Source: Candidatus Obscuribacterales bacterium (GTDB lineage: Bacteria > Cyanobacteriota > Vampirovibrionia > Obscuribacterales > Obscuribacteraceae). Taken from it: a stretch of 64,000 bases of DNA. Positions 1-64,000 of this stretch are shown here, piece by piece (within the stretch, counting starts at the first letter, position 1; every line of letters begins with the position of its first letter). The stretch spans positions 1-64,000 of the forward strand of contig JAKFVQ010000005.1 in the NCBI GenBank assembly GCA_021732085.1, read 5' to 3'. The position numbers and the translations under genes are program-made. The notes beneath the pieces are model-generated. The model was not told the DNA's origin and did not search any database. It was given only the letters and a program-made list of their open reading frames with translations.

Positions 1-27
1 TGATTTTAGGCTCATCTTTTTCTTCAT
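1..27 (-). CDS. 5' end of a gene running off the left edge
   Basis: On the minus strand an ATG at 27-25 opens a frame reading MKKKMSLKS to the window edge. A purine-rich GGGGAG lies about 4 nt upstream of this ATG; a second ATG four codons in has AAGGA better spaced. The lysine-rich start resembles the n-region of a signal peptide, but only nine codons are visible, so neither the product nor the start choice can be settled. The upstream region carries the 35-bp direct repeat described separately. Confidence 0.35.
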
Positions 28-59
28 CCTTCTCCCCTAAGACCGACGTCCCAGGAGAA

Positions 60-119
60 TTGTCAGGGTAAGATTTTTGATGAGGCAACAGGTGTTGTCA
101 GGCTCAGATTTTTGATGAG
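60..119. repeat. Two-copy 35-bp direct repeat
   Basis: The block TTGTCAGG, three variable bases, then AGATTTTTGATGAG occurs at 60-84 and again at 95-119, a period of 35 bp. It lies just upstream of the gene starting at 27 on the minus strand. Direct repeats at a fixed spacing in front of a gene are typical of paired regulator sites, but no regulator can be named from the sequence. Confidence 0.6.
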
Positions 120-141
120 TCTATGCGAAGTGCATGTGCGC

Positions 142-246
142 TTTTCCTCACCATGACAACGCGGGACTAGCGAAACCAATTTGCCGTCTTTGCAGTGTTT
201 ACAGGCAAATTGAACAAATATTGCGGGGATGTCATGGTGAGGAAAA
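142..246. repeat. 105-bp element with perfect 17-bp inverted ends
   Basis: TTTTCCTCACCATGACA at 142-158 is repeated exactly in inverted orientation at 230-246. A second, nested perfect inverted repeat, AATTTGCC at 178-185 with GGCAAATT at 204-211, sits inside. There is no credible coding frame across it and no clear target-site duplication. It could be a small non-autonomous mobile element (MITE-like) or a structured transcript. Confidence 0.55.
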
Positions 247-300
247 TCACCAAAAATCAACGGACCGCGAAAGATGCTGCCTGTTATTCCGTCCTTTAAT

Positions 301-1416
301 CTACGCTTGTGTATCCCGATGCAAGCGGGCGACGCACGATGACCGAATCTCGCGAGCCCGAATATCCATTTTATTCGCCAGTTGCGGCCGCTTCGTCTTA
401 CGCAGCAGCGCAGCGTAAGTTTCTACGCAAGCAGCCACTGATGGATGTTCAACTCCGTGGCAACGAACGCGTGTTTTCATCGCTTGTTTTACTAGGGGCT
501 CGGCATCAGAATACTTTCTCAACGACAAGTACATGTTGCCCAGGTTCAGTGCCAGGCGTGCCAACTCCGCATCTGCCTTGTCGTAGAAAAGTTCGCGAAT
601 GGCGATCGCTCTTTTGTAAATAGACTCTGCTTGTTTGAACTTCTTTTGTCCACGCATAAATTCAGCAAGCGAAGTAAGGGTGTCGGCCGCTTTTGGATTA
701 TGCGGCCAGAACGAATCCTCGCATTCAAGCATAGTGCAAGCTACTAGCTCATGCGCCTCTTTAAGCCTCTGCTGACCGAAATAGATATTGATGATTTCTG
801 CGAGGCTGAGGTAATCAACCATATAACCAATTGCGCATTTGTCTTTTATGATTTCTGCTGCGCGATCCGCGAAGTCTTTTGATGTGTTTCCATCATCTTG
901 CACGGAATTGATCACCGCCAAAGAGATCAAACAGAAGGCTGATTGATAGCTGGTCTGCTGCCCATTTCTTTGATAAATATTCAACAGCTTCAATAGGTTG
1001 TCTTCTGCTTGTTGTAATTCATTTATTGATAAATAAAAGTAGATCCTGCAGCGGATGGCTTGTGAAACGCTTTCTTCACTTGCATCTTTATCGCATTCAA
1101 TAGCCTCAACTGCTCGATGAAAGAGTTCCTCCGCCTCATCTGTTCTATTCAAAATCAGGCAAAGCCAGGCGAGCTTTTGCGTAGCTAGCTTCACGCGTTC
1201 GCACGAACGTGGCGATTCTGCTTCTGTCACTTCCAGAGCGCGACGAAATAGTGCCTCAGCTCGTTGATAGTTTTTGGTTAGCAAATGGTGTTCCGCGCAC
1301 AAGTTGAGCGCTGGAAGGATTGCGGGGTCATTGGGTCCGAGTTGTCCTTCGGCTTCCTCTAGCTGCCTTTCAAGAAGTGCAGCACGTTCATCTTGCCAAA
1401 CTGGTCGTTCGTTCAT
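301..1416 (-). CDS. TPR-repeat protein
   Basis: This is a 371-residue protein made almost wholly of helical TPR motifs, for example RAEALFRRALEVTE near the N-terminus and AELARLALNLGNMYLSLRKY near the C-terminus. The pattern is of the tandem kinesin-light-chain-like type, probably a protein-interaction scaffold. There is no signal peptide or membrane segment from the chosen ATG at 1416 (MNERPVWQ). The frame stays open 61 codons further upstream, but that part is low-quality sequence and has no TPR character. No strong ribosome site marks the start. It is monocistronic as far as visible, and its partner is unknown. Confidence 0.75.
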   Translation of the reverse strand: MNERPVWQDERAALLERQLEEAEGQLGPNDPAILPALNLCAEHHLLTKNYQRAEALFRRALEVTEAESPRSCERVKLATQKLAWLCLILNRTDEAEELFHRAVEAIECDKDASEESVSQAIRCRIYFYLSINELQQAEDNLLKLLNIYQRNGQQTSYQSAFCLISLAVINSVQDDGNTSKDFADRAAEIIKDKCAIGYMVDYLSLAEIINIYFGQQRLKEAHELVACTMLECEDSFWPHNPKAADTLTSLAEFMRGQKKFKQAESIYKRAIAIRELFYDKADAELARLALNLGNMYLSLRKYSDAEPLVKQAMKTRVRCHGVEHPSVAACVETYAALLRKTKRPQLANKMDIRAREIRSSCVARLHRDTQA

Positions 1417-1793
1417 CTTTGCAGGTCTATATAAAGGGATGCCTGTCAGATTATTATACTCGTGTTCGACCGTACACGACTCTTGTATTCGTTTCGCTGC
1501 AAACGGTGTGCTTGGCTTCGTTATATGGGGGGGCCGGCCTTCAGCCCGCTGCAAAGCAGGTAGCAAGCATACATTGCCAATCTGCATGCACGATTGCATT
1601 TACTTTTGGCACACGTCGTATTGCTTAGCATCGCCTGCAGAGCCGTTTCGCTATGGGAATCAATTGATCTCCAAAGGCGATGTTGCCGGAAATTGTTGAT
1701 ATTGGTTGTCCCACAGTATTCATAGCCCAAGGTCTAAAGGAACAACCGCCTGAAAAGCCAGTCTCATCCTGGAACTACAGGAGGATCAATAAT
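1417..1793. other. Intergenic region between divergent genes
   Basis: These 377 bases hold the 5' regions of the TPR gene and of the small exported protein gene. There is a GC-rich patch around 1530-1570 (GGGGGGGCCGGCC followed by CAGCCCGCTGC) of possible repeat origin. I see no gene, terminator or convincing promoter. Confidence 0.4.
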
Positions 1794-2153
1794 ATGTTTT
1801 TGAGAACCGCAACTTTAACAGCCTGTTTAGCAGCTACGTTGGGCACTGTAATGCTTCCAGCGGAAGCACAATATCATGGTGGAGACTGGAGATATAGAGA
1901 CGGATTCTATAACCGCCGCTTTGACAGCAACTGGTCTAACCGACGAGGACAGTATCGTCGCCATTGGAATCGCATGAGCTCATATCGTCGCCGCATGTTG
2001 GACAATCAACTACGTGCGCAGTGGATGCAGTATCAGCCTGGCTGGCGAGGCAACTTGTCTTGGAACACCTACAACGATCCGGCATTCTTCGATTATATGT
2101 ATCGTTCGAATCCTGGTCTAATGACCACGCTCAGAACATATCTCGGCTTCTAA
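1794..2153 (+). CDS. Small exported Arg/Tyr/Trp-rich protein
   Basis: A 119-residue protein with a clear signal peptide (MFLRTATLTACLAATLGTVM, cleavage near PAEA-Q). The mature part of about 94 residues is rich in Arg, Tyr, Trp and Asn (NRRFDSNWSNRRGQYRRHW). The start at 1794 is set by a perfect AGGAGG at 1779-1784 with 9-nt spacing. A stem-loop terminator follows the stop. I do not recognise the family; the composition suggests a basic periplasmic or surface protein, but no function can be given. Confidence 0.8.
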   Translation: MFLRTATLTACLAATLGTVMLPAEAQYHGGDWRYRDGFYNRRFDSNWSNRRGQYRRHWNRMSSYRRRMLDNQLRAQWMQYQPGWRGNLSWNTYNDPAFFDYMYRSNPGLMTTLRTYLGF

Positions 2154-2173
2154 CACAGAGTCGCCGAATGATT

Positions 2174-2212
2174 AAAGGCGCTGGCAATGAAAATTGTCGG
2201 CGCCTTTTCTTA
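2174..2212 (+). terminator. Rho-independent terminator
   Basis: AAAGGCGC at 2174-2181 pairs perfectly with GCGCCTTT at 2200-2207, followed by TCTT. It lies 20 nt after the stop of the small exported protein gene. Confidence 0.75.
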
Positions 2213-2291
2213 GTGTAGCCTTATCTCTGCTAATGATTTTAGTTTCGGCAAAGCTAGTGCGACCTGGGGCGCAGGGATTTTGCCTACTTGG

Positions 2292-3524
2292 CTAATTACG
2301 CTTCCGAGATTGCTCCTCATACTTGTTCATCACGAGCTGATGCGCTTCTTTTACCGAGATATTCTTCTGCGTTGCAAGGTTGGCAATATCATCGAATTCG
2401 GGATGAACGTTTAGTAAATTGCCTTGCCGATCCGTTGCGATTTTTACGCGAACAACATTTGAGCTATCGATAGATACGTCCACGAAACTGCGCTCAGCGA
2501 CTAGCCTGGACATGAATTGAACGCGCGCGCCGATGGTAGTTGTGTGTGTCAAAACGAGCTCTTGAATTTGAACTGCGTTTAGCGGGGTGCAAATTACACT
2601 GAGTGTATGTCCGCTTCTTCCCTTCTTCATTGTGCAAGGCGTGACGCTCACGTCCAAAGCGCCGGACTGCCAGAGTTGTTCTACCGCATAGGCGATTGCT
2701 TGCGGCGATTGATCGTCAATGTTTGCTTCAACGACTGCAATATCTTCTTCCTTAAATCGCAGGGATGATCTTGCTTCTCTCGCTTCGCCGACCAGTACTC
2801 TGCAAACATTTGGCCAGAATTTCGAGTCCTTATTTCCAGCCCCGGCACCAGTCCCGAGCACTTTTGAGAATCCGCTTTGCCCGCCCCAGCTATCCGCTAT
2901 TTCGCAAAGAATTGCCGCTCCCGTTGGAGTAAGGCATTCATAAGGGATCTGAAAATCTGATGTTGCTGCTTGTACATCTGTGATCAACTTCTGCACCGCG
3001 GGCGCTGGGACAGGTAAATTTCCGTGTTGTGTTAGAACTGTGCCACTTCCTAATGGAACCGCCGATACCGTTGCTCGTTCAATTCTGCAATAGTCATAAG
3101 CGATTGCGAAACCTACAATATCTACAATTGAATCAACTGCGCCCACTTCATGGAAGTGAACCTCCTCAATAGGAATGCCGTGTACATAAGCTTCTGCCGA
3201 GCCTAACCTTTGAAAGATTCTCTTCGCAAGATCCTTTGCACCAGCGGAAATATCAGAGCGGTCGATCATTTCCAAAATTTCCGACAGATGCCGTTCGTCC
3301 GTTTGCGGTTCCTGCAACACGATATCAATTTTGTTAGCTTGCAATGAGCAACGCTCGACTTTTGACGTCGCTACCGCAAAAGACCCCGCAGGCAGCGCAA
3401 TCTTATTAACTGCATCAAGCCAGCTCGCATAATCAATCAATCCAGTATCAAGCATCGCTCCCAGCAACATATCGCCGGCCGCACCAAACTGACAATCAAA
3501 ATGCGCTATTCTTTTCACTTTCAT
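2292..3524 (-). CDS. larC: LarC-type nickel-pincer cofactor biosynthesis protein
   Basis: About 410 residues, colinear with LarC, the CTP-dependent cyclometallase that inserts nickel into pyridinium-dithiocarboxylate mononucleotide to complete the lactate-racemase cofactor. Visible family signatures are HFDCQFGAAGDMLLGAML at the N-terminus, EVHFHEVGAVDSIVDIVG in the middle and VEANIDDQSPQAIAY followed by PCTMKKGRSGHTLSVI in the C-terminal half. The gene is a single uninterrupted frame, unlike lactobacilli where larC is split and needs frameshifting. The ATG at 3524 is preferred; a GTG five codons upstream is possible, and neither has a good ribosome site. No larB, larE or larA homologue is adjacent. 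Confidence 0.9.
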   Translation of the reverse strand: MKVKRIAHFDCQFGAAGDMLLGAMLDTGLIDYASWLDAVNKIALPAGSFAVATSKVERCSLQANKIDIVLQEPQTDERHLSEILEMIDRSDISAGAKDLAKRIFQRLGSAEAYVHGIPIEEVHFHEVGAVDSIVDIVGFAIAYDYCRIERATVSAVPLGSGTVLTQHGNLPVPAPAVQKLITDVQAATSDFQIPYECLTPTGAAILCEIADSWGGQSGFSKVLGTGAGAGNKDSKFWPNVCRVLVGEAREARSSLRFKEEDIAVVEANIDDQSPQAIAYAVEQLWQSGALDVSVTPCTMKKGRSGHTLSVICTPLNAVQIQELVLTHTTTIGARVQFMSRLVAERSFVDVSIDSSNVVRVKIATDRQGNLLNVHPEFDDIANLATQKNISVKEAHQLVMNKYEEQSRKRN

Positions 3525-3573
3525 CTCACTGAGCGTCACGCAATAGTATCAAACTGGACGTTCAATAGATCAA

Positions 3574-4209
3574 TTATTTTCGCGGCGGAAGGCTGATTTC
3601 TGGGAGCGTTGTCTCGCCAGAAATAGTTATCTCGTGTTGGTATAAGGGCGAAAGTTTTGGATAGCGGTCATTGCGGATTTCGATTACTTTTTTGCCTGGG
3701 GTAAGCAAGAGTGAAAATGTTCCGTCGCCTTTGGTTGTTGTGTAGCCGCCACCGTGTATGGTGTCTGTATGTCCAGCGCTTTCGTGTGCATTGAACTTGA
3801 TATCAATGCCTTTTAGGGGCTGTCCTTCAGATGTGATGTGCCCGGACACTTTAAAACCCTGATGGAGTTGCACGATGAAGTGCTTCGAAAGCTCTCCTTT
3901 GACATTGCCATAATGGGCCGGGCTTAAAGCTAGCTTTCCTGGTGGCAAGACATCGAAAGCCAAAGTTTTGCAAGGCGTGTGCTCGACTTCGAATTCGCCC
4001 AAATTATTCGATTTACCTGTGTGGTACTCATCGTGGTCTTCGTCATGCACTACAATCTTGGCGCCATTGACCGGATGACCTTTGGGGTCCATCACTTTTC
4101 CCTTGAGAAAGTGCGATTCTTCCTCCTCCCGCTCCGCATAACTGGGCAGCAGTGAAATAAGCGAAATACTGGCGAAAAGAAGGAATAGAACAGGACGATT
4201 TTTGACCAT
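3574..4209 (-). CDS. Exported protein with carboxypeptidase-regulatory-like domains
   Basis: A 211-residue protein with a signal peptide (MVKNRPVLFLLFASISLISL, cleavage near SYA-E). Two beta-sandwich modules follow, like carboxypeptidase regulatory domains: FLKGKVMDPKGHPVNGAKI, then GFKVSGHITSEGQPLKGIDI. Both contain the G-V/H-x-D/S-x-x-G-x-P-L/V-x-G-A/I pattern. The middle is His/Asp-rich (VHDEDHDEYH). It is likely a periplasmic or surface-bound structural protein. The frame is open 17 codons upstream of 4209, but only from this ATG does the signal peptide sit at the N-terminus. It lies 34 bp downstream of larC's start on the same strand. Confidence 0.8.
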   Translation of the reverse strand: MVKNRPVLFLLFASISLISLLPSYAEREEEESHFLKGKVMDPKGHPVNGAKIVVHDEDHDEYHTGKSNNLGEFEVEHTPCKTLAFDVLPPGKLALSPAHYGNVKGELSKHFIVQLHQGFKVSGHITSEGQPLKGIDIKFNAHESAGHTDTIHGGGYTTTKGDGTFSLLLTPGKKVIEIRNDRYPKLSPLYQHEITISGETTLPEISLPPRK

Positions 4210-4315
4210 GAAGAGCTGTTCCGCAGGGTGCTTCGTTAAATATACAACGTAACGTTGCAATCTGCTACCGGAAGGACTCTTCTTCTATTTATAAGACTGA
4301 TGACTGAAAGTCAGC

Positions 4316-4756
4316 TTAATCGAATTCGCCAATTCGCTTTAGGAGTTCAGTTCTGTCTTGAATAATTCTGATTCGCTCTTTTACGCCCGCGGCTGGATCG
4401 ATGTTCTCCGAATTGTCGTACAGATAGTCCATCATCTCGGTTTGTGATTTGTAGAATGTTTTCCAGTCTTCTTGCGATTTTTGCAACTTTGACTTCAATG
4501 GTTCTGCATAGTTATCCTCTACTTGTTTGAACGTTTCATCCAAGTCTTTTTCGGCTTTATCCAAACGCATTTGCGCGCAAGCCTTGGATTCCATGAAGCC
4601 TTCTTCGGTACCATCGTCAGGGGTGCAGCTGTCCTTGGTCACTGTATTGTTATTTTCAATTTTCAACTGAGGCATTGCATCTGCGAATAGGCGCGAAGAG
4701 GCATCCTTATTGCTCATCTCCGCCGGACTGCTGTCGCGTTCCAATTGGTTTAACAT
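4316..4756 (-). CDS. Small LprI-like (DUF1311-like) protein
   Basis: A 146-residue soluble protein. Residues about 58-110 (ACAQMRLDKAEKDLDETFKQ, then LKSKLQKSQEDWKTFYKSQT) show the pattern of the lysozyme-inhibitor LprI N-terminal domain: Cys, an amphipathic helix, then SQ-x-x-W. Unlike typical family members it has no signal peptide and lacks the second cysteine. The N-terminal 55 residues are acidic and probably disordered. A GGGAG site 9 nt upstream fixes the start. Family assignment is by pattern only. Confidence 0.65.
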   Translation of the reverse strand: MLNQLERDSSPAEMSNKDASSRLFADAMPQLKIENNNTVTKDSCTPDDGTEEGFMESKACAQMRLDKAEKDLDETFKQVEDNYAEPLKSKLQKSQEDWKTFYKSQTEMMDYLYDNSENIDPAAGVKERIRIIQDRTELLKRIGEFD

Positions 4757-4987
4757 GGCTAATTCTCCCAGTAAATTCGCCCCTGAATTACAAACATCTT
4801 CTGGGAATGGTCGAAGGGATGGCAGGGGAGACTTAGCGGTGGATGACTGCTAATCCTCACAGTCCACATTTTATGTCTCTGGGAAAAGCTTAATGCCAAT
4901 GCTTTCAAGCCATTCGCGTTAAACTCGGTGCTCTGGGAGAAACCACACTTACGCGATTTGCTTGTAACGGATTATGCGAGCGGTCAA

Positions 4988-6049
4988 TTATTTGGAACAC
5001 TGCTGGAGAAATGTGGTGCAAAACTTCCAGTAAGCGGAAACGCTTTCAACATGCGAACGTGGATCGGTGAACTCATCAAGTAGCCAGCGCATAATCACGA
5101 TCTGCGCGTATTCCATGTAGCTATCAAGCAGCTTCATTTTCGATCCTGTCATGCGCGCGTATCTGCTGTATCCATCGAGGAAAAATTCCATTCGCTGAGA
5201 ACTTATTGGAGCGTCATGAGCGCTGACAGGAAAATCGAAACAGAATAGAAAGAGGGCGTAACTCAAATCATATAAAGGGCTGCCTATGCAGGCGTACTCC
5301 CAGTCGCATACGAGTTTTACGCCAGCGGGGGAAAAGATGACATTGCTTGAGTGGAAGTCACCATGATTTACAACCAGTGCGCTCTTCTGTTCAAGAGCCG
5401 CAAGTTCAGTGCATAAGAAAGCGGCGCGTTTCGTAATTTGCTCTGAATGCGAAAGTACTTTTTGTAAGGCTTCAAGCGCTGCTGCTGGGACCTCGCTAAG
5501 CTTTTCTGCGTCGTCCTCGCAAGCATCTAAGTAAGCTTTGACGTCAGCAATACTTTTGTTTAGCCGTCCTGGTTCCGATTCGATCATTGATTTGACCGTA
5601 AGCGTCTTGCCTTCAGAATAGAGCTGTTCTGCGATGTGATTCGATCTGGAATGCAATGCTCCTAGTGTTTCTCCAGCTTTGCTGCAATGAACATTGCTGC
5701 AATCGAATTCAAGCCAATCATAGTGAACATCAGCCGGGATGAAAGATTGGCAAGTCCAATATTTTTTGTCGTGATTGATGCACCATTCGCCATCGATGCT
5801 TCGTTTGAATGTTGGTGTGAACGTCAGTTCAGCCGCTTGCAGCGCTCTGCACAGTTCGACCTGTTCACTTTCGTCTTTATCGCTGAACTTTATGAAGAGT
5901 CTTTCCGTTGAGGTGGTTCTTTCTTTAATGTCCACCAGGAAAATGTGCGGAAAGCGAAGCCTCGTCACCGATAGAGGGGTGTAGCCGAACTTTTCTGCGA
6001 CAGCCTCGATGACTTTTAAGGAGTCCAAACTGCGGACAATTCTTAGCAC
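4988..6049 (-). CDS. Aminoglycoside phosphotransferase-family kinase
   Basis: A 353-residue APH/choline-kinase-fold enzyme. The catalytic loop is VVNHGDFHSSNVIF (Brenner motif H-G-D-x-x-x-x-N) and the metal-binding segment is LVCDWEYACIGSPLYDLSYA. Such enzymes transfer phosphate from ATP to small hydroxyl or amine substrates; the substrate cannot be predicted here. A GTG at 6049 is the start, supported by AAGAGG 8 nt upstream. It is divergent from dusB with a short shared intergenic region. There is no evidence that it confers resistance. Confidence 0.85.
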   Translation of the reverse strand: MLRIVRSLDSLKVIEAVAEKFGYTPLSVTRLRFPHIFLVDIKERTTSTERLFIKFSDKDESEQVELCRALQAAELTFTPTFKRSIDGEWCINHDKKYWTCQSFIPADVHYDWLEFDCSNVHCSKAGETLGALHSRSNHIAEQLYSEGKTLTVKSMIESEPGRLNKSIADVKAYLDACEDDAEKLSEVPAAALEALQKVLSHSEQITKRAAFLCTELAALEQKSALVVNHGDFHSSNVIFSPAGVKLVCDWEYACIGSPLYDLSYALFLFCFDFPVSAHDAPISSQRMEFFLDGYSRYARMTGSKMKLLDSYMEYAQIVIMRWLLDEFTDPRSHVESVSAYWKFCTTFLQQCSK

Positions 6050-6126
6050 GGACTCGACCTCTTGATTATCTATGGACTAAAATGGAGTTTCGGACTAGCG
6101 CCGCAGGACAGTATAGAGGCAAACTA

Positions 6127-7242
6127 ATGGCAGTTCGCATTGGACCGCTATTTTTGAAGAGCAGGGTTTACGTACCGCCGATGGCAGGCGTCACGGATAT
6201 CGTTTTTCGTGACATTGTCAGGCAAGTGGACCGTGACTGCATGCTGTCTACTGAAATGGTCTCAAGCAAGGGACTGCTCTATCGCAAAGACTGCCATATC
6301 ATGGATTTGGCAGAGGATGAGCACCCCATCGGGATTCAGATTTTCGGGCACGAGCCCGAAATTATGGCTAATGCTGCGCAATTAGCTCAGGCGCGTGGAG
6401 CTGACTTCATCGACATCAACATGGGCTGCCCAGTTCCGAAGATAACGAAAGGCAAGGATGGCTGCGCCTTGATGCGTGAGCCCGAACTTGCCAGCGAAAT
6501 CATCAAGACAGTTAAGGCTGCTGTTCAAGTACCAGTCACAGTCAAGTTTAGATTAGGATGGGATGACAACACACGCAATGCCGTCGAATTCGGATTGATG
6601 GTGGAGGAAGCTGGAGCATCGCTGGTCACCGTCCACGGACGCACCAGGCAGCAGCTTTATTCAGGAAAAGCAGATTGGAGCTTCATCGCACAGGTGAAGA
6701 AGGCGCTTTCTATCCCCGTCTTCGGTAATGGGGACGTATTCGAACCCGAGGATGCGATTAAACTTCTCGAGATTGCCGGGGTCGATGGCGTCGCTGTCGC
6801 CCGTGGTTCGCTAGGCAACCCCTGGTTGATTCCCCGAATCACCAAGTACATCGACACTGGAATTCTGGATGACCCGCCGCCAGAAGTAGAGCGCCTCGTG
6901 GTGGCATTCAAGCATTGCTTGGGACTAGTTGGCTATAAGGGCTTGCGTGTCGGCACCAGCGAAAGTCGCCGTCACCTGACTCACTACACAAAAGGAATTG
7001 TAGGCGGCGCAGTCTTTCGCAACCGGCTTACTCAAATTGCTACAGTCGAAGACGCACTCAACGTGCTCTCAGATTTAGCCGAGCATGTTGATGGAAAAGA
7101 AGGTAGATACACATTCCTACTTGCTGTAGAGAATGATTATCTCGAATATTGCAAACATCCAGGCGAAGGGACACGCAATAGTAAACACGGTGTCCATGCC
7201 CCAGTTGATGTCGATGCCGTCGCGCCAGTCGCAGTACCATAA
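6127..7242 (+). CDS. dusB: tRNA-dihydrouridine synthase (DusB/NifR3 family)
   Basis: A 371-residue flavin enzyme that reduces uridines in the D-loop of tRNA. Family signatures are YVPPMAGVTDIVFRDI, DFIDINMGCPVPKITKGKDG with the catalytic Cys, VTVHGRTRQQLYSGKADW, and GNGDVFEPEDA followed by GVAVARGSLGNPWL for FMN phosphate binding. The ATG at 6127 (MAVRIGPLFLKSRVYVPPMA) matches the usual N-terminus and has AGAGG upstream; an in-frame ATG at 6082 would add an atypical 15-residue extension. The last ~45 residues diverge from the family and overlap an antisense membrane-protein frame. A weak hairpin near 7451-7465 may end the transcript. Confidence 0.92.
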   Translation: MAVRIGPLFLKSRVYVPPMAGVTDIVFRDIVRQVDRDCMLSTEMVSSKGLLYRKDCHIMDLAEDEHPIGIQIFGHEPEIMANAAQLAQARGADFIDINMGCPVPKITKGKDGCALMREPELASEIIKTVKAAVQVPVTVKFRLGWDDNTRNAVEFGLMVEEAGASLVTVHGRTRQQLYSGKADWSFIAQVKKALSIPVFGNGDVFEPEDAIKLLEIAGVDGVAVARGSLGNPWLIPRITKYIDTGILDDPPPEVERLVVAFKHCLGLVGYKGLRVGTSESRRHLTHYTKGIVGGAVFRNRLTQIATVEDALNVLSDLAEHVDGKEGRYTFLLAVENDYLEYCKHPGEGTRNSKHGVHAPVDVDAVAPVAVP

Positions 7243-7332
7243 CACCGCGTTAATAAACGGCGTGATCGTCCAGCCCATGATTCCGGCCATAAAAGCGAAT
7301 ATAAGAAGTACGGCCCAAAAGTCCACGGTCAC
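7117..7332 (-). CDS. Possible small two-helix membrane protein antisense to dusB 3' end
   Basis: About 71 residues from GTG 7332. Two hydrophobic helices (WAVLLIFAFMAGIMGW and ACPFAWMFAIFEIIILY) are separated by a Trp/Asp-rich loop (WYCDWRDGIDINWGMD). The hydrophobic pattern and residue choice look like a genuine protein. It overlaps the last 126 bases of dusB tail-to-tail, and the frame is open further upstream to 7527 without membrane character. The start is uncertain (GTG at 7332 or 7326). Either this gene or the dusB C-terminal extension may be under relaxed selection. Confidence 0.45.
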   Translation of the reverse strand: MTVDFWAVLLIFAFMAGIMGWTITPFINAVLWYCDWRDGIDINWGMDTVFTIACPFAWMFAIFEIIILYSK

Positions 7333-7448
7333 CTCGTGCTGCTGGCGGGTTAGCTTGCCGATCAAGAAGAATATTACTTCTGAAAATATACAGATGCAAT
7401 AAAGTTGAGACCTCAGGCGAGAACAATTTATGCCTTTTAATGGGAGGA

Positions 7449-7472
7449 TTCCCACTGAAGGTGGGCTTTTGG
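7449..7472 (+). terminator. Weak stem-loop, possible dusB terminator
   Basis: CCCAC at 7451-7455 pairs with GTGGG at 7461-7465 and is followed by CTTTT. The stem is only 5 bp, so the call is tentative. Confidence 0.3.
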
Positions 7473-7546
7473 TTTCAAAGTGTGGAGTTTTGCCTTGTAG
7501 GGAAGCCTCTTCTAACTCTACTCGCACCGAAGCGAAGGGCTCGCTC

Positions 7547-7720
7547 CTAAGTTCTCGCTAACTTTTGGCTCAGTCGTAAATGTCTCTGGGTCGGATTCGG
7601 AGTTTGCCTAGAGCCTGCTTGAGCCTTCTTCTTCTTCTTTTCGATCTGTTTCAGGTAGTCCTTGAAGGTAAATGGACTTTTGCTCTGATAGCGGAATTCC
7701 TGATTAGAAGGACGGTCCAA
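7547..7720 (-). CDS. Possible short basic protein or gene remnant
   Basis: On the minus strand a frame is open from a stop near 7762 to TAG at 7547, containing LDRPSNQEFRYQSKSPF, then a KKKKK run and SRQTPNPTQRH. The first part has protein-like composition. The only candidate start is TTG at 7720 and it has no ribosome site, so this may be a relic of a longer gene. The surrounding 7333-8031 region otherwise shows nothing beyond the 5' region of the gene at 8032. Confidence 0.2.
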   Translation of the reverse strand: MDRPSNQEFRYQSKSPFTFKDYLKQIEKKKKKAQAGSRQTPNPTQRHLRLSQKLART

Positions 7721-8031
7721 TGCCAGTCTTCGTTTTGCACCGCCTGCGGTGCGGACTGTCTAAGCATATGAGAGATTATTGCGCCGGAACAAGATATCAC
7801 AGTTTTGTAGTGCTGACCCTATTGTCCCTAAAAATTACGTGTTAGCCAAGTCGAGAACAACTACTCATTTGTGCACGAGGTTCACGTTGCTATTACCCGA
7901 GCTTGAATGTCTGATCCTGTTATTTGCATCAGAGAATACTCCGCGCAACTGAGCGGGTTCGCACATGGTTTTGCCTCGTCTGTTTTTGCAAAATAGGAAA
8001 CAAGAGGAAGGACGCTTTAGGAGATCAAATC

Positions 8032-8697
8032 ATGGCGCAGCAAGAAACAGATCAAGCGAAAGACAAGGATACAGAATCAGTACGTGATGATGTCTCGTCT
8101 CTTAGTCGCGATGCAGAAGTATCTGCTGGTGCCAGTATGCGCGATGAAGCGTTCCAGGGGATGATGAAGGATTCTGTGGGTCGTACACCGCGTGGTGAGG
8201 AGCCGTCAGTTTTGGATTTTGGACCGAAGACGGCAGATAGCGCGGACAAGGCAGAGAAGGGCGATCAGGAAAAGCCCGCTAAGGAAAGCAATCCGTTCGA
8301 GGAAATGCGTCGGCAAATTCAAGAAGCAAGAGAAAAGGAACGCCAAGAAAACATCGACAAAATCGTTCAATCCTTGGCGAAGGATGGCAAATTCCCGGAC
8401 AACATCAGGGACATGTTTCGCGACTTCGAACCGCGTTTGAACTCAGGATTCTACGGTGACGCTGCTGGCATAAAACAAATGGTCGATGAGATTAACAAGA
8501 AACTGCAAGCGCAGGGTTCTCACTACCAGCTGGATGTGACACAGACGCCTGGTGCGCCGAATCCGCGTCGAGATTTCGGGTCATATGAATCTTGGACGAA
8601 CAACGTCATCTCCGCAAGAGACAATCGCAACGGCCGCGTCACTGACACGACTAGTGTGGTTACCGATCCAATATCGAAGCCTGGCATACGATACTAG
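8032..8697 (+). CDS. Hydrophilic, probably disordered protein
   Basis: A 221-residue protein of unknown family, highly charged (MAQQETDQAKDKDTESVRDD), with a short coiled-coil-like segment (FEEMRRQIQEAREKERQENI) and no membrane segment or signal peptide. The start at 8032 is fixed by AGGAG at 8019-8023; the frame continues upstream but without a site. It resembles other small charged proteins in this window that also have strong ribosome sites. No function can be assigned. Confidence 0.7.
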   Translation: MAQQETDQAKDKDTESVRDDVSSLSRDAEVSAGASMRDEAFQGMMKDSVGRTPRGEEPSVLDFGPKTADSADKAEKGDQEKPAKESNPFEEMRRQIQEAREKERQENIDKIVQSLAKDGKFPDNIRDMFRDFEPRLNSGFYGDAAGIKQMVDEINKKLQAQGSHYQLDVTQTPGAPNPRRDFGSYESWTNNVISARDNRNGRVTDTTSVVTDPISKPGIRY

Positions 8698-8726
8698 AGC
8701 ACCAGATAGAAGCTGGATTTGAGAGC

Positions 8727-9050
8727 TTATTGCAAAACCTCTAGTCCGCGTTTTTTGACGACGTTGAGTAACTTCAAAGCTGCTCCGCTGGGGCGTTTGG
8801 CGCCCGTTTCCCACTTCTCAATGGTGCTTTCGCTGGTATTGAGATAGCGTGCAAAAACCGGCTGGCTTACGTGATTGGTTTCTCTTAGCTTTTTGATTTC
8901 TTTGGGAGAAAGCTCTTCCACTTCAACCAGGCAAGTTTCATCGAAGTCTCGCATCGTTTCTTTGTCGATGGTCCCAGCGCGATCCATGCCAGCGACAGCG
9001 CTGTGAATTGCTTCGAAAGCATTACTCTTATGTTTTCGTTGTGTCGTCAT
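8727..9050 (-). CDS. HTH antitoxin (HigA/XRE-type)
   Basis: A 107-residue protein with a C-terminal helix-turn-helix: LSPKEIKKLRETNHVSQPVF followed by TSESTIEKWETGAKRPSGAA. This is typical of antitoxins encoded after a RelE/HigB toxin. In such modules the antitoxin neutralises the toxin and represses the shared promoter through a palindrome. Here it overlaps the 3' end of a disrupted toxin gene on the same strand by 23 bases, the usual toxin-first order. The antitoxin frame itself is intact. Confidence 0.85.
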   Translation of the reverse strand: MTTQRKHKSNAFEAIHSAVAGMDRAGTIDKETMRDFDETCLVEVEELSPKEIKKLRETNHVSQPVFARYLNTSESTIEKWETGAKRPSGAALKLLNVVKKRGLEVLQ

Positions 9051-9451
9051 GGCAGAGCTCCAGTAATTCTTTAATAGCTAGTTCTTTCTTGATGTCTTCA
9101 GCGCTTTTCTTTTCGTAGAGTTTAACCAATTTTCGGAAGGCTTTAAGCTCGTCCTCACTTATGTTGTCTCGATCTTTCTTTGCAAACAGGTATGCATAGA
9201 CCCAGTATTTGCCGCCTTTCGCCAGGACTACGCTGCGATGCTCATTCTTATTTCAGGAGCTTTTTGTAGACACCACCACCGAGATCCTTTGCCTGTCCTT
9301 TCATAATCTGCTTGATAGCATCGCACAGCTCTTCATCATCAATGCCAGTATTGCTCGCCGCTTTCGCAAACCACTTAGTCTTAAAGACTCTGACGTTGGG
9401 CGGCTCTGCTTCTTTCTTTTGACTCGCTGATTTCGGTTATGATTTCCCCAT
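9028..9451 (-). pseudogene. Disrupted RelE/HigB-family toxin
   Basis: Translating the minus strand gives VRVFKTKWFAKAAS, then GIDDEELCDAIKQIMKGQ and KDLGGGVYKKLLK, then a stop. One base later in the +1 frame the protein continues KNEHRSVVLAKGGKYWVYAY, LFAKKDRDNISEDELKAFRK and so on to a TAA at 9028-9030. Together the two halves match the RelE-like toxin family of HigBA modules. A second lesion is an in-frame TAA four codons after the only nearby ATG (9451), and no other start codon precedes the conserved region. A +1 frameshift at AAA-T-AAG could in principle be programmed, but the second lesion argues for a dead gene. Confidence 0.8.
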
Positions 9452-9456
9452 GGTTA

Positions 9457-9486
9457 ATCGTAGCACTAGGTGCTACTGATCGTCAA
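9457..9486 (-). promoter_or_regulatory. Promoter and operator of the toxin-antitoxin locus
   Basis: On the minus strand TTGACG (9486-9481) and TACGAT (9462-9457) are separated by 18 bp, a good sigma-70-like pair. The perfect inverted repeat GTAGCA/TGCTAC (9460-9465, 9471-9476) lies in the spacer and overlaps the -10, exactly where an autoregulating antitoxin would bind. Binding by the adjacent antitoxin is inference. Confidence 0.6.
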
Positions 9487-9640
9487 GTGTTAGTCTTCCT
9501 GATAAGCCCAATGCGGCTGCCAGCTCAATGTGTTACAACAACTTTTTGTTGGCTTTAAAACTGAACTAAAGCAGGAAAGCAGGCTGAACTGTGCGCTGGA
9601 TACCAGCGCACAATGGGAGCGCAACTTGGCTCGCAGATCT

Positions 9641-9862
9641 TTAGTAGACGCGGAAGTCGCCCGGTCCGGCTGTCGAAATCAGGATGGTTCCGTCGCCTTC
9701 AGCTGCAACCATTTGCAGGGCCTGAATCACGGGATTGGTGGCGCGTGGTTGATCGCGAGTTTCACTCTTGATCTGTTTGGCGCGCTGAGCCACCTTCAAA
9801 ACCAACTCGTAACGGTTGGTGTGGCTGTCAAGGAGTTGGTCCAGAATGCGAGTTGTGCTCAT
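9641..9862 (-). CDS. rpoZ: RNA polymerase omega subunit
   Basis: A 73-residue protein with the omega signature NRYELVLKVAQRAKQI and NPVIQALQMVA, a small subunit that helps assemble and stabilise RNA polymerase. It lies 15 bp downstream of gmk on the same strand, the very common gmk-rpoZ order, which strongly supports the call. No strong ribosome site precedes it, so translation may be coupled to gmk. Confidence 0.9.
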   Translation of the reverse strand: MSTTRILDQLLDSHTNRYELVLKVAQRAKQIKSETRDQPRATNPVIQALQMVAAEGDGTILISTAGPGDFRVY

Positions 9863-9877
9863 TTGAATAAATGACCG

Positions 9878-10540
9878 TTATTTCTTGCGTATACGACATC
9901 TCTCAGCATACACGATGTGGATGAGATTTTGCACCGAGACTTCAATATCGTCGTTAATAACTTCATAGTGGAACTGATGGCGCTGCTTTAGCTCTCTCTC
10001 AGCTTTGGCGAGTCGCTCTGCAATTTTCTCCGGCGTCTCTGTCGCTCTTCCCTGCAATCTGGCGCGCAGTTCGTCGAAAGACGGCGGTGATACGAAAATC
10101 AAAAGTGACTGCGGGCGGCTTTCTGAGACCTGATTGGCGCCCTGCACTTCTATTTCCAAAAGCACGTCATTACCTTGTTCGAGCTGTTCATCGACCCAGC
10201 TTCTTGGAGTGCCGTACCAATTTCCGGCAAATTGGGCGTGCTCCATCAAGTCATTTTGCTGGCACATAAGATCAAACTCATCTTTCGTTTTGAAGAAGTA
10301 GTCGATCCCGTCCTGTTCACCTGGTCGCTGTTTTCGTGTCGTGACCGAGACCGATTTTACGAGTTTGGGCACTGACGGAAGCAACTTTGCCGTCAAGGTT
10401 CCCTTGCCAACACCGGAAGGTCCGGTCAAAACTATCAAGTTTCCGGGGCGTCCTGTCGGCGACAATGAGCTAGACGACGCATCGTCGCCCTTCTTCGCTT
10501 CCCTCTTGTTAGCCTCAGCCAATTGATTGCCTTGCTTCAC
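9878..10540 (-). CDS. gmk: Guanylate kinase
   Basis: Converts GMP and ATP to GDP and ADP. The P-loop VLTGPSGVGKGTL, the GMP-binding segment SVTTRKQRPGEQDGIDYFF, and EHAQFAGNWYGTP and VLLEIEVQGANQV are all present. The protein has a Ser/Asp/Lys-rich N-terminal extension of about 30 residues before the kinase core. A GTG at 10540 with GGA 9 nt upstream is preferred; a TTG at 10576 is in frame without a site. It forms an operon with rpoZ and is divergent from rqcH. Confidence 0.93.
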   Translation of the reverse strand: MKQGNQLAEANKREAKKGDDASSSSLSPTGRPGNLIVLTGPSGVGKGTLTAKLLPSVPKLVKSVSVTTRKQRPGEQDGIDYFFKTKDEFDLMCQQNDLMEHAQFAGNWYGTPRSWVDEQLEQGNDVLLEIEVQGANQVSESRPQSLLIFVSPPSFDELRARLQGRATETPEKIAERLAKAERELKQRHQFHYEVINDDIEVSVQNLIHIVYAERCRIRKK

Positions 10541-10698
10541 GTTATTTGATCCACAAATAGTTCCAGATTTCTCCAAAGTAACTGATGATCAGCCTCTAGT
10601 AAAGAGTTATCCTAGATATAAAGGGGAAAATCTCAGGAAATTCCTGGCTCTGGTCCGTTACTATTCTCAGGTGAGCTCTCCCCGGACCTCTGGTATAT

Positions 10699-12594
10699 AT
10701 GCAACCATTTGACGCGCTCACAATGAGTGCGATATTAACAGAAGCAAAGCCAATTCTTCTAAATCGCAGAGTCGACAAGATTCAGCAGATTGGTCGAGAC
10801 GAAGTTGTTCTTTCGTTGCGTTCCAAGGCTGGAACGACACATTTGATGGTGTCTGCGCAGGCTTCCTTCGGCAGAATTTGTCTGGTGATGAATCCGCCCC
10901 AGCCGCGCAATCAGAATCCGCCTCCATTTTGTACGCTTCTGCGCAAGCACCTGGGCTCGGCAACTTTAACTGGGATGGAACAGCTTCCCGGTGAGCGTAT
11001 CGTCGACCTCATTTTTGCTTGCACGGATGAGCTCGGGAACCGTTTCACTAAGATTCTGACTGCCGAAATCATGGGGCGGCACAGCAATCTGATCTTGTGG
11101 GAGCAGGAATCGCAGAAGATACTTGCCGCATCCCACAACGTAACTCAAGAAATGAGCCGACAGCGTGAGGTCGCTTGTGGTCTGAAGTATGTTCGCCCAC
11201 CCAAACAGGAGAAGACAGCAATCTTCTCCGTTAGCGAGTCTGAGTTTAAGCAGCTCTTTCTGGGCATCCCGAATACGCTGGCCGGCGAAGCTGCGGCCGC
11301 TGCAACAGTGCCAAAGGAAGCACCGCAAGCCAGCAGCGAAAAGCATCAGAGTTCAGGACGCGGTCGCGACCCGAATGAATCCAAAGGTTTCGATTCTTGG
11401 TTGATGCACAATTTCGGGGGGCTCGGACGCCATCTCGCCGAGGAAGTTGCCGAAGCATCCAGGCTTCCGAAAGTCGTTAGCCAGGAAATTATCTCTGACG
11501 AGAATGCCGATGTGCTTTGGCAGAAAGTAAGTGCTCTGCAGAAGCATAGTGACTTCAAGCCGTCCATGAAGAACGATCTGACGAGATTCTCTGTTCTATC
11601 CTGGTGGAAGGAATTGAGCCCGGAAGATGATGCGCAGTGGAAGAGCTTTCCGTCCGTGAATGATTTGGTTGACGCATATTTCCGGGGAGTGCAGCAGCGC
11701 ACCGAGATGCAGCAGCTGAAGGATCGAATTCGCTCTGAGCTGAAAACCGAACAGGAAAAATTAGAGAGCCGGCTGAATTCTGCGGACAAGGTGCTCGAAA
11801 CTTCAAACAACCATGACCGCTACAAACAGTATGGTGACATGATTCTGGCGCATGTCGCTGAGATCAATGCCGGCCAAGAGAAGCTAGACTGCAATGATCT
11901 TTATTCCGATAATGGCAAAACCGTTAGCATTGATTTGAATCCTAACTTGACGCCCTCGCAGAATGCGCAGAATTACTATCGCTTGTTTGCAAAATCGCGC
12001 ATGCGATCGAAAACTGCCACAACCTCACGACAGGATGCGGTTCAGAAGCTAGAAGATGTGACAGCCTGTGCAAGAGATCTTGAGCGCGCGGACAACATGC
12101 AGGATCTTCAGTTGTTGAAAGAAAAAGTGCTGGATCGAGGCAAGCGATCGGAGCCCGCTCATAAACCACCGCCGCCACAAGCTCAGCAGAAAGAGAAAAC
12201 TGGTCATCAGAGATTGATGAGCACTCGCTCGTCTGATGGATTCACAATTATTGTCGGGCGCAATAAGCACGAAAACGATCTGTTAATCAGCAAGCTTACC
12301 CAAGCGCACGATATTTGGATGCATGCGCAGGGGCTCGAAGGCGCGCATGTTGTGGTGAAGCTGCCCAATCGGAAAGATCCGCCGCAAACTACGCTTAAGG
12401 AAGCAGCGCAGCTCGCTGCTCGTTTTTCGCGTACAGGTCTTGGTGGCAAGATCAAAGTCGCTTATACTTACGGCAAATATGTGCATAAGCTGGGCAAGGA
12501 CAAGCCAGGGCTTGTTCGATATGAGAACGAAAAAACTCTCGAAGTCGATACTGCTGCGCCCATGCCGCCATCTTTGCGAAGACTATTTTCGTGA
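10699..12594 (+). CDS. rqcH: NFACT-family ribosome quality control factor RqcH
   Basis: A 631-residue Rqc2/RqcH homologue, which in bacteria binds stalled 50S subunits and recruits tRNA-Ala to add C-terminal alanine tails. The NFACT-N domain starts MQPFDALTMSAI and includes ILTAEIMGRHSNLIL. The central part is helical, and the C-terminal NFACT-R domain is FTIIVGRNKHENDLLI, then HDIWMHAQGLEGAHVVVKLP. A poorly conserved Ser/Ala/Gln-rich insert occupies about residues 195-230. Divergence from gmk-rpoZ echoes the gene neighbourhood of B. subtilis yloA. Older annotation would call it fibronectin-binding protein. Confidence 0.92.
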   Translation: MQPFDALTMSAILTEAKPILLNRRVDKIQQIGRDEVVLSLRSKAGTTHLMVSAQASFGRICLVMNPPQPRNQNPPPFCTLLRKHLGSATLTGMEQLPGERIVDLIFACTDELGNRFTKILTAEIMGRHSNLILWEQESQKILAASHNVTQEMSRQREVACGLKYVRPPKQEKTAIFSVSESEFKQLFLGIPNTLAGEAAAAATVPKEAPQASSEKHQSSGRGRDPNESKGFDSWLMHNFGGLGRHLAEEVAEASRLPKVVSQEIISDENADVLWQKVSALQKHSDFKPSMKNDLTRFSVLSWWKELSPEDDAQWKSFPSVNDLVDAYFRGVQQRTEMQQLKDRIRSELKTEQEKLESRLNSADKVLETSNNHDRYKQYGDMILAHVAEINAGQEKLDCNDLYSDNGKTVSIDLNPNLTPSQNAQNYYRLFAKSRMRSKTATTSRQDAVQKLEDVTACARDLERADNMQDLQLLKEKVLDRGKRSEPAHKPPPPQAQQKEKTGHQRLMSTRSSDGFTIIVGRNKHENDLLISKLTQAHDIWMHAQGLEGAHVVVKLPNRKDPPQTTLKEAAQLAARFSRTGLGGKIKVAYTYGKYVHKLGKDKPGLVRYENEKTLEVDTAAPMPPSLRRLFS

Positions 12595-12609
12595 GTTTGA
12601 ATAGGTAAC

Positions 12610-14175
12610 ATGGAAAACCTGCTGACGACTTCTGATGAAAGATCAAGCCGTCGTCAGATCAAATTCGGTGTGCTCTTTAAGGGCATTTTGATTGTTGCTG
12701 TACCACTGATTTTTCAGATGGTCTTCTTCAGCATGCTGATCTCGCAGATACAGAAGCTGGAGGTCGAGGTCGCGCGGGAGACTAGAGCGCGGCGAATCAT
12801 GCAAACTATCGGAAAGCTCACCGAACTTACCTATGAAATTGCTGCGGCCGCTGTTCAACTGAAGTCCGTTATCCTGTCGACAGATAAGGCGAAGTTGCAA
12901 GAGTTTGTGGACGTAATCAATGTCGGCAAGGAACGGGCCCAGGAATGCAGAGTCGATCTAAAACGTCTGATCAAGGGCTATCCGGACGAAGAGAAAGCGT
13001 TTGAAAAGCTTGATAGATTCTACGAGAAAACCGATAAAATCTCAGATCTGATTAACAGTGGACTGAATGGTGGTACTAGCGCTTTGGGTGCTGTTCAGCA
13101 GCTAACCGAATTCAGGGAGATGCGCAAAGGATTGATTGGCGAATTAACTGACGCTGCCAAAACTTTTATGCATCGCTATGAAAAAATTGAGAAGGGAAGC
13201 CCGGAAGCTCAGAAGAGACTGCGCGATTCACAAAAAGGTGTGATCATCTTCGGCATGGCTGGCAACGTTGTTATTGCCTTCATTCTGGTTCTCTATTTTT
13301 CGCGAAGCATTACTGATCGACTAAAGGTCATGACACTAAATACGATGCTACTGGCAAAGCGCCAGCCGCTAATGCCGAGGATCTCAGGAACCGATGAAAT
13401 CGCGCAACTCGATGGCGTTTTCCATTCGATGGCTGATGCGTTGGATGAGGCATCTCGCGAGAAGAAGGAATTCTTGGAGCTGGTGTCTCATGATATTCGA
13501 TCTCCGATGACTGCTATTTTGGGTAATATTGTTTTGCTGAATCTCGGAAAGATGGGCGAAATATCGCCAGAGGCTAAGCAGCGAATGAGTTCAGCGGAGG
13601 ACAATTCTCGTCGGCTTATCACCGTTGTAAATGATTTGCTCGATCTCGAAAAGTTAGAATCCGGTCAAACTGAGTTTAAGAAGACGGATGTGCGGGTCGA
13701 AGATGTAATTGATAGCTGTTTCCAGGAATCCGAAGCCCTCGCTGAAAAGATTGGCGTCTCCCTCGACTTAGACGTACCAGAGGAAAATCTTACAGTTTCG
13801 GCGGATAAGGAAAGGCTGCATCAAGTAATCCATAATTTGCTAAACAATGCGATTACATTTTCCGGCGAAAAGAAGCAAATAGTTGTCCGTGCCGTGCAAG
13901 ATGGTGAATTTGCTGAAATCAGCATTTCAGATAAATCGCGACATATTCCATCAGAACTGTTTGAGCTTGCTTTCGAAAGGCGCAGCTCTTCGCAAACCAA
14001 GGAGATTCGCCAGTATTTCGGAAAGGGCTTGGCACTGCCTTTGAGCAAACTGATAGTTGAATCGATGGGTGGAAAAATAGGTGTGAGGGCTGTCGAAGAC
14101 CATGGAATCGCTTTCTGGATTAAATTTGATGTAATTCAACAGCCTGCGATGGTCCCAGCCTCCGAATTGGAATAA
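12610..14175 (+). CDS. Membrane histidine kinase with degenerate G1 box
   Basis: A 521-residue sensor kinase: TM1 at about 20-45 (GVLFKGILIVAVPLIFQMVF), a helical extracytoplasmic domain, TM2 at about 215-235, HAMP, then HisKA with the H-box ELVSHDIRSPMTA. In the ATPase domain the N-box (VIHNLLNNAITFS) is intact. The G1 box reads DKSRHIP where D-x-G-x-G is expected, and the G2 is GKGLALPL. ATP binding may therefore be weak. It is 15 bp after rqcH and 48 bp before a response regulator, its likely partner. It is paralogous to the kinase at 37943. Confidence 0.88.
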   Translation: MENLLTTSDERSSRRQIKFGVLFKGILIVAVPLIFQMVFFSMLISQIQKLEVEVARETRARRIMQTIGKLTELTYEIAAAAVQLKSVILSTDKAKLQEFVDVINVGKERAQECRVDLKRLIKGYPDEEKAFEKLDRFYEKTDKISDLINSGLNGGTSALGAVQQLTEFREMRKGLIGELTDAAKTFMHRYEKIEKGSPEAQKRLRDSQKGVIIFGMAGNVVIAFILVLYFSRSITDRLKVMTLNTMLLAKRQPLMPRISGTDEIAQLDGVFHSMADALDEASREKKEFLELVSHDIRSPMTAILGNIVLLNLGKMGEISPEAKQRMSSAEDNSRRLITVVNDLLDLEKLESGQTEFKKTDVRVEDVIDSCFQESEALAEKIGVSLDLDVPEENLTVSADKERLHQVIHNLLNNAITFSGEKKQIVVRAVQDGEFAEISISDKSRHIPSELFELAFERRSSSQTKEIRQYFGKGLALPLSKLIVESMGGKIGVRAVEDHGIAFWIKFDVIQQPAMVPASELE

Positions 14176-14223
14176 TTTGAACTGGGCATATTGTCGAGAG
14201 ACTTATCGACTTGGAAACAATTC

Positions 14224-14901
14224 ATGGCCAAAGTGTTGGTAGTTGAGGATGACTTTGATGTGGCGGACGTTGTTCGTGACACGTTACGCGCAGACAATTT
14301 CGTTGTTGATGTTGCGAACAACATTCGGGATGCGAAGCATTTCTTGAGCGTCTCAAGTTACGACATTCTGGTGCTTGATTGGGAGCTTCCGGATGGCGCT
14401 GGTGTCGATCTCTGCAGGGAAGTGAAAATGACCGGCGAGCCAACCGCGATTCTTATGTTGACGGGACGCGCTTCGACAAACGACCGGGTGCAAGGTCTCG
14501 ATAGTGGTGCTGATGATTATTTGACTAAGCCGTTTGAAACGTCTGAGTTACTTGCTCGCTTGCGCAGTTTTATGCGGCGTTTATGGCAGAAGAAAGCAGA
14601 GAGTTTGAAGATTGGTTCTCTGGAGATGGAAATTCAAACGAGGAAGGTTTTTCGTGACGGCGAAGAAGTACGGCTCTTGAAGAAAGAGTTCGAGGTACTG
14701 GAATTACTGATGCGTAATCCCGGTGATCATTTCTCAACTGAATATCTACTGGATAAGCTTTGGGGGCAAGATAGCGACGCCGGTAGCGATGCGGTTTTTC
14801 AATGCATTCGCCGCTTGCGCCGAAAACTTGACAAACCTGAAAGCGATTCCTTGATCGCTTTAGATCATGGTTTCGGATACAGAATCAATTCGCAGAATTA
14901 G
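14224..14901 (+). CDS. OmpR-family response regulator
   Basis: A 225-residue two-domain regulator. The receiver starts MAKVLVVEDD, with phospho-acceptor Asp52 in ILVLDWELP and the conserved Lys in DDYLTKPF. The C-terminal winged helix (LLKKEFEVLELLMRNPGDHF, then IRRLRRKL and HGFGYRI) binds DNA. The ATG at 14224 begins exactly at the receiver domain; a TTG 11 codons upstream is in frame but unnecessary. It is probably phosphorylated by the kinase encoded immediately upstream. It resembles the regulator at 54816, sharing the unusual VLDW around the phosphorylation site. Confidence 0.92.
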   Translation: MAKVLVVEDDFDVADVVRDTLRADNFVVDVANNIRDAKHFLSVSSYDILVLDWELPDGAGVDLCREVKMTGEPTAILMLTGRASTNDRVQGLDSGADDYLTKPFETSELLARLRSFMRRLWQKKAESLKIGSLEMEIQTRKVFRDGEEVRLLKKEFEVLELLMRNPGDHFSTEYLLDKLWGQDSDAGSDAVFQCIRRLRRKLDKPESDSLIALDHGFGYRINSQN

Positions 14902-15267
14902 CACTTCTCAAAGGAGCGGAACTGCCTTGGGGACGCCTTTCTTGTGACTTCTGTGTCTAGATGAAAAGCTATTTCGGGCGAAATTTATTTGCTGCATCAA
15001 GCCTCCTGAGATCTTTAGATCTTTATTTCTTGTTACTAACTAATTGAACTTAAGGCGGCCGATTGGCCGACATCTTCTATTGGATTGCAGCATATGTGGG
15101 TGATTCTGGCGCCTTATAACCATATTCAAAAGGTCTTATTTGTATAGCCGCAGTGGCTGATGCCTAGCCTATTACGATTACCTTGATCAATCGAGCTATC
15201 TATCTTAGGATCGAATCTCCACCGACTACTTAGTATCAAACGCGGTGCTGCACGGGAAAGGCGAAAT
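14902..15267. other. Intergenic region with possible terminator and promoter
   Basis: No gene is visible in these 366 bases. At 14910-14940 AAAGG...CG can pair with CGCCTTT, followed by CTT, as a possible terminator for the response regulator. Around 15056-15070 CGGCC and GGCCG flank GATT as a short hairpin. A TTGATC and TAGGAT pair with 17-bp spacing near 15184-15212 could serve the downstream gene. Confidence 0.3.
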
Positions 15268-16122
15268 ATGTCTTCTGTAAGTACAACTATTAGCCCATTT
15301 GATGGAGATCAGCTCTCCGAATCAGATCCTCGTTGCAAGCTAATCGGCAAGTATTTGAACATCTTTTCGAGCCGCTTAGAAAGCGGAATTAAGAGAGAGT
15401 CCGAGTCTGCTTGGCGCTTTATGAGCAAATACCACACCTTGACTGAGCAAGAGGTTGAGCAAGCAATTGACAAGAGCGGCAGTCTTTTCCGCGCATTCAG
15501 CGTTGAGGCACGGGCTGACTTTATCGTCATTTCCTTTCCCGCAAAGAGCACATATCACAGCGCGAATTTCGTAAGCAATATCAAATCAGCGCTCAAGGCT
15601 CGCGGCATAAACACCAGCTTGTACGAGTTTCAGGATGACTGGTTCATGTTTGTATATTTCGGGACGCAGGTTGAGACGGCGCCGTTGTGCGAATTGTTCG
15701 CTAATTGGTGCGACAGTTTGGGAATGAAGACTGGTGCCGATGGCATTCTAATTCATGAAGTCGGCTCGCTTGTGCCGTTTCCGTTGCAGTCCGGTTTCTA
15801 CTGGCTCAATGATCGCTGTCAGAAACTGGTTCGTCGTGATGAGCTAAGCCTTGAAAAATCTCTTTGTTTTCTCTTCGCCGAAGCAGCCCAAAGCAAAAAC
15901 GATCCCGAAGTTTTCAAAAACACCTTTAAGATCAGCGCCTTATCTGCAAGAGCGAAGCGAGCCAAACTCTTTCCATCTGCGACTGTTGAATCTACCGCAG
16001 AGCCGACTGATACGTTGCAATTCACAAGCGCGGAGCAAGATGCTTTGGCTGATGTCGTTGAAGACGCTACTTCTTCCAATATTTCGGTGCCGACGCCAGG
16101 CTCAGTACAGATGGCTTCGTAG
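15268..16122 (+). CDS. Unknown protein with primase-fold-like pattern
   Basis: A 284-residue soluble protein with no confident family. The central part (DDWFMFVYFGTQVETAPLCE, then EVGSLVPFPLQSGFYWLND) resembles the strand-helix layout of archaeo-eukaryotic primase-like domains, where a (H/D)W-x-(V/I)-F-F strand precedes a lPlq loop. The acidic D-x-D pair of active primases is absent (the equivalent strand reads ADFIVISFPAK), so any such domain would be inactive. The last 60 residues are low-complexity and acidic. AAAGGCG upstream of 15268 supports the start. The primase link is pattern-based inference. Confidence 0.6.
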   Translation: MSSVSTTISPFDGDQLSESDPRCKLIGKYLNIFSSRLESGIKRESESAWRFMSKYHTLTEQEVEQAIDKSGSLFRAFSVEARADFIVISFPAKSTYHSANFVSNIKSALKARGINTSLYEFQDDWFMFVYFGTQVETAPLCELFANWCDSLGMKTGADGILIHEVGSLVPFPLQSGFYWLNDRCQKLVRRDELSLEKSLCFLFAEAAQSKNDPEVFKNTFKISALSARAKRAKLFPSATVESTAEPTDTLQFTSAEQDALADVVEDATSSNISVPTPGSVQMAS

Positions 16123-16180
16123 CAAGTAGAATATGCCCAATAGCAAGTGCCGGTGCGGGCGGCGCTTAGTGAATCTAAAT

Positions 16181-16197
16181 GGAAGCCTGCGCTCCCA
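16181..16197 (+). repeat. REP-like half element
   Basis: GGAAGCCTGCGCTCCCA matches the 3' part of the REP-like hairpins at 20511 (plus strand) and 24437 (minus strand). It lies immediately beyond the end of the HisRS-like remnant. Confidence 0.55.
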
Positions 16198-16204
16198 TGG
16201 GAAT

Positions 16205-16480
16205 TCAATGGGGCGGTCGATACAAGCGCAACAGTAATTCGATCCCGATTGCACTCGTCATCAATCGCTCCTTGCGATCCGTTAGCAGCATCTGCGTCCA
16301 TGGAGTCGCTCCGCCGTCGGCGATCATTTGCCAATTTGCATCAGGCTTTCCTTTGATCCTTATGTGAAAACAAGGACCGGAGTAATAGCTGATTCCGGTA
16401 AGCCGTTGCAAGTCGATCTTGAAATCAACTCCTGCGTTGGTGCTTGCAACAATTATTGGAACAGATGGCCCGCGACTTGT
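16205..16480 (-). pseudogene. Remnant of a HisRS/HisZ-like class II synthetase fold gene
   Basis: The minus-strand frame between stops at 16481 and 16205 reads PIIVASTNAGVDFKID, LQRLTGISYYSGPCFHI, then NWQMIADGGATPWTQMLLT and KERLMTSAIGIELLL. This follows the order of histidyl-tRNA synthetase and its HisZ paralogue: G-x-x-YY-(T/S)G-x-x-F, then the GG(R) motif, then A-x-G-I-G-x-E-x-L. No start codon of standard type precedes it and the N-terminal two thirds are missing. The frame ends next to a REP-like repeat. It is most likely a decayed fragment. The rest of 16123-16669 holds no other gene. Confidence 0.5.
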
Positions 16481-16669
16481 TTAAGATGCCGCTAATAAAC
16501 CGGCATTTCGAAAGCATTAGTCTGCACGAACTATCGAAAGTGAAGCGTTAATAATCTCCAAAAGCCCCACAGGGCAGTCCTACTTAGTATTTCTACCACT
16601 GACAAGTTGTATATGCTGTCATACGCTACAAAGACGGAATTTGTGGAACTGCGCTTATTTGGTGATGCG

Positions 16670-18025
16670 ATGGAGTTCGATAGGTCAGCCGAAAATACAG
16701 CAAAAGCTAAAGAGGCGGACAACGGCGTCAACCTTGCATCTTTAACTGCGTCCTTAAATGCTTTCGAAAAACAATCGAAGCCAGTCGAGCGCGTTGCGAT
16801 TGAACCGAAGAGCGGAGACTCCTTCGGACAGCGCCCAGGCGACGGATTCCCTCAACCCTTTCCTTTCCCTCCCGGCGGTGGCTGGGGCGGCGGATGGGGA
16901 AATGGCTTCCCTGATGGCGGCATTATTCTTCGTGGACCTAATGACGGGCGTCCTGATCCGCGCGACACCAGAGATCCTCGACTGCCTAAAGAACCGCAAC
17001 CGCGGGTTCCGGGCGGAGATAGCAAAACCGATCCTAATTGCCCATGCAACAAACCCCACCGTCCGCTCCCACAGGAATGGGAAGCGGTAACTCCTGAAGA
17101 TCCGCTGAGAGCCAAGCTATGGCGAGAAACTGTCGTCATAGGTGGAGGAACTGCTGAAAGCTTCCTTTATGGAACGGCGAATTTACACAAACGTTTGCCT
17201 GAAATCGGTACATCAATGGCTATTGGTGCCGGTCTCTCGGCGATCACAAAATCAGGTAAAGGTGGTGCGGCTGCCGCGACCCTGGTTGGAATCTATTTTG
17301 CAGCGCGCTTTGTAGCGAACACCATTAACGATGATGAACGTTGGACCCGCGCGAGCAATGCTGTTGTGGACACATGGAATAATCCTGAGAACACAACGAG
17401 AAATATGCACGAGTTTTCACTCACTGCAGGTAATTTTGCGTTCGACACCACCGTAACTATGGGTGCCGGCTACATCGGTTATCACAATAAACCACTTGCT
17501 GATTTGATCTTCCAGATTCTCAGGTTCCCAATGCCGCTTCCGGCGCCGGTTCCAGTAGCTCCTGGATCGCCGCAACCGCGCGCTCCTGAGCCGAGAACTC
17601 CATTCCCAGCCCTGGGCAACGTGCCTATGTGGCTTGAAATTGCTCCGCCCCAGGGTTCATTGCCTTGGCCGGACACGATCATTCCTGATTGGCGTAAGCG
17701 TTGGCTCGATCGCCATAAAGAGAAGTCGCTCAAAGAAAATATCGATGAGCGCCTTGAAAAACCAGCTGTCGAACAGAAGCCGGAGGCGCAAAAGCCTGCC
17801 GAGCAAGCTAAGCCTGAAGAGAAGAAGCCTGAACCTGCCAAAGAGCAGACCAAGCCTCCTGAATTCAAATTCGATCCGTCTGATCGAAATCGACTTCTAT
17901 TTGCGCCTGCATCGCAAAGCCGCCGAAACGAATTCGTTCCGCAGTCAGTTAGCAATCCAGAGCAAAAGCCATCGAATACGATGATGAGCAATGAAGAATT
18001 AAAGCGCCTGTTAAACGCTCGCTAG
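16670..18025 (+). CDS. Pro/Gly-rich protein with glycine-rich hydrophobic core
   Basis: About 451 residues, of no recognised family. The N-terminal half is Pro/Gly/Asp-rich (FPPGGGWGGGWGNGFPDGG). A middle segment of about 120 residues is Gly/Ala-rich and moderately hydrophobic (MAIGAGLSAITKSGKGGAAA, then TLVGIYFAARFVAN). The C-terminal part is a Lys/Glu/Pro-rich linker (KPEAQKPAEQAKPEEKKPEP). There is no signal peptide. The ATG at 16670 (MEFDRSAENT) is chosen over TTG/ATG codons 60 bases upstream; neither has a strong ribosome site. It could associate with membrane through the middle segment, but the role is unknown. Confidence 0.7.
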   Translation: MEFDRSAENTAKAKEADNGVNLASLTASLNAFEKQSKPVERVAIEPKSGDSFGQRPGDGFPQPFPFPPGGGWGGGWGNGFPDGGIILRGPNDGRPDPRDTRDPRLPKEPQPRVPGGDSKTDPNCPCNKPHRPLPQEWEAVTPEDPLRAKLWRETVVIGGGTAESFLYGTANLHKRLPEIGTSMAIGAGLSAITKSGKGGAAAATLVGIYFAARFVANTINDDERWTRASNAVVDTWNNPENTTRNMHEFSLTAGNFAFDTTVTMGAGYIGYHNKPLADLIFQILRFPMPLPAPVPVAPGSPQPRAPEPRTPFPALGNVPMWLEIAPPQGSLPWPDTIIPDWRKRWLDRHKEKSLKENIDERLEKPAVEQKPEAQKPAEQAKPEEKKPEPAKEQTKPPEFKFDPSDRNRLLFAPASQSRRNEFVPQSVSNPEQKPSNTMMSNEELKRLLNAR

Positions 18026-18220
18026 TTCGTGCCGCTATTTGAACGAGGCGGGCCGCTCATTCGATTTGAAGCGACCTTGGAGCGCAGCATGCTGCAGTTC
18101 TGTGATTGCCGCGATTCCGATACACTGCGGGCCGCCACGGATGGCATACAGAATCAATGTCCGCCGCCTTAACTTTCGGATAGGTGTATTCCAGCGAGAA
18201 CGGTTATAAGCGCCTATGTA

Positions 18221-18346
18221 AATGGCCGGTCCCACCGGCCACCCTGGACGTAAGCTTGTGTCGCTGTCATCCTTTGTATAGCATGCCTTTTGGGGCTTCT
18301 TATGGCGTAATGGAAAAAAACGGAATGGCCGGCCTGGCCGGCCATT
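18221..18346. repeat. Pair of GGCCGG palindromic hairpins
   Basis: AATGGCCGGT...ACCGGCC (perfect arms 18223-18230 and 18234-18241) and AATGGCCGGC...GCCGGCCATT (10-bp perfect arms 18324-18333 and 18337-18346) share the start AATGGCCGG and both have 3-base loops. They lie between a plus-strand and a minus-strand gene (convergent) and may be REP-like elements or act as transcription stops. The remainder of 18026-18387 shows no supportable gene. Confidence 0.6.
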
Positions 18347-18387
18347 GCCCCAGGGTATTTCAGCAAATACTGCTACTTTGTCGCCAA

Positions 18388-18915
18388 TTACTTGTTTTTG
18401 AGTTCTTTCTCGATCGCGCCTGTGATCGACGAATCGGTTGGTGTTGTTTTAGGGCTGAAACGAGCTACGACTTCGCCTTTACGATTGACCAGGAATTTTT
18501 CGAAGTTCCAGGAGATTTCATCTGGTGTTCCGTCTCCGCCACCTACCTTTGGTTGCTTCTTGATCAAGAACGAATAAAGAGGATGCGTGCTTTCGCCCTT
18601 CACTACGATTTTTTCGAACATCGGGAAGTCGACTCCGAAATTCGAGCGGCAGAATTGTTGGATTTCGGAATTGCTGCCTGGTTCTTGGGAGCCAAATTCG
18701 TTAGCCGGAAATCCGAGTACTTCGAATCCTTCGTTCTTGTACTGGGAGTAAATCTTTTCCAGCCCCTCATATTGAGGTGTGAGACCGCATTTCGACGCTA
18801 CGTTGACGATAAGCAACACCTTGCCCTTGAATTCATCGAGCTTCTTTTCCGTGCCATCAATCAAACGCATCTTAAAGTCGTAAAGCTGGCTCATCGTTCC
18901 TTCAGAAGTAGTCAT
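18388..18915 (-). CDS. Glutathione peroxidase-family thiol peroxidase
   Basis: A 175-residue peroxidase that reduces hydrogen peroxide or lipid hydroperoxides, in bacteria usually with thioredoxin. The active site Cys43 lies in VNVASKCGLTPQY, with catalytic partners Gln78 (FPANEFGSQEPGS) and Trp136 (SWNFEKFLV). It has Cys rather than selenocysteine. There is no signal peptide, so it is cytoplasmic. The ATG at 18915 is preferred because AGGAG lies 6 nt upstream; another in-frame ATG two codons earlier abuts that site. Confidence 0.93.
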   Translation of the reverse strand: MTTSEGTMSQLYDFKMRLIDGTEKKLDEFKGKVLLIVNVASKCGLTPQYEGLEKIYSQYKNEGFEVLGFPANEFGSQEPGSNSEIQQFCRSNFGVDFPMFEKIVVKGESTHPLYSFLIKKQPKVGGGDGTPDEISWNFEKFLVNRKGEVVARFSPKTTPTDSSITGAIEKELKNK

Positions 18916-19144
18916 ATGCATCTCCTATCTACATCAGTGAAAAGCAAAAAGTAACCGCGGACCCTGCCGGCTTCCGGTTTTCGGGACGCCAAATATAAAA
19001 GTTGCGCATCTGCCCGAATATTGAGCCAAGATCATTGCAGAAACCAATGGCGAGTTCAATGAAGATCGATTTTTTACAAATAATCCGGGGGGAAGTAACA
19101 TTAAGACGCTAATCTCAGTCTCTCTCTGAAATCCGTGGGCCAGC

Positions 19145-20500
19145 ATGTCAACAATCATGTCAACGATAGCTTTTGAAGTCTCGATAATTTTGCTTCTCAT
19201 CCTTGCCAATGGCGTACTGTCGATGTCGGAGATGGCAATCGTTTCTTCTCGTAAAGCGCGCCTTTTGCAGTTGGCTGAGCACGGCGACAAAGGGGCGGCG
19301 CATGCCCTAAAGCTTCATGAATCTCCGAATGATTTTCTTTCGACTGTTCAGATCGGAATCACCATGGTCGGTATCTTGACCGGTGCATTTGGCGGCGCGA
19401 CATTGGCGGATGAGTTAACGTTGTTGCTAAAGCCGTTGCTGGGCGATGTCGGACATTATGCAAATGCATTTGCTATTGGTATCGTAGTTAGTATTACTAC
19501 TTTTCTTTCTCTGATTATTGGAGAGTTGGTTCCGAAGCGTTTGGCGCTCCATTCGCCTGAGAAAGTCGCGCGAATGGTTGCTATTCCGATGCGAAAGCTC
19601 TCGGCGTGTGTCAGTCCACTTGTTCACTTACTTGGTAAATCGACCAACTTCATTCTGGATCTATTCGGCATTAAAGAATCACTTGATCCGCCCGTTACGG
19701 AAGCTGAGATTCACGTGCTTGTGGAACAAGCAGCTGAAGCTGGCATCGTTGAAGAGTCTGAACAGGAGATGGTTGCAGAGGTTCTTCGTTTGGGCGACCG
19801 TCGCGTAACTTCGCTGATGACGCCTCGTACAGATATTGTTTGGATTGATCTCGATGCTACCCTAGAGGAAATAATTGACATTATTGCCGAGTCGAAACAT
19901 ACGCGCTTTCCAGTTGCCGAGGGCTCGCTCGATACTGTTCACGGCATAGTTGAGGCGAAGGATTTGCTTCCCGCGATTGTCAAACGAGAAAGTATTGACT
20001 TGCGGCAACTCGCGCACGAACCACTGGTGATACCAGAGAGCCTTTCCGGATTGGATGTGTTGGAGCGTTTGCGTGATGAGCACGCAAAGCTCGCGCTTGT
20101 GATGAGTGAATATGGTGGGCTTCAGGGTATGATAACGAGCGAGGATATCTTCCACGCGATTGTTGGGCATTTGCCAGAGGCTGGCATTGCTCCGAAATGG
20201 GAAGCCGTACAGCGTGAGGACGGTTCATGGTTGCTGGATGGGCAAATGCCGATCGATGATTTTCAGGAGATGTTTGAACTTCCAAGCGTCGTGGTGCACG
20301 ACGGCGAAGGCGAAGATGGTGAAGAGTCAGAAAATGATTTTCAGTTCCAGACGCTTGCTGGTTTTATTCTTGCGCAGCTTCAACGCATCCCGAAAACTGG
20401 CGAAAAATTCCAGTGGCGAGATCTGCACTTCGAGATTGTAGACCTCGATCGCCATCGAATTGATAAAGTGTTGGTCAGGCGCGCGGTTGACCCTGCATAG
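19145..20500 (+). CDS. CNNM/CorC (HlyC-CorC) family membrane protein
   Basis: A 451-residue protein. An N-terminal CNNM transmembrane domain (ISIILLLILANGVLS-like first helix; SLIIGELVPKRLALHSPE signature) is followed by two CBS domains (EVLRLGDRRVTSLMTPRTDI, then SLSGLDVLERLRDEHAKLAL). A C-terminal CorC_HlyC domain contains DGSWLLDGQMPIDDF. The family is linked to Mg2+/Co2+ and Na+ handling. Older 'hemolysin' names are misleading. No operon partner is visible. Confidence 0.92.
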   Translation: MSTIMSTIAFEVSIILLLILANGVLSMSEMAIVSSRKARLLQLAEHGDKGAAHALKLHESPNDFLSTVQIGITMVGILTGAFGGATLADELTLLLKPLLGDVGHYANAFAIGIVVSITTFLSLIIGELVPKRLALHSPEKVARMVAIPMRKLSACVSPLVHLLGKSTNFILDLFGIKESLDPPVTEAEIHVLVEQAAEAGIVEESEQEMVAEVLRLGDRRVTSLMTPRTDIVWIDLDATLEEIIDIIAESKHTRFPVAEGSLDTVHGIVEAKDLLPAIVKRESIDLRQLAHEPLVIPESLSGLDVLERLRDEHAKLALVMSEYGGLQGMITSEDIFHAIVGHLPEAGIAPKWEAVQREDGSWLLDGQMPIDDFQEMFELPSVVVHDGEGEDGEESENDFQFQTLAGFILAQLQRIPKTGEKFQWRDLHFEIVDLDRHRIDKVLVRRAVDPA

Positions 20501-20510
20501 ACAAGCATAT

Positions 20511-20536
20511 GAGCGGGCTGGTAGCCCGCGCTCCCA
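20511..20536 (+). repeat. REP-like hairpin between convergent genes
   Basis: GCGGGCT (20513-20519) pairs with AGCCCGC (20523-20529), followed by GCTCCCA. It is the same design as the element at 24437-24460 on the opposite strand, where the corresponding arms read GCAGG/CCTGC: paired bases differ together. It lies between two stop codons, where it may also stop transcription from both sides. Confidence 0.65.
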
Positions 20537-20546
20537 CAAACGTAGC

Positions 20547-22082
20547 TCAATCCACAATCTCAATAAGCGCCAAGGTCTGCGGCTTCAGCGTCATCTTCAA
20601 TTCCGAATTCTCATTCAGAGGCATGCTTTCAGGTGGACCCATTTCAGCTGCCTTCTTCAGTTGGGCTTGTTGCTCCCTGCTCGGAAACTGTGGCTTGCCC
20701 ATCTTCTCCCAAGCAGTGAGCGCTGAACCATGATCCTTATCCAGTATGTGCACGTGTGCTTTCTTTGTCCTGGCGACACCGTTTAGCTTAACCGTGAAAT
20801 CTTTAGTCGTGCCTGGCTTCTCGGCTGGTCCATAATTCCACAGCGCAAAAACTAAATTACCCGCTCGATCTCGAGTAGCGATTACCGATGTCGAATCAAC
20901 TGAAATACGCTCATCCCCAAGCATGTGCATAAGTTTGAATGCATTGAATGCTGCTTTTGGAATTCCGCCCGGTGCGATGAGTCCAAAGCCGCCAGAAAAA
21001 GGCGTATTAGCGATCCCGTTTTCTTCGAAGACATCTGAGAATGTCCAAAATGACATTCCGTTTGCTAATCCATCACATTGTCGAATGTTGTTCGCCAGCC
21101 ATGGGCCCATAAATGCGGAGTCAGTCACGTTCACTTCGTTCATCCAGCTGGCGTTGTATTCGCTCCAAATGATCGGCAACTCAGGGCGCTTGGATGCTTT
21201 GACGATGTCGTATATTTTTTTCACGTTGCTGAATAACACATCCCTGCGCGGCTCGTCCTTTTCTTTGTATGCCTTTTCATCAGATTCGTTTGCATAGTTG
21301 TGAGTCGAAACAAAATCGACGGGCACGTTTTGTTTGACACAATGTTCAATGAAGTCTGCCATCCACTCCTGGGTTGCGGTGGACGGTCCGCCGACGCGCA
21401 AGCGGGAATCGCAGCGTTTAATTGCTTTTACTGCGGTGTCATAAAGTTTGAAATAAGATTCCTGCTTAGGCTCGCCGGTCCAGAATGCAATATCCGGTTC
21501 ATTCCAAACTTCAAAGTACCACTGTGATACCTCTTCAATGCCGTAGCGCTCGACTAGATGCTTCACGAATTGGTAGTTGAGCTCACCCCATTTATCCCAG
21601 TCTTTGGGCGGACCGACCAGAGGTTTGTACCAGAAATCGTGCACCGAGGGCGGTGTCTGGCTCAGCTTGGCGGGCATGAAACTCAGTTCGACAAATGGGC
21701 GTACTCCAAGATCAAGCAGCCCGTCGTAGATTTGATCGATATAGGTGAAGTTGTAAATCGGCTTGCCATCTTTGTCTTCATCGTAGAGGCCGACTTCATC
21801 GTGGAAAATGTTGTGAAAGCGAACGTACTTCACATCGGCGATGGTTTTCACTTTTCGCAAGTCATTCCTATAGCTTTCGCGGAGGCTGAGGATTGCTCGG
21901 CCGGATCCGAACATTTGCTCCCACATATGCACGAATGGCTTTCCCGGGGCGTTGCTGTCAATAACAATCGTTTCAGTGGTGACCGCGAAAGATGATTGCA
22001 CGAAGTTTGCAAGACTAAATGCCAGGGCCAGCGATATGGTGAGACGGCGTTGAAGTTTTGACAGAAACATATTTAGGCTCAT
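20547..22082 (-). CDS. Exported GH39-like glycoside hydrolase
   Basis: A 511-residue protein with a signal peptide (ISLALAFSLANFVQSSFA). A TIM-barrel like GH39 beta-xylosidases/iduronidases has the acid/base Glu in WYFEVWNEPDIAFW and the nucleophile Glu in LPIIWSEYNASWM. A C-terminal beta-domain ends LKPQTLALIEIVD, as in GH39. It is expected to hydrolyse a glycosidic bond in a plant- or biofilm-derived polysaccharide outside the cytoplasm; the substrate is not predictable. ATG 22082 gives a complete signal peptide; the internal ATG 22070 is an alternative. Confidence 0.88.
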   Translation of the reverse strand: MSLNMFLSKLQRRLTISLALAFSLANFVQSSFAVTTETIVIDSNAPGKPFVHMWEQMFGSGRAILSLRESYRNDLRKVKTIADVKYVRFHNIFHDEVGLYDEDKDGKPIYNFTYIDQIYDGLLDLGVRPFVELSFMPAKLSQTPPSVHDFWYKPLVGPPKDWDKWGELNYQFVKHLVERYGIEEVSQWYFEVWNEPDIAFWTGEPKQESYFKLYDTAVKAIKRCDSRLRVGGPSTATQEWMADFIEHCVKQNVPVDFVSTHNYANESDEKAYKEKDEPRRDVLFSNVKKIYDIVKASKRPELPIIWSEYNASWMNEVNVTDSAFMGPWLANNIRQCDGLANGMSFWTFSDVFEENGIANTPFSGGFGLIAPGGIPKAAFNAFKLMHMLGDERISVDSTSVIATRDRAGNLVFALWNYGPAEKPGTTKDFTVKLNGVARTKKAHVHILDKDHGSALTAWEKMGKPQFPSREQQAQLKKAAEMGPPESMPLNENSELKMTLKPQTLALIEIVD

Positions 22083-22311
22083 GAAAATGGAATTGGTGCT
22101 TATTGTATAGCGAATGGAATTTCTTTAACTGAAGCGACAATAATGCTTTTCAGTGCGGAATTATGCAAATACCCATGTGAATATTGTCTCTACAAGGTCC
22201 GTATTATCACGGAATGATTTTTGTTATATCGCACACATCGCAGTCACGCTGTTTCAAAGACAATGTATTTGGTTGATTGGATGCATTGCATTATTACTAG
22301 AGGAAGATTCT

Positions 22312-22653
22312 ATGACCGCCGAACGAGAAATGGACAACGTCCAGCAAGCACAACCAGCTGCCGAGGAAGAGAAGAGATCGTTAGTTGATTTTCCGACTTC
22401 AAAGGATGGGCTAAAGGATTTTTTGACAGCAGCTTCCCACACAGATAGCAAGAGCGAGAAGCCAGAGGACAAATCGTGTGCTCTTGGACTGTATTTGGAG
22501 CCCGGGACCACCGTCGATGTAGACAAGGATTGCAACTTCAAAGTGCGACCGATGACGCCAGAGGAGCGTGTAGCGGACGAGAAGAGGCGTGAGTATTACA
22601 AGTCACCGCAGTACAAAAAGGATCAAGAAGAAATTCTTCGCCGCTTGCAGTAA
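22312..22653 (+). CDS. Small acidic protein of unknown function
   Basis: A 113-residue charged protein (MTAEREMDNVQQAQPAAEEE) with a short VDFPTSKDGLKDFLTAA segment and a basic-acidic C-terminus (RREYYKSPQYKKDQEEILRR). No signal peptide or membrane segment is present. GAGGAAG 7 nt upstream sets the start at 22312. The family is not recognised; it resembles the other small hydrophilic proteins here in composition and strong ribosome site. Confidence 0.65.
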   Translation: MTAEREMDNVQQAQPAAEEEKRSLVDFPTSKDGLKDFLTAASHTDSKSEKPEDKSCALGLYLEPGTTVDVDKDCNFKVRPMTPEERVADEKRREYYKSPQYKKDQEEILRRLQ

Positions 22654-22767
22654 CGCTTTTAGGATTAACCTAGTTCTGGACGCGCATTCAAAGGCATTTT
22701 CTGAGTTGTCTGGATCTTTCGATACCTAACGTTTAGTGATGCAAGATTGAATGGTAAGCTATGTTCC

Positions 22768-23403
22768 TTAGGCAAGGTAATCGGCGATTACCTTCAGATC
22801 ATCCACAAATAGATCGAACTCTCTTTCACAATCTTCTGACGAACGCTGGCGCAGAATTGAAGATGGATGAACTGTCGCAATTGTCGACTCTGCAAAGGCG
22901 CTGGCGAATATCTTTCCGCGCTCCTTCGTCACTTTGAAATCCTTGCCCAAGAGCGCCTGCGCCGCAGTTGCGCCCAGCAAAACAAGAATTTCTGGTTTAA
23001 TGAGAGCGATCTCTTCCTCAAGCCAGGGAAGACAAGCGCCGACTTCTCGTCCGCTGGGCTTTTTGTGCAGGCGCAGTTTACCTTTTGGCTCCCATTTGAA
23101 ATGCTTAACAACGTTGCTGACGTAAGCGTCTTCGCGATTAATGCCAGCGGCGACCAGCGCTTTATCAAGCAATTTACCCGCGGGCCCGACAAATGGTGCT
23201 CCGGCCAAGTCCTCATCGTTTCCAGGCTGTTCGCCTACTAACATCACACGCGCCTTTAGTTTGCCTTCGCCGAAGACTGTTTGCGTGCCAAGCTTGTATA
23301 ATTCGCATGCCTTGCAATGTTCGGCTGCCTCCTTGAGCTTACGCAAAGTCGGACGTTCGGGAATACAAATTCGAGCAGTCGTTTGCTCTTTTCTGAGTGC
23401 CAT
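22768..23403 (-). CDS. udgX: UdgX-type uracil-DNA glycosylase
   Basis: A 211-residue Fe-S uracil-DNA glycosylase. Motif A is [20 protein letters not shown] (Glu58), motif B is TVHPSSIL (His179), and candidate cluster cysteines include 30, 33 and 124. The loop [18 protein letters not shown] corresponds to the KRRIH R-loop that defines UdgX. In UdgX that loop's His forms a covalent bond with the abasic DNA after uracil removal; here it would be His113, in KLRLH. CGGAG 8 nt upstream of 23403 supports the start. It is divergent from the DnaE gene, 39 bp apart, suggesting shared control in repair. Confidence 0.9.
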
Positions 23404-23442
23404 GGCAGGCTCCGGGATTAAAGTGATACTTCAATTATAACG

Positions 23443-26400
23443 ATGTACATTCCGCTACATGTCTACAGCGATTTTTCACTAGGGGTTGGAACAGCTTCTG
23501 CTGCGGATCTCCCACAGCGGGCCGCCGAATTAGAGATTCCCGCCATTGCGCTCACTGACATTGAGACGCTTGCTGCTCAAATTCGCTTCCACCATGAATG
23601 CAAGAGTCGCGGTGTGAAGGCGATATCAGGAGTTGAGCTACGCCAGGGCTTTCTAGTCGATAATCCTATCGGTCAAGAACAGGGTCGCGTCGTGTTGCTT
23701 GCACGCAATGAGCTAGGTTATGAATTGCTTTGTCGGATTGTCAGTGCGCGAAGAGGTGGTGCAAAACCAGATGCGGTATCGCCTGCGGTGCGTATTGCCG
23801 AGTTCGCCTCTGAATTGAAGAACAATGTGTTTGTTTTAAGTGATGATGCTGCGGTCTTGGAAGCTCTTTTGAATTCCGGTATAGAGCCGGCACTCTTGCG
23901 TTGTCTTCTTGTGCGTCCTTATGTCGGGTTGCAAGAGGACCTGTTGCTTGCTTGCGCAAAGAAAAATGGTATCGCTTTGCTGGCCGATCCTCATGTTGTA
24001 ATGTTGAAGCCGGAGGACAGGCCGCTCCATCTTTTGCAGATGGCAATCAGACTGCAAATGCCAGTCGATAAGATTCGCTCCTTTGCTCACTCAAGCGATA
24101 GGCACTTGATCGCAACGGATAAATTCGAGATGCTATTTGCTGATTTGCCAGAGGCGATTGAAGAAACAACTTGGGTCGCAGATCAATGCGATTTAGATTT
24201 GACCAGGTCGCGTCATATCTTTCCAAAAGTAGATCTGAGTTCGTTGAGAAAGTACCGCAAAGGTGGGGATTTAGATCCGCAACCTGAAGCAGCTTCTCAG
24301 AGAACTCCTGCTCCAGAGTCTAGTAAAGGGCTGCGAGCTGAGCTAACAGGAGCGCAGTCTTCTGTCCCGATTGATGCGGGAGTTTCGGCTCTGGAACCTG
24401 CAGCTTCCGGCGTGCTCCAGAGTGCAGGTGCTTTAATGGGAGCGCAGGTTTCCAGCCTGCTTCAATCAGGCGGATCAGCAGATGATGCCACGCGAAATGA
24501 GGAGCAGGATTTTCTAAAGACCTGCTGCTTGGAGGGACTGGCACAAAAAGGATTAGCTGCGGATCCTGTTTACACAACGCGCCTACAGACGGAGCTGGAT
24601 GTGATCGCTGAGCAGGGCTTCGCGCCCTACTTCCTGGTAGTGGCGGAAATCGTGGAACAAGCCAGATCGATGGGTCTGGAGATAGCGGCGCGCGGCTCTG
24701 GTGTCAGCTCACTTGTTACTTTTGTGATGGGGATAACCAACATTGACCCCGTCCGTAATGGTCTATTCTTCGAGCGCTTCCTCCATCAACACAGAATGGA
24801 GTTGCCTGACCTTGATCTCGACTTTGATTCGAATCGGCGCGATGAAATTATTGAATGGGTCTTTCGTCGTTTCGGAAAAGATCGTGTTGCGATGGTTTGT
24901 TCATACATGACTTTCCAGCGCCGCTCGGCCTTGAGGGAAGGTCTTAAGGCGCTTGGAATGCCGCTCAAGGAGATCGATGAGTTTTGCAAGACTGTTCCAT
25001 TGGAGGAGCTGTCGAAGGAAGAGCAGGATCTCTTTTCGCGGAAGAACTTGGACGATCCGTTTGAAATTCCGGTGGATAATTTGGTTGAACCCTATCGTTC
25101 ATTTTTGCCGTGGGTTCTTAAACTAATCGGAAAGCCTCATCATATTTCTATCCATCCGGGTGGTTTGGTGATTGCCGATAGAGAAATCGCCAGGTGCGCA
25201 CCCATTGAGCGGGCGCCAAAAGGAATTCGCGTTACCCAGTATGAAATGCGTGCCGCCGAGTTGGCTGGACTTGTCAAAATTGATTTGCTTGGAAATAGAT
25301 GTCTCAGCGAACTGCAGGCAACTTTGGAGTTAGTCAAAGAAAAATGCGCAAAGGAGCAGAGAGAATCCAGCGCTTCTTCGCGCGCGCATGAACTGACTGC
25401 TGAACGAACTCGTGAGCGTGACTTGTATGCTTCACTAAAATCGATCCAGGATATTCCAATAGATGATCCTAAAACGCTTGAATTGATTTCGGAAGCAAGA
25501 ACAATCGGCTGCTTTCAGATTGAAACGCCAGTGATGCGATCTGTTCTATCCAGAATGCCCATCAGGGGCGTGCACGATGTTGTGGCGGCTTTGGCAATCG
25601 CGCGTCCAGGTCCTGCGGCAGGCAAAGCAAAAGCTGCGTTCTTAAAACGGGCTCGCGGCGAAGATCAACCGACTCCGCCACATGAGCTACTTGAAGATTG
25701 CTTGAAGGAAACGTACGGTCTGCCTTTGTATGATGAGCAAATCATGCTGATGATTTCTCAGCTTTCGGGCTGGTCGTTAGCCGAGGCGGATTCTATGCGT
25801 GAACAAGTTATTCACGCTCAACTTGATCCTGACATGCAGGACAAGTTGCAAGAAAAATTCATCCAGGCGTCTGTGTCCATGGGTGCCACCGCATCTGGTG
25901 CTGGCGCCGTCTGGAAGGTCGTGGATAATTTTGCAGCGTACTCCTTCAATAAGGCTCATGCCTGCAGTTATGCCATGCTGGCTTATCTTTCAGCGTTCCT
26001 GAAGACCCATGTACCGTCCGAGTATGCGTGTGCTGTCCTCAATAATCATGGAGGACTTTATGCGTTGCGTTCGCTTGCCTCAGATTTTCAGAGATGTGGT
26101 GTTCGCATTCTAGCGCCGAACGTGAATCACTCTTTTGCACGCTGCTCCATGGAGGGAAGCACCGTGCGTGTTGGGCTGGACCAAATCAAATACTTGACTC
26201 AAGCATCCAAGCGCAAAATCATCTTGCATCGAGAATCGTCTGGTCCGTTTAAGACCTTGGCAGAGTTCTTGAAGAAGGTTCCAATTTCAGCTCGCGAGCT
26301 GGAAGCGTTGGTGCTCGCCGGCGTCTGTGATGGACTTGCTCCTCTTTCGCCGGATCTTTATCCATTCGCTCATGAAGGAGTGCTTAAAGCTTTGGGCAAA

Positions 26401-26883
26401 CCGGCGGATCCCGACCGCTTGCAAACATTCCAGCCGGGCGGAGTAATTGTTGAAAATAACGAGCAACTGAAGCAGCTCGACCGATATCGCAGCCTCGTTC
26501 GTGTATCAAATGAGTTGAAATTCTTCCACATGCACATATCTGATCATCCTCTTCGCATTCTGCGTTCGGAGGCGGATAAGCACACTTGCATTCCCATTTC
26601 GGAACTGATCAAACACACTGGCGAAGTCGTAAAGATAGCGGGAATGATTGCGGCAAGCCGGCGAGTCGTTACTCGCAGCGGGCTTGTCGTTCACTATCTT
26701 AGCTTTGAAGACGAGTATGGAATCATCGAATCGGTGCTTTCACCGGCGGTTTATCGCAACCTTGAAGATCTCATCCAAAACCCTGGGCCCTATTTGATTG
26801 AAGGCAAGGTTGAGCTTGATGGCGGTGATATCCGCATGAATATTCAGAAGCTGGGACCATTTCATAAGCGAGATCGTCACTAG
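23443..26883 (+). CDS. DNA polymerase III alpha-family polymerase, probably DnaE2-like
   Basis: A 1146-residue C-family polymerase. The N-terminal PHP domain has lost metal ligands: LHVYSDFS replaces LHxHS and ALTDIE replaces TDH, so proofreading or phosphatase activity is unlikely. The polymerase core is complete: ARGSGVSSLVTFVMGI, catalytic Asp456/458/460 in LPDLDLDFDSNRRDEI, and TYGLPLYDEQIM. A C-terminal OB fold (GEVVKIAGMIAASRRVVTRS) ends it. Residues about 275-350 are a low-complexity insert with REP-like DNA. Divergence from udgX suggests a damage-tolerance role, but it could be a replicative copy. No imuA/imuB is nearby. Confidence 0.87.
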   Translation: MYIPLHVYSDFSLGVGTASAADLPQRAAELEIPAIALTDIETLAAQIRFHHECKSRGVKAISGVELRQGFLVDNPIGQEQGRVVLLARNELGYELLCRIVSARRGGAKPDAVSPAVRIAEFASELKNNVFVLSDDAAVLEALLNSGIEPALLRCLLVRPYVGLQEDLLLACAKKNGIALLADPHVVMLKPEDRPLHLLQMAIRLQMPVDKIRSFAHSSDRHLIATDKFEMLFADLPEAIEETTWVADQCDLDLTRSRHIFPKVDLSSLRKYRKGGDLDPQPEAASQRTPAPESSKGLRAELTGAQSSVPIDAGVSALEPAASGVLQSAGALMGAQVSSLLQSGGSADDATRNEEQDFLKTCCLEGLAQKGLAADPVYTTRLQTELDVIAEQGFAPYFLVVAEIVEQARSMGLEIAARGSGVSSLVTFVMGITNIDPVRNGLFFERFLHQHRMELPDLDLDFDSNRRDEIIEWVFRRFGKDRVAMVCSYMTFQRRSALREGLKALGMPLKEIDEFCKTVPLEELSKEEQDLFSRKNLDDPFEIPVDNLVEPYRSFLPWVLKLIGKPHHISIHPGGLVIADREIARCAPIERAPKGIRVTQYEMRAAELAGLVKIDLLGNRCLSELQATLELVKEKCAKEQRESSASSRAHELTAERTRERDLYASLKSIQDIPIDDPKTLELISEARTIGCFQIETPVMRSVLSRMPIRGVHDVVAALAIARPGPAAGKAKAAFLKRARGEDQPTPPHELLEDCLKETYGLPLYDEQIMLMISQLSGWSLAEADSMREQVIHAQLDPDMQDKLQEKFIQASVSMGATASGAGAVWKVVDNFAAYSFNKAHACSYAMLAYLSAFLKTHVPSEYACAVLNNHGGLYALRSLASDFQRCGVRILAPNVNHSFARCSMEGSTVRVGLDQIKYLTQASKRKIILHRESSGPFKTLAEFLKKVPISARELEALVLAGVCDGLAPLSPDLYPFAHEGVLKALGKPADPDRLQTFQPGGVIVENNEQLKQLDRYRSLVRVSNELKFFHMHISDHPLRILRSEADKHTCIPISELIKHTGEVVKIAGMIAASRRVVTRSGLVVHYLSFEDEYGIIESVLSPAVYRNLEDLIQNPGPYLIEGKVELDGGDIRMNIQKLGPFHKRDRH
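24348..24460 (-). repeat. REP-like elements inside the polymerase gene
   Basis: A REP-like unit at 24437-24460 (minus strand: GCAGG loop CCTGC, then GCTCCCA) matches the hairpin at 20513-20536. A degraded copy starting AGGAGCGCAG lies at 24348-24368. Both are translated in frame, giving the related peptides LTGAQSSV and LMGAQVSS within the insert of the DnaE protein. Confidence 0.6.
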
Positions 26884-26934
26884 CAGATTAATGGGTAACC
26901 CATTACAATGTACATTTGAGTCTGGAGTAGATAA

Positions 26935-28179
26935 ATGTTTTCCATCGAGAGTTTTGGGCGTGGGCTGACTGCCGCAAGTCTGTCTATGCTTGTCCTGGCA
27001 GGGATTGCCGGTGCGACGCCGCCGCCCATTTTCAAAGACCTTCAGCTCGATGCCGCAAAGACCTCTGCTAAGCAGGGTGGAAAGCTCCTTATTATTGACT
27101 TCACCGCGTCTTGGTGTGGTCCCTGCCACAAGATGGATGAAACGACGTGGGTCGATCCTTCCGTTAGAAAGTGGATGGATGAGAATGCGATTGCTATTCA
27201 GATTGATGTAGACAAAGAAAGAGAGACTGCGTCGAAAATGAAGATTGCGGCTATGCCCTCTGTCGTGGTTTTTTCTCCTAAGGATGACAGCAAAGAATTC
27301 GACCGCCAAGTTGGATACCAAACAGGCACAGAACTTTTGAAGTGGTTGGCAGGCGTTAAGAAGGGCGAAACGTCCTTAGACATTTTGCGCCATGAACTTG
27401 AACAGTTTTTCGGAAAAGGTGGACCTGCTGAGGTTGATGCGCGGCATAAACTTGCTGCTGCACTCGCGCGAGCCGGAAATCACAATGATTCAGCCGATCA
27501 CTTTATCTGGCTTTGGCAAAACATGGAGAAGCAAGATCCGAAATTCGGTGGTGTTCGTGTGTCTTTCTTAGCAAAAGAACTTGAGAATCTGTGTAAACAT
27601 TCTCCAGCAGCCAAGCAAAAGTTGATCGAGCTTCGCGACGATGCGGAGACAAAGAATGCTTTGGACTTCATCGTATTGAATGATGTCCTCGGACAAGAGG
27701 ATAAAACGCTGGCCTGGTACGACAAAGTTAAGAATGATAAAACGCAGCTTGCAACGCTGCAGAAGTATAACTACAGGCTTGAACCGCTGCTGATTCACGC
27801 AAACAAGTGGAAGGATGCAGCTGTGATGTATCCGGACGCGCTTGCGGAGCTAGATAAGCGCGCTGAATTTGCCAAAGTGATGCGTGAGACTATGAAATCG
27901 CGCATTGGAAATTACGATCCATTTCCTCAGGGAGCTGGACGTTTTTATGCAATTCTTTTAGCAGCGGGGCGCACTGCTGATGCGAAGAAAGTTGCTATTG
28001 CAGCTTTTAAGAAGAGTGATTCTCCTGAAGTGAAAAAGGAAATGGTTCTCTATTCGATTGACGCTGGGCAGGCGCGAAAAGAGATGCTTGAATGGACAAA
28101 GGGCGACGACGAACTAACTGAGCAGTTGAAAGAAAGCTTGAAGCAAAAGTCTGGCAAGCCTGTCAGCAAGACTAAGTAA
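26935..28179 (+). CDS. Exported thioredoxin-like protein
   Basis: A 414-residue protein. An N-terminal signal peptide (LTAASLSMLVLAGIAGA) is followed by a thioredoxin fold of the DsbD-gamma/thioredoxin-7 type with active site DFTASWCGPCHKMDETTW and a cis-Pro loop KIAAMPSVVVF. About 270 helical residues follow (LAAALARAGNHNDSADHFIW), resembling degenerate TPR repeats. It is likely a periplasmic thiol-disulfide protein with a docking domain. GGAG 8 nt upstream sets the start. A stem-loop at 28300 follows the gene. Confidence 0.87.
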   Translation: MFSIESFGRGLTAASLSMLVLAGIAGATPPPIFKDLQLDAAKTSAKQGGKLLIIDFTASWCGPCHKMDETTWVDPSVRKWMDENAIAIQIDVDKERETASKMKIAAMPSVVVFSPKDDSKEFDRQVGYQTGTELLKWLAGVKKGETSLDILRHELEQFFGKGGPAEVDARHKLAAALARAGNHNDSADHFIWLWQNMEKQDPKFGGVRVSFLAKELENLCKHSPAAKQKLIELRDDAETKNALDFIVLNDVLGQEDKTLAWYDKVKNDKTQLATLQKYNYRLEPLLIHANKWKDAAVMYPDALAELDKRAEFAKVMRETMKSRIGNYDPFPQGAGRFYAILLAAGRTADAKKVAIAAFKKSDSPEVKKEMVLYSIDAGQARKEMLEWTKGDDELTEQLKESLKQKSGKPVSKTK

Positions 28180-28299
28180 AGTTTGCATTCGTTTCTATGA
28201 GATCCTCGCCACCGGAGTGTATTTACTCGTGGGAATGATGCAATGGAACTATTCCGCAAGAATATAGTTCAAGTCTTGCGCGGACAAGCGTGAGCATAC

Positions 28300-28323
28300 G
28301 ACCAACTCGGCGCCAAGTTGGTC
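28300..28323. terminator. Stem-loop between convergent genes
   Basis: GACCAACT (28300-28307) pairs perfectly with AGTTGGTC (28316-28323), followed on the plus strand by CTTATTT. It can serve the thioredoxin-like gene and perhaps the convergent gene ending at 28325. Confidence 0.5.
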
Positions 28324-28324
28324 C

Positions 28325-28678
28325 TTATTTACTGCTTCCGAATGGCGGACCGAAATCGCCAACAAGCGGAGTTCCGTAGGAAAATGGAAGCAGCGGCAGT
28401 ATGAATGACACCGGGAGCGTAGCGAAAATCAGGACGATGAACCAGACTAGCTTGTTCTTTGACCCATTTAGAAAAAAGCAGGCGCCCAAGTGCCAGGCCA
28501 AGCAAATGGCGCCACTCATCAAAACAGCACGCGCACGCTCGTCACCTGAATGTGTTACGAAGTAAGACCACCTCTGGTGAGCAATGACAAAGCTCATACC
28601 CATTAAAAATAATGGAATTGCCGCTACAATAAAGACGGGATTGAACTCTCGTTCGTCAACTTCAAATTCTAGAGTCAT
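28325..28678 (-). CDS. Small three-helix membrane protein
   Basis: A 117-residue protein with three predicted membrane helices: PVFIVAAIPLFLMGMSFVI, AVLMSGAICLAWHLGACFF and VWFIVLIFATLPVSFILPLL. No family motif is recognised. The N-terminus is short and acidic (MTLEFEVDEREFN). A weak AGCAGG site precedes the ATG. It has no neighbour on its strand within 300 bp. Confidence 0.7.
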   Translation of the reverse strand: MTLEFEVDEREFNPVFIVAAIPLFLMGMSFVIAHQRWSYFVTHSGDERARAVLMSGAICLAWHLGACFFLNGSKNKLVWFIVLIFATLPVSFILPLLPFSYGTPLVGDFGPPFGSSK

Positions 28679-28986
28679 AGCACCTGCTCTCCACTATTCC
28701 AGGATAGCATCGCCAACAACGAAAAAAACAGCAAGAAATGTGACCGGGGTCATTTTGCTGTTCAATCGTGCATCTTTCCTGTTAAGTTCAAGATGCATAA
28801 ATCCAATGCTGGCCTGCGATGCCACAAGAGGGGCAGACCGGAAGCAGGTTGTGCCAATAAGAAAAGTCTGTGGCACAAAACTGGCAGTGGAATTCAACTA
28901 CTTTTGCTCGATTTGAAATGACCGTGTTTAAGGTAATGTACATAGCTGCCTCGCATGATTGTTCTGATGTTGCCGTGCCGTGATAT
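28679..28986. other. Intergenic region without visible gene
   Basis: These 308 bases form the upstream region of the small membrane protein gene and the downstream region of the TPR gene at 28987. I see no coding frame with start and ribosome site, no repeat and no strong hairpin. Confidence 0.4.
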
Positions 28987-29376
28987 TTATGCGATCGAGC
29001 CAGACCGCGGCTCTTGCAAATGTGTGCTAGCTGCCTGCCTTAATGCGCGCAGTGCTTTGTATATTTCTATCGATGGTTGCATATCTGCATCGTGCGTTCC
29101 AAATTGGAAGGCTTTCAATTGTAAGAAGCGCTGATAGTATTTTGCAGCCGATGAATACATTCCTTGTACGCAGGAAAGTCCTGCTAGCCTATTAAAGACC
29201 GCTGCGCGTTCTTCTATTGTTATGTCTTCCATTTCGGAGGCATTAAGTAAGATCGATTCGGCGAGCAGGAAATTCTCTAGTTCATATGCGTCGTTCGCTG
29301 TGCTCAGTAATATTTTCAATTTGTCCTTGCCGGCTAATACTTGCGTTTTTCTCAAGATGCAAATTTTGTCTCTCAT
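28987..29376 (-). CDS. Small TPR-like protein
   Basis: A 129-residue helical protein with two or three TPR-like helix pairs (YELENFLLAESILLNASEME, AAVFNRLAGLSCVQGMYSSA, KYYQRFLQLKAFQFG). There is no signal peptide. AAGGAGAG about 7 nt upstream selects the ATG at 29376 (MRDKICILRKTQ) over an in-frame start 20 codons further up. It is divergent from the EAL gene, about 100 bp apart. Its partner is unknown. Confidence 0.7.
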   Translation of the reverse strand: MRDKICILRKTQVLAGKDKLKILLSTANDAYELENFLLAESILLNASEMEDITIEERAAVFNRLAGLSCVQGMYSSAAKYYQRFLQLKAFQFGTHDADMQPSIEIYKALRALRQAASTHLQEPRSGSIA

Positions 29377-29483
29377 TAGCTCTCTCCTTGTTTGAGGTTG
29401 CCAAATTATGGCTTTATTGCAAACAATTTCCAGCACTCAATTAGGTGACTCTGACGGTGATTTGGTATTCACGATTAGGAGGG

Positions 29484-30419
29484 ATGCTAGTCCATCCTTT
29501 CGGCCGATCTAACAACTCTTCATTTTTGGAACAATGCAAGCGACACAATTTTTTCAATGATTTGTCATCTGCGGCGAATCATTATAGGAGCAGCATTTTG
29601 GCTAATCACAGAACAACTTTGAGCGGTCTGCCTTCCTCTTTATCTGATGCCGAAGGCTTACTCGCTGCGCTCGAAACAGCAATTGAGCAGAAATGCTTGC
29701 TTGTGTATTACCAGCCACAGCTGGATACAAAAACTAATTCGTTTATCCACATGGAAGCGTTAGTGCGGTGGAACCATCCATTGCGCGGGATGATTTCGCC
29801 CGCTATCTTTGTCCCACTTGCAGAGCGTAGTGGACTGATTGAAGCAATGACGGGACTTATCATAGATCAGGTCAAGGCAGATTTAGATGAATGGCGTAGT
29901 GACAACGTTGTAAAGTCAATTGCCATAAATATTTCGGCGGCTTTCTTTGCTGATGTCGAATCATCTGAACGACTGCTTGCCAAGTTAGAACAACTGAGTG
30001 ATCATGCCAGATCAATCACTTTTGAGCTTACCGAGACGGCAATTGTTGAGAACAAAAAATTGGCGAGAGAATGTTTGGAGAGGCTGCGGTCCCTGGGATT
30101 CAGTATTTCTCTTGATGATTTTGGGACTGGCCATGCTTCGCTGTCGTATCTTTTAGAGTTTCCGATTGATGAAATCAAGATAGACCGCTCTTTTGTAAGC
30201 CAGATAAGGACATCGGAGAAGTCCCTACAGATTGTTAGGTCTGTTCTTTTTCTTGCGAAAGCTCTTGGCTTAGACGTTGTTGCAGAGGGTATTGAAACCT
30301 ACGAAGAACTAAGGATTATTGCAGAGCTCGGCTGTTCGCGATTCCAGGGCTACTATTTCTCTCCGGCGGTGCCTAAATGCCAGCTTGAGGTTCGCGAGCA
30401 ATGGACAGTGGCTGCCTGA
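29484..30419 (+). CDS. EAL-domain cyclic-di-GMP phosphodiesterase
   Basis: About 311 residues, dominated by an EAL domain, which hydrolyses c-di-GMP. All key motifs are present: MEALVRW (EAL), AINIS, FELTETAI, LDDFGTGHASLSYL, IKIDRSFV and VVAEGIET, so it should be active. There is no GGDEF, PAS or receiver domain; the N-terminal ~50 residues are not conserved. The start is uncertain. AGGAGG directly abuts the ATG at 29484, and a GTG at 29445 is in frame. A regulator of motility or biofilm is the natural reading. Confidence 0.9.
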   Translation: MLVHPFGRSNNSSFLEQCKRHNFFNDLSSAANHYRSSILANHRTTLSGLPSSLSDAEGLLAALETAIEQKCLLVYYQPQLDTKTNSFIHMEALVRWNHPLRGMISPAIFVPLAERSGLIEAMTGLIIDQVKADLDEWRSDNVVKSIAINISAAFFADVESSERLLAKLEQLSDHARSITFELTETAIVENKKLARECLERLRSLGFSISLDDFGTGHASLSYLLEFPIDEIKIDRSFVSQIRTSEKSLQIVRSVLFLAKALGLDVVAEGIETYEELRIIAELGCSRFQGYYFSPAVPKCQLEVREQWTVAA

Positions 30420-30546
30420 CCAATATCTTCTATTCGATCGCCAGCTCACCGAGCCGAAGTCCTGAAGCTGGGAGCGCTTCCGAACCATTGACAGACAGCG
30501 TCTCAAGCATAATATCGCGAATCAAAACCTGGCCGCAAAACAGAAA

Positions 30547-30574
30547 CACCCTTTGCGTGTGTGTGCAAAGGGTG
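30547..30574 (-). terminator. lexA terminator
   Basis: A perfect 10-bp inverted repeat, CACCCTTTGC (30547-30556) and GCAAAGGGTG (30565-30574), has an alternating GT loop. On the minus strand it is followed by TTTCTGTTTT. It lies 30 bp after the lexA stop. Confidence 0.8.
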
Positions 30575-30604
30575 CTTCCGTACCATCTCGAAAAACTATG
30601 TGTT

Positions 30605-31288
30605 TTAAAGCTTGCGGAAAAGTGCGACCACAACTCCCTGTATGTGCAGGTCGTTCAGCGAATCAACATAAATTGGATCCATTGACGAGTTCGCTGGTTG
30701 CAGGCGGAAACGATTTTTCTCTTTGAAGAATCGTTTTAGTGTTGTAGTGCCATCGTCAAGCAGGGCGACTACGATTTCTCCATTTGTTGGGGACGGTTTC
30801 GGTTTTATGATTACGTAATCGCCATCGTAGATACCGTCATCGATCATTGATTCGCCTTTGACTTTCAGTGCAAAGCAACCATCGGCGGTGTAACGGGCAT
30901 CGATTTCTAGGTATTCATCAGAAGCTACCGCGTCGATTGGTCCGCCGGCGGCAATGCGGCCAGCCATTGGAATGCCGCGTGGTGCAAGATCCTCTTCGTC
31001 TTCAAAATCTTCATCACTGTCGCTGTTTGTCTCCAGCGTCATGACAGGTTTGCTGCTAGGTTCACTGCCATCAACCAATCTAAGCGAGCGGTTAAGTCCC
31101 GGCTCCCATTTGACTATCCCTTTTTTCTTCAGTGCCGCAACATGTTGATGAACTGTCATCCGATTTCGCAGTCCCATCGATTTGGCCAATTCAGCCAATG
31201 TCGGCGGATAGCCGCGCTCGTCGGTAAGTTCAACAATAAGCCGGACGACTTCCCTCTGACGTGGGGGTAGGGAGTCAAGATCGCTCAC
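30605..31288 (-). CDS. lexA: SOS repressor LexA
   Basis: A 227-residue repressor. The winged HTH is PTLAELAKSMGLRNRMTVHQ. The RecA-stimulated cleavage site is Ala114-Gly115 in GRIAAGGP. The Ser147 (KGESMID) and Lys185 (TTLKRFF) catalytic dyad of the S24 peptidase domain is intact. An acidic linker of about 25 residues (NSDSDEDFEDEEDLAP) joins the domains and is longer than in E. coli LexA. The start is GTG 31288 with AGGAG 6 nt upstream. A near-palindrome upstream may be its own operator. Confidence 0.96.
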   Translation of the reverse strand: MSDLDSLPPRQREVVRLIVELTDERGYPPTLAELAKSMGLRNRMTVHQHVAALKKKGIVKWEPGLNRSLRLVDGSEPSSKPVMTLETNSDSDEDFEDEEDLAPRGIPMAGRIAAGGPIDAVASDEYLEIDARYTADGCFALKVKGESMIDDGIYDGDYVIIKPKPSPTNGEIVVALLDDGTTTLKRFFKEKNRFRLQPANSSMDPIYVDSLNDLHIQGVVVALFRKL

Positions 31289-31339
31289 GCAATTCTCCTT
31301 TTCGCTGGAAGGCTAAGACGATTCATTTAATCGGACCTG

Positions 31340-31371
31340 ATACATACGTAAGTATAGTATCGTGTTTACGA
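31340..31371. promoter_or_regulatory. Candidate LexA operator in the lexA-cydA intergenic region
   Basis: ATACATACGTAAGTAT (31340-31355) is a 16-bp palindrome with one mismatched pair. TCGTGTTTACGA (31360-31371) is a second 4-4-4 inverted repeat beside it. LexA usually represses its own gene through such a palindrome; the exact motif for this lineage is unknown to me, so the assignment is by position and symmetry. Confidence 0.4.
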
Positions 31372-31500
31372 ATTGTCTAGTCTTTTTATTTGCATTCTCC
31401 AAATCTGCCTCTGATGTTTCAAAGGTGCACCGACTCGAAATAAAAAAGGCAATTGCTGATAAACATTTCGCTATGCTTTCTTACGCTTCGAGGAATTGAC

Positions 31501-33033
31501 ATGCATCTTGATCCGCTGCTTTTATCGCGAGTTCAGTTCGCTCTGACGATCATGTTCCATTACATCTTCCCTCCGCTGACTATCGGGCTGGGTGTTTTGA
31601 TGGTAATTATCGAAGCGCTCTGGCTGAAAACAAACAAGCCGATTTACGAGTCGATGGCGCGATTCTGGACAAAGATTTTCGCCGTCAATTTTGCTATGGG
31701 CGTTGCCACCGGTATCGTCATGGAGTTCGAATTCGGAACGAACTGGGGGCATTACTCTAAATTCGTCGGCGACGTGTTTGGGTCGGCTCTTGCTGCTGAA
31801 GGCATATTCGCGTTTTTTCTGGAATCCGGATTTCTTTCTGTACTTGTCTTTGGCTGGGGCAAAGTATCAAGACCGATGCATTTCTTCGCCACATTGATGG
31901 TTTGTCTTGGATCTATTTTTTCATCCATCTGGATCACTATCGCAAACTCATGGCAGCAAACGCCTGCTGGTTATCACCTCGTTAAAAGCTCCGAGGGGTT
32001 CATGCGTGCGGAGATTGTCGATTTCTGGGCGATGGTGTTCAATCCATCAACTATTCCGCGCTTACTGCACGTATGGATTGGTGCTTTTGTGCTTGGCGCA
32101 TTTTTTGCAATGAGCGTGTCCGCATTCTACATATTGAAGAATCGGCATCAGGAGTTTGCTGAGCGCAGTTTCAAAATCGCTCTTGTGTATGCGGCGATCG
32201 TATCTATGCTCGCGGGCGCGACTGGGCACTTGCAAGCATGCGAGGTTGCCGACTATCAACCTGAGAAACTTGCGGCAATGGAAGCGCATTTTGAAACCGG
32301 TACTGGTGGCACGGGACTTTACGTGTTTGGTATTCCGGATCCGAAAACGCGGACCGTCGCAGCCGGTATTCAGATTCCATACCTGCTCAGCTTGCTTGTA
32401 CATTTTGATCCGTCCAAACCTGTGACGGGGTTGGATAAATTCGCTGAAAAAGATTGGCCGCCAATAGTAATCCCTTTCGCTGCTTTTCACCTGATGGTTG
32501 GGCTGGGCGGATATTTCATTGCAGTAACTTCGCTTGCTCTCTTCCTTTGGTGGCGCAAGAAACTGTTCACCACACGATGGCTACTTTGGACATTTGTCTT
32601 TTCAACTATTCCTGCCATTGCTGCTAATGAACTCGGTTGGGTGACTGCTGAAGTTGGGCGGCAGCCGTGGATCGTCTATCACCTCCTTCGCACCTCCGAA
32701 GGTCTATCGCGCTCTGTGGTTGCTAGTCACGTTCTTGCTTCCATCATAATGTTCGCCGCTATCTATTCGATGCTTTTCATTCTCTGGATTTATGTGCTCC
32801 ATCAAAAAATCCTCCACGGACCAGAGCCTGCACCAACTCCGCCGCTCACTGGTTCAACTGAAGGTCTGATCGAAGCCGCTAGCGAACGCAGCGATCCATC
32901 TGGCAGCTCGATGACGCTTGCCAAACAGAGCAAATCAGGCAAAGCGGAGCCAGAGTCCAACAGGTCGCTGGCAAAAGCACCTGAGACGCAAGCCGATTTT
33001 CCTCCTGAACAACAAGATGGAGGGCAAAGCTAA
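31501..33033 (+). CDS. cydA: Cytochrome bd ubiquinol oxidase subunit I
   Basis: A 510-residue membrane subunit carrying hemes b558, b595 and d, which oxidises quinol and reduces O2 with high affinity. The conserved [20 protein letters not shown] provides the N-terminal heme His. [18 protein letters not shown] marks the quinol-site region. The Q-loop is of the short type. The C-terminal ~75 residues are a Ser/Pro/Glu-rich cytoplasmic tail not usual for CydA. The ATG at 31501 with GAGGAA upstream gives the standard N-terminus ([12 protein letters not shown]). The stop overlaps the cydB start as TAATG. Confidence 0.95.
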
Positions 33034-34049
33034 TGGACATTCATGTCGTTTGGTTCGTGTTGCTTGGCGTACTCTTAGCCGGCTACGGTGTTCTCGATGG
33101 GTTCGATCTCGGCGTTGGTGTGCTCCATTTCTGCGCCAGGAATGATGAAGAGCGTCGAATATTTATGCACTCTATCGGTCCTGTTTGGGACGGAAACGAA
33201 GTTTGGCTGGTAACATTTGGCGGCGCCCTATTCGCCGCTTTTCCAAATGCTTATGCCGCTGCCTTTTCCGGCTTCTACCTTCCTTTTATGGCATTGCTTT
33301 GTGCATTGATCTTCCGCGGCATTTCAATCGAATTTCGCAGTAAGAATGAGCATAAACTTTGGCGAGGCTTTTTTGATTTTGCCTTTTGTTTGTCTTCGAT
33401 ATGGATCTGCCTCCTCTTTGGAGTCGCCGTCGGTGACACCATTTTAGGCTTACCTGTTGAATCGCACGGCGACTTTATCGGTACGCTGACAGACGTCTTC
33501 CGTCCCTACGCGCTTCTCGTTGGTGCTTTTGCTGTGTCTGTTTGCGCAATGCATGGCTCTATTTATTTGTATCTAAAGACTGAGGGTGATTTGCAGAACA
33601 GAATGCATTCGGTGATGTGGACGACATTTGGAATATTTCTGGTCTTATATATGATCACCACTTTGCTCACTGTAATCACGATACCGAGTTCTATTGCTAA
33701 CTTTGAGCGGTTTCCTTGGGCCTGGGGGATTGCTTTTCTAAACATTTTGGCAATTGCCAACATTCCTCGCTGTATTTTTACACTCAAGTCTGGGCAGGCT
33801 TTCCTCTCTTCGTCCGCCACTATCCTCGGGCTGACAGCTCTTTTCGGCGTCGCTCTATTTCCAAACTTGCTGCGGTCAACAATCAAGGAATCCTGGAGTT
33901 TGACGATTTACAATGCAGCCTCTTCCGATGCCACGTTGTGGATTATGTTTTGGATTGCGATGATGGGAATCCCATTTGTCATCGCTTATACTTGTATCGT
34001 TTACTGGGTCTTCCGGGGCAAAGTTAAACGCGAAGACATACTCTATTAA
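33033..34049 (+). CDS. cydB: Cytochrome bd ubiquinol oxidase subunit II
   Basis: A 338-residue membrane protein with the CydB signature LLAGYGVLDGFDLGVGVLHF and SIGPVWDGNEVWLVTFGGAL. It pairs with CydA to form the bd oxidase. It is translationally coupled to cydA (1-base overlap), with a TPR gene following after 12 bp. No cydX- or cydDC-like gene is visible. Confidence 0.95.
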   Translation: MDIHVVWFVLLGVLLAGYGVLDGFDLGVGVLHFCARNDEERRIFMHSIGPVWDGNEVWLVTFGGALFAAFPNAYAAAFSGFYLPFMALLCALIFRGISIEFRSKNEHKLWRGFFDFAFCLSSIWICLLFGVAVGDTILGLPVESHGDFIGTLTDVFRPYALLVGAFAVSVCAMHGSIYLYLKTEGDLQNRMHSVMWTTFGIFLVLYMITTLLTVITIPSSIANFERFPWAWGIAFLNILAIANIPRCIFTLKSGQAFLSSSATILGLTALFGVALFPNLLRSTIKESWSLTIYNAASSDATLWIMFWIAMMGIPFVIAYTCIVYWVFRGKVKREDILY

Positions 34050-34061
34050 CAAGCTCTGCCG

Positions 34062-36179
34062 ATGCGCCTTTTTGAGAATGCAGCCAAGCATCCGATAATT
34101 ACGATTTCAATCCTTGTCGGATTGAACCTTGCTGCGATGGGCATTCTTGTTTTCGTTCTGCCCGTTGGGCGTATGCTGAATGGTGAGCCTGTGGTTGAGG
34201 ATAGTTCGGGAGATTTTTTGCCTGAGCGATACGATCATTCGGTCAATGCAGAATCAACGCAATCTGAGCTCAATCAGAAATTGGAAGAGAACAAGTCAAA
34301 ACAGCTCGACAAGGAGTTTGTTCATCTGTACGACAAGCTGGGCGACGCCTATTTAGCTGAATCGAATTACCAAAAGGCAATAAAGACCTACAGTAGCTCG
34401 GTTGAACTTCGCTCCAAGTTGGGACTTCCGGATGACGACGAGAAGGCGCGCACTTTGATTGGACTTGCTGCAGCTCATGAGTTTCTCTATCAATATGCTC
34501 AGGCCGAGGATGCAGCACGCAAAGCGCTTCTAATCAGGGAAAAAATCTTTGGGCGCAAAAGCCCTTACACGTTCGTTGCTTTGGTGCGTCTTGCTGAAGT
34601 CTATCACTGGGCGGGAAAGACAAAGGAGTGCGAAGAAACTTACGAAAACGCAATTGACGTTGCAGAAGAACTGCGGGAATGGAGTCAGGTTCTTATGGCC
34701 CAGCATCGCTTGGCAGAGCATCTGGAAGAAGTCGATGAGCTAGAGAAGGCGGCTGTGCTGGCGAGGGAATCGTTAGACTTAGCAGAGCGAGAGTATGGCT
34801 ATGACGAAAATGCGCTTATCAAGGCTTATACGTTTTTGGCGGAAATTAAATATAGGCAGGAGCATAACAAAGAGGCTGAGGAAAATTTCCTGAAAGCCAT
34901 ATCGAAAGTAAACAAAGTTGAGCCCGATAACGCAATCGATGCGATTGATGCCTACACCATTTTTCTCTGGGAAACTGATAGAGAAGAAGAGGCGAAAAAG
35001 AAACTGAAAGAATATTGCAATGCCATTGAAGAACAGTATAAAAATGATGGCACAGTTCTTTGCTCAGCAATGGAGAACCTTCACACTCGGCTTTACGGCT
35101 ATACTCAAACTCAGTTGGGAATATTTACGGCCGAAAAAAATTTGGAACTTTCGAAGAAATATTTTGGCAATCGCTCTGAACAGGCAATAAGGGCATACGG
35201 TGCCTTGGCTTCGGCCTGTGCGAGGTTGGATCCGAAAAAGTCTAAGGAGACGATCGAGATAGCTATTGAATTTGCGCACGAGAAGCTGCCGGAAAGAGCT
35301 TGGGCACGGCAGGATCTTCATGAGCGTTATGCAGACGGTCTGTCACAGCAAAAGAATTATGATGCAGCCCAAAGAGAGTATCAGCTGTCCTACAAGGAGG
35401 TCGAGCCTAACGACCATGCCACCGCATCGAGGTTGCTTGCCGCTCGTGCAGCGATTCTGGAAACTCAGGAGAAGCACACGGAGGCCCGTGATGAGTACAA
35501 AACTGCAATCGCTGAATCCGAGAAAGATCCCGGAAACGATAATGCGAATCTTTTTTTCAATCTAGCGTTGATTGAGATGGATGCTTTCAGAAATTACACG
35601 GAAGCTGCTGATCTTTTGCTCAAGTCTATTCGGAAAAGTGAGCAAAATTTTGGGCAAGGATACTCTCTGGAGGCCGTCCGGCCCCTCATTGAATGTTATG
35701 AGAAATTGGGCGATAAAAAAGGCATCGACGAAGCTAAGAAGAAATTGATCAACACCTATCTCAAGGCTTTGGCGATGGATGAGCGAAAATATGGTGAGAA
35801 AAACGTTCGCGTTGTTAATGACCTCGAATACTGTGGTGATGCCTATTTTACTGCTGGTGACTTTCGGCTTGCCGAGCAGTACTATGCACGCTCAAAGGAG
35901 TTAAACCGAAAGGTTTCCCTGCTTTCAAAAGATGTCGAACAACATGAAAACAATTGCAAGTTGTTGATTGCGATGTGTCAGGCTAATCTGGGTAAGGAAG
36001 CCGAAGCAGCGGATAACTTTAAAGAAGCGTTCGAATTTTTCGATAAGCACAAGGATGAAAGTCTTGATGCCGAAGAAGACGTGGCACTGAAGACCTACGC
36101 CACGGTCCTGAAAAAGTTGAAGCGTAATTCGGAGGCGTCCATGATTGAAAAGAAGATCGCCGCTTCGAATTCGGACTAG
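34062..36179 (+). CDS. Membrane-anchored TPR protein
   Basis: A 705-residue protein with an N-terminal membrane anchor (ITISILVGLNLAAMGILVFV) and then about a dozen TPR units across the rest (HLYDKLGDAYLAESNYQKAI, LIGLAAAHEFLYQYAQAEDA, LEYCGDAYFTAGDFRLAEQY). The repeats should face the periplasm. It is 12 bp behind cydB, so probably in the same transcript; whether it helps assemble the oxidase is unknown. The start ATG 34062 has no strong ribosome site, which fits coupling to cydB. Confidence 0.85.
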   Translation: MRLFENAAKHPIITISILVGLNLAAMGILVFVLPVGRMLNGEPVVEDSSGDFLPERYDHSVNAESTQSELNQKLEENKSKQLDKEFVHLYDKLGDAYLAESNYQKAIKTYSSSVELRSKLGLPDDDEKARTLIGLAAAHEFLYQYAQAEDAARKALLIREKIFGRKSPYTFVALVRLAEVYHWAGKTKECEETYENAIDVAEELREWSQVLMAQHRLAEHLEEVDELEKAAVLARESLDLAEREYGYDENALIKAYTFLAEIKYRQEHNKEAEENFLKAISKVNKVEPDNAIDAIDAYTIFLWETDREEEAKKKLKEYCNAIEEQYKNDGTVLCSAMENLHTRLYGYTQTQLGIFTAEKNLELSKKYFGNRSEQAIRAYGALASACARLDPKKSKETIEIAIEFAHEKLPERAWARQDLHERYADGLSQQKNYDAAQREYQLSYKEVEPNDHATASRLLAARAAILETQEKHTEARDEYKTAIAESEKDPGNDNANLFFNLALIEMDAFRNYTEAADLLLKSIRKSEQNFGQGYSLEAVRPLIECYEKLGDKKGIDEAKKKLINTYLKALAMDERKYGEKNVRVVNDLEYCGDAYFTAGDFRLAEQYYARSKELNRKVSLLSKDVEQHENNCKLLIAMCQANLGKEAEAADNFKEAFEFFDKHKDESLDAEEDVALKTYATVLKKLKRNSEASMIEKKIAASNSD

Positions 36180-36562
36180 CGATTGGCGACTGCGACCCGA
36201 TTTGTCCAGCCAACTCCTTAGTAGTGCTTATTGCTGAGCCGCAATGAAAATTGGGTTCAAATATTGCTAGCAAGCGGTTGTCCTCTCCATTGTTGCTTAC
36301 TAGCAATAAATCACAGGTGCCAAATATTGCTTGCTGGCAAATTGATGGAGTTCGATTCAGGAATTGCAACTTGAGACAAACAGCCCCGGAAAGATAAACC
36401 CGCTCTCAAGTTTATGCCACCGATCTACTGCATTTGGCCGCCCGCCACAGCGCCGGATGCCCCAACCATGAAATAACCGTTTATTTCCTTAAGATCGGAT
36501 GTCATATGGTGTATAAACGCAAGAGATATATTCTCTTGGGCTTTTGGGGAGCGGAGCTAGAT
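36180..36562. other. Intergenic region upstream of citrate synthase
   Basis: No gene is supported in these 383 bases. The 11-mer CAAATATTGCT occurs twice (near 36259 and 36321), each followed by related bases. The reading frame of citrate synthase stays open here, but the upstream part shows no conserved sequence. Confidence 0.35.
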
Positions 36563-37678
36563 ATGGTTAAGGCCGGTCTTGAAGACATAGTTGCTACAGA
36601 CTCGACAATTTGTTTCCTGGATGGGAAGGAAGGCCGCCTGCTTTACCAGGGCTACGACATCCACGATCTTGCCGAACATTCAACATTTGAAGAAGTGGTT
36701 TACCTCTTGTGGTTCGGACGTCTTCCGAACAAGGGTGAGCTTGAAACAATCAATCGCGAATTGCGCGTAAATCGACGTCTTCCTGAAGACGTAGTGAAAA
36801 TGATGAAGCAAATGCCGAAGAAGGCATTGCCGATGGAAGTCCTGAGAACGGTCGTCTCGATGCTCTCGATGTACGATCCCGACGGCGACGATCATGGACG
36901 CGAAGCTGCTATTCGCAAAGCCACGAGACTGACGGCTCAAATGCCCACAATCGTTGCTTATTGGGACAACATTCGCAACAACAAAGAAGTTTTGGCACCG
37001 CTGGAAGATTGCAGTCTTGCTGCTAATTTCCTCTATATGCTGAACCACCAGAAGCCAGATGATGTGAGCACTCGCTCTTTGGACATCGCTCTTATCCTGC
37101 ACGCTGACCACGAGTTGAATGCTTCCACATTTGCTGCTCGCGTCGCTGCTGGTACCGAGACCGATTTGCACTCAGCAGTTACTGCCGCAATCGGTACTCT
37201 CAAAGGACCGTTGCATGGTGGTGCAAACCAAGAAGTTATCAAAATGCTCTTGAAAATTGCCGATCCCAAAGATTCCGAAACCTTCATCAAGAAGCAGCTA
37301 GACGAGCACAAGAAAATCATGGGCTTCGGTCATCGCGTGTACCGCACCGACGATCCGCGTGCTTCCCACTTGCGCAAAATGTCCGAAGAACTCGGCAAGC
37401 GTATGGGCGACACAAAGTGGTTCGAAATGTCCCGCACGATTGAAGAGACGGTCTTCCGTGAAAAGCACCTCTACGCAAACGTAGACTTCTATTCCGCTTC
37501 CGTCTACTACATGCTCGGCATCCCCGTTGATTTGTTCACGCCGATCTTTGCGATGAGCCGCATGTCCGGTTGGGCTGCTCACATTCTCGAACAGTTGGCT
37601 AACAATCGATTGATTCGTCCACGTGCCGAATACGTCGGACCGACAAACGCTAAGTACGAAGCCGTAGAAAAGCGCTAA
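36563..37678 (+). CDS. gltA: Citrate synthase
   Basis: A 371-residue type I-like citrate synthase of the short Gram-positive/archaeal size, condensing acetyl-CoA and oxaloacetate. The N-terminus MVKAGLEDIVATDSTICFLD, GRLLYQGYDIHDLAEHSTFE, the catalytic His in GPLHGGANQEVIKML, the CoA/oxaloacetate loop MGFGHRVYRTDDPRA and FYSASVYYMLGIP are all present. GGAG 7 nt before the ATG at 36563 sets the start. 2-methylcitrate synthase is the main alternative, but no prp genes are nearby. A terminator follows. Confidence 0.92.
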   Translation: MVKAGLEDIVATDSTICFLDGKEGRLLYQGYDIHDLAEHSTFEEVVYLLWFGRLPNKGELETINRELRVNRRLPEDVVKMMKQMPKKALPMEVLRTVVSMLSMYDPDGDDHGREAAIRKATRLTAQMPTIVAYWDNIRNNKEVLAPLEDCSLAANFLYMLNHQKPDDVSTRSLDIALILHADHELNASTFAARVAAGTETDLHSAVTAAIGTLKGPLHGGANQEVIKMLLKIADPKDSETFIKKQLDEHKKIMGFGHRVYRTDDPRASHLRKMSEELGKRMGDTKWFEMSRTIEETVFREKHLYANVDFYSASVYYMLGIPVDLFTPIFAMSRMSGWAAHILEQLANNRLIRPRAEYVGPTNAKYEAVEKR

Positions 37679-37699
37679 GTCGAGAATATTCAAATTGCC

Positions 37700-37738
37700 A
37701 GGGCCGGAATCGAATGATCGATCCGGCTCTCTTCTTTT
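37700..37738 (+). terminator. Citrate synthase terminator
   Basis: AGGGCCGGAATCGA and TCGATCCGGCTCT form an interrupted stem (GCCGG/CCGGC plus TCGA core) followed by CTTCTTTT, starting 21 nt after the citrate synthase stop. Confidence 0.65.
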
Positions 37739-37942
37739 GGTCAGTTTGCGACCAGAATTCAGAGTAAGCTGTTCCACATATGCTAGAAGTGTCATTCCTG
37801 TTATACTTAGTGCGCACGTCGCATTGAGACTTCTTTATTGTGCTTTCTCTTATTCTCAATGCGATTGAAGGCTTGTGTTGCTGAAATCATCTGCGTTCAG
37901 CCAAACATAGGCTTGCGCTGATATCGCGAAACTCTAATTCAA

Positions 37943-39829
37943 ATGAGACTGGGAATAGCAAGAAAAGGACTGATCGTCGTGGCAGTGCCACTGATGTTCC
38001 AGTTGTTGTTCTTGCTGATTCTGTCGTTCTTTCTTTGGGATAACTTTGAAAAAATGCGGCTGGAAACGCACGCTCGCAATGTGTTGTTTTCGCTCAATGA
38101 GATTTATGGTTCTGTTCGAGATGCCGCGACTTCACTTGCGTCTTACAAGTCGAATCATGATGATGGCGCTTTGATCATTTACGATAAAAAGGTCCTGCAG
38201 GTAAAAAAACAGCTCAAACATCTAAAGCACGTGGTTGGCCAGAAGTATTCCGAAATAAGTAAAGCCGATCGAGAGAAGGACATGCACCTGGTGGACCGAA
38301 TTGAGATCGCCGTCACGAAGGTCGAAGGCTTGCTCGAAGAATGCAAACAAAACCTGATGAGCGGCAATCAATTCGTGGCGATGGGTTCTATGCCCGTGCT
38401 CTTCAAAGTCGCAGATAAGATAAGCGTTTGGAGCGATGAACTCCGCCAGCGTTATGAACAGAAGGATGAACAAGCTCCGAAGAAACAGATGCAGCGTAAC
38501 TTCAACATCACTTTGCTGGTGCTCGGTGGCACCCTCGTGAATATCATTATTAGCCTTACTTTCGCTCGATTTTTTGGAAGGGCTATCTCTAATCGCCTAA
38601 TTGTACTTGCGGATAACAGCAGCCGGCTCGCAAAAGGACTGGAACTCAATCCGCCCGTTTCCGGTAATGACGAAATCAATGAACTCGATCAATCCTTTCG
38701 TAAAATGTCGGAGGAATTGAAAGCCGCACAAGAGGAGCAAAAAGCTCTGACCGCGTCAGCCCTGGCGAGCGAAGAAAGAACGCGCTGCGTGATCGAGAAT
38801 ATGCCAATTGGCATTGTTATCATTGATGCGGAGAATCGAATTGAATCACTTAATCCGCAGGCAGAGCAAATGTTCGGCAGCGATACACAGAAGCTTTTGG
38901 GGCATCCGCTTTCTGAAATTATGCCCAAACATCCAGCTCAAGAGGTTAGCAAAAAAACTGACGAGTTTCGGAAAGGAGTGCCTGCTGCCGCACCGGGTGC
39001 GGTGGCATTGGAGTCGGACGCTATGGCTCGCCGGGTGAATGGTGAATTGTTTCCGGCTGAACTTCACGTCAGCAAGTTCAGTACGCAAGATGGAAAACAT
39101 TTTTTGGTAACCATTCAGGATGTAACGGAACGCCATGAGATGGAGAAGCTTAAGCGTGAGTTTGTGTCTATGGTGAGCCATGACCTGCGCACGCCGCTTA
39201 CCGCAGTTCAGGGCACGCTGGATTTGCTGGAAGAAGATACCTACGGTGCGCTGACCGAGCAAGGACACAAGAGAGTTAAAGTGGCGAATGAAAGTATCGA
39301 CCGCTTGATCAATTTGATCAACGACTTACTCGATGTCGAGAAAATGGAAGCAGGGAAAATGCGCTTGGAAGCCAAGCCAACATCGCTGCTCAAAATTCTA
39401 ACCAATTCAGTTGAGTCCGTCCGCACCTTTGCTGAGCGCCATGAGGTCGAGTTGGAACTGATACTTGACGAGGATCTCGTCGTTTCAGCGGATCGCGATC
39501 GCATGATTCAAGTCGCTGTGAATTTGCTATCGAATGCTGTGAAATTTTCGCCCGCTGGAGCGAAAGTTAGTTTGCTTGCCGAAAAGGAAGGGCAGTTCGC
39601 GCTCGTAAGAGTGATTGACCGTGGGCGAGGCATTCCACAAGAACACGTTGATTCTTTGTTTCAACGCTTTAAACAGGTAAAAGCCGCCGACGGCGCGCGT
39701 AAAAAGGGAACTGGCTTAGGACTTGCGATTTGCAAAGCTATTGTCGAAAGCCACAATGGCAGTATTTCAGTTAGCAGCGAAGAAGGAAAAGGCAGCGAGT
39801 TTCGATTTACCGTGCCATTGGTCACTTAA
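37943..39829 (+). CDS. Membrane PAS histidine kinase
   Basis: A 628-residue sensor kinase with TM1 at about 10-32, a helical sensor region to about 185, TM2 at about 190-210 and HAMP. A PAS domain (CVIENMPIGIVIIDAENRIE) is followed by HisKA with H-box SMVSHDLRTPLTAVQG, then an intact HATPase: N-box VAVNLLSNAVKFSP, G1 VIDRGRGIPQE, G2 KGTGLGLAICK. It should be fully active. No response regulator is adjacent (orphan); those at 14224 and 54816 are candidates. The N-terminal KGLIVVAVPLMFQ is very like KGILIVAVPLIFQ of the kinase at 12610, indicating paralogy. Confidence 0.93.
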   Translation: MRLGIARKGLIVVAVPLMFQLLFLLILSFFLWDNFEKMRLETHARNVLFSLNEIYGSVRDAATSLASYKSNHDDGALIIYDKKVLQVKKQLKHLKHVVGQKYSEISKADREKDMHLVDRIEIAVTKVEGLLEECKQNLMSGNQFVAMGSMPVLFKVADKISVWSDELRQRYEQKDEQAPKKQMQRNFNITLLVLGGTLVNIIISLTFARFFGRAISNRLIVLADNSSRLAKGLELNPPVSGNDEINELDQSFRKMSEELKAAQEEQKALTASALASEERTRCVIENMPIGIVIIDAENRIESLNPQAEQMFGSDTQKLLGHPLSEIMPKHPAQEVSKKTDEFRKGVPAAAPGAVALESDAMARRVNGELFPAELHVSKFSTQDGKHFLVTIQDVTERHEMEKLKREFVSMVSHDLRTPLTAVQGTLDLLEEDTYGALTEQGHKRVKVANESIDRLINLINDLLDVEKMEAGKMRLEAKPTSLLKILTNSVESVRTFAERHEVELELILDEDLVVSADRDRMIQVAVNLLSNAVKFSPAGAKVSLLAEKEGQFALVRVIDRGRGIPQEHVDSLFQRFKQVKAADGARKKGTGLGLAICKAIVESHNGSISVSSEEGKGSEFRFTVPLVT

Positions 39830-39902
39830 TCGAGAAGCGACGATGCGCTGGGGCGCACCGCCGCTGTCTTTGATTCGCGAGTCGCCGCGAAGTTCTTGCT
39901 AC

Positions 39903-40271
39903 TTATTTCTTTGGGTAATTTAACTCGATCGGCGGCAGCTTGATAGTGCCTAGTCCGCCGGGCTTCGCAATTGGAATTCCCTTAATTGGTCGTGGAATTG
40001 GACCAAAGCAATCTGAAGTTGGATTTCCATCTTCATCATATGTGGTGACGATACCGTGCTTGATGTCACCGCCCAACGCGCCGCCGATGGACTTGCTATC
40101 GAGTGCGGACTTAGTTGCCGCGGGCGCTTCTGACGTGCCCGGCTCTGGGCGGTTAATCAGAATTCGCGTATCGTCCCAGGATTCTTCTCTGAACGCAGAC
40201 GCGGCGCTCATTGATGCTGTGTCCGATCGTGCTGCATCATCCTTGTTATTATCTGTAATTTTGTCCGACAT
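39903..40271 (-). CDS. Small hydrophilic protein of unknown function
   Basis: A 122-residue protein with a disordered, charged N-terminus (MSDKITDNNKDDAARSDTAS) and a Gly/Pro/Ile-rich C-terminal half (FGPIPRPIKGIPIAKPGGLG). No membrane segment or signal peptide is seen. GGGAG 8 nt upstream sets the start at 40271. It is tail-to-tail with the PAS kinase gene. No family is recognised. Confidence 0.6.
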   Translation of the reverse strand: MSDKITDNNKDDAARSDTASMSAASAFREESWDDTRILINRPEPGTSEAPAATKSALDSKSIGGALGGDIKHGIVTTYDEDGNPTSDCFGPIPRPIKGIPIAKPGGLGTIKLPPIELNYPKK

Positions 40272-40553
40272 TGTTTTTCTCCCAAAAATGCTCAACTTCC
40301 TGATGCTAATAATGAATCGGTGAAGCAAGATAAGCGCTACCTAAAATCACAACGTTCATCCAGGAAATTGCTTAACCTGACTGGCGGATGCTCATGCGTG
40401 TAGTTGCACAAAAGTACAGGCTCGATTAGCGAATTCGGCTCTCTCAAAATTCTGGTTTCGGTTGGGAGGACTCTGGGAGACTCCGGAAGTACTATGAACA
40501 CATCGACTGTTAACACCAATATTACTGTGAAGTGTTGAACAAGTGAGATCTGC

Positions 40554-40643
40554 GATTCCTGCGCAGTCCTGTGGGTGAAGTGGCCTGAACGGAAGGGTCA
40601 CTGCGAATCACAAAGCGCGGCTTCTGGCGGGGCCGCGCTTTTG
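40554..40643 (+). ncRNA. Candidate small RNA with its own terminator
   Basis: GATT (40554-40557) and CGCAGT (40562-40567) pair with ACTGCG (40600-40605) and AATC (40606-40609), closing a domain with an inner GCCT/AGGG hairpin. Three bases later a strong terminator follows: AAAGCGCGGC (40612-40621) with GCCGCGCTTT (40632-40641) and TTTT. No coding gene on this strand lies upstream between 39829 and here. The 5' end and promoter are not identified, and the rest of 40272-40760 holds no gene. Confidence 0.4.
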
Positions 40644-40760
40644 CGGATCATGGCTCCGGGCGGGGGCTAGTTTTGATGATGGTAGTAGAACAGAACATGC
40701 GAGCCCGCGCCCTGAACACCGTTTCAAGGGTGGCTAAGTGCGATCCTTGATGGTTTGCGG

Positions 40761-41657
40761 TCAAGCGCTAACGTTTTTGCTGAGAAAGGCGTTGATCAAC
40801 GTGCCTATTTCATGGCCGAACTCTTCGAGCGCGAAGTGTCCGGTTTCGAACAGGTGAAATTCGAGATTCCTCAAATCGCGCTTATATGGCTCCGCTCCCG
40901 CAGCTGGAAAGATTTGATCGTTCTTGCCCCAGACAATGAGCATTGGCGGTTGATGCGTCCGGAAATATTCTTGCCACTGCAAATAGTGCCCAGGGTTTGA
41001 TCCGTAGCTGTAAAGCATTTCAAGTTGTATTTCTTTATTGCCTGGACGATCTAGACCAGCTTGATCGTGGACCCAACCATCGGGGCTTATGGCTTCTAGG
41101 TTTTTCGCACCGGTTCGGTATTGCCACTTAGTGGCTTCAAGTTCAACCAGCGGTAGAAGCGGCGATGCCTTGGCTGCTGATTTGTCTTTCCAGAATTCTT
41201 TTATCGGCTTCCAAAAATCATTGTCCAAACCTTCGTCGTAGGCGTTGCCGTTTTGAACGACTAGAGCTTGAACACGCTCTGGGTGTTTTACAGCGATTCT
41301 GTAACCGATTGGCGCGCCGTAATCCATTACGTACAGAGAGTACTTGTCGAGCTTCAGTTCTTCAAAGAATTTGTCCATAATTCGAGCCAGGTTATCGAAA
41401 CTGTATTCGAAGTCTGTGACGGATGGCATCGAGCTTTGACCGAAACCGGGATAGTCAGGCGCGATTACGTGGAACTTCTCCGCGAGCATCGGTATCAAAT
41501 TGCGGAACATATGCGAGTCGGTCGGAAAGCCGTGCATCAAAACTATCGTGGGGGAAGCTTTGTCGCCGGCCTCGCGATAGAATATGTCGAGACCTTCGAC
41601 TATGGCGGTTCTGTAGAGCACTTGAGTCTTTGAGGCAACTGATTGTACTTGCGACAT
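40761..41657 (-). CDS. Alpha/beta hydrolase with Asp nucleophile
   Basis: A 298-residue alpha/beta hydrolase of the epoxide hydrolase/haloalkane dehalogenase type. The oxyanion motif is MHGFPTDSH, the nucleophile Asp112 lies in [15 protein letters not shown], acid Asp247 in WGKNDQIFP and His274 in [10 protein letters not shown]. An Asp rather than Ser nucleophile indicates an alkyl-enzyme mechanism. The substrate (epoxide, haloalkane or other) is not predictable. There is no signal peptide from the ATG at 41657, which has GGAG 7 nt upstream; the longer frame is not supported. Confidence 0.88.
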
Positions 41658-41868
41658 GGAGTTCTCCAGATGAAAGAGAAGCAACCACCAACGGCGGGGC
41701 TGACGGTTATTGCTCATTGAATTAACTAGCAGCATTATAGGGCGCCAACCCCTGGATTCTCCGCTTTACATCGAGATTCGAGCCAATTACTGTTCCCAGC
41801 AGAAGAAAGTCTTATACTGTCTGAGCGTTTAAAAGATTGCAGAAGGTTTTTCCATTCGAGGTGCCGCA

Positions 41869-42522
41869 TTGAACGTATCAGCCTTAGTCCAAATTAGTGT
41901 AAGCAAGCCCAAAGTGGTGGACTGGGATGGACACCTGGTTTCAACTGGAATTTTCAAAACGCCGGTCGAGGGTGCGGTCAAAGTTCGCTCACTGAACCTG
42001 GATGGTGATGAACAAGCGGATCTGACCGTGCACGGTGGGAGAGACAAGGCAGTTTATGCCTATCCAGTCGAGCATTATGAATTTTGGAAAACCGAGCTAT
42101 CCGGTCGCGAATTGGAATTTGGTAGTTTTGGTGAGAACCTCACGGTATCTGGTATTGATGAAACTTCAATTTGCATCGGCGATAAACTGAAAATCGGCAC
42201 GGCGCATTTTGTTGTCACTCAACCACGGATGCCTTGTTTTAAGTTGGGGATCAGGCTTGGTGATCCCGGCATGGTTAGGCGCTTTTACAAGAGCGGGAAG
42301 TGGGGCGTTTATCTCGCGGTGCTTGAAGAAGGCGAGATTGAAGCTGGCGATCACATCGAAAGAGAAGGCGAGGATGGTGATCGGGTGCGACTGGCAGATG
42401 TCGTTGAGTGTTTTCTAAATCCAACTGTTGATCCTGATTTGCTGCAGAAGGTGTTAAATTCACATCTGGCTCAGCAAATGAAAAGTCAATTGGTTTATCA
42501 AACCGCGAAGCGACGAAGTTAA
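41869..42522 (+). CDS. MOSC-domain protein (YiiM-like)
   Basis: A 217-residue protein with a MOSC domain: DLTVHGGRDKAVYAYPVEHY, FGSFGENLTVSGI, and the cysteine that can ligate molybdenum in TQPRMPCFKLGIRLGD. The YiiM-type C-terminal 3-alpha segment is also present. YiiM reduces N-hydroxylated bases with a Mo cofactor. The start is TTG 41869, with GAGGTG 6-7 nt upstream. It is followed after 54 bp by the DJ-1/PfpI gene on the same strand, possibly one transcript. Confidence 0.88.
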   Translation: MNVSALVQISVSKPKVVDWDGHLVSTGIFKTPVEGAVKVRSLNLDGDEQADLTVHGGRDKAVYAYPVEHYEFWKTELSGRELEFGSFGENLTVSGIDETSICIGDKLKIGTAHFVVTQPRMPCFKLGIRLGDPGMVRRFYKSGKWGVYLAVLEEGEIEAGDHIEREGEDGDRVRLADVVECFLNPTVDPDLLQKVLNSHLAQQMKSQLVYQTAKRRS

Positions 42523-42576
42523 AGCATGTGCTAAATTACTCAGTCGTTATTGCCGCACAAGGGAATTTTGATACCA

Positions 42577-43251
42577 ATGTCGAAAAGAATACTATTCATC
42601 GTTTCGAATGCAAAAGTGATTGGGCCGAATCATAGAAAAACCGGCGTGTTCCTCGATGAAGTTGCTCACCCGTTTGTTGAGTTTGAGAACGAGGGTTATC
42701 AGATCGACTTTACGAGCATCACTGGAGAAGTGCCTGCTCTCGATAATATGGCAGCAAAGGATGAGGCCTCAAACTCGAGATTTTTGACTGATGGTGGTTG
42801 GGAAAAAATGCAGAATAACCGCAAGCTTTCCGATGTGCAGACGGAGAATTATGATGCGATTTTTGTCCCGGGCGGTTTAGCACCGATGGTCGATATGCCG
42901 GAAAATGCGCTGCTGAAAAAGGTAATCGCTGACACGTACGAGCGGAAAGCCATTGTTGGAGCGGTTTGTCACGGTCCGGTTTCATGGTTGAATGTAAAAC
43001 TTAGCGACGGAACATTTATGATCGCCGGCAAACATTTGACTTCATTCACCAGCGCTGAAGAAGAAAATTACGCCAGTGCAGATGTGCCGTTTGATTTGCA
43101 ATCAGCGCTCACGAGGCAAGGCGCGAAGTTTCACGAGGCGACAGCGTGGTCATCCAATGCAATCGCGGACGGCAATCTGGTATCAGGACAGAATCCCGCA
43201 TCGGCGCGGGCGGTTGCGAAGAAGATGATTGAACTTTTGTCAGTGAACTGA
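42577..43251 (+). CDS. DJ-1/PfpI (Hsp31-like) family protein
   Basis: A 224-residue member of the class I glutamine-amidotransferase-like fold. The nucleophile elbow is IVGAVCHGPVSWLN and the acidic partner segment is YDAIFVPGGLAPMVDMPEN. Family members act as glyoxalase III, deglycase-like or chaperone-type stress proteins. The ATG at 42577 starts directly at the first strand (MSKRILFIVSNA); an in-frame upstream ATG would add nine residues. It is probably cotranscribed with the MOSC gene. Confidence 0.87.
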   Translation: MSKRILFIVSNAKVIGPNHRKTGVFLDEVAHPFVEFENEGYQIDFTSITGEVPALDNMAAKDEASNSRFLTDGGWEKMQNNRKLSDVQTENYDAIFVPGGLAPMVDMPENALLKKVIADTYERKAIVGAVCHGPVSWLNVKLSDGTFMIAGKHLTSFTSAEEENYASADVPFDLQSALTRQGAKFHEATAWSSNAIADGNLVSGQNPASARAVAKKMIELLSVN

Positions 43252-43305
43252 TTATCTTGAAATAATCTGCTCGTATGGGTTGCTAGCGTCGTGCACCGTG
43301 AATAT

Positions 43306-44796
43306 TTAGTCGTAACGCAATCGTCTAGAGAGGGCGGCGGAGGAGAATCCGCCAATCGCGCGCCGGAGTTTGGCTTGTTCGATGTTGTAGCTGTAGATAG
43401 CGTTGACGTAATTCCTCAACGCTATCGTCAAGGCTGACTGCGCTTGGATAACGTCAATATTGATACCGATTCCAGATTTTAGGCGGTCCTCGGCTAATTT
43501 GAGCTGTTCTTGCGCTTGAGTCGCGGCTTCCTTTGCGATGCTGATATTCGCCTCGTAAGCCAGGCAGTTGTCGTACGATCGACGCACGTCGGAACGAACC
43601 TGGAGCTCAACATTTTTCAAGGCATACTGATCGGAGCGTGCCGTTGCAAGACCAGCTGCAAAATTCGGAATAATCGGGGTGCCGAGATTGTTCAACTGCC
43701 AGCTGATTTGTAGGTTGCGCTGAATTCCAATCAATTCATTGGGCGTGTTGTTGCCGGGAAAAAAGCTGCCTGATGTAACCACATAAGAAGCCGTCGGAAT
43801 CAGTGGTGTGAGCGCTTGTCCCGACTGCGCTACGTCAAGGCGAACTTGATTTTTGAGTTTTGCTATTTCGGGGCGCTGCTGCAATGCCATATAAACGAGC
43901 ATATCGACTGGCAGTTTAGGATCCACCAGAGTCGTCTTTTCCAACGGCCGGCATTTTGGCAATATGTAGCAGGACAGTGGCAAATTCAAAGTCACGGCAA
44001 GGTTGATCGCTGAAACACGCGCTTGCACCTGTGAAAGAACTAGTTGCTGTCGATCTTGTGCTAGCTGAGTTTGGGCTTGTAGTAATTGCAACTTTGTTCC
44101 CATCCCGCTTTCCAGCAAGCCCCGGTTAAGCTCCATGATCCCTCTGGAATTTTCTACAACGATGTCACTCACGTGCAAAAGCGAGATATCTCGACAGAGC
44201 GTGAAGTAGTTATTCGAAGCTTCAAACAGGGTGTCTTGCAAACTTGTTTTAACGGCAGCAGCGAATACTCGGGAACGAAAGAAATTCGTCATCATATTGA
44301 CGAACGTAGTTCCGCCCGTCGAAAGTGTCACTCCATAGGTGTAATAGCGTTCTCGTTGGATAGGAAAATTTGTTCCGACAAGCGGGTTCGCGGAACCGGG
44401 AACAGGATCTTGAAATAGCCCATAGTTGGTTCCCGCTTCGCCGTAATTAAATCCATTCATTGCCGCAACGCTACCAATGAAAGCATAAGTTGCAGATTTG
44501 CCTAGCCAACGTGACTGCATGTATGCCAGGTTCCTGGTGGCGGCAAGGTTCAGTACCCGCTCCAGGTTGAGACGTTCCTGCGTCTTTGCGTCAATGAAAA
44601 TCGGAGGGAGCGGGACCCTAAACTTCTCACGTTGCTTGATGTTGCTAACGTCGAGGTTCACTCTCGCTGTCAGTGGTGTCAAGCCGATAGTTGGGAGGTC
44701 TTTTGCATCCGCGGCGTATGTCGCCGGCGTGCAGGTGTATGCCAAGGTGGCGCCCGTCAGATATGTAAGAAGCCTAAATGTCAGTTCTGGACGCAC
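43306..44796 (-). CDS. TolC-like outer-membrane efflux protein
   Basis: A 496-residue protein with a signal peptide (LTYLTGATLAYTCTPATYA) and the two-repeat helical TolC architecture, for example GTKLQLLQAQTQLAQDRQQL and IGINIDVIQAQSALTIALRN with the N-V-I/L-x-A-Q pattern. It would form the outer-membrane duct of the type I secretion system encoded just upstream. The GTG start at 44796 lies 30 bp after the HlyD gene's stop, so it is the last gene of the transporter operon. Confidence 0.88.
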   Translation of the reverse strand: MRPELTFRLLTYLTGATLAYTCTPATYAADAKDLPTIGLTPLTARVNLDVSNIKQREKFRVPLPPIFIDAKTQERLNLERVLNLAATRNLAYMQSRWLGKSATYAFIGSVAAMNGFNYGEAGTNYGLFQDPVPGSANPLVGTNFPIQRERYYTYGVTLSTGGTTFVNMMTNFFRSRVFAAAVKTSLQDTLFEASNNYFTLCRDISLLHVSDIVVENSRGIMELNRGLLESGMGTKLQLLQAQTQLAQDRQQLVLSQVQARVSAINLAVTLNLPLSCYILPKCRPLEKTTLVDPKLPVDMLVYMALQQRPEIAKLKNQVRLDVAQSGQALTPLIPTASYVVTSGSFFPGNNTPNELIGIQRNLQISWQLNNLGTPIIPNFAAGLATARSDQYALKNVELQVRSDVRRSYDNCLAYEANISIAKEAATQAQEQLKLAEDRLKSGIGINIDVIQAQSALTIALRNYVNAIYSYNIEQAKLRRAIGGFSSAALSRRLRYD

Positions 44797-44826
44797 TGTA
44801 CACCAATGAACATCAACAGATAGATT

Positions 44827-46536
44827 TTAGCTTGTGATACTGGAATTGGTGCACTTGACGAGTTGATTTGCGTTCTTATTAGAGACTCTTTGAATAGACT
44901 TGTCTTCAAAAACTTTCATCAATGGTTCAAAAAGCAGGCCAAGCATACTGCGTTTGCGTAACACGATTGCCGCTTGCACCTGCAGCCCTGGCTTAAGTTC
45001 AATCTGTTTATGGTTGTATTTTATAAAAGGCTGATCCGGCCGGATGGTGACCTTATATGCTGAAATTTTCTTTTGACCTTCGATAACTTCTTCGGGGTAG
45101 TCACCGACACGCAAGACTTTTCCTTTTATTACACCAAACTCCGCACACGGGTAAGCGTCGATGCTCAGAGTCGCAGTTTGACCTGGCTGCAAAAATCCTA
45201 CATCAATGTTGTTAACAGTGGCTCTTAAAATGAGGTTATTGTCCGAGGGGACTAGTGTTAAAAGCGTCTGTCCGCGTGTCACGACTTCGCCCGGCAGAAG
45301 ATAAAAAGGATCGGACACCGTTCCGTCCACTGGTGCTTTTATGAACTTTTCTGCAAGAATTGCTTGCAAGACCTCTATTGAATCCTTGCATTCATCAATC
45401 TTTCGCTGCAGGGTGCTTATTTCCGTTCGCTCCTTTGAGAAATGACTGCTCGCGTGGTATGAGGCAATTTCAAAATCCGCTTGCTTATTTTCGAGCGATC
45501 GCACTGTCTGATTCTCTGACAAAGGAACCGAAGAAATTTGTACGTTCGACTGCATCAATGAAGCACCGAGATCCGCTTGTGCAGCGTTATATGCAAAGTT
45601 GGATGAGTCCAACTCTAGCTTTGCCGCCTTCAATTGTCTTTCCATTTCTTCTATTTGCAATTTCTGTTGGTCAACGGAAAATTCGCGCTGGTGCAGGTAG
45701 TTTTGAACTTCGAGAAATTTGACCTCAGACGCTACGCCAAGCTGTTTGCCTCTTTCATAAATTGCCATTTCTTTTCTGGCATCATCGAGTCCTTCTTGTA
45801 ATTCGTTTAGCTCTATGCGGCTCTTTTCTAGGGCAGCTGAAAGTGATTCGATCTTAGCCGTGAGTTTCTTCTTTTCGGCGTTTCGCTCGACCACCTTCTT
45901 TCCGATCGAGTCTGCAAAAGCCTGCTTGGCAGTTTGTAATTTTTGTTTCTTGGACTGGAGCACTGACATCTCTGGAGAGATGCCCTTTAGTTTTTCGTTT
46001 CGCGCCGTTGTCATGTCGTAGGATGCAGAGTCCAGAGACTTTCTTGATGCATAAAGCGTCCCAGCGATTCGTTCTGCTTCTGGTAAGTCGAGAATGTCTT
46101 TTCCGTTATATTTTGGATTCTCAATGACGCGTGCCAGGCCGTCTCTTGCATTCTCATGTTGTTTCAATTGAATTTGTAGCATCGAAAGCTCTTGTTGTTT
46201 TTTTCGCAACTCCGCCTCTGCTCTGACTGTATTAAGTATGATCAGCGTGTCTCCAGCCTTAACCTGTTGGCCATCGCGCACTTTGTATTGATGTATCGTG
46301 CCGTCGGATGTAGCTTTGATTTGTTGTATTCTCGTTATTGGTTCGAGCTGCCCTTTAGCCTCAGCGCACACATCACTTTCAGAAAATGCAGCCCACGTTC
46401 CAAAAATAATTAGAACGATTGCCAGAGCATAGAGCCCCTTTTGCGCGGAGCTTCCATACTTTTCAAAGGTGGCCATTTGTAGCTGCTCGGAAACTTGAGA
46501 AGCTTGTTCGGCTGAGGAAAAATCATGTAGTGGCAC
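44827..46536 (-). CDS. HlyD-family membrane fusion protein (first copy)
   Basis: A 569-residue adaptor: a short cytoplasmic N-terminus, one TM at about 35-52 (GLYALAIVLIIFGTWAAF), a split biotinyl-lipoyl domain (IKATSDGTIHQYKVRDGQQV), a long coiled coil, then FIKAPVDGTVSDPFYLLPGE and a C-terminal beta-barrel. It bridges the inner-membrane ABC transporter and TolC. The start is GTG 46536, 29 bp after the ABC gene. A partial paralogue of the HlyD at 50365. Confidence 0.92.
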   Translation of the reverse strand: MPLHDFSSAEQASQVSEQLQMATFEKYGSSAQKGLYALAIVLIIFGTWAAFSESDVCAEAKGQLEPITRIQQIKATSDGTIHQYKVRDGQQVKAGDTLIILNTVRAEAELRKKQQELSMLQIQLKQHENARDGLARVIENPKYNGKDILDLPEAERIAGTLYASRKSLDSASYDMTTARNEKLKGISPEMSVLQSKKQKLQTAKQAFADSIGKKVVERNAEKKKLTAKIESLSAALEKSRIELNELQEGLDDARKEMAIYERGKQLGVASEVKFLEVQNYLHQREFSVDQQKLQIEEMERQLKAAKLELDSSNFAYNAAQADLGASLMQSNVQISSVPLSENQTVRSLENKQADFEIASYHASSHFSKERTEISTLQRKIDECKDSIEVLQAILAEKFIKAPVDGTVSDPFYLLPGEVVTRGQTLLTLVPSDNNLILRATVNNIDVGFLQPGQTATLSIDAYPCAEFGVIKGKVLRVGDYPEEVIEGQKKISAYKVTIRPDQPFIKYNHKQIELKPGLQVQAAIVLRKRSMLGLLFEPLMKVFEDKSIQRVSNKNANQLVKCTNSSITS

Positions 46537-46565
46537 TGCGATTGACCCTGTTAGTTCTGTCCGTC

Positions 46566-49500
46566 CTAGATCAATTGTTGCGAGCAGAGATTGGAGTACA
46601 ATCCCTTCTTTTGAAGTAGCGACTCATGGGTTCCTGTTTCTACAATTTGGCCTTGATTCATTACCACGATCAGGTCAGCGCTCTTAATTGTCGACAGCCT
46701 GTGCGCGATTACAATCAGCGTTCGTCCTTTGCGTATTTCCTCCACCGACGATTGGATCTGCCGCTCTGATTCACTGTCAAGAGCGCTTGTGGCCTCATCA
46801 AAGATCAATATTCTTGGCCGGTGCAAAATGGCGCGGGCGATGGCAAGTCGCTGTCTCTCACCCCCGGATAGGTTGTAGCCGCCTTCACTCAAGTAGGTAT
46901 CATATCCACTTCCCATGTTCATTATCTTTTCGTGAATACCTGCTTGTTTTGCGGCTTTAATGATGTCGTCCAATGGTGCGTCCGGAGCGTAGAAGGCGAT
47001 GTTCTCGCGCACAGTACCCGTAAAGAAAAACTCTTGTTGAGCAACTACTCCAATTCTCTTGCGCAGATCCGATAATTCGATTTGCGTGATATCGACGTCG
47101 TCTATAAGGACATTGCCTGACGTCGGTAAGTATAAACCTTGAATCAAACGTGAAAGAGTCGTTTTACCGCAACCTGCGCGGCCCACGATAGCGATCATTT
47201 GATTGGGTTGCATACGCAGCGAAACATTGAGAAGGGTGTTTTTACCGGCATGTTCGTTATAGCGAAAGGTCACGTTTCTGAATTCAACGAATCCTCTCAG
47301 GTCGGGCATGCGTGTTTTCTGACCGGCTTGCTCTGGAGCGGCTCTGAATACATCGCCCAAGCGCTCGACGGAAATATTCACACTTTGCACCTGTTGCCAG
47401 ATCGAAATCAGGCGTAAGACTGGGTCAACCGCCATGCCGGCAATCATATTTGCAGCCATATACTGACCGACGGTAAACGACTTTGAGATGACTAGATTCG
47501 CGCCCAACCACATTAGCAATACGCGCCCAAGAAGGTGCACCAGTCCGGTTACCTGGTTGTAACCGTTGTAAGCGAGCTGCTGTTTGAATTGCACGCTCAG
47601 CTTATCGACAAAGAGTGATTCCCACTTCCAACGCGTTCTGTTTTCTACGGAAGCTGACTTGATTTTTTCGATGCCGTGAACTGTTTCTATTACACACGAG
47701 TCGTTTGCCACCGTCTTTTTGAAGATCTCGTTGCTATAGCCACGCAAAAGTGGAGTGTATGCCGAAACGACTCCCATCAACAGTGCTATATACACAAGAG
47801 TTGCTAAGCCGAAGGACCAATTGTAATAAAAAAGCACGACCAAATAAATGACAGCCATCACCGAATCCAACAGGACGGTGACAGTGCTTCCAGAAAGGAA
47901 GGCTGTTATTCGTGCATTCTCATTGAATCTGGCTAACACGTCGCCAGAGCTGCGCTGCTCAAAGTATTTGAAGGGTAGGCTGAGCAGGTGTTTGAAAAAC
48001 TGCACAAACAATGCGTGATCTATTTTTGTAGACAGTGTTGAAATCAAAATTCCTCGGGCGAAAGTCAGACCAGCCTGGAAGCAGCTAATTATGATCAGCC
48101 CAACAAGCAGCATGTTTAGCATCGAAACGTCTTCGTGGACGATTACGCGATCAATAATTGTTTGGGAGAAAAAGGGCGTGATGATCATTAGCGCCTGATA
48201 AATTATGCCGGCGACAAGAACATCACGAAGTTGGGAGTGATAGGGTTTCAACAGCGGAAGAAGAATGGTCAGCGGATTCTTAGCTCCGGGTGCACGTTTG
48301 AGGTCTACCGTTGGCACCAGTTCCAGTGCGCTTCGAGAAAAACATTCCGAAAATTCCTGACGGCTGACCGTTCTCATTCCTTCTGCCGGGTCTGCTATTA
48401 GTGCTTCTTTCTTAGTGATTTTGTACAGCACCACAAAGTGATTGTTCTTCCAAAAACAGATAAGGGGCAGTTTCGCATTAAGCAAACCTTCATAGGTTCC
48501 ACTTATCCCTCTAGCCATGAAACCTAAGTGCTCTGCTGTATCGGCCAATGCAAGAAAGCTGGTACCTTCGATACTTACTCCAGCTCTCTCCCGCAAGTCG
48601 TTTATGTCGAGTCTCTTGCCATAGAAAAGTGCCACCATGGCAAGACAAGTAATACCGCAATCCATCTGGCTTTGCTGCAGGATGAAAGGATACTGATGCA
48701 GGAGTCGGTTGACGCGGGCGGAAAATGGGTCTTCGCCGATATCTGAATCTGGCGGAGGGTTTTGTGCTGTGCTAGCAGAAGGCGCGCGATGGACATTCTC
48801 AACCCTTGTGCTTGCAGAGTTCCGGCTTTCTTCTTCATTGATACCAATTGCATTGGCGATAGCCTGCGCGATTTCCGGACTGTGATTTAGGAGGTCGTCG
48901 TACTGTTCTTCGCTGATGGACAGCACTTGTACAGGAGAGTGCGCTCTGAAGTTCTTGCCGCTGTTTTTGAAAGGACCGAATTCTCTAGGTATGAAATAGT
49001 CACCGGAACCTAAAGTTATTGTTCCGGAACTAGTTGAGCATTCGACAGCACCACGGAAAATAATATATAGACCGTTCAAAGATTCTGGACTGCTTTTGCC
49101 TAGGTCCAGATTTCCCGGGTTCAAATAGCGAGTAATTGCTTTCAGCTTTGCAGTTGCCGTCCCGCGAAAGGTTTCTAGTTTCCTGAGAAAACCAAAACAC
49201 TCCCACTGCACTTGTATAGCTTTAAAGTGTTCAGCAAATTTTGAGTTTTTTGCAGCCAGCTCATTACAAACAGCGTGCTCGATCAGCAGAACAAGAGATT
49301 CCTCTGATGCCCTTGCTAAGACATGGCCTTGCCCATTAAGGGGCAACCAATAGTCGCACCAAGTGTCGCCAATTAAATCGAGACTGCAAATGTTGCTTTC
49401 GTCACCAGATGGAAAACGTTGTAACAGTCGAACGCGGCCCGAAGCCAGAATCTTCTGCTTATTTGCATTGGATTCGGCAATGAGATCGCCAAGTCCGAGT

Positions 49501-49619
49501 TGCATCTGCTCGCTGGATTGTAGAAAGTGAGCAAACTCGTCATCGCTCAAGAAGCTGCAGAGCTCAGATCTCCGTAGCTTTGTTATAAGGTCCGGCTTTA
49601 TACCTAAATCAAGATCCAT
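46566..49619 (-). CDS. Peptidase-containing ABC transporter with two cNMP-binding-like domains
   Basis: About 1017 residues. Two tandem cyclic-nucleotide-binding-like folds come first (SFLSDDEFAHFLQSSEQMQL to about residue 125, and LYIIFRGAVECSTSSGTITL to about 245). A C39 peptidase with a complete triad follows: Cys in QQSQMDCGITCLAMVALFYG, His in NNHFVVLY, Asp in LIADPAEGM. Then come a six-TM ABC membrane domain and an NBD with Walker A VGRAGCGKTT, signature LSGGERQRLAIARA and Walker B ILIFDEATSALD. C39 domains cut leaders after double glycine during export. ATG 49619 is chosen because a TATAAT promoter lies at 49719-49724; the frame is open upstream. Confidence 0.92.
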   Translation of the reverse strand: MDLDLGIKPDLITKLRRSELCSFLSDDEFAHFLQSSEQMQLGLGDLIAESNANKQKILASGRVRLLQRFPSGDESNICSLDLIGDTWCDYWLPLNGQGHVLARASEESLVLLIEHAVCNELAAKNSKFAEHFKAIQVQWECFGFLRKLETFRGTATAKLKAITRYLNPGNLDLGKSSPESLNGLYIIFRGAVECSTSSGTITLGSGDYFIPREFGPFKNSGKNFRAHSPVQVLSISEEQYDDLLNHSPEIAQAIANAIGINEEESRNSASTRVENVHRAPSASTAQNPPPDSDIGEDPFSARVNRLLHQYPFILQQSQMDCGITCLAMVALFYGKRLDINDLRERAGVSIEGTSFLALADTAEHLGFMARGISGTYEGLLNAKLPLICFWKNNHFVVLYKITKKEALIADPAEGMRTVSRQEFSECFSRSALELVPTVDLKRAPGAKNPLTILLPLLKPYHSQLRDVLVAGIIYQALMIITPFFSQTIIDRVIVHEDVSMLNMLLVGLIIISCFQAGLTFARGILISTLSTKIDHALFVQFFKHLLSLPFKYFEQRSSGDVLARFNENARITAFLSGSTVTVLLDSVMAVIYLVVLFYYNWSFGLATLVYIALLMGVVSAYTPLLRGYSNEIFKKTVANDSCVIETVHGIEKIKSASVENRTRWKWESLFVDKLSVQFKQQLAYNGYNQVTGLVHLLGRVLLMWLGANLVISKSFTVGQYMAANMIAGMAVDPVLRLISIWQQVQSVNISVERLGDVFRAAPEQAGQKTRMPDLRGFVEFRNVTFRYNEHAGKNTLLNVSLRMQPNQMIAIVGRAGCGKTTLSRLIQGLYLPTSGNVLIDDVDITQIELSDLRKRIGVVAQQEFFFTGTVRENIAFYAPDAPLDDIIKAAKQAGIHEKIMNMGSGYDTYLSEGGYNLSGGERQRLAIARAILHRPRILIFDEATSALDSESERQIQSSVEEIRKGRTLIVIAHRLSTIKSADLIVVMNQGQIVETGTHESLLQKKGLYSNLCSQQLI

Positions 49620-49718
49620 TAGTTTATGGATTTCCGACAGGGCTTGATTTTGGTTCTCATGGTTTCTACTGCCGGAGGAAGGAAGTGTGCTGTCAAGGTA
49701 TGAGTTTAGCACTTTCAC

Positions 49719-49749
49719 ATTATAGATGAGGAAAGGAGCTTGTATGCAA
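49719..49749 (-). promoter_or_regulatory. Promoter of the ABC-HlyD-TolC operon
   Basis: On the minus strand TATAAT (49724-49719) is preceded by TTGCAT (49749-49744) with 19-bp spacing. It lies about 100 bp before the chosen ABC start and inside the upstream open frame, which is why a start upstream of it was rejected. Confidence 0.5.
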
Positions 49750-49806
49750 GTAAATCCGGCAGCCGATTGAGGTATACTTTCTCGCGGCGCTTTTCGGTGG
49801 CAGGTA

Positions 49807-50358
49807 ATGATAGTGGTCAAAGAATTGACTGTGTTTGATCAACTTCGAAATTTGCTTGCCCCCTCCCTTGTAATTTGCTCTGTCATTCTGTCGAGCTCGC
49901 TGTCATCCATGGCGAGAGAGGAAGTTGCCGCGCAACCAGTTTTGAGGGATAGCCTGGCAAGTCCCACGCCACAAAAGCGTGGACGTTCCAATGACAAGTT
50001 GGTGCAGTGGGAGAGCAAAAAGTATCCGCTCATTTTTTGGAAGGCACATCCTGTGACGGTGGTTCCCGGTGCTCTGGGGCAGCTGACTACAAGCTTTGAC
50101 CCAAAGGAAGATGTTCTTCGCCGAGGTACCTTGAAGTACTCAATTAAGCTCACTGAATTGCCGGCAGCACTGCCAGGTATAGCCGTTCAATTGCTCGATG
50201 CAAATGGCTTCAAATTGAGCGAATTCGAAATTCTGAGGGATCAATTTCATCCAGTCTCAGGAAGCACAATAATCGAAGCTGCGGGCGATACGCCTTGCAA
50301 TAAATCAGACTATCAACACGCGAGAGATTACGTGATCAAGCAGTGCGCACAGTATTGA
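49807..50358 (+). CDS. Exported protein of unknown function in the secretion locus
   Basis: A 183-residue protein with a signal-peptide-like N-terminus (LLAPSLVICSVILSSSLSS, then MAREE), a basic linker (PTPQKRGRSNDK) and a beta-rich domain (YPLIFWKAHPVTVVPGALGQ, YSIKLTELPAALPGIAVQLL). No family is recognised. It is divergent from the ABC gene and ends 6 bp from the convergent second HlyD, so it sits inside the secretion cluster on the opposite strand. It may be a periplasmic accessory factor. The start is ATG 49807 or GTG 49813. Confidence 0.7.
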   Translation: MIVVKELTVFDQLRNLLAPSLVICSVILSSSLSSMAREEVAAQPVLRDSLASPTPQKRGRSNDKLVQWESKKYPLIFWKAHPVTVVPGALGQLTTSFDPKEDVLRRGTLKYSIKLTELPAALPGIAVQLLDANGFKLSEFEILRDQFHPVSGSTIIEAAGDTPCNKSDYQHARDYVIKQCAQY

Positions 50359-50364
50359 TCAAGG

Positions 50365-52026
50365 TCACGCTTTGAAGTGAGCGTATTGAAGTTTCAGTAG
50401 CGGTTCTAGAATGCTAATCAGGAGGCGCTTCCTGCGCAGAACTATTTCCGCTTCAACTTGAAGTCCTTTTCTGAGGGGGATTTTTTTGCCTCTGCAAAAT
50501 ATCCAATTTCGTTCTGGTGCCAGCAAGACTTTGAATGAACCTGCGTACTCTTTTTCTTGACTGGGAAATTTATCAATCAGTTTGATGACAGCTGGAATGG
50601 TGCCGTACTGCGTATGAGGATATGCAGGGAACTGCATTTTCACTTGCTCATTCTGGTTTAGGAAAGCAACCTGATCATTTGGTACATGTAGGCATGCAAC
50701 CAGCTGCTCGTGATTTGGCACGATCGTCAACAAATCTTGCCCATACTGTACTACTTCACCGTGCCCTTGAACATGCAGTAGAGCCACTGTTCCATCGACT
50801 GGCGCTTTCAAGCTTCCCTTTAATAAAGTGTGGTCTTCGGATGCGACGGAAGCTTTTAGTTGTTCTATTTGCTTCGACAAATTACTGATCTCAATGGTTT
50901 CGCTAGCTTGAGTGGATTGCGCTCCACGTAAAGCCACTTGAAACGCGGTTTGCGCATCACTGAGATTCCTCTCAGAGGATCTTAAGCGCATGTTTACTTC
51001 TGCTTCCGAAGCTGCTATTTCGCTCACGCCGGCTTTCAGTTGAGAGGATTGAATGGAGTTCTTTGATTGCAACTGAGCTAATTCGTGCATTGTGGTGGCA
51101 AGCTGTCCCTCAAACTCGCGTTGCTTTGCTTCTGCCACTGTAAGCTCGTGTTTCCTGTCTTCGACGCGCATTTTTGCGTCCAGGCATTCCGTTTTTGAAG
51201 ACGCTCCTGTTGTGAATGCTTTTTCGTAGGCGGCTAATTGTTTTTGAGCGCATTCAAGGGAATATCGTCTTTGCTCGACGCTTGCTTTCTGCAAACTTAT
51301 TTGCCGAGTGAGCGTTGCCGTTTGACTTTCTAAGCTATCTTGTTCGATTTGGAATTGCTTGCGTCTCTGTTCCAGCGCCTGTTCCTTAAAACGTCGTTGC
51401 TCTGTGATGTGCTTCTGCTGTGAGACAAGCACAGCTGCTTCTGTAATATTGGATTTCGCCAGTTTTGTCATCTTCATGTCTAGAAGAGCGCGGTCCAGCC
51501 GTTGCTGCGCGGCGTAGACATCCCCGATCGCTCGAGAGACAGCAGTAACGCTCGAGTGATCCGGTGATAAGGCGTGTGTATCCTTCAAGTAATTTGTCAG
51601 GGCCTGTAAGGCGTGTTGATGTCTGGCAAGTTGTTGATCGGCATCGCTTAACTCGTGCTTGTACTTCTCGAGTTCCGCCCGGTACGCTTTTGTATCCAGC
51701 TCCATAAGAGTTTGTCCCTGCTTTACGGAGTCTCCCGATTTGATCGAAATTGATAATACTTTGCTATCAAACGGCGCTCGAATCGGTTGCACTTCTTCAG
51801 ATGGTATCAGTTGTCCTGGCGCTTGAGCGATTTCTTCTAACTCCGTGAACCATGACCAGATCAGCATTCCCACTACTAAGAGCAGAGTCATGATCGTTAT
51901 TTTGTGTCCAAGCTCGTTATTGAATTCTACGCGCTCCACAGCCTTATCGGTTGAAGGTATTTCGCTTGACCCAAGTTTGTCCGGTGCCACCGCCAAGAGG
52001 TTTGATTTATATTCTTCTCGGTTCAT
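50365..52026 (-). CDS. HlyD-family membrane fusion protein (second copy)
   Basis: A 553-residue adaptor with one TM at about 44-60 (ITIMTLLLVVGMLIWSWF), lipoyl-like segments (IRAPFDSKVLSISIKSGDSV and LKAPVDGTVALLHVQGHGEV), a long coiled coil between them and a C-terminal barrel. It is 4 bp behind the parvulin gene, with GGAG 9 nt before its ATG. Having a second HlyD in one locus suggests either a heteromeric adaptor ring or a second transporter elsewhere. Confidence 0.92.
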   Translation of the reverse strand: MNREEYKSNLLAVAPDKLGSSEIPSTDKAVERVEFNNELGHKITIMTLLLVVGMLIWSWFTELEEIAQAPGQLIPSEEVQPIRAPFDSKVLSISIKSGDSVKQGQTLMELDTKAYRAELEKYKHELSDADQQLARHQHALQALTNYLKDTHALSPDHSSVTAVSRAIGDVYAAQQRLDRALLDMKMTKLAKSNITEAAVLVSQQKHITEQRRFKEQALEQRRKQFQIEQDSLESQTATLTRQISLQKASVEQRRYSLECAQKQLAAYEKAFTTGASSKTECLDAKMRVEDRKHELTVAEAKQREFEGQLATTMHELAQLQSKNSIQSSQLKAGVSEIAASEAEVNMRLRSSERNLSDAQTAFQVALRGAQSTQASETIEISNLSKQIEQLKASVASEDHTLLKGSLKAPVDGTVALLHVQGHGEVVQYGQDLLTIVPNHEQLVACLHVPNDQVAFLNQNEQVKMQFPAYPHTQYGTIPAVIKLIDKFPSQEKEYAGSFKVLLAPERNWIFCRGKKIPLRKGLQVEAEIVLRRKRLLISILEPLLKLQYAHFKA

Positions 52027-52030
52027 TCTG

Positions 52031-52810
52031 CTAAATCTCCAGACTCAGCGACTGCTTCGATTTGAATTCCTGCAACCATTGCTTGAATAAGCCAATCTCA
52101 ATCTCTTCGCGGACTTCTGAAGTGAGCGTGGGCGTGTTTTTATTTTCTACAAAATAGACATTGAATGAATCGCGTTCTTTGACCGGCCCTACGATCGTGC
52201 CCTCTGGGGCCTTGCTCACCAGGTCTTGCAGGTGCACTGTGAGGCTGCGCATTTTTAGATTGCCCAAGTAGCCGCATGACTTGGCTGTTGCCGCATCTGT
52301 GCTGTATTTGCGTGCATAATCGAAGAAGCTTGCTCCTTCCTGAATGGAGCTGATAATTTCTCGAGCGACTTCTTCTTTCTTCAGGGCGATTTTGTATAGA
52401 TCCACAGTCACAAAGTCGACCTGTGAATAGGCGAATTGTTCTTCTATTCGTTTCTCGAACAAAACTGTCTTCAGCTTTTGAAGGCGAGCATCATAGCTGC
52501 ACATAATCAAGAAGTCGTTTTCGTCCATATGTTGGTCTTCCAACCAACGATGGGTATCAGGTCCAGTCAATAATCCGTGCTGGTTTCTGAATTTGGTAAT
52601 CTGCTCATAGACCTCTTTTTGTGTTACTTCGATTTTGAAGCTCTCAAAAGCCTGTTCAAGTACGAAGCTGTCCAGCATGTCTTGAATCGTCTGCCAACTC
52701 TTTTGCTGGATTAATCGCTCGATTATGTCCATGGCTGAGATGCTTCGAGCCCCGATTTTGGCAATCAGAGCGGAATCTGGGGTCTCGGTCTCTGGCAAAC
52801 CGTTGGTCAA
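52031..52810 (-). CDS. Parvulin-type (SurA/PpiC-like) peptidyl-prolyl isomerase without signal peptide
   Basis: About 259 residues. A SurA-N-like helical part (RSISAMDIIERLIQQKSWQT, FKIEVTQKEVYEQITKF) is followed by a parvulin domain (DLYKIALKKEEVAREIISSI, then GASFFDYARKYSTD, CGYLGNLKMRSL, GTIVGPVKERDSFNVYFVEN). No signal peptide or membrane helix is present in any start version, so it should act in the cytoplasm. TTG 52810 is preferred, with AGGAAG 10 nt upstream and TATAAT at 52846-52841; an upstream TTG at 52936 has no site. It is coupled to the second HlyD gene. Confidence 0.85.
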   Translation of the reverse strand: MTNGLPETETPDSALIAKIGARSISAMDIIERLIQQKSWQTIQDMLDSFVLEQAFESFKIEVTQKEVYEQITKFRNQHGLLTGPDTHRWLEDQHMDENDFLIMCSYDARLQKLKTVLFEKRIEEQFAYSQVDFVTVDLYKIALKKEEVAREIISSIQEGASFFDYARKYSTDAATAKSCGYLGNLKMRSLTVHLQDLVSKAPEGTIVGPVKERDSFNVYFVENKNTPTLTSEVREEIEIGLFKQWLQEFKSKQSLSLEI

Positions 52811-53134
52811 GTAAGGGCTACTTCCTGGCTGAGTTTCTTCATTATAGTGGTGGTTTTGGGCAATTAAGAGACTGTTTCGCTTGCTTTCGGAGGCTGAAAA
52901 TCCGCGAATGACTCTTAGACTCGCAATTCCCGGCAATTTTTGCCTCTTGAAATCCGCTCACGAGCCCCTCACACTTGAAAACTAGTCTAGTAATGCAAGC
53001 GGGAATAGAAAGGTTCAATTCAATGTTCAGTCTATTTGCCAAGCAACAACAAGTCTACGCCCTCAAAACCGACGCAAGTTTGCTAGCTGCTCGCACAAAT
53101 GCCTGACCGCTCATGCATTCAGGAGGATACGAAA

Positions 53135-54619
53135 ATGAGACGCATTACAGCAACAAAATTCGACCACATGCAAGCCCTCGTACTGAAAGAACTGGAAGTA
53201 ATCAAAGCTCAGACCGCCGAAAACATGATGCAATCGATTGGCGGTGCTCAACACTATTCGATAGCTCAACTGGAAAAGATGGGTTCTGAAGGTTTACTCG
53301 CTGGAATGAATTTGACCGGATACAACTTAGACAGTATCAACCTTGCCGGTGACAATCTCAAAGGAACCAATTTCACAGGCGACCAAATGATTGGAGCTCA
53401 GTTAAATGGCGCTGACATGCAAGGTGCAGAAATCAGCCATGCTGATTTGACATGCTCTAACCTTAGTGGCGCCAACCTTAGTGGTGATGCTTTCTCTGGT
53501 ACCACGCTAATTACTGCCAACCTCGAGGGAGCGAATCTTCAAGGAATATCGGCAACTGGCGCTAACTTCGAATCTGCTATTACGAGTTCAACAACGAATC
53601 TTGAACACGCACAGCTCTCTGGTGATACCTTCAGCGGTGACATGGGCGCAGATTATACATCCTCAAGCTTCAGCAATTGCCACTTTGAGCAAGGTGTTCA
53701 ACTTTCAGGTAACTTCTCCTCGGCAAACATGCAAGGTGCCCAATTAAGTGGGTCAATAATGGATGGCAATTTCCACGGCGCCAATATGCAAGGAATTGAC
53801 CTGTCTAATGCAAGCATCTCGGTAGCCAATTTCAGTGGCGCAAATCTTGAAAGCGCTAATTTCTCCGGAGCAAATGGTGATGCTAACTTCGGTGGAGCAG
53901 ATCTCGATCATGCAAACATGAGTGGTGCTAATTTGATGGGCTCAAGTCTTTCCGGTGCCCATGTGGTTGATACGAATCTAACAAACACCTCGCTGCAAGA
54001 TGTGAATGCTAGCAACGTCGACTTTACGAAAGCCGTTATGGATGGAACAAGCTTCTACGGCGCAAATCTAAGCGGTGACAATTTCTCGAACACAAATTTG
54101 TCAAAGGACGGCGTCAACCTCCAGTGGGCTTCCGGCACCGATGTAAACTTCTCCGGAGCTACGATGACAGGTATGAACCTCACAAACTTGGCTTTAACCA
54201 ACTCCAACTTGGATAATGCTGACATGGACGGAGTACACGGTAAGGTTATCATCGAAGGTTGCCATTTCGATGGAGCTGACCTCAGCAACGCAGATCTTGC
54301 AGGTTCTGTGATTATGAGCTCACACTTCGATGGAGCAAACCTGGAGAATGCAAACTTCAGTGGTATCAACCAAGGTAGCATGACGGCACCTGATGATTCT
54401 TTCAAGGATGCCGACCTGCAACATGCAAACTTCGATGGCGCTGAGCTTTCCGGATCCAACATGAACGGAGCTAACGCACAGTATGCCAACTTTGATTACT
54501 CCGACCTTACCAATGTAACTTGGAGGGAAGCCAATGTTACATGCGCAACCTTCGAGGGTGCTGCAGGTAACATCCCATGGGTTAAGGAAGCCATGTTCCA
54601 AGAACTCGAAGCTGTCTAG
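53135..54619 (+). CDS. Pentapeptide-repeat protein with possible double-glycine leader
   Basis: A 494-residue protein. Residues 1-55 are a helical leader-like segment (LVLKELEVIKAQTAENMMQS) ending IGGAQHYS, with Gly36-Gly37. From about residue 60 to 480 it is an almost unbroken pentapeptide repeat A-(N/D)-(L/F)-x-G (SGANLSGDAFSG, FSGANLESANFSGA), predicted to fold as a right-handed quadrilateral beta-helix. There is no Sec signal. AGGAGG at 53121-53126 gives very strong translation initiation. Its position beside a C39-peptidase ABC transporter makes it the prime candidate substrate; this is inference. Confidence 0.88.
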   Translation: MRRITATKFDHMQALVLKELEVIKAQTAENMMQSIGGAQHYSIAQLEKMGSEGLLAGMNLTGYNLDSINLAGDNLKGTNFTGDQMIGAQLNGADMQGAEISHADLTCSNLSGANLSGDAFSGTTLITANLEGANLQGISATGANFESAITSSTTNLEHAQLSGDTFSGDMGADYTSSSFSNCHFEQGVQLSGNFSSANMQGAQLSGSIMDGNFHGANMQGIDLSNASISVANFSGANLESANFSGANGDANFGGADLDHANMSGANLMGSSLSGAHVVDTNLTNTSLQDVNASNVDFTKAVMDGTSFYGANLSGDNFSNTNLSKDGVNLQWASGTDVNFSGATMTGMNLTNLALTNSNLDNADMDGVHGKVIIEGCHFDGADLSNADLAGSVIMSSHFDGANLENANFSGINQGSMTAPDDSFKDADLQHANFDGAELSGSNMNGANAQYANFDYSDLTNVTWREANVTCATFEGAAGNIPWVKEAMFQELEAV

Positions 54620-54696
54620 TTTGCCCTAAACAGCTGCTCATTCAAATGAGCTGAACTCGAGGACCGAGCTAATCTAGTAGGTCCACAACAGAAGGG

Positions 54697-54726
54697 ACGG
54701 CGATGCAAAAGCATTGCCGTTCTTAC
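54697..54726 (+). terminator. Terminator of the pentapeptide gene
   Basis: ACGGCGATGC (54697-54706) and GCATTGCCGT (54711-54720) pair with one G-T wobble around an AAAA loop, followed by TCTT. It lies 78 nt after the pentapeptide gene. Confidence 0.7.
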
Positions 54727-54815
54727 TTGTGTGCCAGGCATTCTTTTCGAGTTCTGGATGGCTCCGCGAAGACTGTGGATTGGACGCGGATACATACTGG
54801 ACAGATGAGACTCGA

Positions 54816-55487
54816 CTACGGGTCGAATCTATAACCGATACCATGGACAGTGGCTATCATCGATTGCTGTCCTTCTGTATCGAGCTTGTTTCTTAACCTA
54901 TTCACATAGGTGCGGATCGCCCCAGGCGATGAATCGGAATCCGTTGGCCACACTCTATCAATCAGCGCTTCGGCTGAGAATACTTGGTTTGGATGTCTCA
55001 TCAAAAATTCCAAGAGAGCGAATTCTTTTGGCAAGATGTCCAGAACCTTTTCTCCCTTCATCACCTTATGCGTGGCTGGGTCCAGTGAAATATCACGAGC
55101 CTTCAGATCCTTACTTATCACTTGTGCAGGGCGTCTCAGCAAAGCTCTCACGCGTGCTGCAAGTTCCTTCATGTGAAATGGTTTGGTCAGATAATCATCC
55201 GCGCCAGCGTCTAGGCCTGCTTCTTTATCATCGACCTCACGTTTGCCTGTCAGCATGATCACAGGCGTCGCTCCGCCCGATGAACGGAAAGAACGACAGA
55301 TATCCGGTCCTTCCATATTTGGTAACTGCCAGTCCAGAACAACGAGATCGTAGCTGTAGAATTTCAACCGGTCGAGCGCTTCTTTTCCGTCCTCGACGAG
55401 ATCAACCTCGTAGTTTTGTGCGCTTAGGTAATCGACAACCACATCGCTGAGCGCTCTTTCGTCTTCGACAACGAGGATTTTAGGCAT
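54816..55487 (-). CDS. OmpR-family response regulator
   Basis: A 223-residue regulator. The receiver starts MPKILVVEDERALSDVVVD, with Asp52 in LVVLDWQLP and Lys in DDYLTKPFHMKE. The winged-helix DNA-binding domain contains LPKEFALLEFLMRHPNQVFS and IRTYVNRLRNKL, then HGIGYRF. GGAG precedes the ATG. No kinase is adjacent; the PAS kinase at 37943 is an orphan and could be its partner. Its position next to the pentapeptide gene raises the possibility that it controls the secretion locus. Confidence 0.93.
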   Translation of the reverse strand: MPKILVVEDERALSDVVVDYLSAQNYEVDLVEDGKEALDRLKFYSYDLVVLDWQLPNMEGPDICRSFRSSGGATPVIMLTGKREVDDKEAGLDAGADDYLTKPFHMKELAARVRALLRRPAQVISKDLKARDISLDPATHKVMKGEKVLDILPKEFALLEFLMRHPNQVFSAEALIDRVWPTDSDSSPGAIRTYVNRLRNKLDTEGQQSMIATVHGIGYRFDP

Positions 55488-55566
55488 TGGAATTCTCCGC
55501 CGGCATGATCGAGTTTGCTGATTCTACACGAATCGACGACAAGATCCAAACCTGCTTGTCTTCCGC

Positions 55567-56343
55567 CTATTTCGCTTCTAGCTCAGCGCGCGAAGTGTAA
55601 GCTAGATAAACCTTTTCGAGAAACGTTTCTGCCGACTCCCCCTGGCTTTCCGGACTCAGTTTCAGGCGGAAATAATCTTCCAATTGTTTGGCTAGAGTGA
55701 AGCGGCTTTGGCTATTCATTTGATGGCGACGCCTTAAGAAACTAACGAGGAGGTAGTAATCATCAGGTGTGAGCTGCCCTGCGTCCACGAAAGATGCATT
55801 CGGCGCTTCGGCCTGAATTCTAAGACTTCGGCTCGAAAGATCTGGCACGCGCTCTCTGATTACCAGTGTTCCTCCGAGGAAGTCACCTAAGCGCCTTTCA
55901 TTCTTGTCGAAGATCATGAAAACAACGCCGACCATAAACAGGAAGGTGTCCACGAAGCGCACGAGGTTGCGAATAATGGAAGCTGCCCAATTCAGAGGCT
56001 GCCCCGTGGCCTCGATTACTCTAATTTGAGCAACGCGCTTGCCGGGCGTCTGCCCTTGCCAGAGTTTTTCGAAGAGGATGAAGTAGCAAGTGTAAATCGC
56101 GAAACACAGCAAGCTAACCCCGGCAACCAAATACATGTACAGCATGCTCTTGCTATCGCGCGTAGGCACCACTTGTTCGATGACGGCGGCGGCGATTCCG
56201 GCAGCGATTATGACAAAGAGCAAGCTCAAGTAAATCAGAACGATGTCAATGAAAGCTGCCCAGATGCGATTTCCGACGCCTGCCAGCTCCAGGTGTAGGT
56301 CGACATTCTCCGGGGTAGAGATTAAATAGTCCGGTTTTTCCAT
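55567..56343 (-). CDS. RDD-family membrane protein
   Basis: A 258-residue protein with the RDD domain: GVGNRIWAAFIDIVLIYLSL (the Arg and Asp pattern), LWQGQTPGKRVAQIRVIEAT, DKNERRLGDFLGGTLVI. Three membrane helices are predicted, with a cytoplasmic C-terminal tail of about 80 residues. It is divergent from a SpoIIM-like gene 28 bp away, a pairing seen in many bacteria. The function of the pair is unknown; ion transport has been suggested for some RDD proteins. Confidence 0.88.
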   Translation of the reverse strand: MEKPDYLISTPENVDLHLELAGVGNRIWAAFIDIVLIYLSLLFVIIAAGIAAAVIEQVVPTRDSKSMLYMYLVAGVSLLCFAIYTCYFILFEKLWQGQTPGKRVAQIRVIEATGQPLNWAASIIRNLVRFVDTFLFMVGVVFMIFDKNERRLGDFLGGTLVIRERVPDLSSRSLRIQAEAPNASFVDAGQLTPDDYYLLVSFLRRRHQMNSQSRFTLAKQLEDYFRLKLSPESQGESAETFLEKVYLAYTSRAELEAK

Positions 56344-56371
56344 TTCAACCTTTTGTTGTCAACTGGCATTT

Positions 56372-57397
56372 ATGAATGTAGAACGTTGGGTCGCTAGCAG
56401 GCAGCTTCACTGGCAGAAGCTTGAAGAGCTTTTGAAGCAGATCGAAACGCGTGGATTGCCAAGTCTTAGCCGCGAACAGTTGCAATCGCTGGGTCGCCTT
56501 TATCGCTCTGCCGCCTCGGATCTCTCGCGAGCAAGAGCTATGGGGCTCGGACCCGATGTTGTGCGCTATCTGAATAATCTGGTAGTAAAAGGTCATAACC
56601 AAGTTTATCAAAATCAGAGAAGCCGCTGGAGCGATCTCTGGCATTTCCTCTGGATAACATTCCCAAGTGTTTTCAGGCAGAATTTTTTGTATGTTCTGGT
56701 TTCGTTTTTTCTCTTCGCTGCTCCGATGTTAGCCACTTGGCTTTTTGTTCTCAAGGATGTGAATTTTGCTCACCTTGAGATTCAGCAAGGTCACCCGCTA
56801 GTTTCCGACGAGTTGTGGAGCTATGTGGAAAAGAAAAAGCTTTGGACCGACACGGTTGAGCATGAAAGTCCGGCAGCTTCCAGCTTCATCGCAACGAACA
56901 ACATCAAGGTTTCCCTTGTTGCTTTTGTGATGGGCGTCACATTCGGGTTAGGAACGCTCTACGTCTTGGTTACCAATGGGATGTTGATTGGTGGCACATT
57001 TGCTGTCTGTCAAGTTTATGGAATGGCGGGACGGCTTGCTGCATTTGTGGCGCCGCATGGAGTGTTTGAGTTGAGTGCCATCTTCATAAGCGGTGGCGCC
57101 GGTTTGATGCTAGCAAAAGGAATGTTGTTTCCGGGAAGGCTCAAACGCGCCGACTCTATGCGTATGATGGCTAAGGAAGCGGCGATTCTCTTTCTTGGTT
57201 GCGTCCCGTTGTTGCTGATCGCTGGTGCAATTGAGGGACATATCTCGCCGCGCACCGATCTTCCTCAAGAGTTCAAATATATGGTGTCGATGGCGACAGC
57301 TTTTTGCTTGTTGTTGTATTTGCTGCTGCCGCGCGGCGCTGGCAAGAAACTTGAGATTGCGGAAGAACTTCCTGCGCAGAAATCTCATGGAACTTGA
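56372..57397 (+). CDS. SpoIIM/DUF95-family membrane protein
   Basis: A 341-residue protein. A helical N-terminal 95 residues (LSREQLQSLGRLYRSAASDL) is followed by five or six membrane helices, with the DUF95 core SLVAFVMGVTFGLGTLYVLV and APHGVFELSAIFISGGAGL. It is homologous to stage II sporulation protein M, but in non-sporulating bacteria it occurs with RDD proteins, as here. This is not evidence for sporulation. The non-coding array begins about 160 bp after its stop. Confidence 0.88.
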   Translation: MNVERWVASRQLHWQKLEELLKQIETRGLPSLSREQLQSLGRLYRSAASDLSRARAMGLGPDVVRYLNNLVVKGHNQVYQNQRSRWSDLWHFLWITFPSVFRQNFLYVLVSFFLFAAPMLATWLFVLKDVNFAHLEIQQGHPLVSDELWSYVEKKKLWTDTVEHESPAASSFIATNNIKVSLVAFVMGVTFGLGTLYVLVTNGMLIGGTFAVCQVYGMAGRLAAFVAPHGVFELSAIFISGGAGLMLAKGMLFPGRLKRADSMRMMAKEAAILFLGCVPLLLIAGAIEGHISPRTDLPQEFKYMVSMATAFCLLLYLLLPRGAGKKLEIAEELPAQKSHGT

Positions 57398-57556
57398 GCC
57401 ATTGGGAAAGCGAGCTCGGAGTTCGACCATCAATTTGCTCTTGTAATCACGAACCCCTCGGCTGCAGCGAGACTATGCGTTCCCGGCTAAGCAGAAGCTT
57501 CTCAACTCACTGCACTTGGCCAATGAATATCCTGCCTAACTGGATCCGAAAGTAAA

Positions 57557-58321
57557 AAGCCCTACGGCGGAGGTCGATCGCATTTCGCTTCGATCAGCCT
57601 CCACCTTCGGGCTTATCATCCCTGTCATGAAAAACTATGTGTTTTGTTGTGTTATCTCAACGATTTATTGGTCCGCAGGTAGAGACTAATCTCTCTTTAT
57701 TGATTCAATTAATCTCTACCTTTGGACGTCATCCCTGTCATGAAAAACTAAGTGTTTGTTGTGTTGCCTCAACGATATTTGGTCCGCAGGTAGAGACTAA
57801 TCACATCTTCATTGATTTAATTAGTCTCTACCTTTGGACTCATCCCTCTAGTGAAACTCGTTGTCTTTCTCTGCGTATCCTGACAGAGAGATCCGGCATC
57901 AATGCAGGAGCTTTATGCGAGGTGTGATACCACATATGGTATAAGCCTTCCTGTTGTTGGCACAGTCTCGATCTGTGTTGATCCAGCTTCGCAGCAGAGC
58001 TCACGTATTCATTTCGGCGTGCACGGTGAGCTTTATAGGTTGTTGCGTTTTGCTGTAAGTTGTTCATTTCTTTGCGTCCTGTTTGGTCCTACTCGGTAGA
58101 GGTTATTTCTCGGTTTGTTATTTGAGTAAGCTCTACCTTTTGGACTCACCCTCTTGTTTAAACTTGTCTGGCGAATGTCGCTTGCAAGGTCTTCGTATCC
58201 TTCTAGAATCCAGGCGGGCAGAGGGAATTTCTCTTCACCTCCTCTATTTGATTGGCCCCTCTGCCTGGGATTCGTTTGGCGCTCCTCTTGTCTGTCTCAG
58301 AAAAATTCACGTCAGAGACAG
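57557..58321 (+). ncRNA. Array of two-tier stem-loops (candidate structured RNA)
   Basis: Successive elements share one design: a short outer stem, an internal loop, then a longer inner stem. 57557-57614: AAGCCC/GGGCTT outside GGAGG..GATCG. 57671-57727: GTCC/GGAC outside AGGTAGAGA. 57782-57839: the same, with a perfect 14-bp inner stem. 57991-58046: GCAGC/GTTGC outside AGCTCAC/GTGAGCT. 58086-58145: GTCC/GGAC outside GGTAGAG/CTCTACC. 58206-58273: GAATCC/GGATTC outside GGCAGAGGG/CCCTCTGCC. A simpler stem CTGTCTC/GAGACAG is at 58292-58321. Pairing persists while sequence changes. Transcription direction is assumed, not shown. Confidence 0.45.
57617..57840 (+). repeat. Tandem direct repeat of about 112 bp
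   Basis: Unit A (57617-57729, 113 bp) and unit B (57730-57840, 111 bp) both begin CATCCCTGTCATGAAAAACT, continue through TTGGTCCGCAGGTAGAGACT and end CTCTACCTTTGGAC. A third copy begins at 57841 (CATCCCTCTAGTGAAAC) and then diverges; its beginning is echoed after 58142 (GGACTCACCCTCTTGT). Confidence 0.85.
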
Positions 58322-58675
58322 CTAAATGTTGTCCTCTGGTGTTTGTGTGGCGTACCTTGTCTTTTTTGACAGAGCTGCCTCTGACGATATCTTGAAGATC
58401 ACTCCTCAAATTTGGGATTAACTTGTTTTTTTGAACGTTGGCTGTGACTGTCATTCGGTTTGTTTTTGTTTTCCGTATCACTCCCAACGTTTCTATATTA
58501 CTCAGTCCACGTAGGGGTCTTGTGAGGAGCTCGTGGGGTTTTTGTGAGGATGCCGAAATTCATGCCTGCGCCTTGCCCGCGCGAGTCCGCGCCAGCACTA
58601 AGGGGATCATTCACGGCAACGCGGTACCGTCAGGGTGAACGCACCTCGTTGCGCTAGCTTGTTATCTGACTTCTC

Positions 58676-60562
58676 TTACTCTTCGCTTTGCGGCTCCGTC
58701 TGGAGGTAGGATTTGAGGACCTGTTCCTCGGCGTTGATCATTTTCTGATGGAACTGGTTCATTGTTTCCAGATAACTTGAAAGCACGCATTCTGTTCTAT
58801 ATATAGGATCGGATTGGAGATCGGCGCTATTGGATTCTGCTGCCCGGGCGCCGGTCTTGGCTGCTATGGGCGTAAGACGTTCGCTGCGTTCTGCCTTTTG
58901 CATTCTTGGTTCAGCTGCCGTCGCTGCCGAGTTCGGTGAAAGCTTAGAGATCGGCTTCAAATAGCTAGGTAGTTCCGGATTTCGGTTCGCTGTTTGCTTC
59001 GATTTATTCTGAAGCTTAGCGAGCAAGTCCGTTTCCTTGTCTAAATTCAGTTCGGGGTAACGCAACGATAATCGAATTGCGCGCTTATTTTTTACAGGTT
59101 CATTTAGCTCTTCGTTTTGCGGAGCCTTCGATGGATATTCTTCCAAGACCGCATGTGCATTCACGCCCCCGAATCCGAAAGCACTAATGGCAGCGCGCCT
59201 GGGCTCTTTCGTGTTAGTCGATATCTCCCAAGCTTTTGTTGTCGAATTCACGTAACATGGCGATTTTTTCCAGTCGATTTGTGTGTTGGCGGTCTGCACA
59301 TTCAGTGTTGGTGGAAGTGTCTTGAAATAAAGGGCAAGTGCTGTTTTTATTACTCCTGCCATACCGCTTGCTGCTTGCGTGTGACCGATCATCGATTTCA
59401 CAGAGCCGAGAGCGCACCACGCTTTCTCTACGGTTTCATCTGCTGCAAATATCCGCTCGATGGCTAACATTTCTGCCAAATCCCCAGCGCGAGTGCCGGT
59501 GCCATGAGCTTCCAGCAGCGTTACGGTACGAGGAGATATCCCCGCCATTTCGTAAGCACGGCTCATCGCCAAGGTTTCGCCTTCAACATTCGGCGCAAGT
59601 GAGCTGCCTGACCGTCCGTCGCTGGAGCATCCGATTCCTGTAAGGACTGCGTAGATACGATTGCCGTCGCGCTCTGCATCATCCAGGCGCTTAAGAACGA
59701 TCATGCCGACGCCTTCACCGAGTATGGTGCCATCCGCGTTATCATCAAACGGTCTAATAACACCTGAATTCGAAAGAGCTCCCAGTCCGCAGAACATTTG
59801 ATAGAAATATGGGCTCGAATTGATGTGCACGCCGCCGGCTATCGCGATGTCGCTTTGCCCGCTTAATAGTCCTTGTACGGCTATCTCGACAGCTACCAGA
59901 GAGGATGCGCAGGCCGCATCGAGGATCAGATTGCGTCCCTTGAATCCGAGTTTTGCTGCGATGCGTCCTGAAATAATGTTCGGCATTACGGCCGGAATTG
60001 TATCTGCGTTGCATTGCTGCAAACTTGAGTGAAGCGCCGATTCGATTTCTTCTAAATCGCTTTCTGCAAGCTGAGGTGAAATCGCGCGTAATATGCTGAT
60101 GACTTGCTCGACTGTTTGTCCATGTTGAATTAGATTCATCGATCCAATTCCAGGAGCGGCAGTCCTTCCGAGGATCATGTCAGCTTTTGCGCCATCAAAG
60201 GTTTTGTGGCCGTAACCAGCGTCCTGTAGTGCTTCTGCCGCTGCTCGCAGTGCGAGGAATTGATCAGGGTCTGATCCCTTCAATCCCGCGGGCATGATTC
60301 CGAATTCGAGCGGATCGAAGTCGGCAAATTCTGTGATGAAACCACCGTTGGTGCAATATATTTTGCCAAACTGATTAGAGTTCTTTTTCCTGTAGTGCTC
60401 GGTATCCCACTCTTCGGGACCGGCTTCCCTAATTGAATCGACGCCATTGATAATGTTATTCCAGAACGCTTTTAGGTTTGGCGCTCCAGGAAAGATGCAC
60501 GACATGCCAACGATAGCTACTGAGGGCTTCCGTTGCTTTTCCGTTTCACCGGATTTCTTCAT
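58676..60562 (-). CDS. Beta-ketoacyl synthase (PfaA/PKS-type)
   Basis: A 628-residue protein. The KS domain (residues about 12-480) has catalytic Cys218 in DAACASSLVAVE, His in LLEAHGTGTRAGD and His in MIGHTQAASGMAGV; the start VAIVGMSCIFPGAPNL is typical of polyketide and PUFA/heterocyst-glycolipid-type synthases. The C-terminal ~150 residues are a variable helical tail with no acyltransferase or carrier domain. Its ATG overlaps the stop of the ACP-dehydratase gene (4 bases), so the two are translated together. It would condense acyl units on the partner carrier domain. Confidence 0.92.
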   Translation of the reverse strand: MKKSGETEKQRKPSVAIVGMSCIFPGAPNLKAFWNNIINGVDSIREAGPEEWDTEHYRKKNSNQFGKIYCTNGGFITEFADFDPLEFGIMPAGLKGSDPDQFLALRAAAEALQDAGYGHKTFDGAKADMILGRTAAPGIGSMNLIQHGQTVEQVISILRAISPQLAESDLEEIESALHSSLQQCNADTIPAVMPNIISGRIAAKLGFKGRNLILDAACASSLVAVEIAVQGLLSGQSDIAIAGGVHINSSPYFYQMFCGLGALSNSGVIRPFDDNADGTILGEGVGMIVLKRLDDAERDGNRIYAVLTGIGCSSDGRSGSSLAPNVEGETLAMSRAYEMAGISPRTVTLLEAHGTGTRAGDLAEMLAIERIFAADETVEKAWCALGSVKSMIGHTQAASGMAGVIKTALALYFKTLPPTLNVQTANTQIDWKKSPCYVNSTTKAWEISTNTKEPRRAAISAFGFGGVNAHAVLEEYPSKAPQNEELNEPVKNKRAIRLSLRYPELNLDKETDLLAKLQNKSKQTANRNPELPSYLKPISKLSPNSAATAAEPRMQKAERSERLTPIAAKTGARAAESNSADLQSDPIYRTECVLSSYLETMNQFHQKMINAEEQVLKSYLQTEPQSEE

Positions 60563-62451
60563 GCTACCGGTTCCGATTCGCGCGACGAAAGGCGGTTCAG
60601 AGCTTTGCTTCCAATGCCCTTCAGACCCTCAATTGAAAGTACAAGCTCGTTATCTTCCGAGTAGATTCCGAGATCGCATTTGATTTCTAGACCCTTTGTT
60701 TCAGGTGAGATCATTACTAGCGAATTGAACGTCTTTCCGTTTAATGGACCATGTATCTTCAATTGCTTGAATCCGGCGGGAAGTACCGTGACATCCATAT
60801 TGTGTCGAGCCCAAACTCCTGCCAGCTGCATGGAGCTATCCAAGAGCGTTGGATTAATAAGCCATTCAGCGGCGCCAGGATTGGCAAGCAAATTCGAAAG
60901 CGCCAATGGTTGAATGGATCCAGCCACCCCGTTTGAACCCATAGTGCTTACGGCTGTGATGCCTTGGAAGAGCGGGCCGTGAAACATGAAATTCTGGTAG
61001 ACGTCGGCTGCGCTGGGCAATTCAGTTGGGCTGAGCGGTTCCAGAATTTGCACTCCTCTGAAATTCGGAGGAAGCGCAGCGATACCTTTTTGCTTGGCTG
61101 TCAGCGCAATTGGTGTCGAGCTAGGGACCAGAACTATGCTTGCTCTGAAGTGTGTTCTGCGAACCTTGCCGCTAGTTTGCACTGAAGCTTTAACAGTGAT
61201 GCTGTCATCTGATCGTTCAGTCGTCTCAACTAGAACATGAATGTCGGTATTCTTCGAATCGAATACAATGCCCGCAAGAATCTCCAGGTCTTTCACTTCT
61301 GAAATCCTGTGGGTTGGCTGAGAGGATGTTGATGCCTCCAACATCAATTCGAGCGCGACCGCCATTGGCATGACAGGAACACCGTCAAAGAGGTGATCGT
61401 TGAGGAATCGATCCTCTTCACAGTTCATAGATATGGTGAACAGTGTTGAATTTTGTGTGAGCTTTTCTGTTCTTGCTGACTTCAGCCTGGCACCGGCTGC
61501 GGTGCCTGTTGACGTACCGGAAGTCACATTGGACAACTTTCCATTTCCATTGGAGCCGTTTGAATAAGTTCCGTTATCGCCGTTTGTGGAGGCGTTGCTT
61601 GGGCTTCCATTTGAACCACTTGCTGCCACTATGACGCTTGCCGTTGGCCCACCGGGCTGGCTAGTTGCGTTGTTGCTTTCGATTGTTGGATTCGGTTTAT
61701 TAGTGCTGAATTCAGTTCGGATCCAGTCCATAATTCCCTGCAACGTTTTAACGGTCGCTAACTGTTCAATACCGGATTCCAGTGACAGTTGGCTGGATTC
61801 GGGAAGCATCTTTCTAAATCCATTGAGAATCTCAACGCGTTTGATTGAATCTATCCCCAGGTCAGCCTCTAAATCTAGTGTAGGCTCAAGCATTTCGGGC
61901 GGGTAGCCAGTTCTTTGGCTGACTATGTCGATCAGGGCTGTAATCAGTTCTTCCGGATTAGCGGTTGCTTCCGAGTTAGAGCTGGCTGCATTTCCATTAA
62001 CTGTTGTCTGAGTTGTTTGAACTGCGCTTGCTTGCGTTTGCATCGCTGCCTGTTGCTGAGCTTGCATCGCTGCCTGTTGCTGAGCTTGCATCGCTGCTTG
62101 TTGCTGAGCTTGCATCGCTGCTTGTTGTTGAGCTTGCATCGTTGCTTGTTGCTGAGCTTGCATCGCGGCTTGTTGTTGCGCTTGCATTGCCGCAAAAACC
62201 TCAGGGGAGAGATTTGTCCCTGCAGAAAGCTGCTGTACGTTTAGAAGTGGATGGCTGAGCGTGTTTTCAAGTGGCGCTGGGTAGCTCCCTGCTTCGGCTC
62301 CGAGGCTGGCAGATCCCGTCAGATAAGCCATCATGACCCTTTGCTGGCTCTCGAGAAAGCCCAGAGTCAGTGCTAGTGAGGTCCTTTGAAACTCAAGCAA
62401 GACTCGCTCGCGAGAATTCAGTGGTGGATTAGCTTTTGGGTTTGAGGACAT
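60559..62451 (-). CDS. Acyl carrier-dehydratase protein of a split PKS/PUFA-like synthase
   Basis: About 630 residues: a helical N-terminus (NSRERVLLEFQRTSLALTLG), a Gln/Ala/Met linker from a 24-bp tandem repeat, then one ACP domain with the phosphopantetheine Ser in EADLGIDSIKRVEIL. A Ser/Asn/Gly-rich linker is followed by a hot-dog dehydratase domain with active-site His in NDHLFDGVPVMPMAVALELM and Asp in NPTLLDSSMQLAG. The D-S-I-K ACP motif is the PfaA/HglE type. No KR, ER or AT is visible here; others may lie upstream or elsewhere. The ATG 62451 is preferred over a TTG nine codons earlier. Confidence 0.9.
   Translation of the reverse strand: MSSNPKANPPLNSRERVLLEFQRTSLALTLGFLESQQRVMMAYLTGSASLGAEAGSYPAPLENTLSHPLLNVQQLSAGTNLSPEVFAAMQAQQQAAMQAQQQATMQAQQQAAMQAQQQAAMQAQQQAAMQAQQQAAMQTQASAVQTTQTTVNGNAASSNSEATANPEELITALIDIVSQRTGYPPEMLEPTLDLEADLGIDSIKRVEILNGFRKMLPESSQLSLESGIEQLATVKTLQGIMDWIRTEFSTNKPNPTIESNNATSQPGGPTASVIVAASGSNGSPSNASTNGDNGTYSNGSNGNGKLSNVTSGTSTGTAAGARLKSARTEKLTQNSTLFTISMNCEEDRFLNDHLFDGVPVMPMAVALELMLEASTSSQPTHRISEVKDLEILAGIVFDSKNTDIHVLVETTERSDDSITVKASVQTSGKVRRTHFRASIVLVPSSTPIALTAKQKGIAALPPNFRGVQILEPLSPTELPSAADVYQNFMFHGPLFQGITAVSTMGSNGVAGSIQPLALSNLLANPGAAEWLINPTLLDSSMQLAGVWARHNMDVTVLPAGFKQLKIHGPLNGKTFNSLVMISPETKGLEIKCDLGIYSEDNELVLSIEGLKGIGSKALNRLSSRESEPVA
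62037..62193. repeat. 24-bp tandem repeat in the carrier protein gene
   Basis: About six and a half copies of a 24-bp unit recur with period 24 (CTTGCAT at 62061, 62085, 62109, 62133, 62157, 62181). They encode repeats of AAMQAQQQ in the ACP-dehydratase protein. Single-base differences between units are mostly silent or Ala/Thr changes. Copy number is likely to vary between strains. Confidence 0.9.
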
Positions 62452-62614
62452 GGATATGCGCCCTGCCGGATGGTACAAGAAGTGTCAAGTATAGCCGTTC
62501 TTGGGTCTCTTGCTATTTAACGCCTCTTAAGCTGGAACCCGAACCGCTCATCCATTGGTCGCTCTGGGATTACGCCGGGAAAAAACTGTTTACAATCAAT
62601 AATAGGAAGTTCAG

Positions 62615-64000
62615 CTAGAGCTTTTTGCTTGCCAAGTTGATCTTTCCTGCCAGACTCGAATCGCCTACGTGTTTGGCACAGTCTTCTAATAATTTGGCTG
62701 ACTCTTGCTTCGAGCTGTCGTAAATAGTCTCAGCCTCTGACTGCCGTTTTTCAGAACAAAGTTTTTGAAAACCCTTAGCTATTTCTTGCAATTCCGATTT
62801 CTTGATTTTTGTTGGTGTCATGTTTTTTGCTAACAGATATTGTTGAAGCGCTTTGGTTCTAAATGCTGTAGGGAGATCGCTATCTAACAGCGCCGCTTCC
62901 CACGTCGCCTTAAAAACCGAAATCGCATCTGTCGTATAAGCCGGACTGTCAATTAGAGATTGCCCCGTACTTAACGCTTGAAGCATGTAGATTTTTCTGA
63001 ATCGGCTTGTGTTATATGTTTCTTCGAAGAATTGCGAATACTTTCTGGCATAGTCTTGCACTTCGCGGTGTGGCTTTTTTAGCTGAATGCAATTGATCAT
63101 CATGGAGTTGTAAGTTGTGCTCAGCATGTCGCTTGCTATGTCGCCTATTGATTGAGCGCGTTTGAGTGTTTCTTCATCAAGCTCCAGGGCGCGCGCAAAG
63201 TCGCCTTTCCCCCTGAAGGAGCCTGACTCCGCTAATAGTATCGATATATACATGCGCGGATGGTCCTCGCCAATTTTCTTGGAAATGCGTTTATATTCTT
63301 CCGCTGCTTCAATGCTCTTATTGTATTTTCCTTTCTGCGAATAAATCAATGCTGCATTCATCAGATAAGCCAGTTTTCTTTTGGCCAGTTTCTCGTTGCT
63401 TAATGATGCTTTTGCAAATGCCTCGCTTTCAAGCGCCTTTTGGGTTTCAATTAAATATGGCTCTGCATCTCCGAGCTGCCCTGTTACAATCGATTGCGTC
63501 AGTATGATCAAGGCTTTGATGCGTTGTTCAATTAGTGATGCATTTCCTTCGGTTATCTGCAAACACTGCTTGCATAGTTCGGCTGCCTGTTTGAAGTCGT
63601 TGGCTGTTACTGCGGCTTTTGCTTCATCAATGAGGTCGAGAATGCGGGCAGAATCTTTCGACGCTTTAAGCTGTTTGCGCATTTGCTTTGATTGTTCGTT
63701 TGTGCTCTTTTGGCTGCTTTGACTTTGATGATTCGCAATCGTTCCTGCGATTGCAATTAGTCCGATTACCGCAGCCATGCTGATCGCGCTTACGATTAAG
63801 AGCTTCAATTGTTGTGGTTTTTGACTCGATATCTTGCGGCTGGTTCTTATGCCAGCTTTAATTTCGGATTCAACTTGATTTAATTCTTCCAAAATCTTTG
63901 AAATAGATTGAGGGCGCTTTTCGGGGTCCTTTTGAAGAAGGTCGCTCAGAAGCTCTAGCATTGACGGCGGACACTCAGTTGCAAGTGTATTGATGGCGGG
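62615..64000 (-). CDS. Ser/Thr kinase-TPR membrane protein (C-terminal part)
   Basis: The frame enters from the right edge; the gene's 5' part is outside the window. The visible start is the last helix of a Hanks-type kinase C-lobe (ECPPSMLELLSDLLQKDPEK, then RPQSISKILEEL). A membrane helix follows (LLIVSAISMAAVIGLIAIAG), and then about 370 residues of TPR-like repeats (KAAVTANDFKQAAELCKQCL, YLMNAALIYSQKGKYNKSIE). The layout, a cytoplasmic kinase with an extracytoplasmic TPR sensor, matches PknB-like receptor kinases. A methionine at 63961 is internal, not the start. Confidence 0.85.
   Translation of the reverse strand, partial: PAINTLATECPPSMLELLSDLLQKDPEKRPQSISKILEELNQVESEIKAGIRTSRKISSQKPQQLKLLIVSAISMAAVIGLIAIAGTIANHQSQSSQKSTNEQSKQMRKQLKASKDSARILDLIDEAKAAVTANDFKQAAELCKQCLQITEGNASLIEQRIKALIILTQSIVTGQLGDAEPYLIETQKALESEAFAKASLSNEKLAKRKLAYLMNAALIYSQKGKYNKSIEAAEEYKRISKKIGEDHPRMYISILLAESGSFRGKGDFARALELDEETLKRAQSIGDIASDMLSTTYNSMMINCIQLKKPHREVQDYARKYSQFFEETYNTSRFRKIYMLQALSTGQSLIDSPAYTTDAISVFKATWEAALLDSDLPTAFRTKALQQYLLAKNMTPTKIKKSELQEIAKGFQKLCSEKRQSEAETIYDSSKQESAKLLEDCAKHVGDSSLAGKINLASKKL

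Follow-up and report, generated by a model that had tools for sequence, protein, structure and literature searches.

Organization and conservation of the export locus

The locus between nucleotides 43306 and 54619 raises the question of what a C39-peptidase type I exporter carries when its neighborhood includes a gene for a large pentapeptide-repeat protein. Our sequence analysis indicates that it probably encodes an active, tripartite C39 exporter for which a leader serves as the address and various large, acidic repeat proteins are interchangeable cargo. The window is the whole 64,000-nucleotide stretch of DNA that was analyzed, and it belongs to contig 14 of an Obscuribacterales MAG of 4.79 Mb that is ~70% complete (G000). 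ORF translations and Pfam/NCBIfam scans of the window confirmed all genes of the locus, on the strands and with the spacing given by an earlier sequence-only reading. The minus strand encodes a TolC-family outer-membrane channel (43306-44796; Pfam OEP, E = 2.7e-30), the periplasmic adaptor HlyD1 (44827-46536; HlyD_3, 1.2e-20; TIGR01843, 1.4e-57, which is below the cut-off of that model), the ABC exporter (46566-49619), a second adaptor, HlyD2 (50365-52026; HlyD_3, 6.4e-19), and a parvulin-type peptidyl-prolyl isomerase (52031-52936; Rotamase_3, 2.5e-9, with a weak TIGR04500 match). The gaps are 29 bp between the ABC and HlyD1 genes, 30 bp between the HlyD1 and TolC genes, and 4 bp between the parvulin and HlyD2 genes. 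An ABC transporter, an HlyD adaptor, and TolC are encoded together, as in type I secretion. The plus strand encodes a 183-residue protein (49807-50358) and the pentapeptide-repeat protein, whose gene is transcribed divergently from the parvulin gene.

We defined system I as a parvulin, a C39-ABC transporter, and an HlyD, plus a linked TolC and a further HlyD of a distinct kind. System I is present in exactly six of 50 family genomes (G000, G003, G013, G024, G030, and G073), which represent three genera. Full-length orthologues of HlyD2, the diagnostic component, are found in the same six of the 50. The gene order varies, and the set stays together in contigs that are long enough to show it. 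Judged by its conservation, the layout is not chance, because the parvulin, HlyD2, ABC, HlyD1, and TolC genes lie together in L021-L024, which come from three genera and share 33-73% identity. HlyD1 is kept in relatives, and TolC is adjacent in four system I relatives at 54-73% identity. Conserved co-occurrence, which the sequence-only reading had proposed as a check on all six genes, holds for these five, but the leader-encoding genes nearby in G024, G030, and G013 are not pentapeptide genes. Of 20 loci from photosynthetic cyanobacteria that were selected for the similarity of their parvulins, ~19 have the wider trio of parvulin, C39-ABC, and HlyD. The window's own genome contains a second such set (L027; contig 8, 35000-54900) with a parvulin (9358-10176, plus strand), an ABC transporter (10169-13222, plus strand), and an HlyD (13267-15048, minus strand). 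This set has relatives in L025, L026, L028, and L029, and no clear substrate lies beside it in L027.

The N-termini of relatives indicate that the parvulin probably starts ~45 codons downstream of the listed TTG. It has no evident signal peptide, so the cytoplasmic location proposed earlier fits. The idea that it is a holder specific to an unusually large protein was abandoned, because the related parvulins beside a transporter and HlyD in the photosynthetic loci accompany identified precursors that are small. The N-terminus of the 183-residue protein is hydrophobic, as is typical of signal peptides, and the protein matched neither Pfam nor NCBIfam models. Its fold was poorly predicted (pLDDT 58), and Foldseek returned nothing significant. 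Close orthologues lie by the system in G003 and G024. The protein was rejected as an essential part of the system because it is near the system in only three genomes and has distant paralogues elsewhere, some of them in genomes without the export system. Together with members in L114, L115, and L117-L119, it belongs to a signal-peptide or membrane-anchored family with a conserved QLLDxxGFKL core, sometimes with several members per genome.

The C39 peptidase domain is intact

The ABC exporter has the domain order of a PCAT with an N-terminal addition: a cNMP-binding-like domain precedes the C39 peptidase, transmembrane (TMD), and nucleotide-binding (NBD) domains (Pfam Peptidase_C39, ABC_membrane, and ABC_tran; the cNMP match is below the Pfam cut-off). 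The ORF extends to 49820. Judging by the starts of relatives, which lie close to 49619, the gene probably begins at that position and not at the upstream TTG. The C39 domain (48309-48692; Pfam, 9.4e-37) was aligned to the structures of PCAT1, LahT, and ComA. The catalytic Cys, His, and Asp and the oxyanion Gln are all present, and these residues are invariant in five system I transporters; the second tandem ABC of G013 is the exception in system I. The alignment and the Pfam scans bear out the earlier view of the locus as a complete machine, a type I system whose C39 peptidase proves to be intact. The fusion of a TMD and an NBD to the C39 domain is a PCAT characteristic. A PCAT also has a cognate substrate with a cleavable Gly-Gly leader, and the window encodes a candidate for such a leader in linkage with the transporter gene. 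The closest overall NCBIfam model is TIGR01846, below its cut-off. An NHLP/NHLM bacteriocin system was considered and rejected, with TIGR03796 scoring 569.9 bits against a cut-off of 853.3 and TIGR03794 scoring 67 bits against 156.2. The tandem ABC genes of G013 (L024:1767-7788, minus strand) encode one intact and one degenerate C39 domain, which suggests a heterodimeric exporter.

The pentapeptide protein carries a leader found on other large proteins

The pentapeptide ORF spans 53099-54619. Translation very probably starts at the ATG at 53135 rather than at 53099 because this codon sits 8 nt after an exact AGGAGG ribosome-binding site (53121-53126), read directly from the sequence. Leader searches identified the first 37 residues, MRRITATKFDHMQALVLKELEVIKAQTAENMMQSIGG (53135-53245), as a double-glycine leader with a predicted cut after the second Gly. 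Its start is slightly basic. The amphipathic helix that comes next bears Leu (-18), Ile (-15), and Met (-7), and the Gly-Gly occupies -2/-1. The mature candidate cargo (53246-54619) is a 457-residue, 47-kDa pentapeptide-repeat protein with a pI of 4.1 (Pfam PF00805, 1.5e-64). A single-sequence structure model predicts that residues 5-34 form a helix and that a break, modeled with low confidence, falls at the Gly-Gly (36-37); a short capping helix and then a beta-helix follow, and the nearest folds are pentapeptide structures. The at least eight tandem repeats and the predicted beta-helix place the protein in the pentapeptide family.

The large repeat proteins of the relatives have the N-terminal pattern [ED]L..[LIV].......M...[VIL]GG in common. 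An ungapped alignment of 21 leaders conserves Glu/Asp at -19, Leu at -18, Leu/Ile/Val at -15, Met at -7, Val/Leu/Ile at -3, and the Gly-Gly, which is often followed by Ala. The window protein matches every conserved position. The conserved hydrophobic residue is at -3 rather than at the textbook -4, and this counts against the preferred reading of the locus. A basic stretch precedes the leader core in most large cargos. The leader proteins beside or between the export genes of relatives are TPR-like or all-alpha repeat proteins of 530-1,500 residues. Three large leader genes adjoin the system in G024 (836 and 1,503 residues and one that is partial in the retrieved stretch), a 644-residue leader gene lies between HlyD2 and parvulin in G030, and an 843-residue leader gene adjoins the export cluster in G013. 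The 25-kb system contig of G003 contains no leader gene, another point against that reading, and profile searches of this genome found TPR-like and all-alpha leader proteins as well as two pentapeptide proteins. One of the two, C587, also has the first ~45 residues past the Gly-Gly in common with the window protein. Profile searches found several further leader proteins in G013 and two in G073.

The occurrence of the same double-glycine leader on large proteins beside orthologous machines makes the window pentapeptide protein very probably a cargo of the C39 exporter, and to this extent the earlier proposal of a pentapeptide substrate stands. A dedicated pentapeptide exporter was rejected because no pentapeptide gene with the leader lies near the system in three relatives. 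By the earlier reading's own refuting condition of relatives without the pentapeptide gene, a one-to-one pairing of transporter and pentapeptide protein fails, with G024, G030, and G013 keeping the machine and TPR-like or alpha-repeat leader proteins nearby instead. The shared leader, not the fold, therefore appears to define the cargo.

Specificity of the leader

All six genomes with system I, and none of the other 44, have long ORFs that match the leader strongly (E < 1e-5). The one such match outside the system I genomes is a 66-residue peptide in G035. This frame (L029:4801-4998, plus strand; MTIRYSDLTILETVNEEEMSIVVGG followed by RHGADD...) is a small double-glycine peptide by a related smaller system. 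The probability of the co-occurrence would be 1 in C(50,6), or ~6e-8, if the genomes were independent, a figure not to be taken at face value because the genomes are related, forming pairs within three genera, and also supplied the training sequences of the profile.

A profile held out from the window is the fairer test. The window leader scored 1.4e-7 with a leader profile that included its own sequence, which is circular. The held-out profile used only ten leaders, all of them from proteins of G003 and G013 other than pentapeptide proteins. It recovered leaders of G024 and G073 (1e-6 to 1e-9), a pentapeptide protein of G003 (0.0065), and the G030 leader (only 0.748). The window pentapeptide protein scored 0.054 and was the sole match with E <= 1 in its own 4.8-Mb genome. 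It outranked every match in the 44 genomes without system I, the best of which was a partial match at 0.186. An E-value of 0.054 is weak taken alone, and it becomes persuasive because the single genome-wide match is the gene adjoining the transporter. Across 386 genomes of the phylum, a leader profile matched nothing besides the window. When the window's genus was left out of the training set, a plain HMMER profile neither gave the window leader significance nor singled it out, so this profile was judged too weak, and a weighted matrix was used together with the held-out genome-scale profile. The matrix was trained outside the window's genus and applied to 206,119 23-mers from 339 kb. Besides the six training sites, only the small Gly-Gly peptide of L029 (21.0 bits) and the window leader (11.2 bits) exceeded 8 bits. 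Held-out matrix scores of the window protein's relatives vary, and C587 scored -2.6.

These data bear on the explanation that the pentapeptide protein is a cytoplasmic neighbor, either topoisomerase-modulating or HetL-like, with a coincidental Gly-Gly, and that the machine exports something else. Most known functional pentapeptide proteins (Qnr, MfpA, and HetL) are cytoplasmic, the gene is divergent from the parvulin gene, and the leave-out HMM score is weak. However, the window leader is the only genome-wide match and stands above all genomes without the system, and the AGGAGG-ATG marks the leader start. The leader also occurs on the two G003 pentapeptide proteins but is absent from the other pentapeptide-rich ORFs retrieved (L123, L124, L125, L127, and L137). 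A cytoplasmic neighbor is thus unlikely.

Candidate cargos are large and acidic

The candidate cargos are encoded by frames of 341-1,505 residues and have molecular weights of 32-152 kDa where complete; sizes of ORFs that are partial in the retrieved stretches were taken from the open frames in the leader profile search. The mature large cargos have pI values of 4.1-4.9 and contain 0-0.9% Cys compared to 1.15% in the window's long ORFs. In the window genome, G024, G030, and G073, every strong leader match is a long ORF. The only short leader ORFs are a 78-residue frame that looks like a broken duplicate and a 154-residue frame in G013, and a contig-edge fragment in G003. A short leader protein with 47 residues past the Gly-Gly is encoded on contig 120 of G013 (L077), followed in another frame by an HTH/peptidase-like ORF; it is possibly a small Gly-Gly peptide or an unrelated gene. 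The MAGs are fragmentary, and further cargos may be missed in the 70%-complete G000.

The size data also address the idea that the true substrates are small Gly-Gly peptides, as in other cyanobacteria, with the large leader proteins being secondary or hijackers. In photosynthetic cyanobacteria, the same trio goes with small precursors (PMC3140520), and the G035 peptide lies beside a related smaller system. Candidate precursors of ~67-117 residues in the photosynthetic loci start with MxISDLNxLE...GG, a shorter leader of the same style; manual listing in twelve of these loci found small precursors in several that the strict Gly-Gly pattern had missed. A pattern search of the window and the system I loci, however, found no convincing small Gly-Gly peptide near the system, and the strong matches in four system I genomes are all long. 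Small peptides as the true substrates are quite improbable.

Comparison with known systems

The nearest known relatives are the long-type C39 clusters of cyanobacterial groups I and II described by Wang et al. in 2011, in which a long-type transporter is combined with HlyD and SurA (PMC3140520). The window system resembles them in its C39-ABC with a ~300-residue N-terminal CAP_ED/cNMP extension (subject to the sub-threshold Pfam match), its HlyD, its SurA-like parvulin, and its double-glycine precursors. It differs in having two HlyDs and a dedicated TolC; its leader is also longer, and in most cases the first residues are basic. The precursors of Wang et al. are 28-164 residues long, a range exceeded by the candidate cargos, and only small ORFs and intergenic regions were inspected in that survey (PMC3140520). 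The likeness to the PCATs PCAT1, ComA, LahT, and CvaB lies in the active C39 domain, the helical leader ending in Gly-Gly, the TMD, and the NBD. The leader register is different, with the ComA consensus having Leu at -12, Glu at -8, and Leu at -7. Active-C39 exporters are said to carry small cargo of ~10 kDa at most, and large cargo is assigned to systems of the RTX type, whose C39 domains are inactive (PMC8277102). The candidate cargos lie beyond this ceiling, which is a generalization in that work and not a strict definition of a PCAT. The locus is like the RTX HlyB/HlyD/TolC route in offering a tripartite path for large, acidic, Cys-poor proteins. An RTX type I system was nevertheless rejected, since the cargo has no GGxGxD repeats and the C39 domain is intact; no RTX motifs were found in the mature large cargos, and no C-terminal uncleaved signal was found at the window locus.

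HetC of Nostoc PCC 7120 has the same cNMP-C39-ABC architecture, proven protease activity, and ppGpp binding (PMC10986499); unlike the window exporter, it acts in heterocyst differentiation and its substrate is thought to be a peptide. Synechococcus elongatus exports small Gly-Gly proteins that are required for biofilm, and their export needs the C39 protein PteB (PMC4997328). Large double-glycine cargo is rare but not unheard of, with one partial precedent in the open-access literature (PMC11879956). Treponema denticola TDE_0422 and TDE_0424, encoded with tepA1-B1, are double-glycine proteins of 607-614 residues (66 kDa) by a bacteriocin-type ABC transporter, and they were reported in the culture supernatant with bands of about 61 kDa, their transporter dependence not being shown there (PMC11879956). 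Their leader Gly-Gly is at residues 17-18, no parvulin is reported, and the cargo type and phylum are different.

Proposed mechanism

The gene content, conserved linkage, intact active-site residues, and shared leader are read from sequence, and a route for the cargo can be proposed from them. The pentapeptide protein would be made with its 37-residue leader. By analogy with PCATs, the C39 domain would dock the leader helix and cut after the Gly-Gly, and the ABC domains, the two HlyDs, and TolC would take the remainder outside in one ATP-driven step (PMC8277102). HlyD1 and HlyD2 may act as a mixed or an alternative adaptor. The parvulin probably keeps the cytoplasmic cargo unfolded or isomerized, and the cNMP-like domain may gate the transporter, as suggested by ppGpp binding to HetC (PMC10986499). 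A beta-helix may be hard to thread, which counts against this route. The demands of threading folded repeats and the ability of C39 proteases to work outside one-step export, as the periplasmic FapD does (PMC5557850), could favor a leader that is docked and cut while the large protein is retained at the inner side or periplasm with C39 as a processing switch, but this is very improbable given that TolC and two HlyDs accompany the transporter wherever a locus is complete enough to show it and that acidic, Cys-poor cargo suits extracellular proteins.

One-step export addressed by the leader is the preferred reading. The leader would serve as the address and the cargo would be interchangeable, because in related strains this machine and leader go with different large, acidic repeat proteins. 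On balance, we lean towards a modular secreted set in which one leader addresses unrelated folds of ~30-150 kDa (pentapeptide beta-helix, TPR-like alpha-solenoid, and all-alpha) to a parvulin-assisted channel with two HlyDs, past the stated size limit of active-C39 exporters. If so, the leader and not size sets the rule, and a short cleavable N-terminal tag can direct repeat proteins, even very large ones, into a one-step channel. This view is tempered by the kinship of the machine to a known cyanobacterial cluster and by the T. denticola precedent. The candidate cargos are repeat-rich and acidic and have no recognized catalytic domain, which would suit a function on the surface or in a matrix; they may instead act like bacteriocins. 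If the preferred reading is right, the leader pattern could be used to find more cargo where surveys covered only small ORFs (PMC3140520), and it would suggest what uncultured non-photosynthetic relatives of cyanobacteria put outside their cells.

Elsewhere in the window, an ORF at 60559-62478 (minus strand) encodes a run of ~7 MQAQQQA-type repeats before an apparent acyl-carrier domain and adjoins a ketosynthase-like ORF at 58676-60562.
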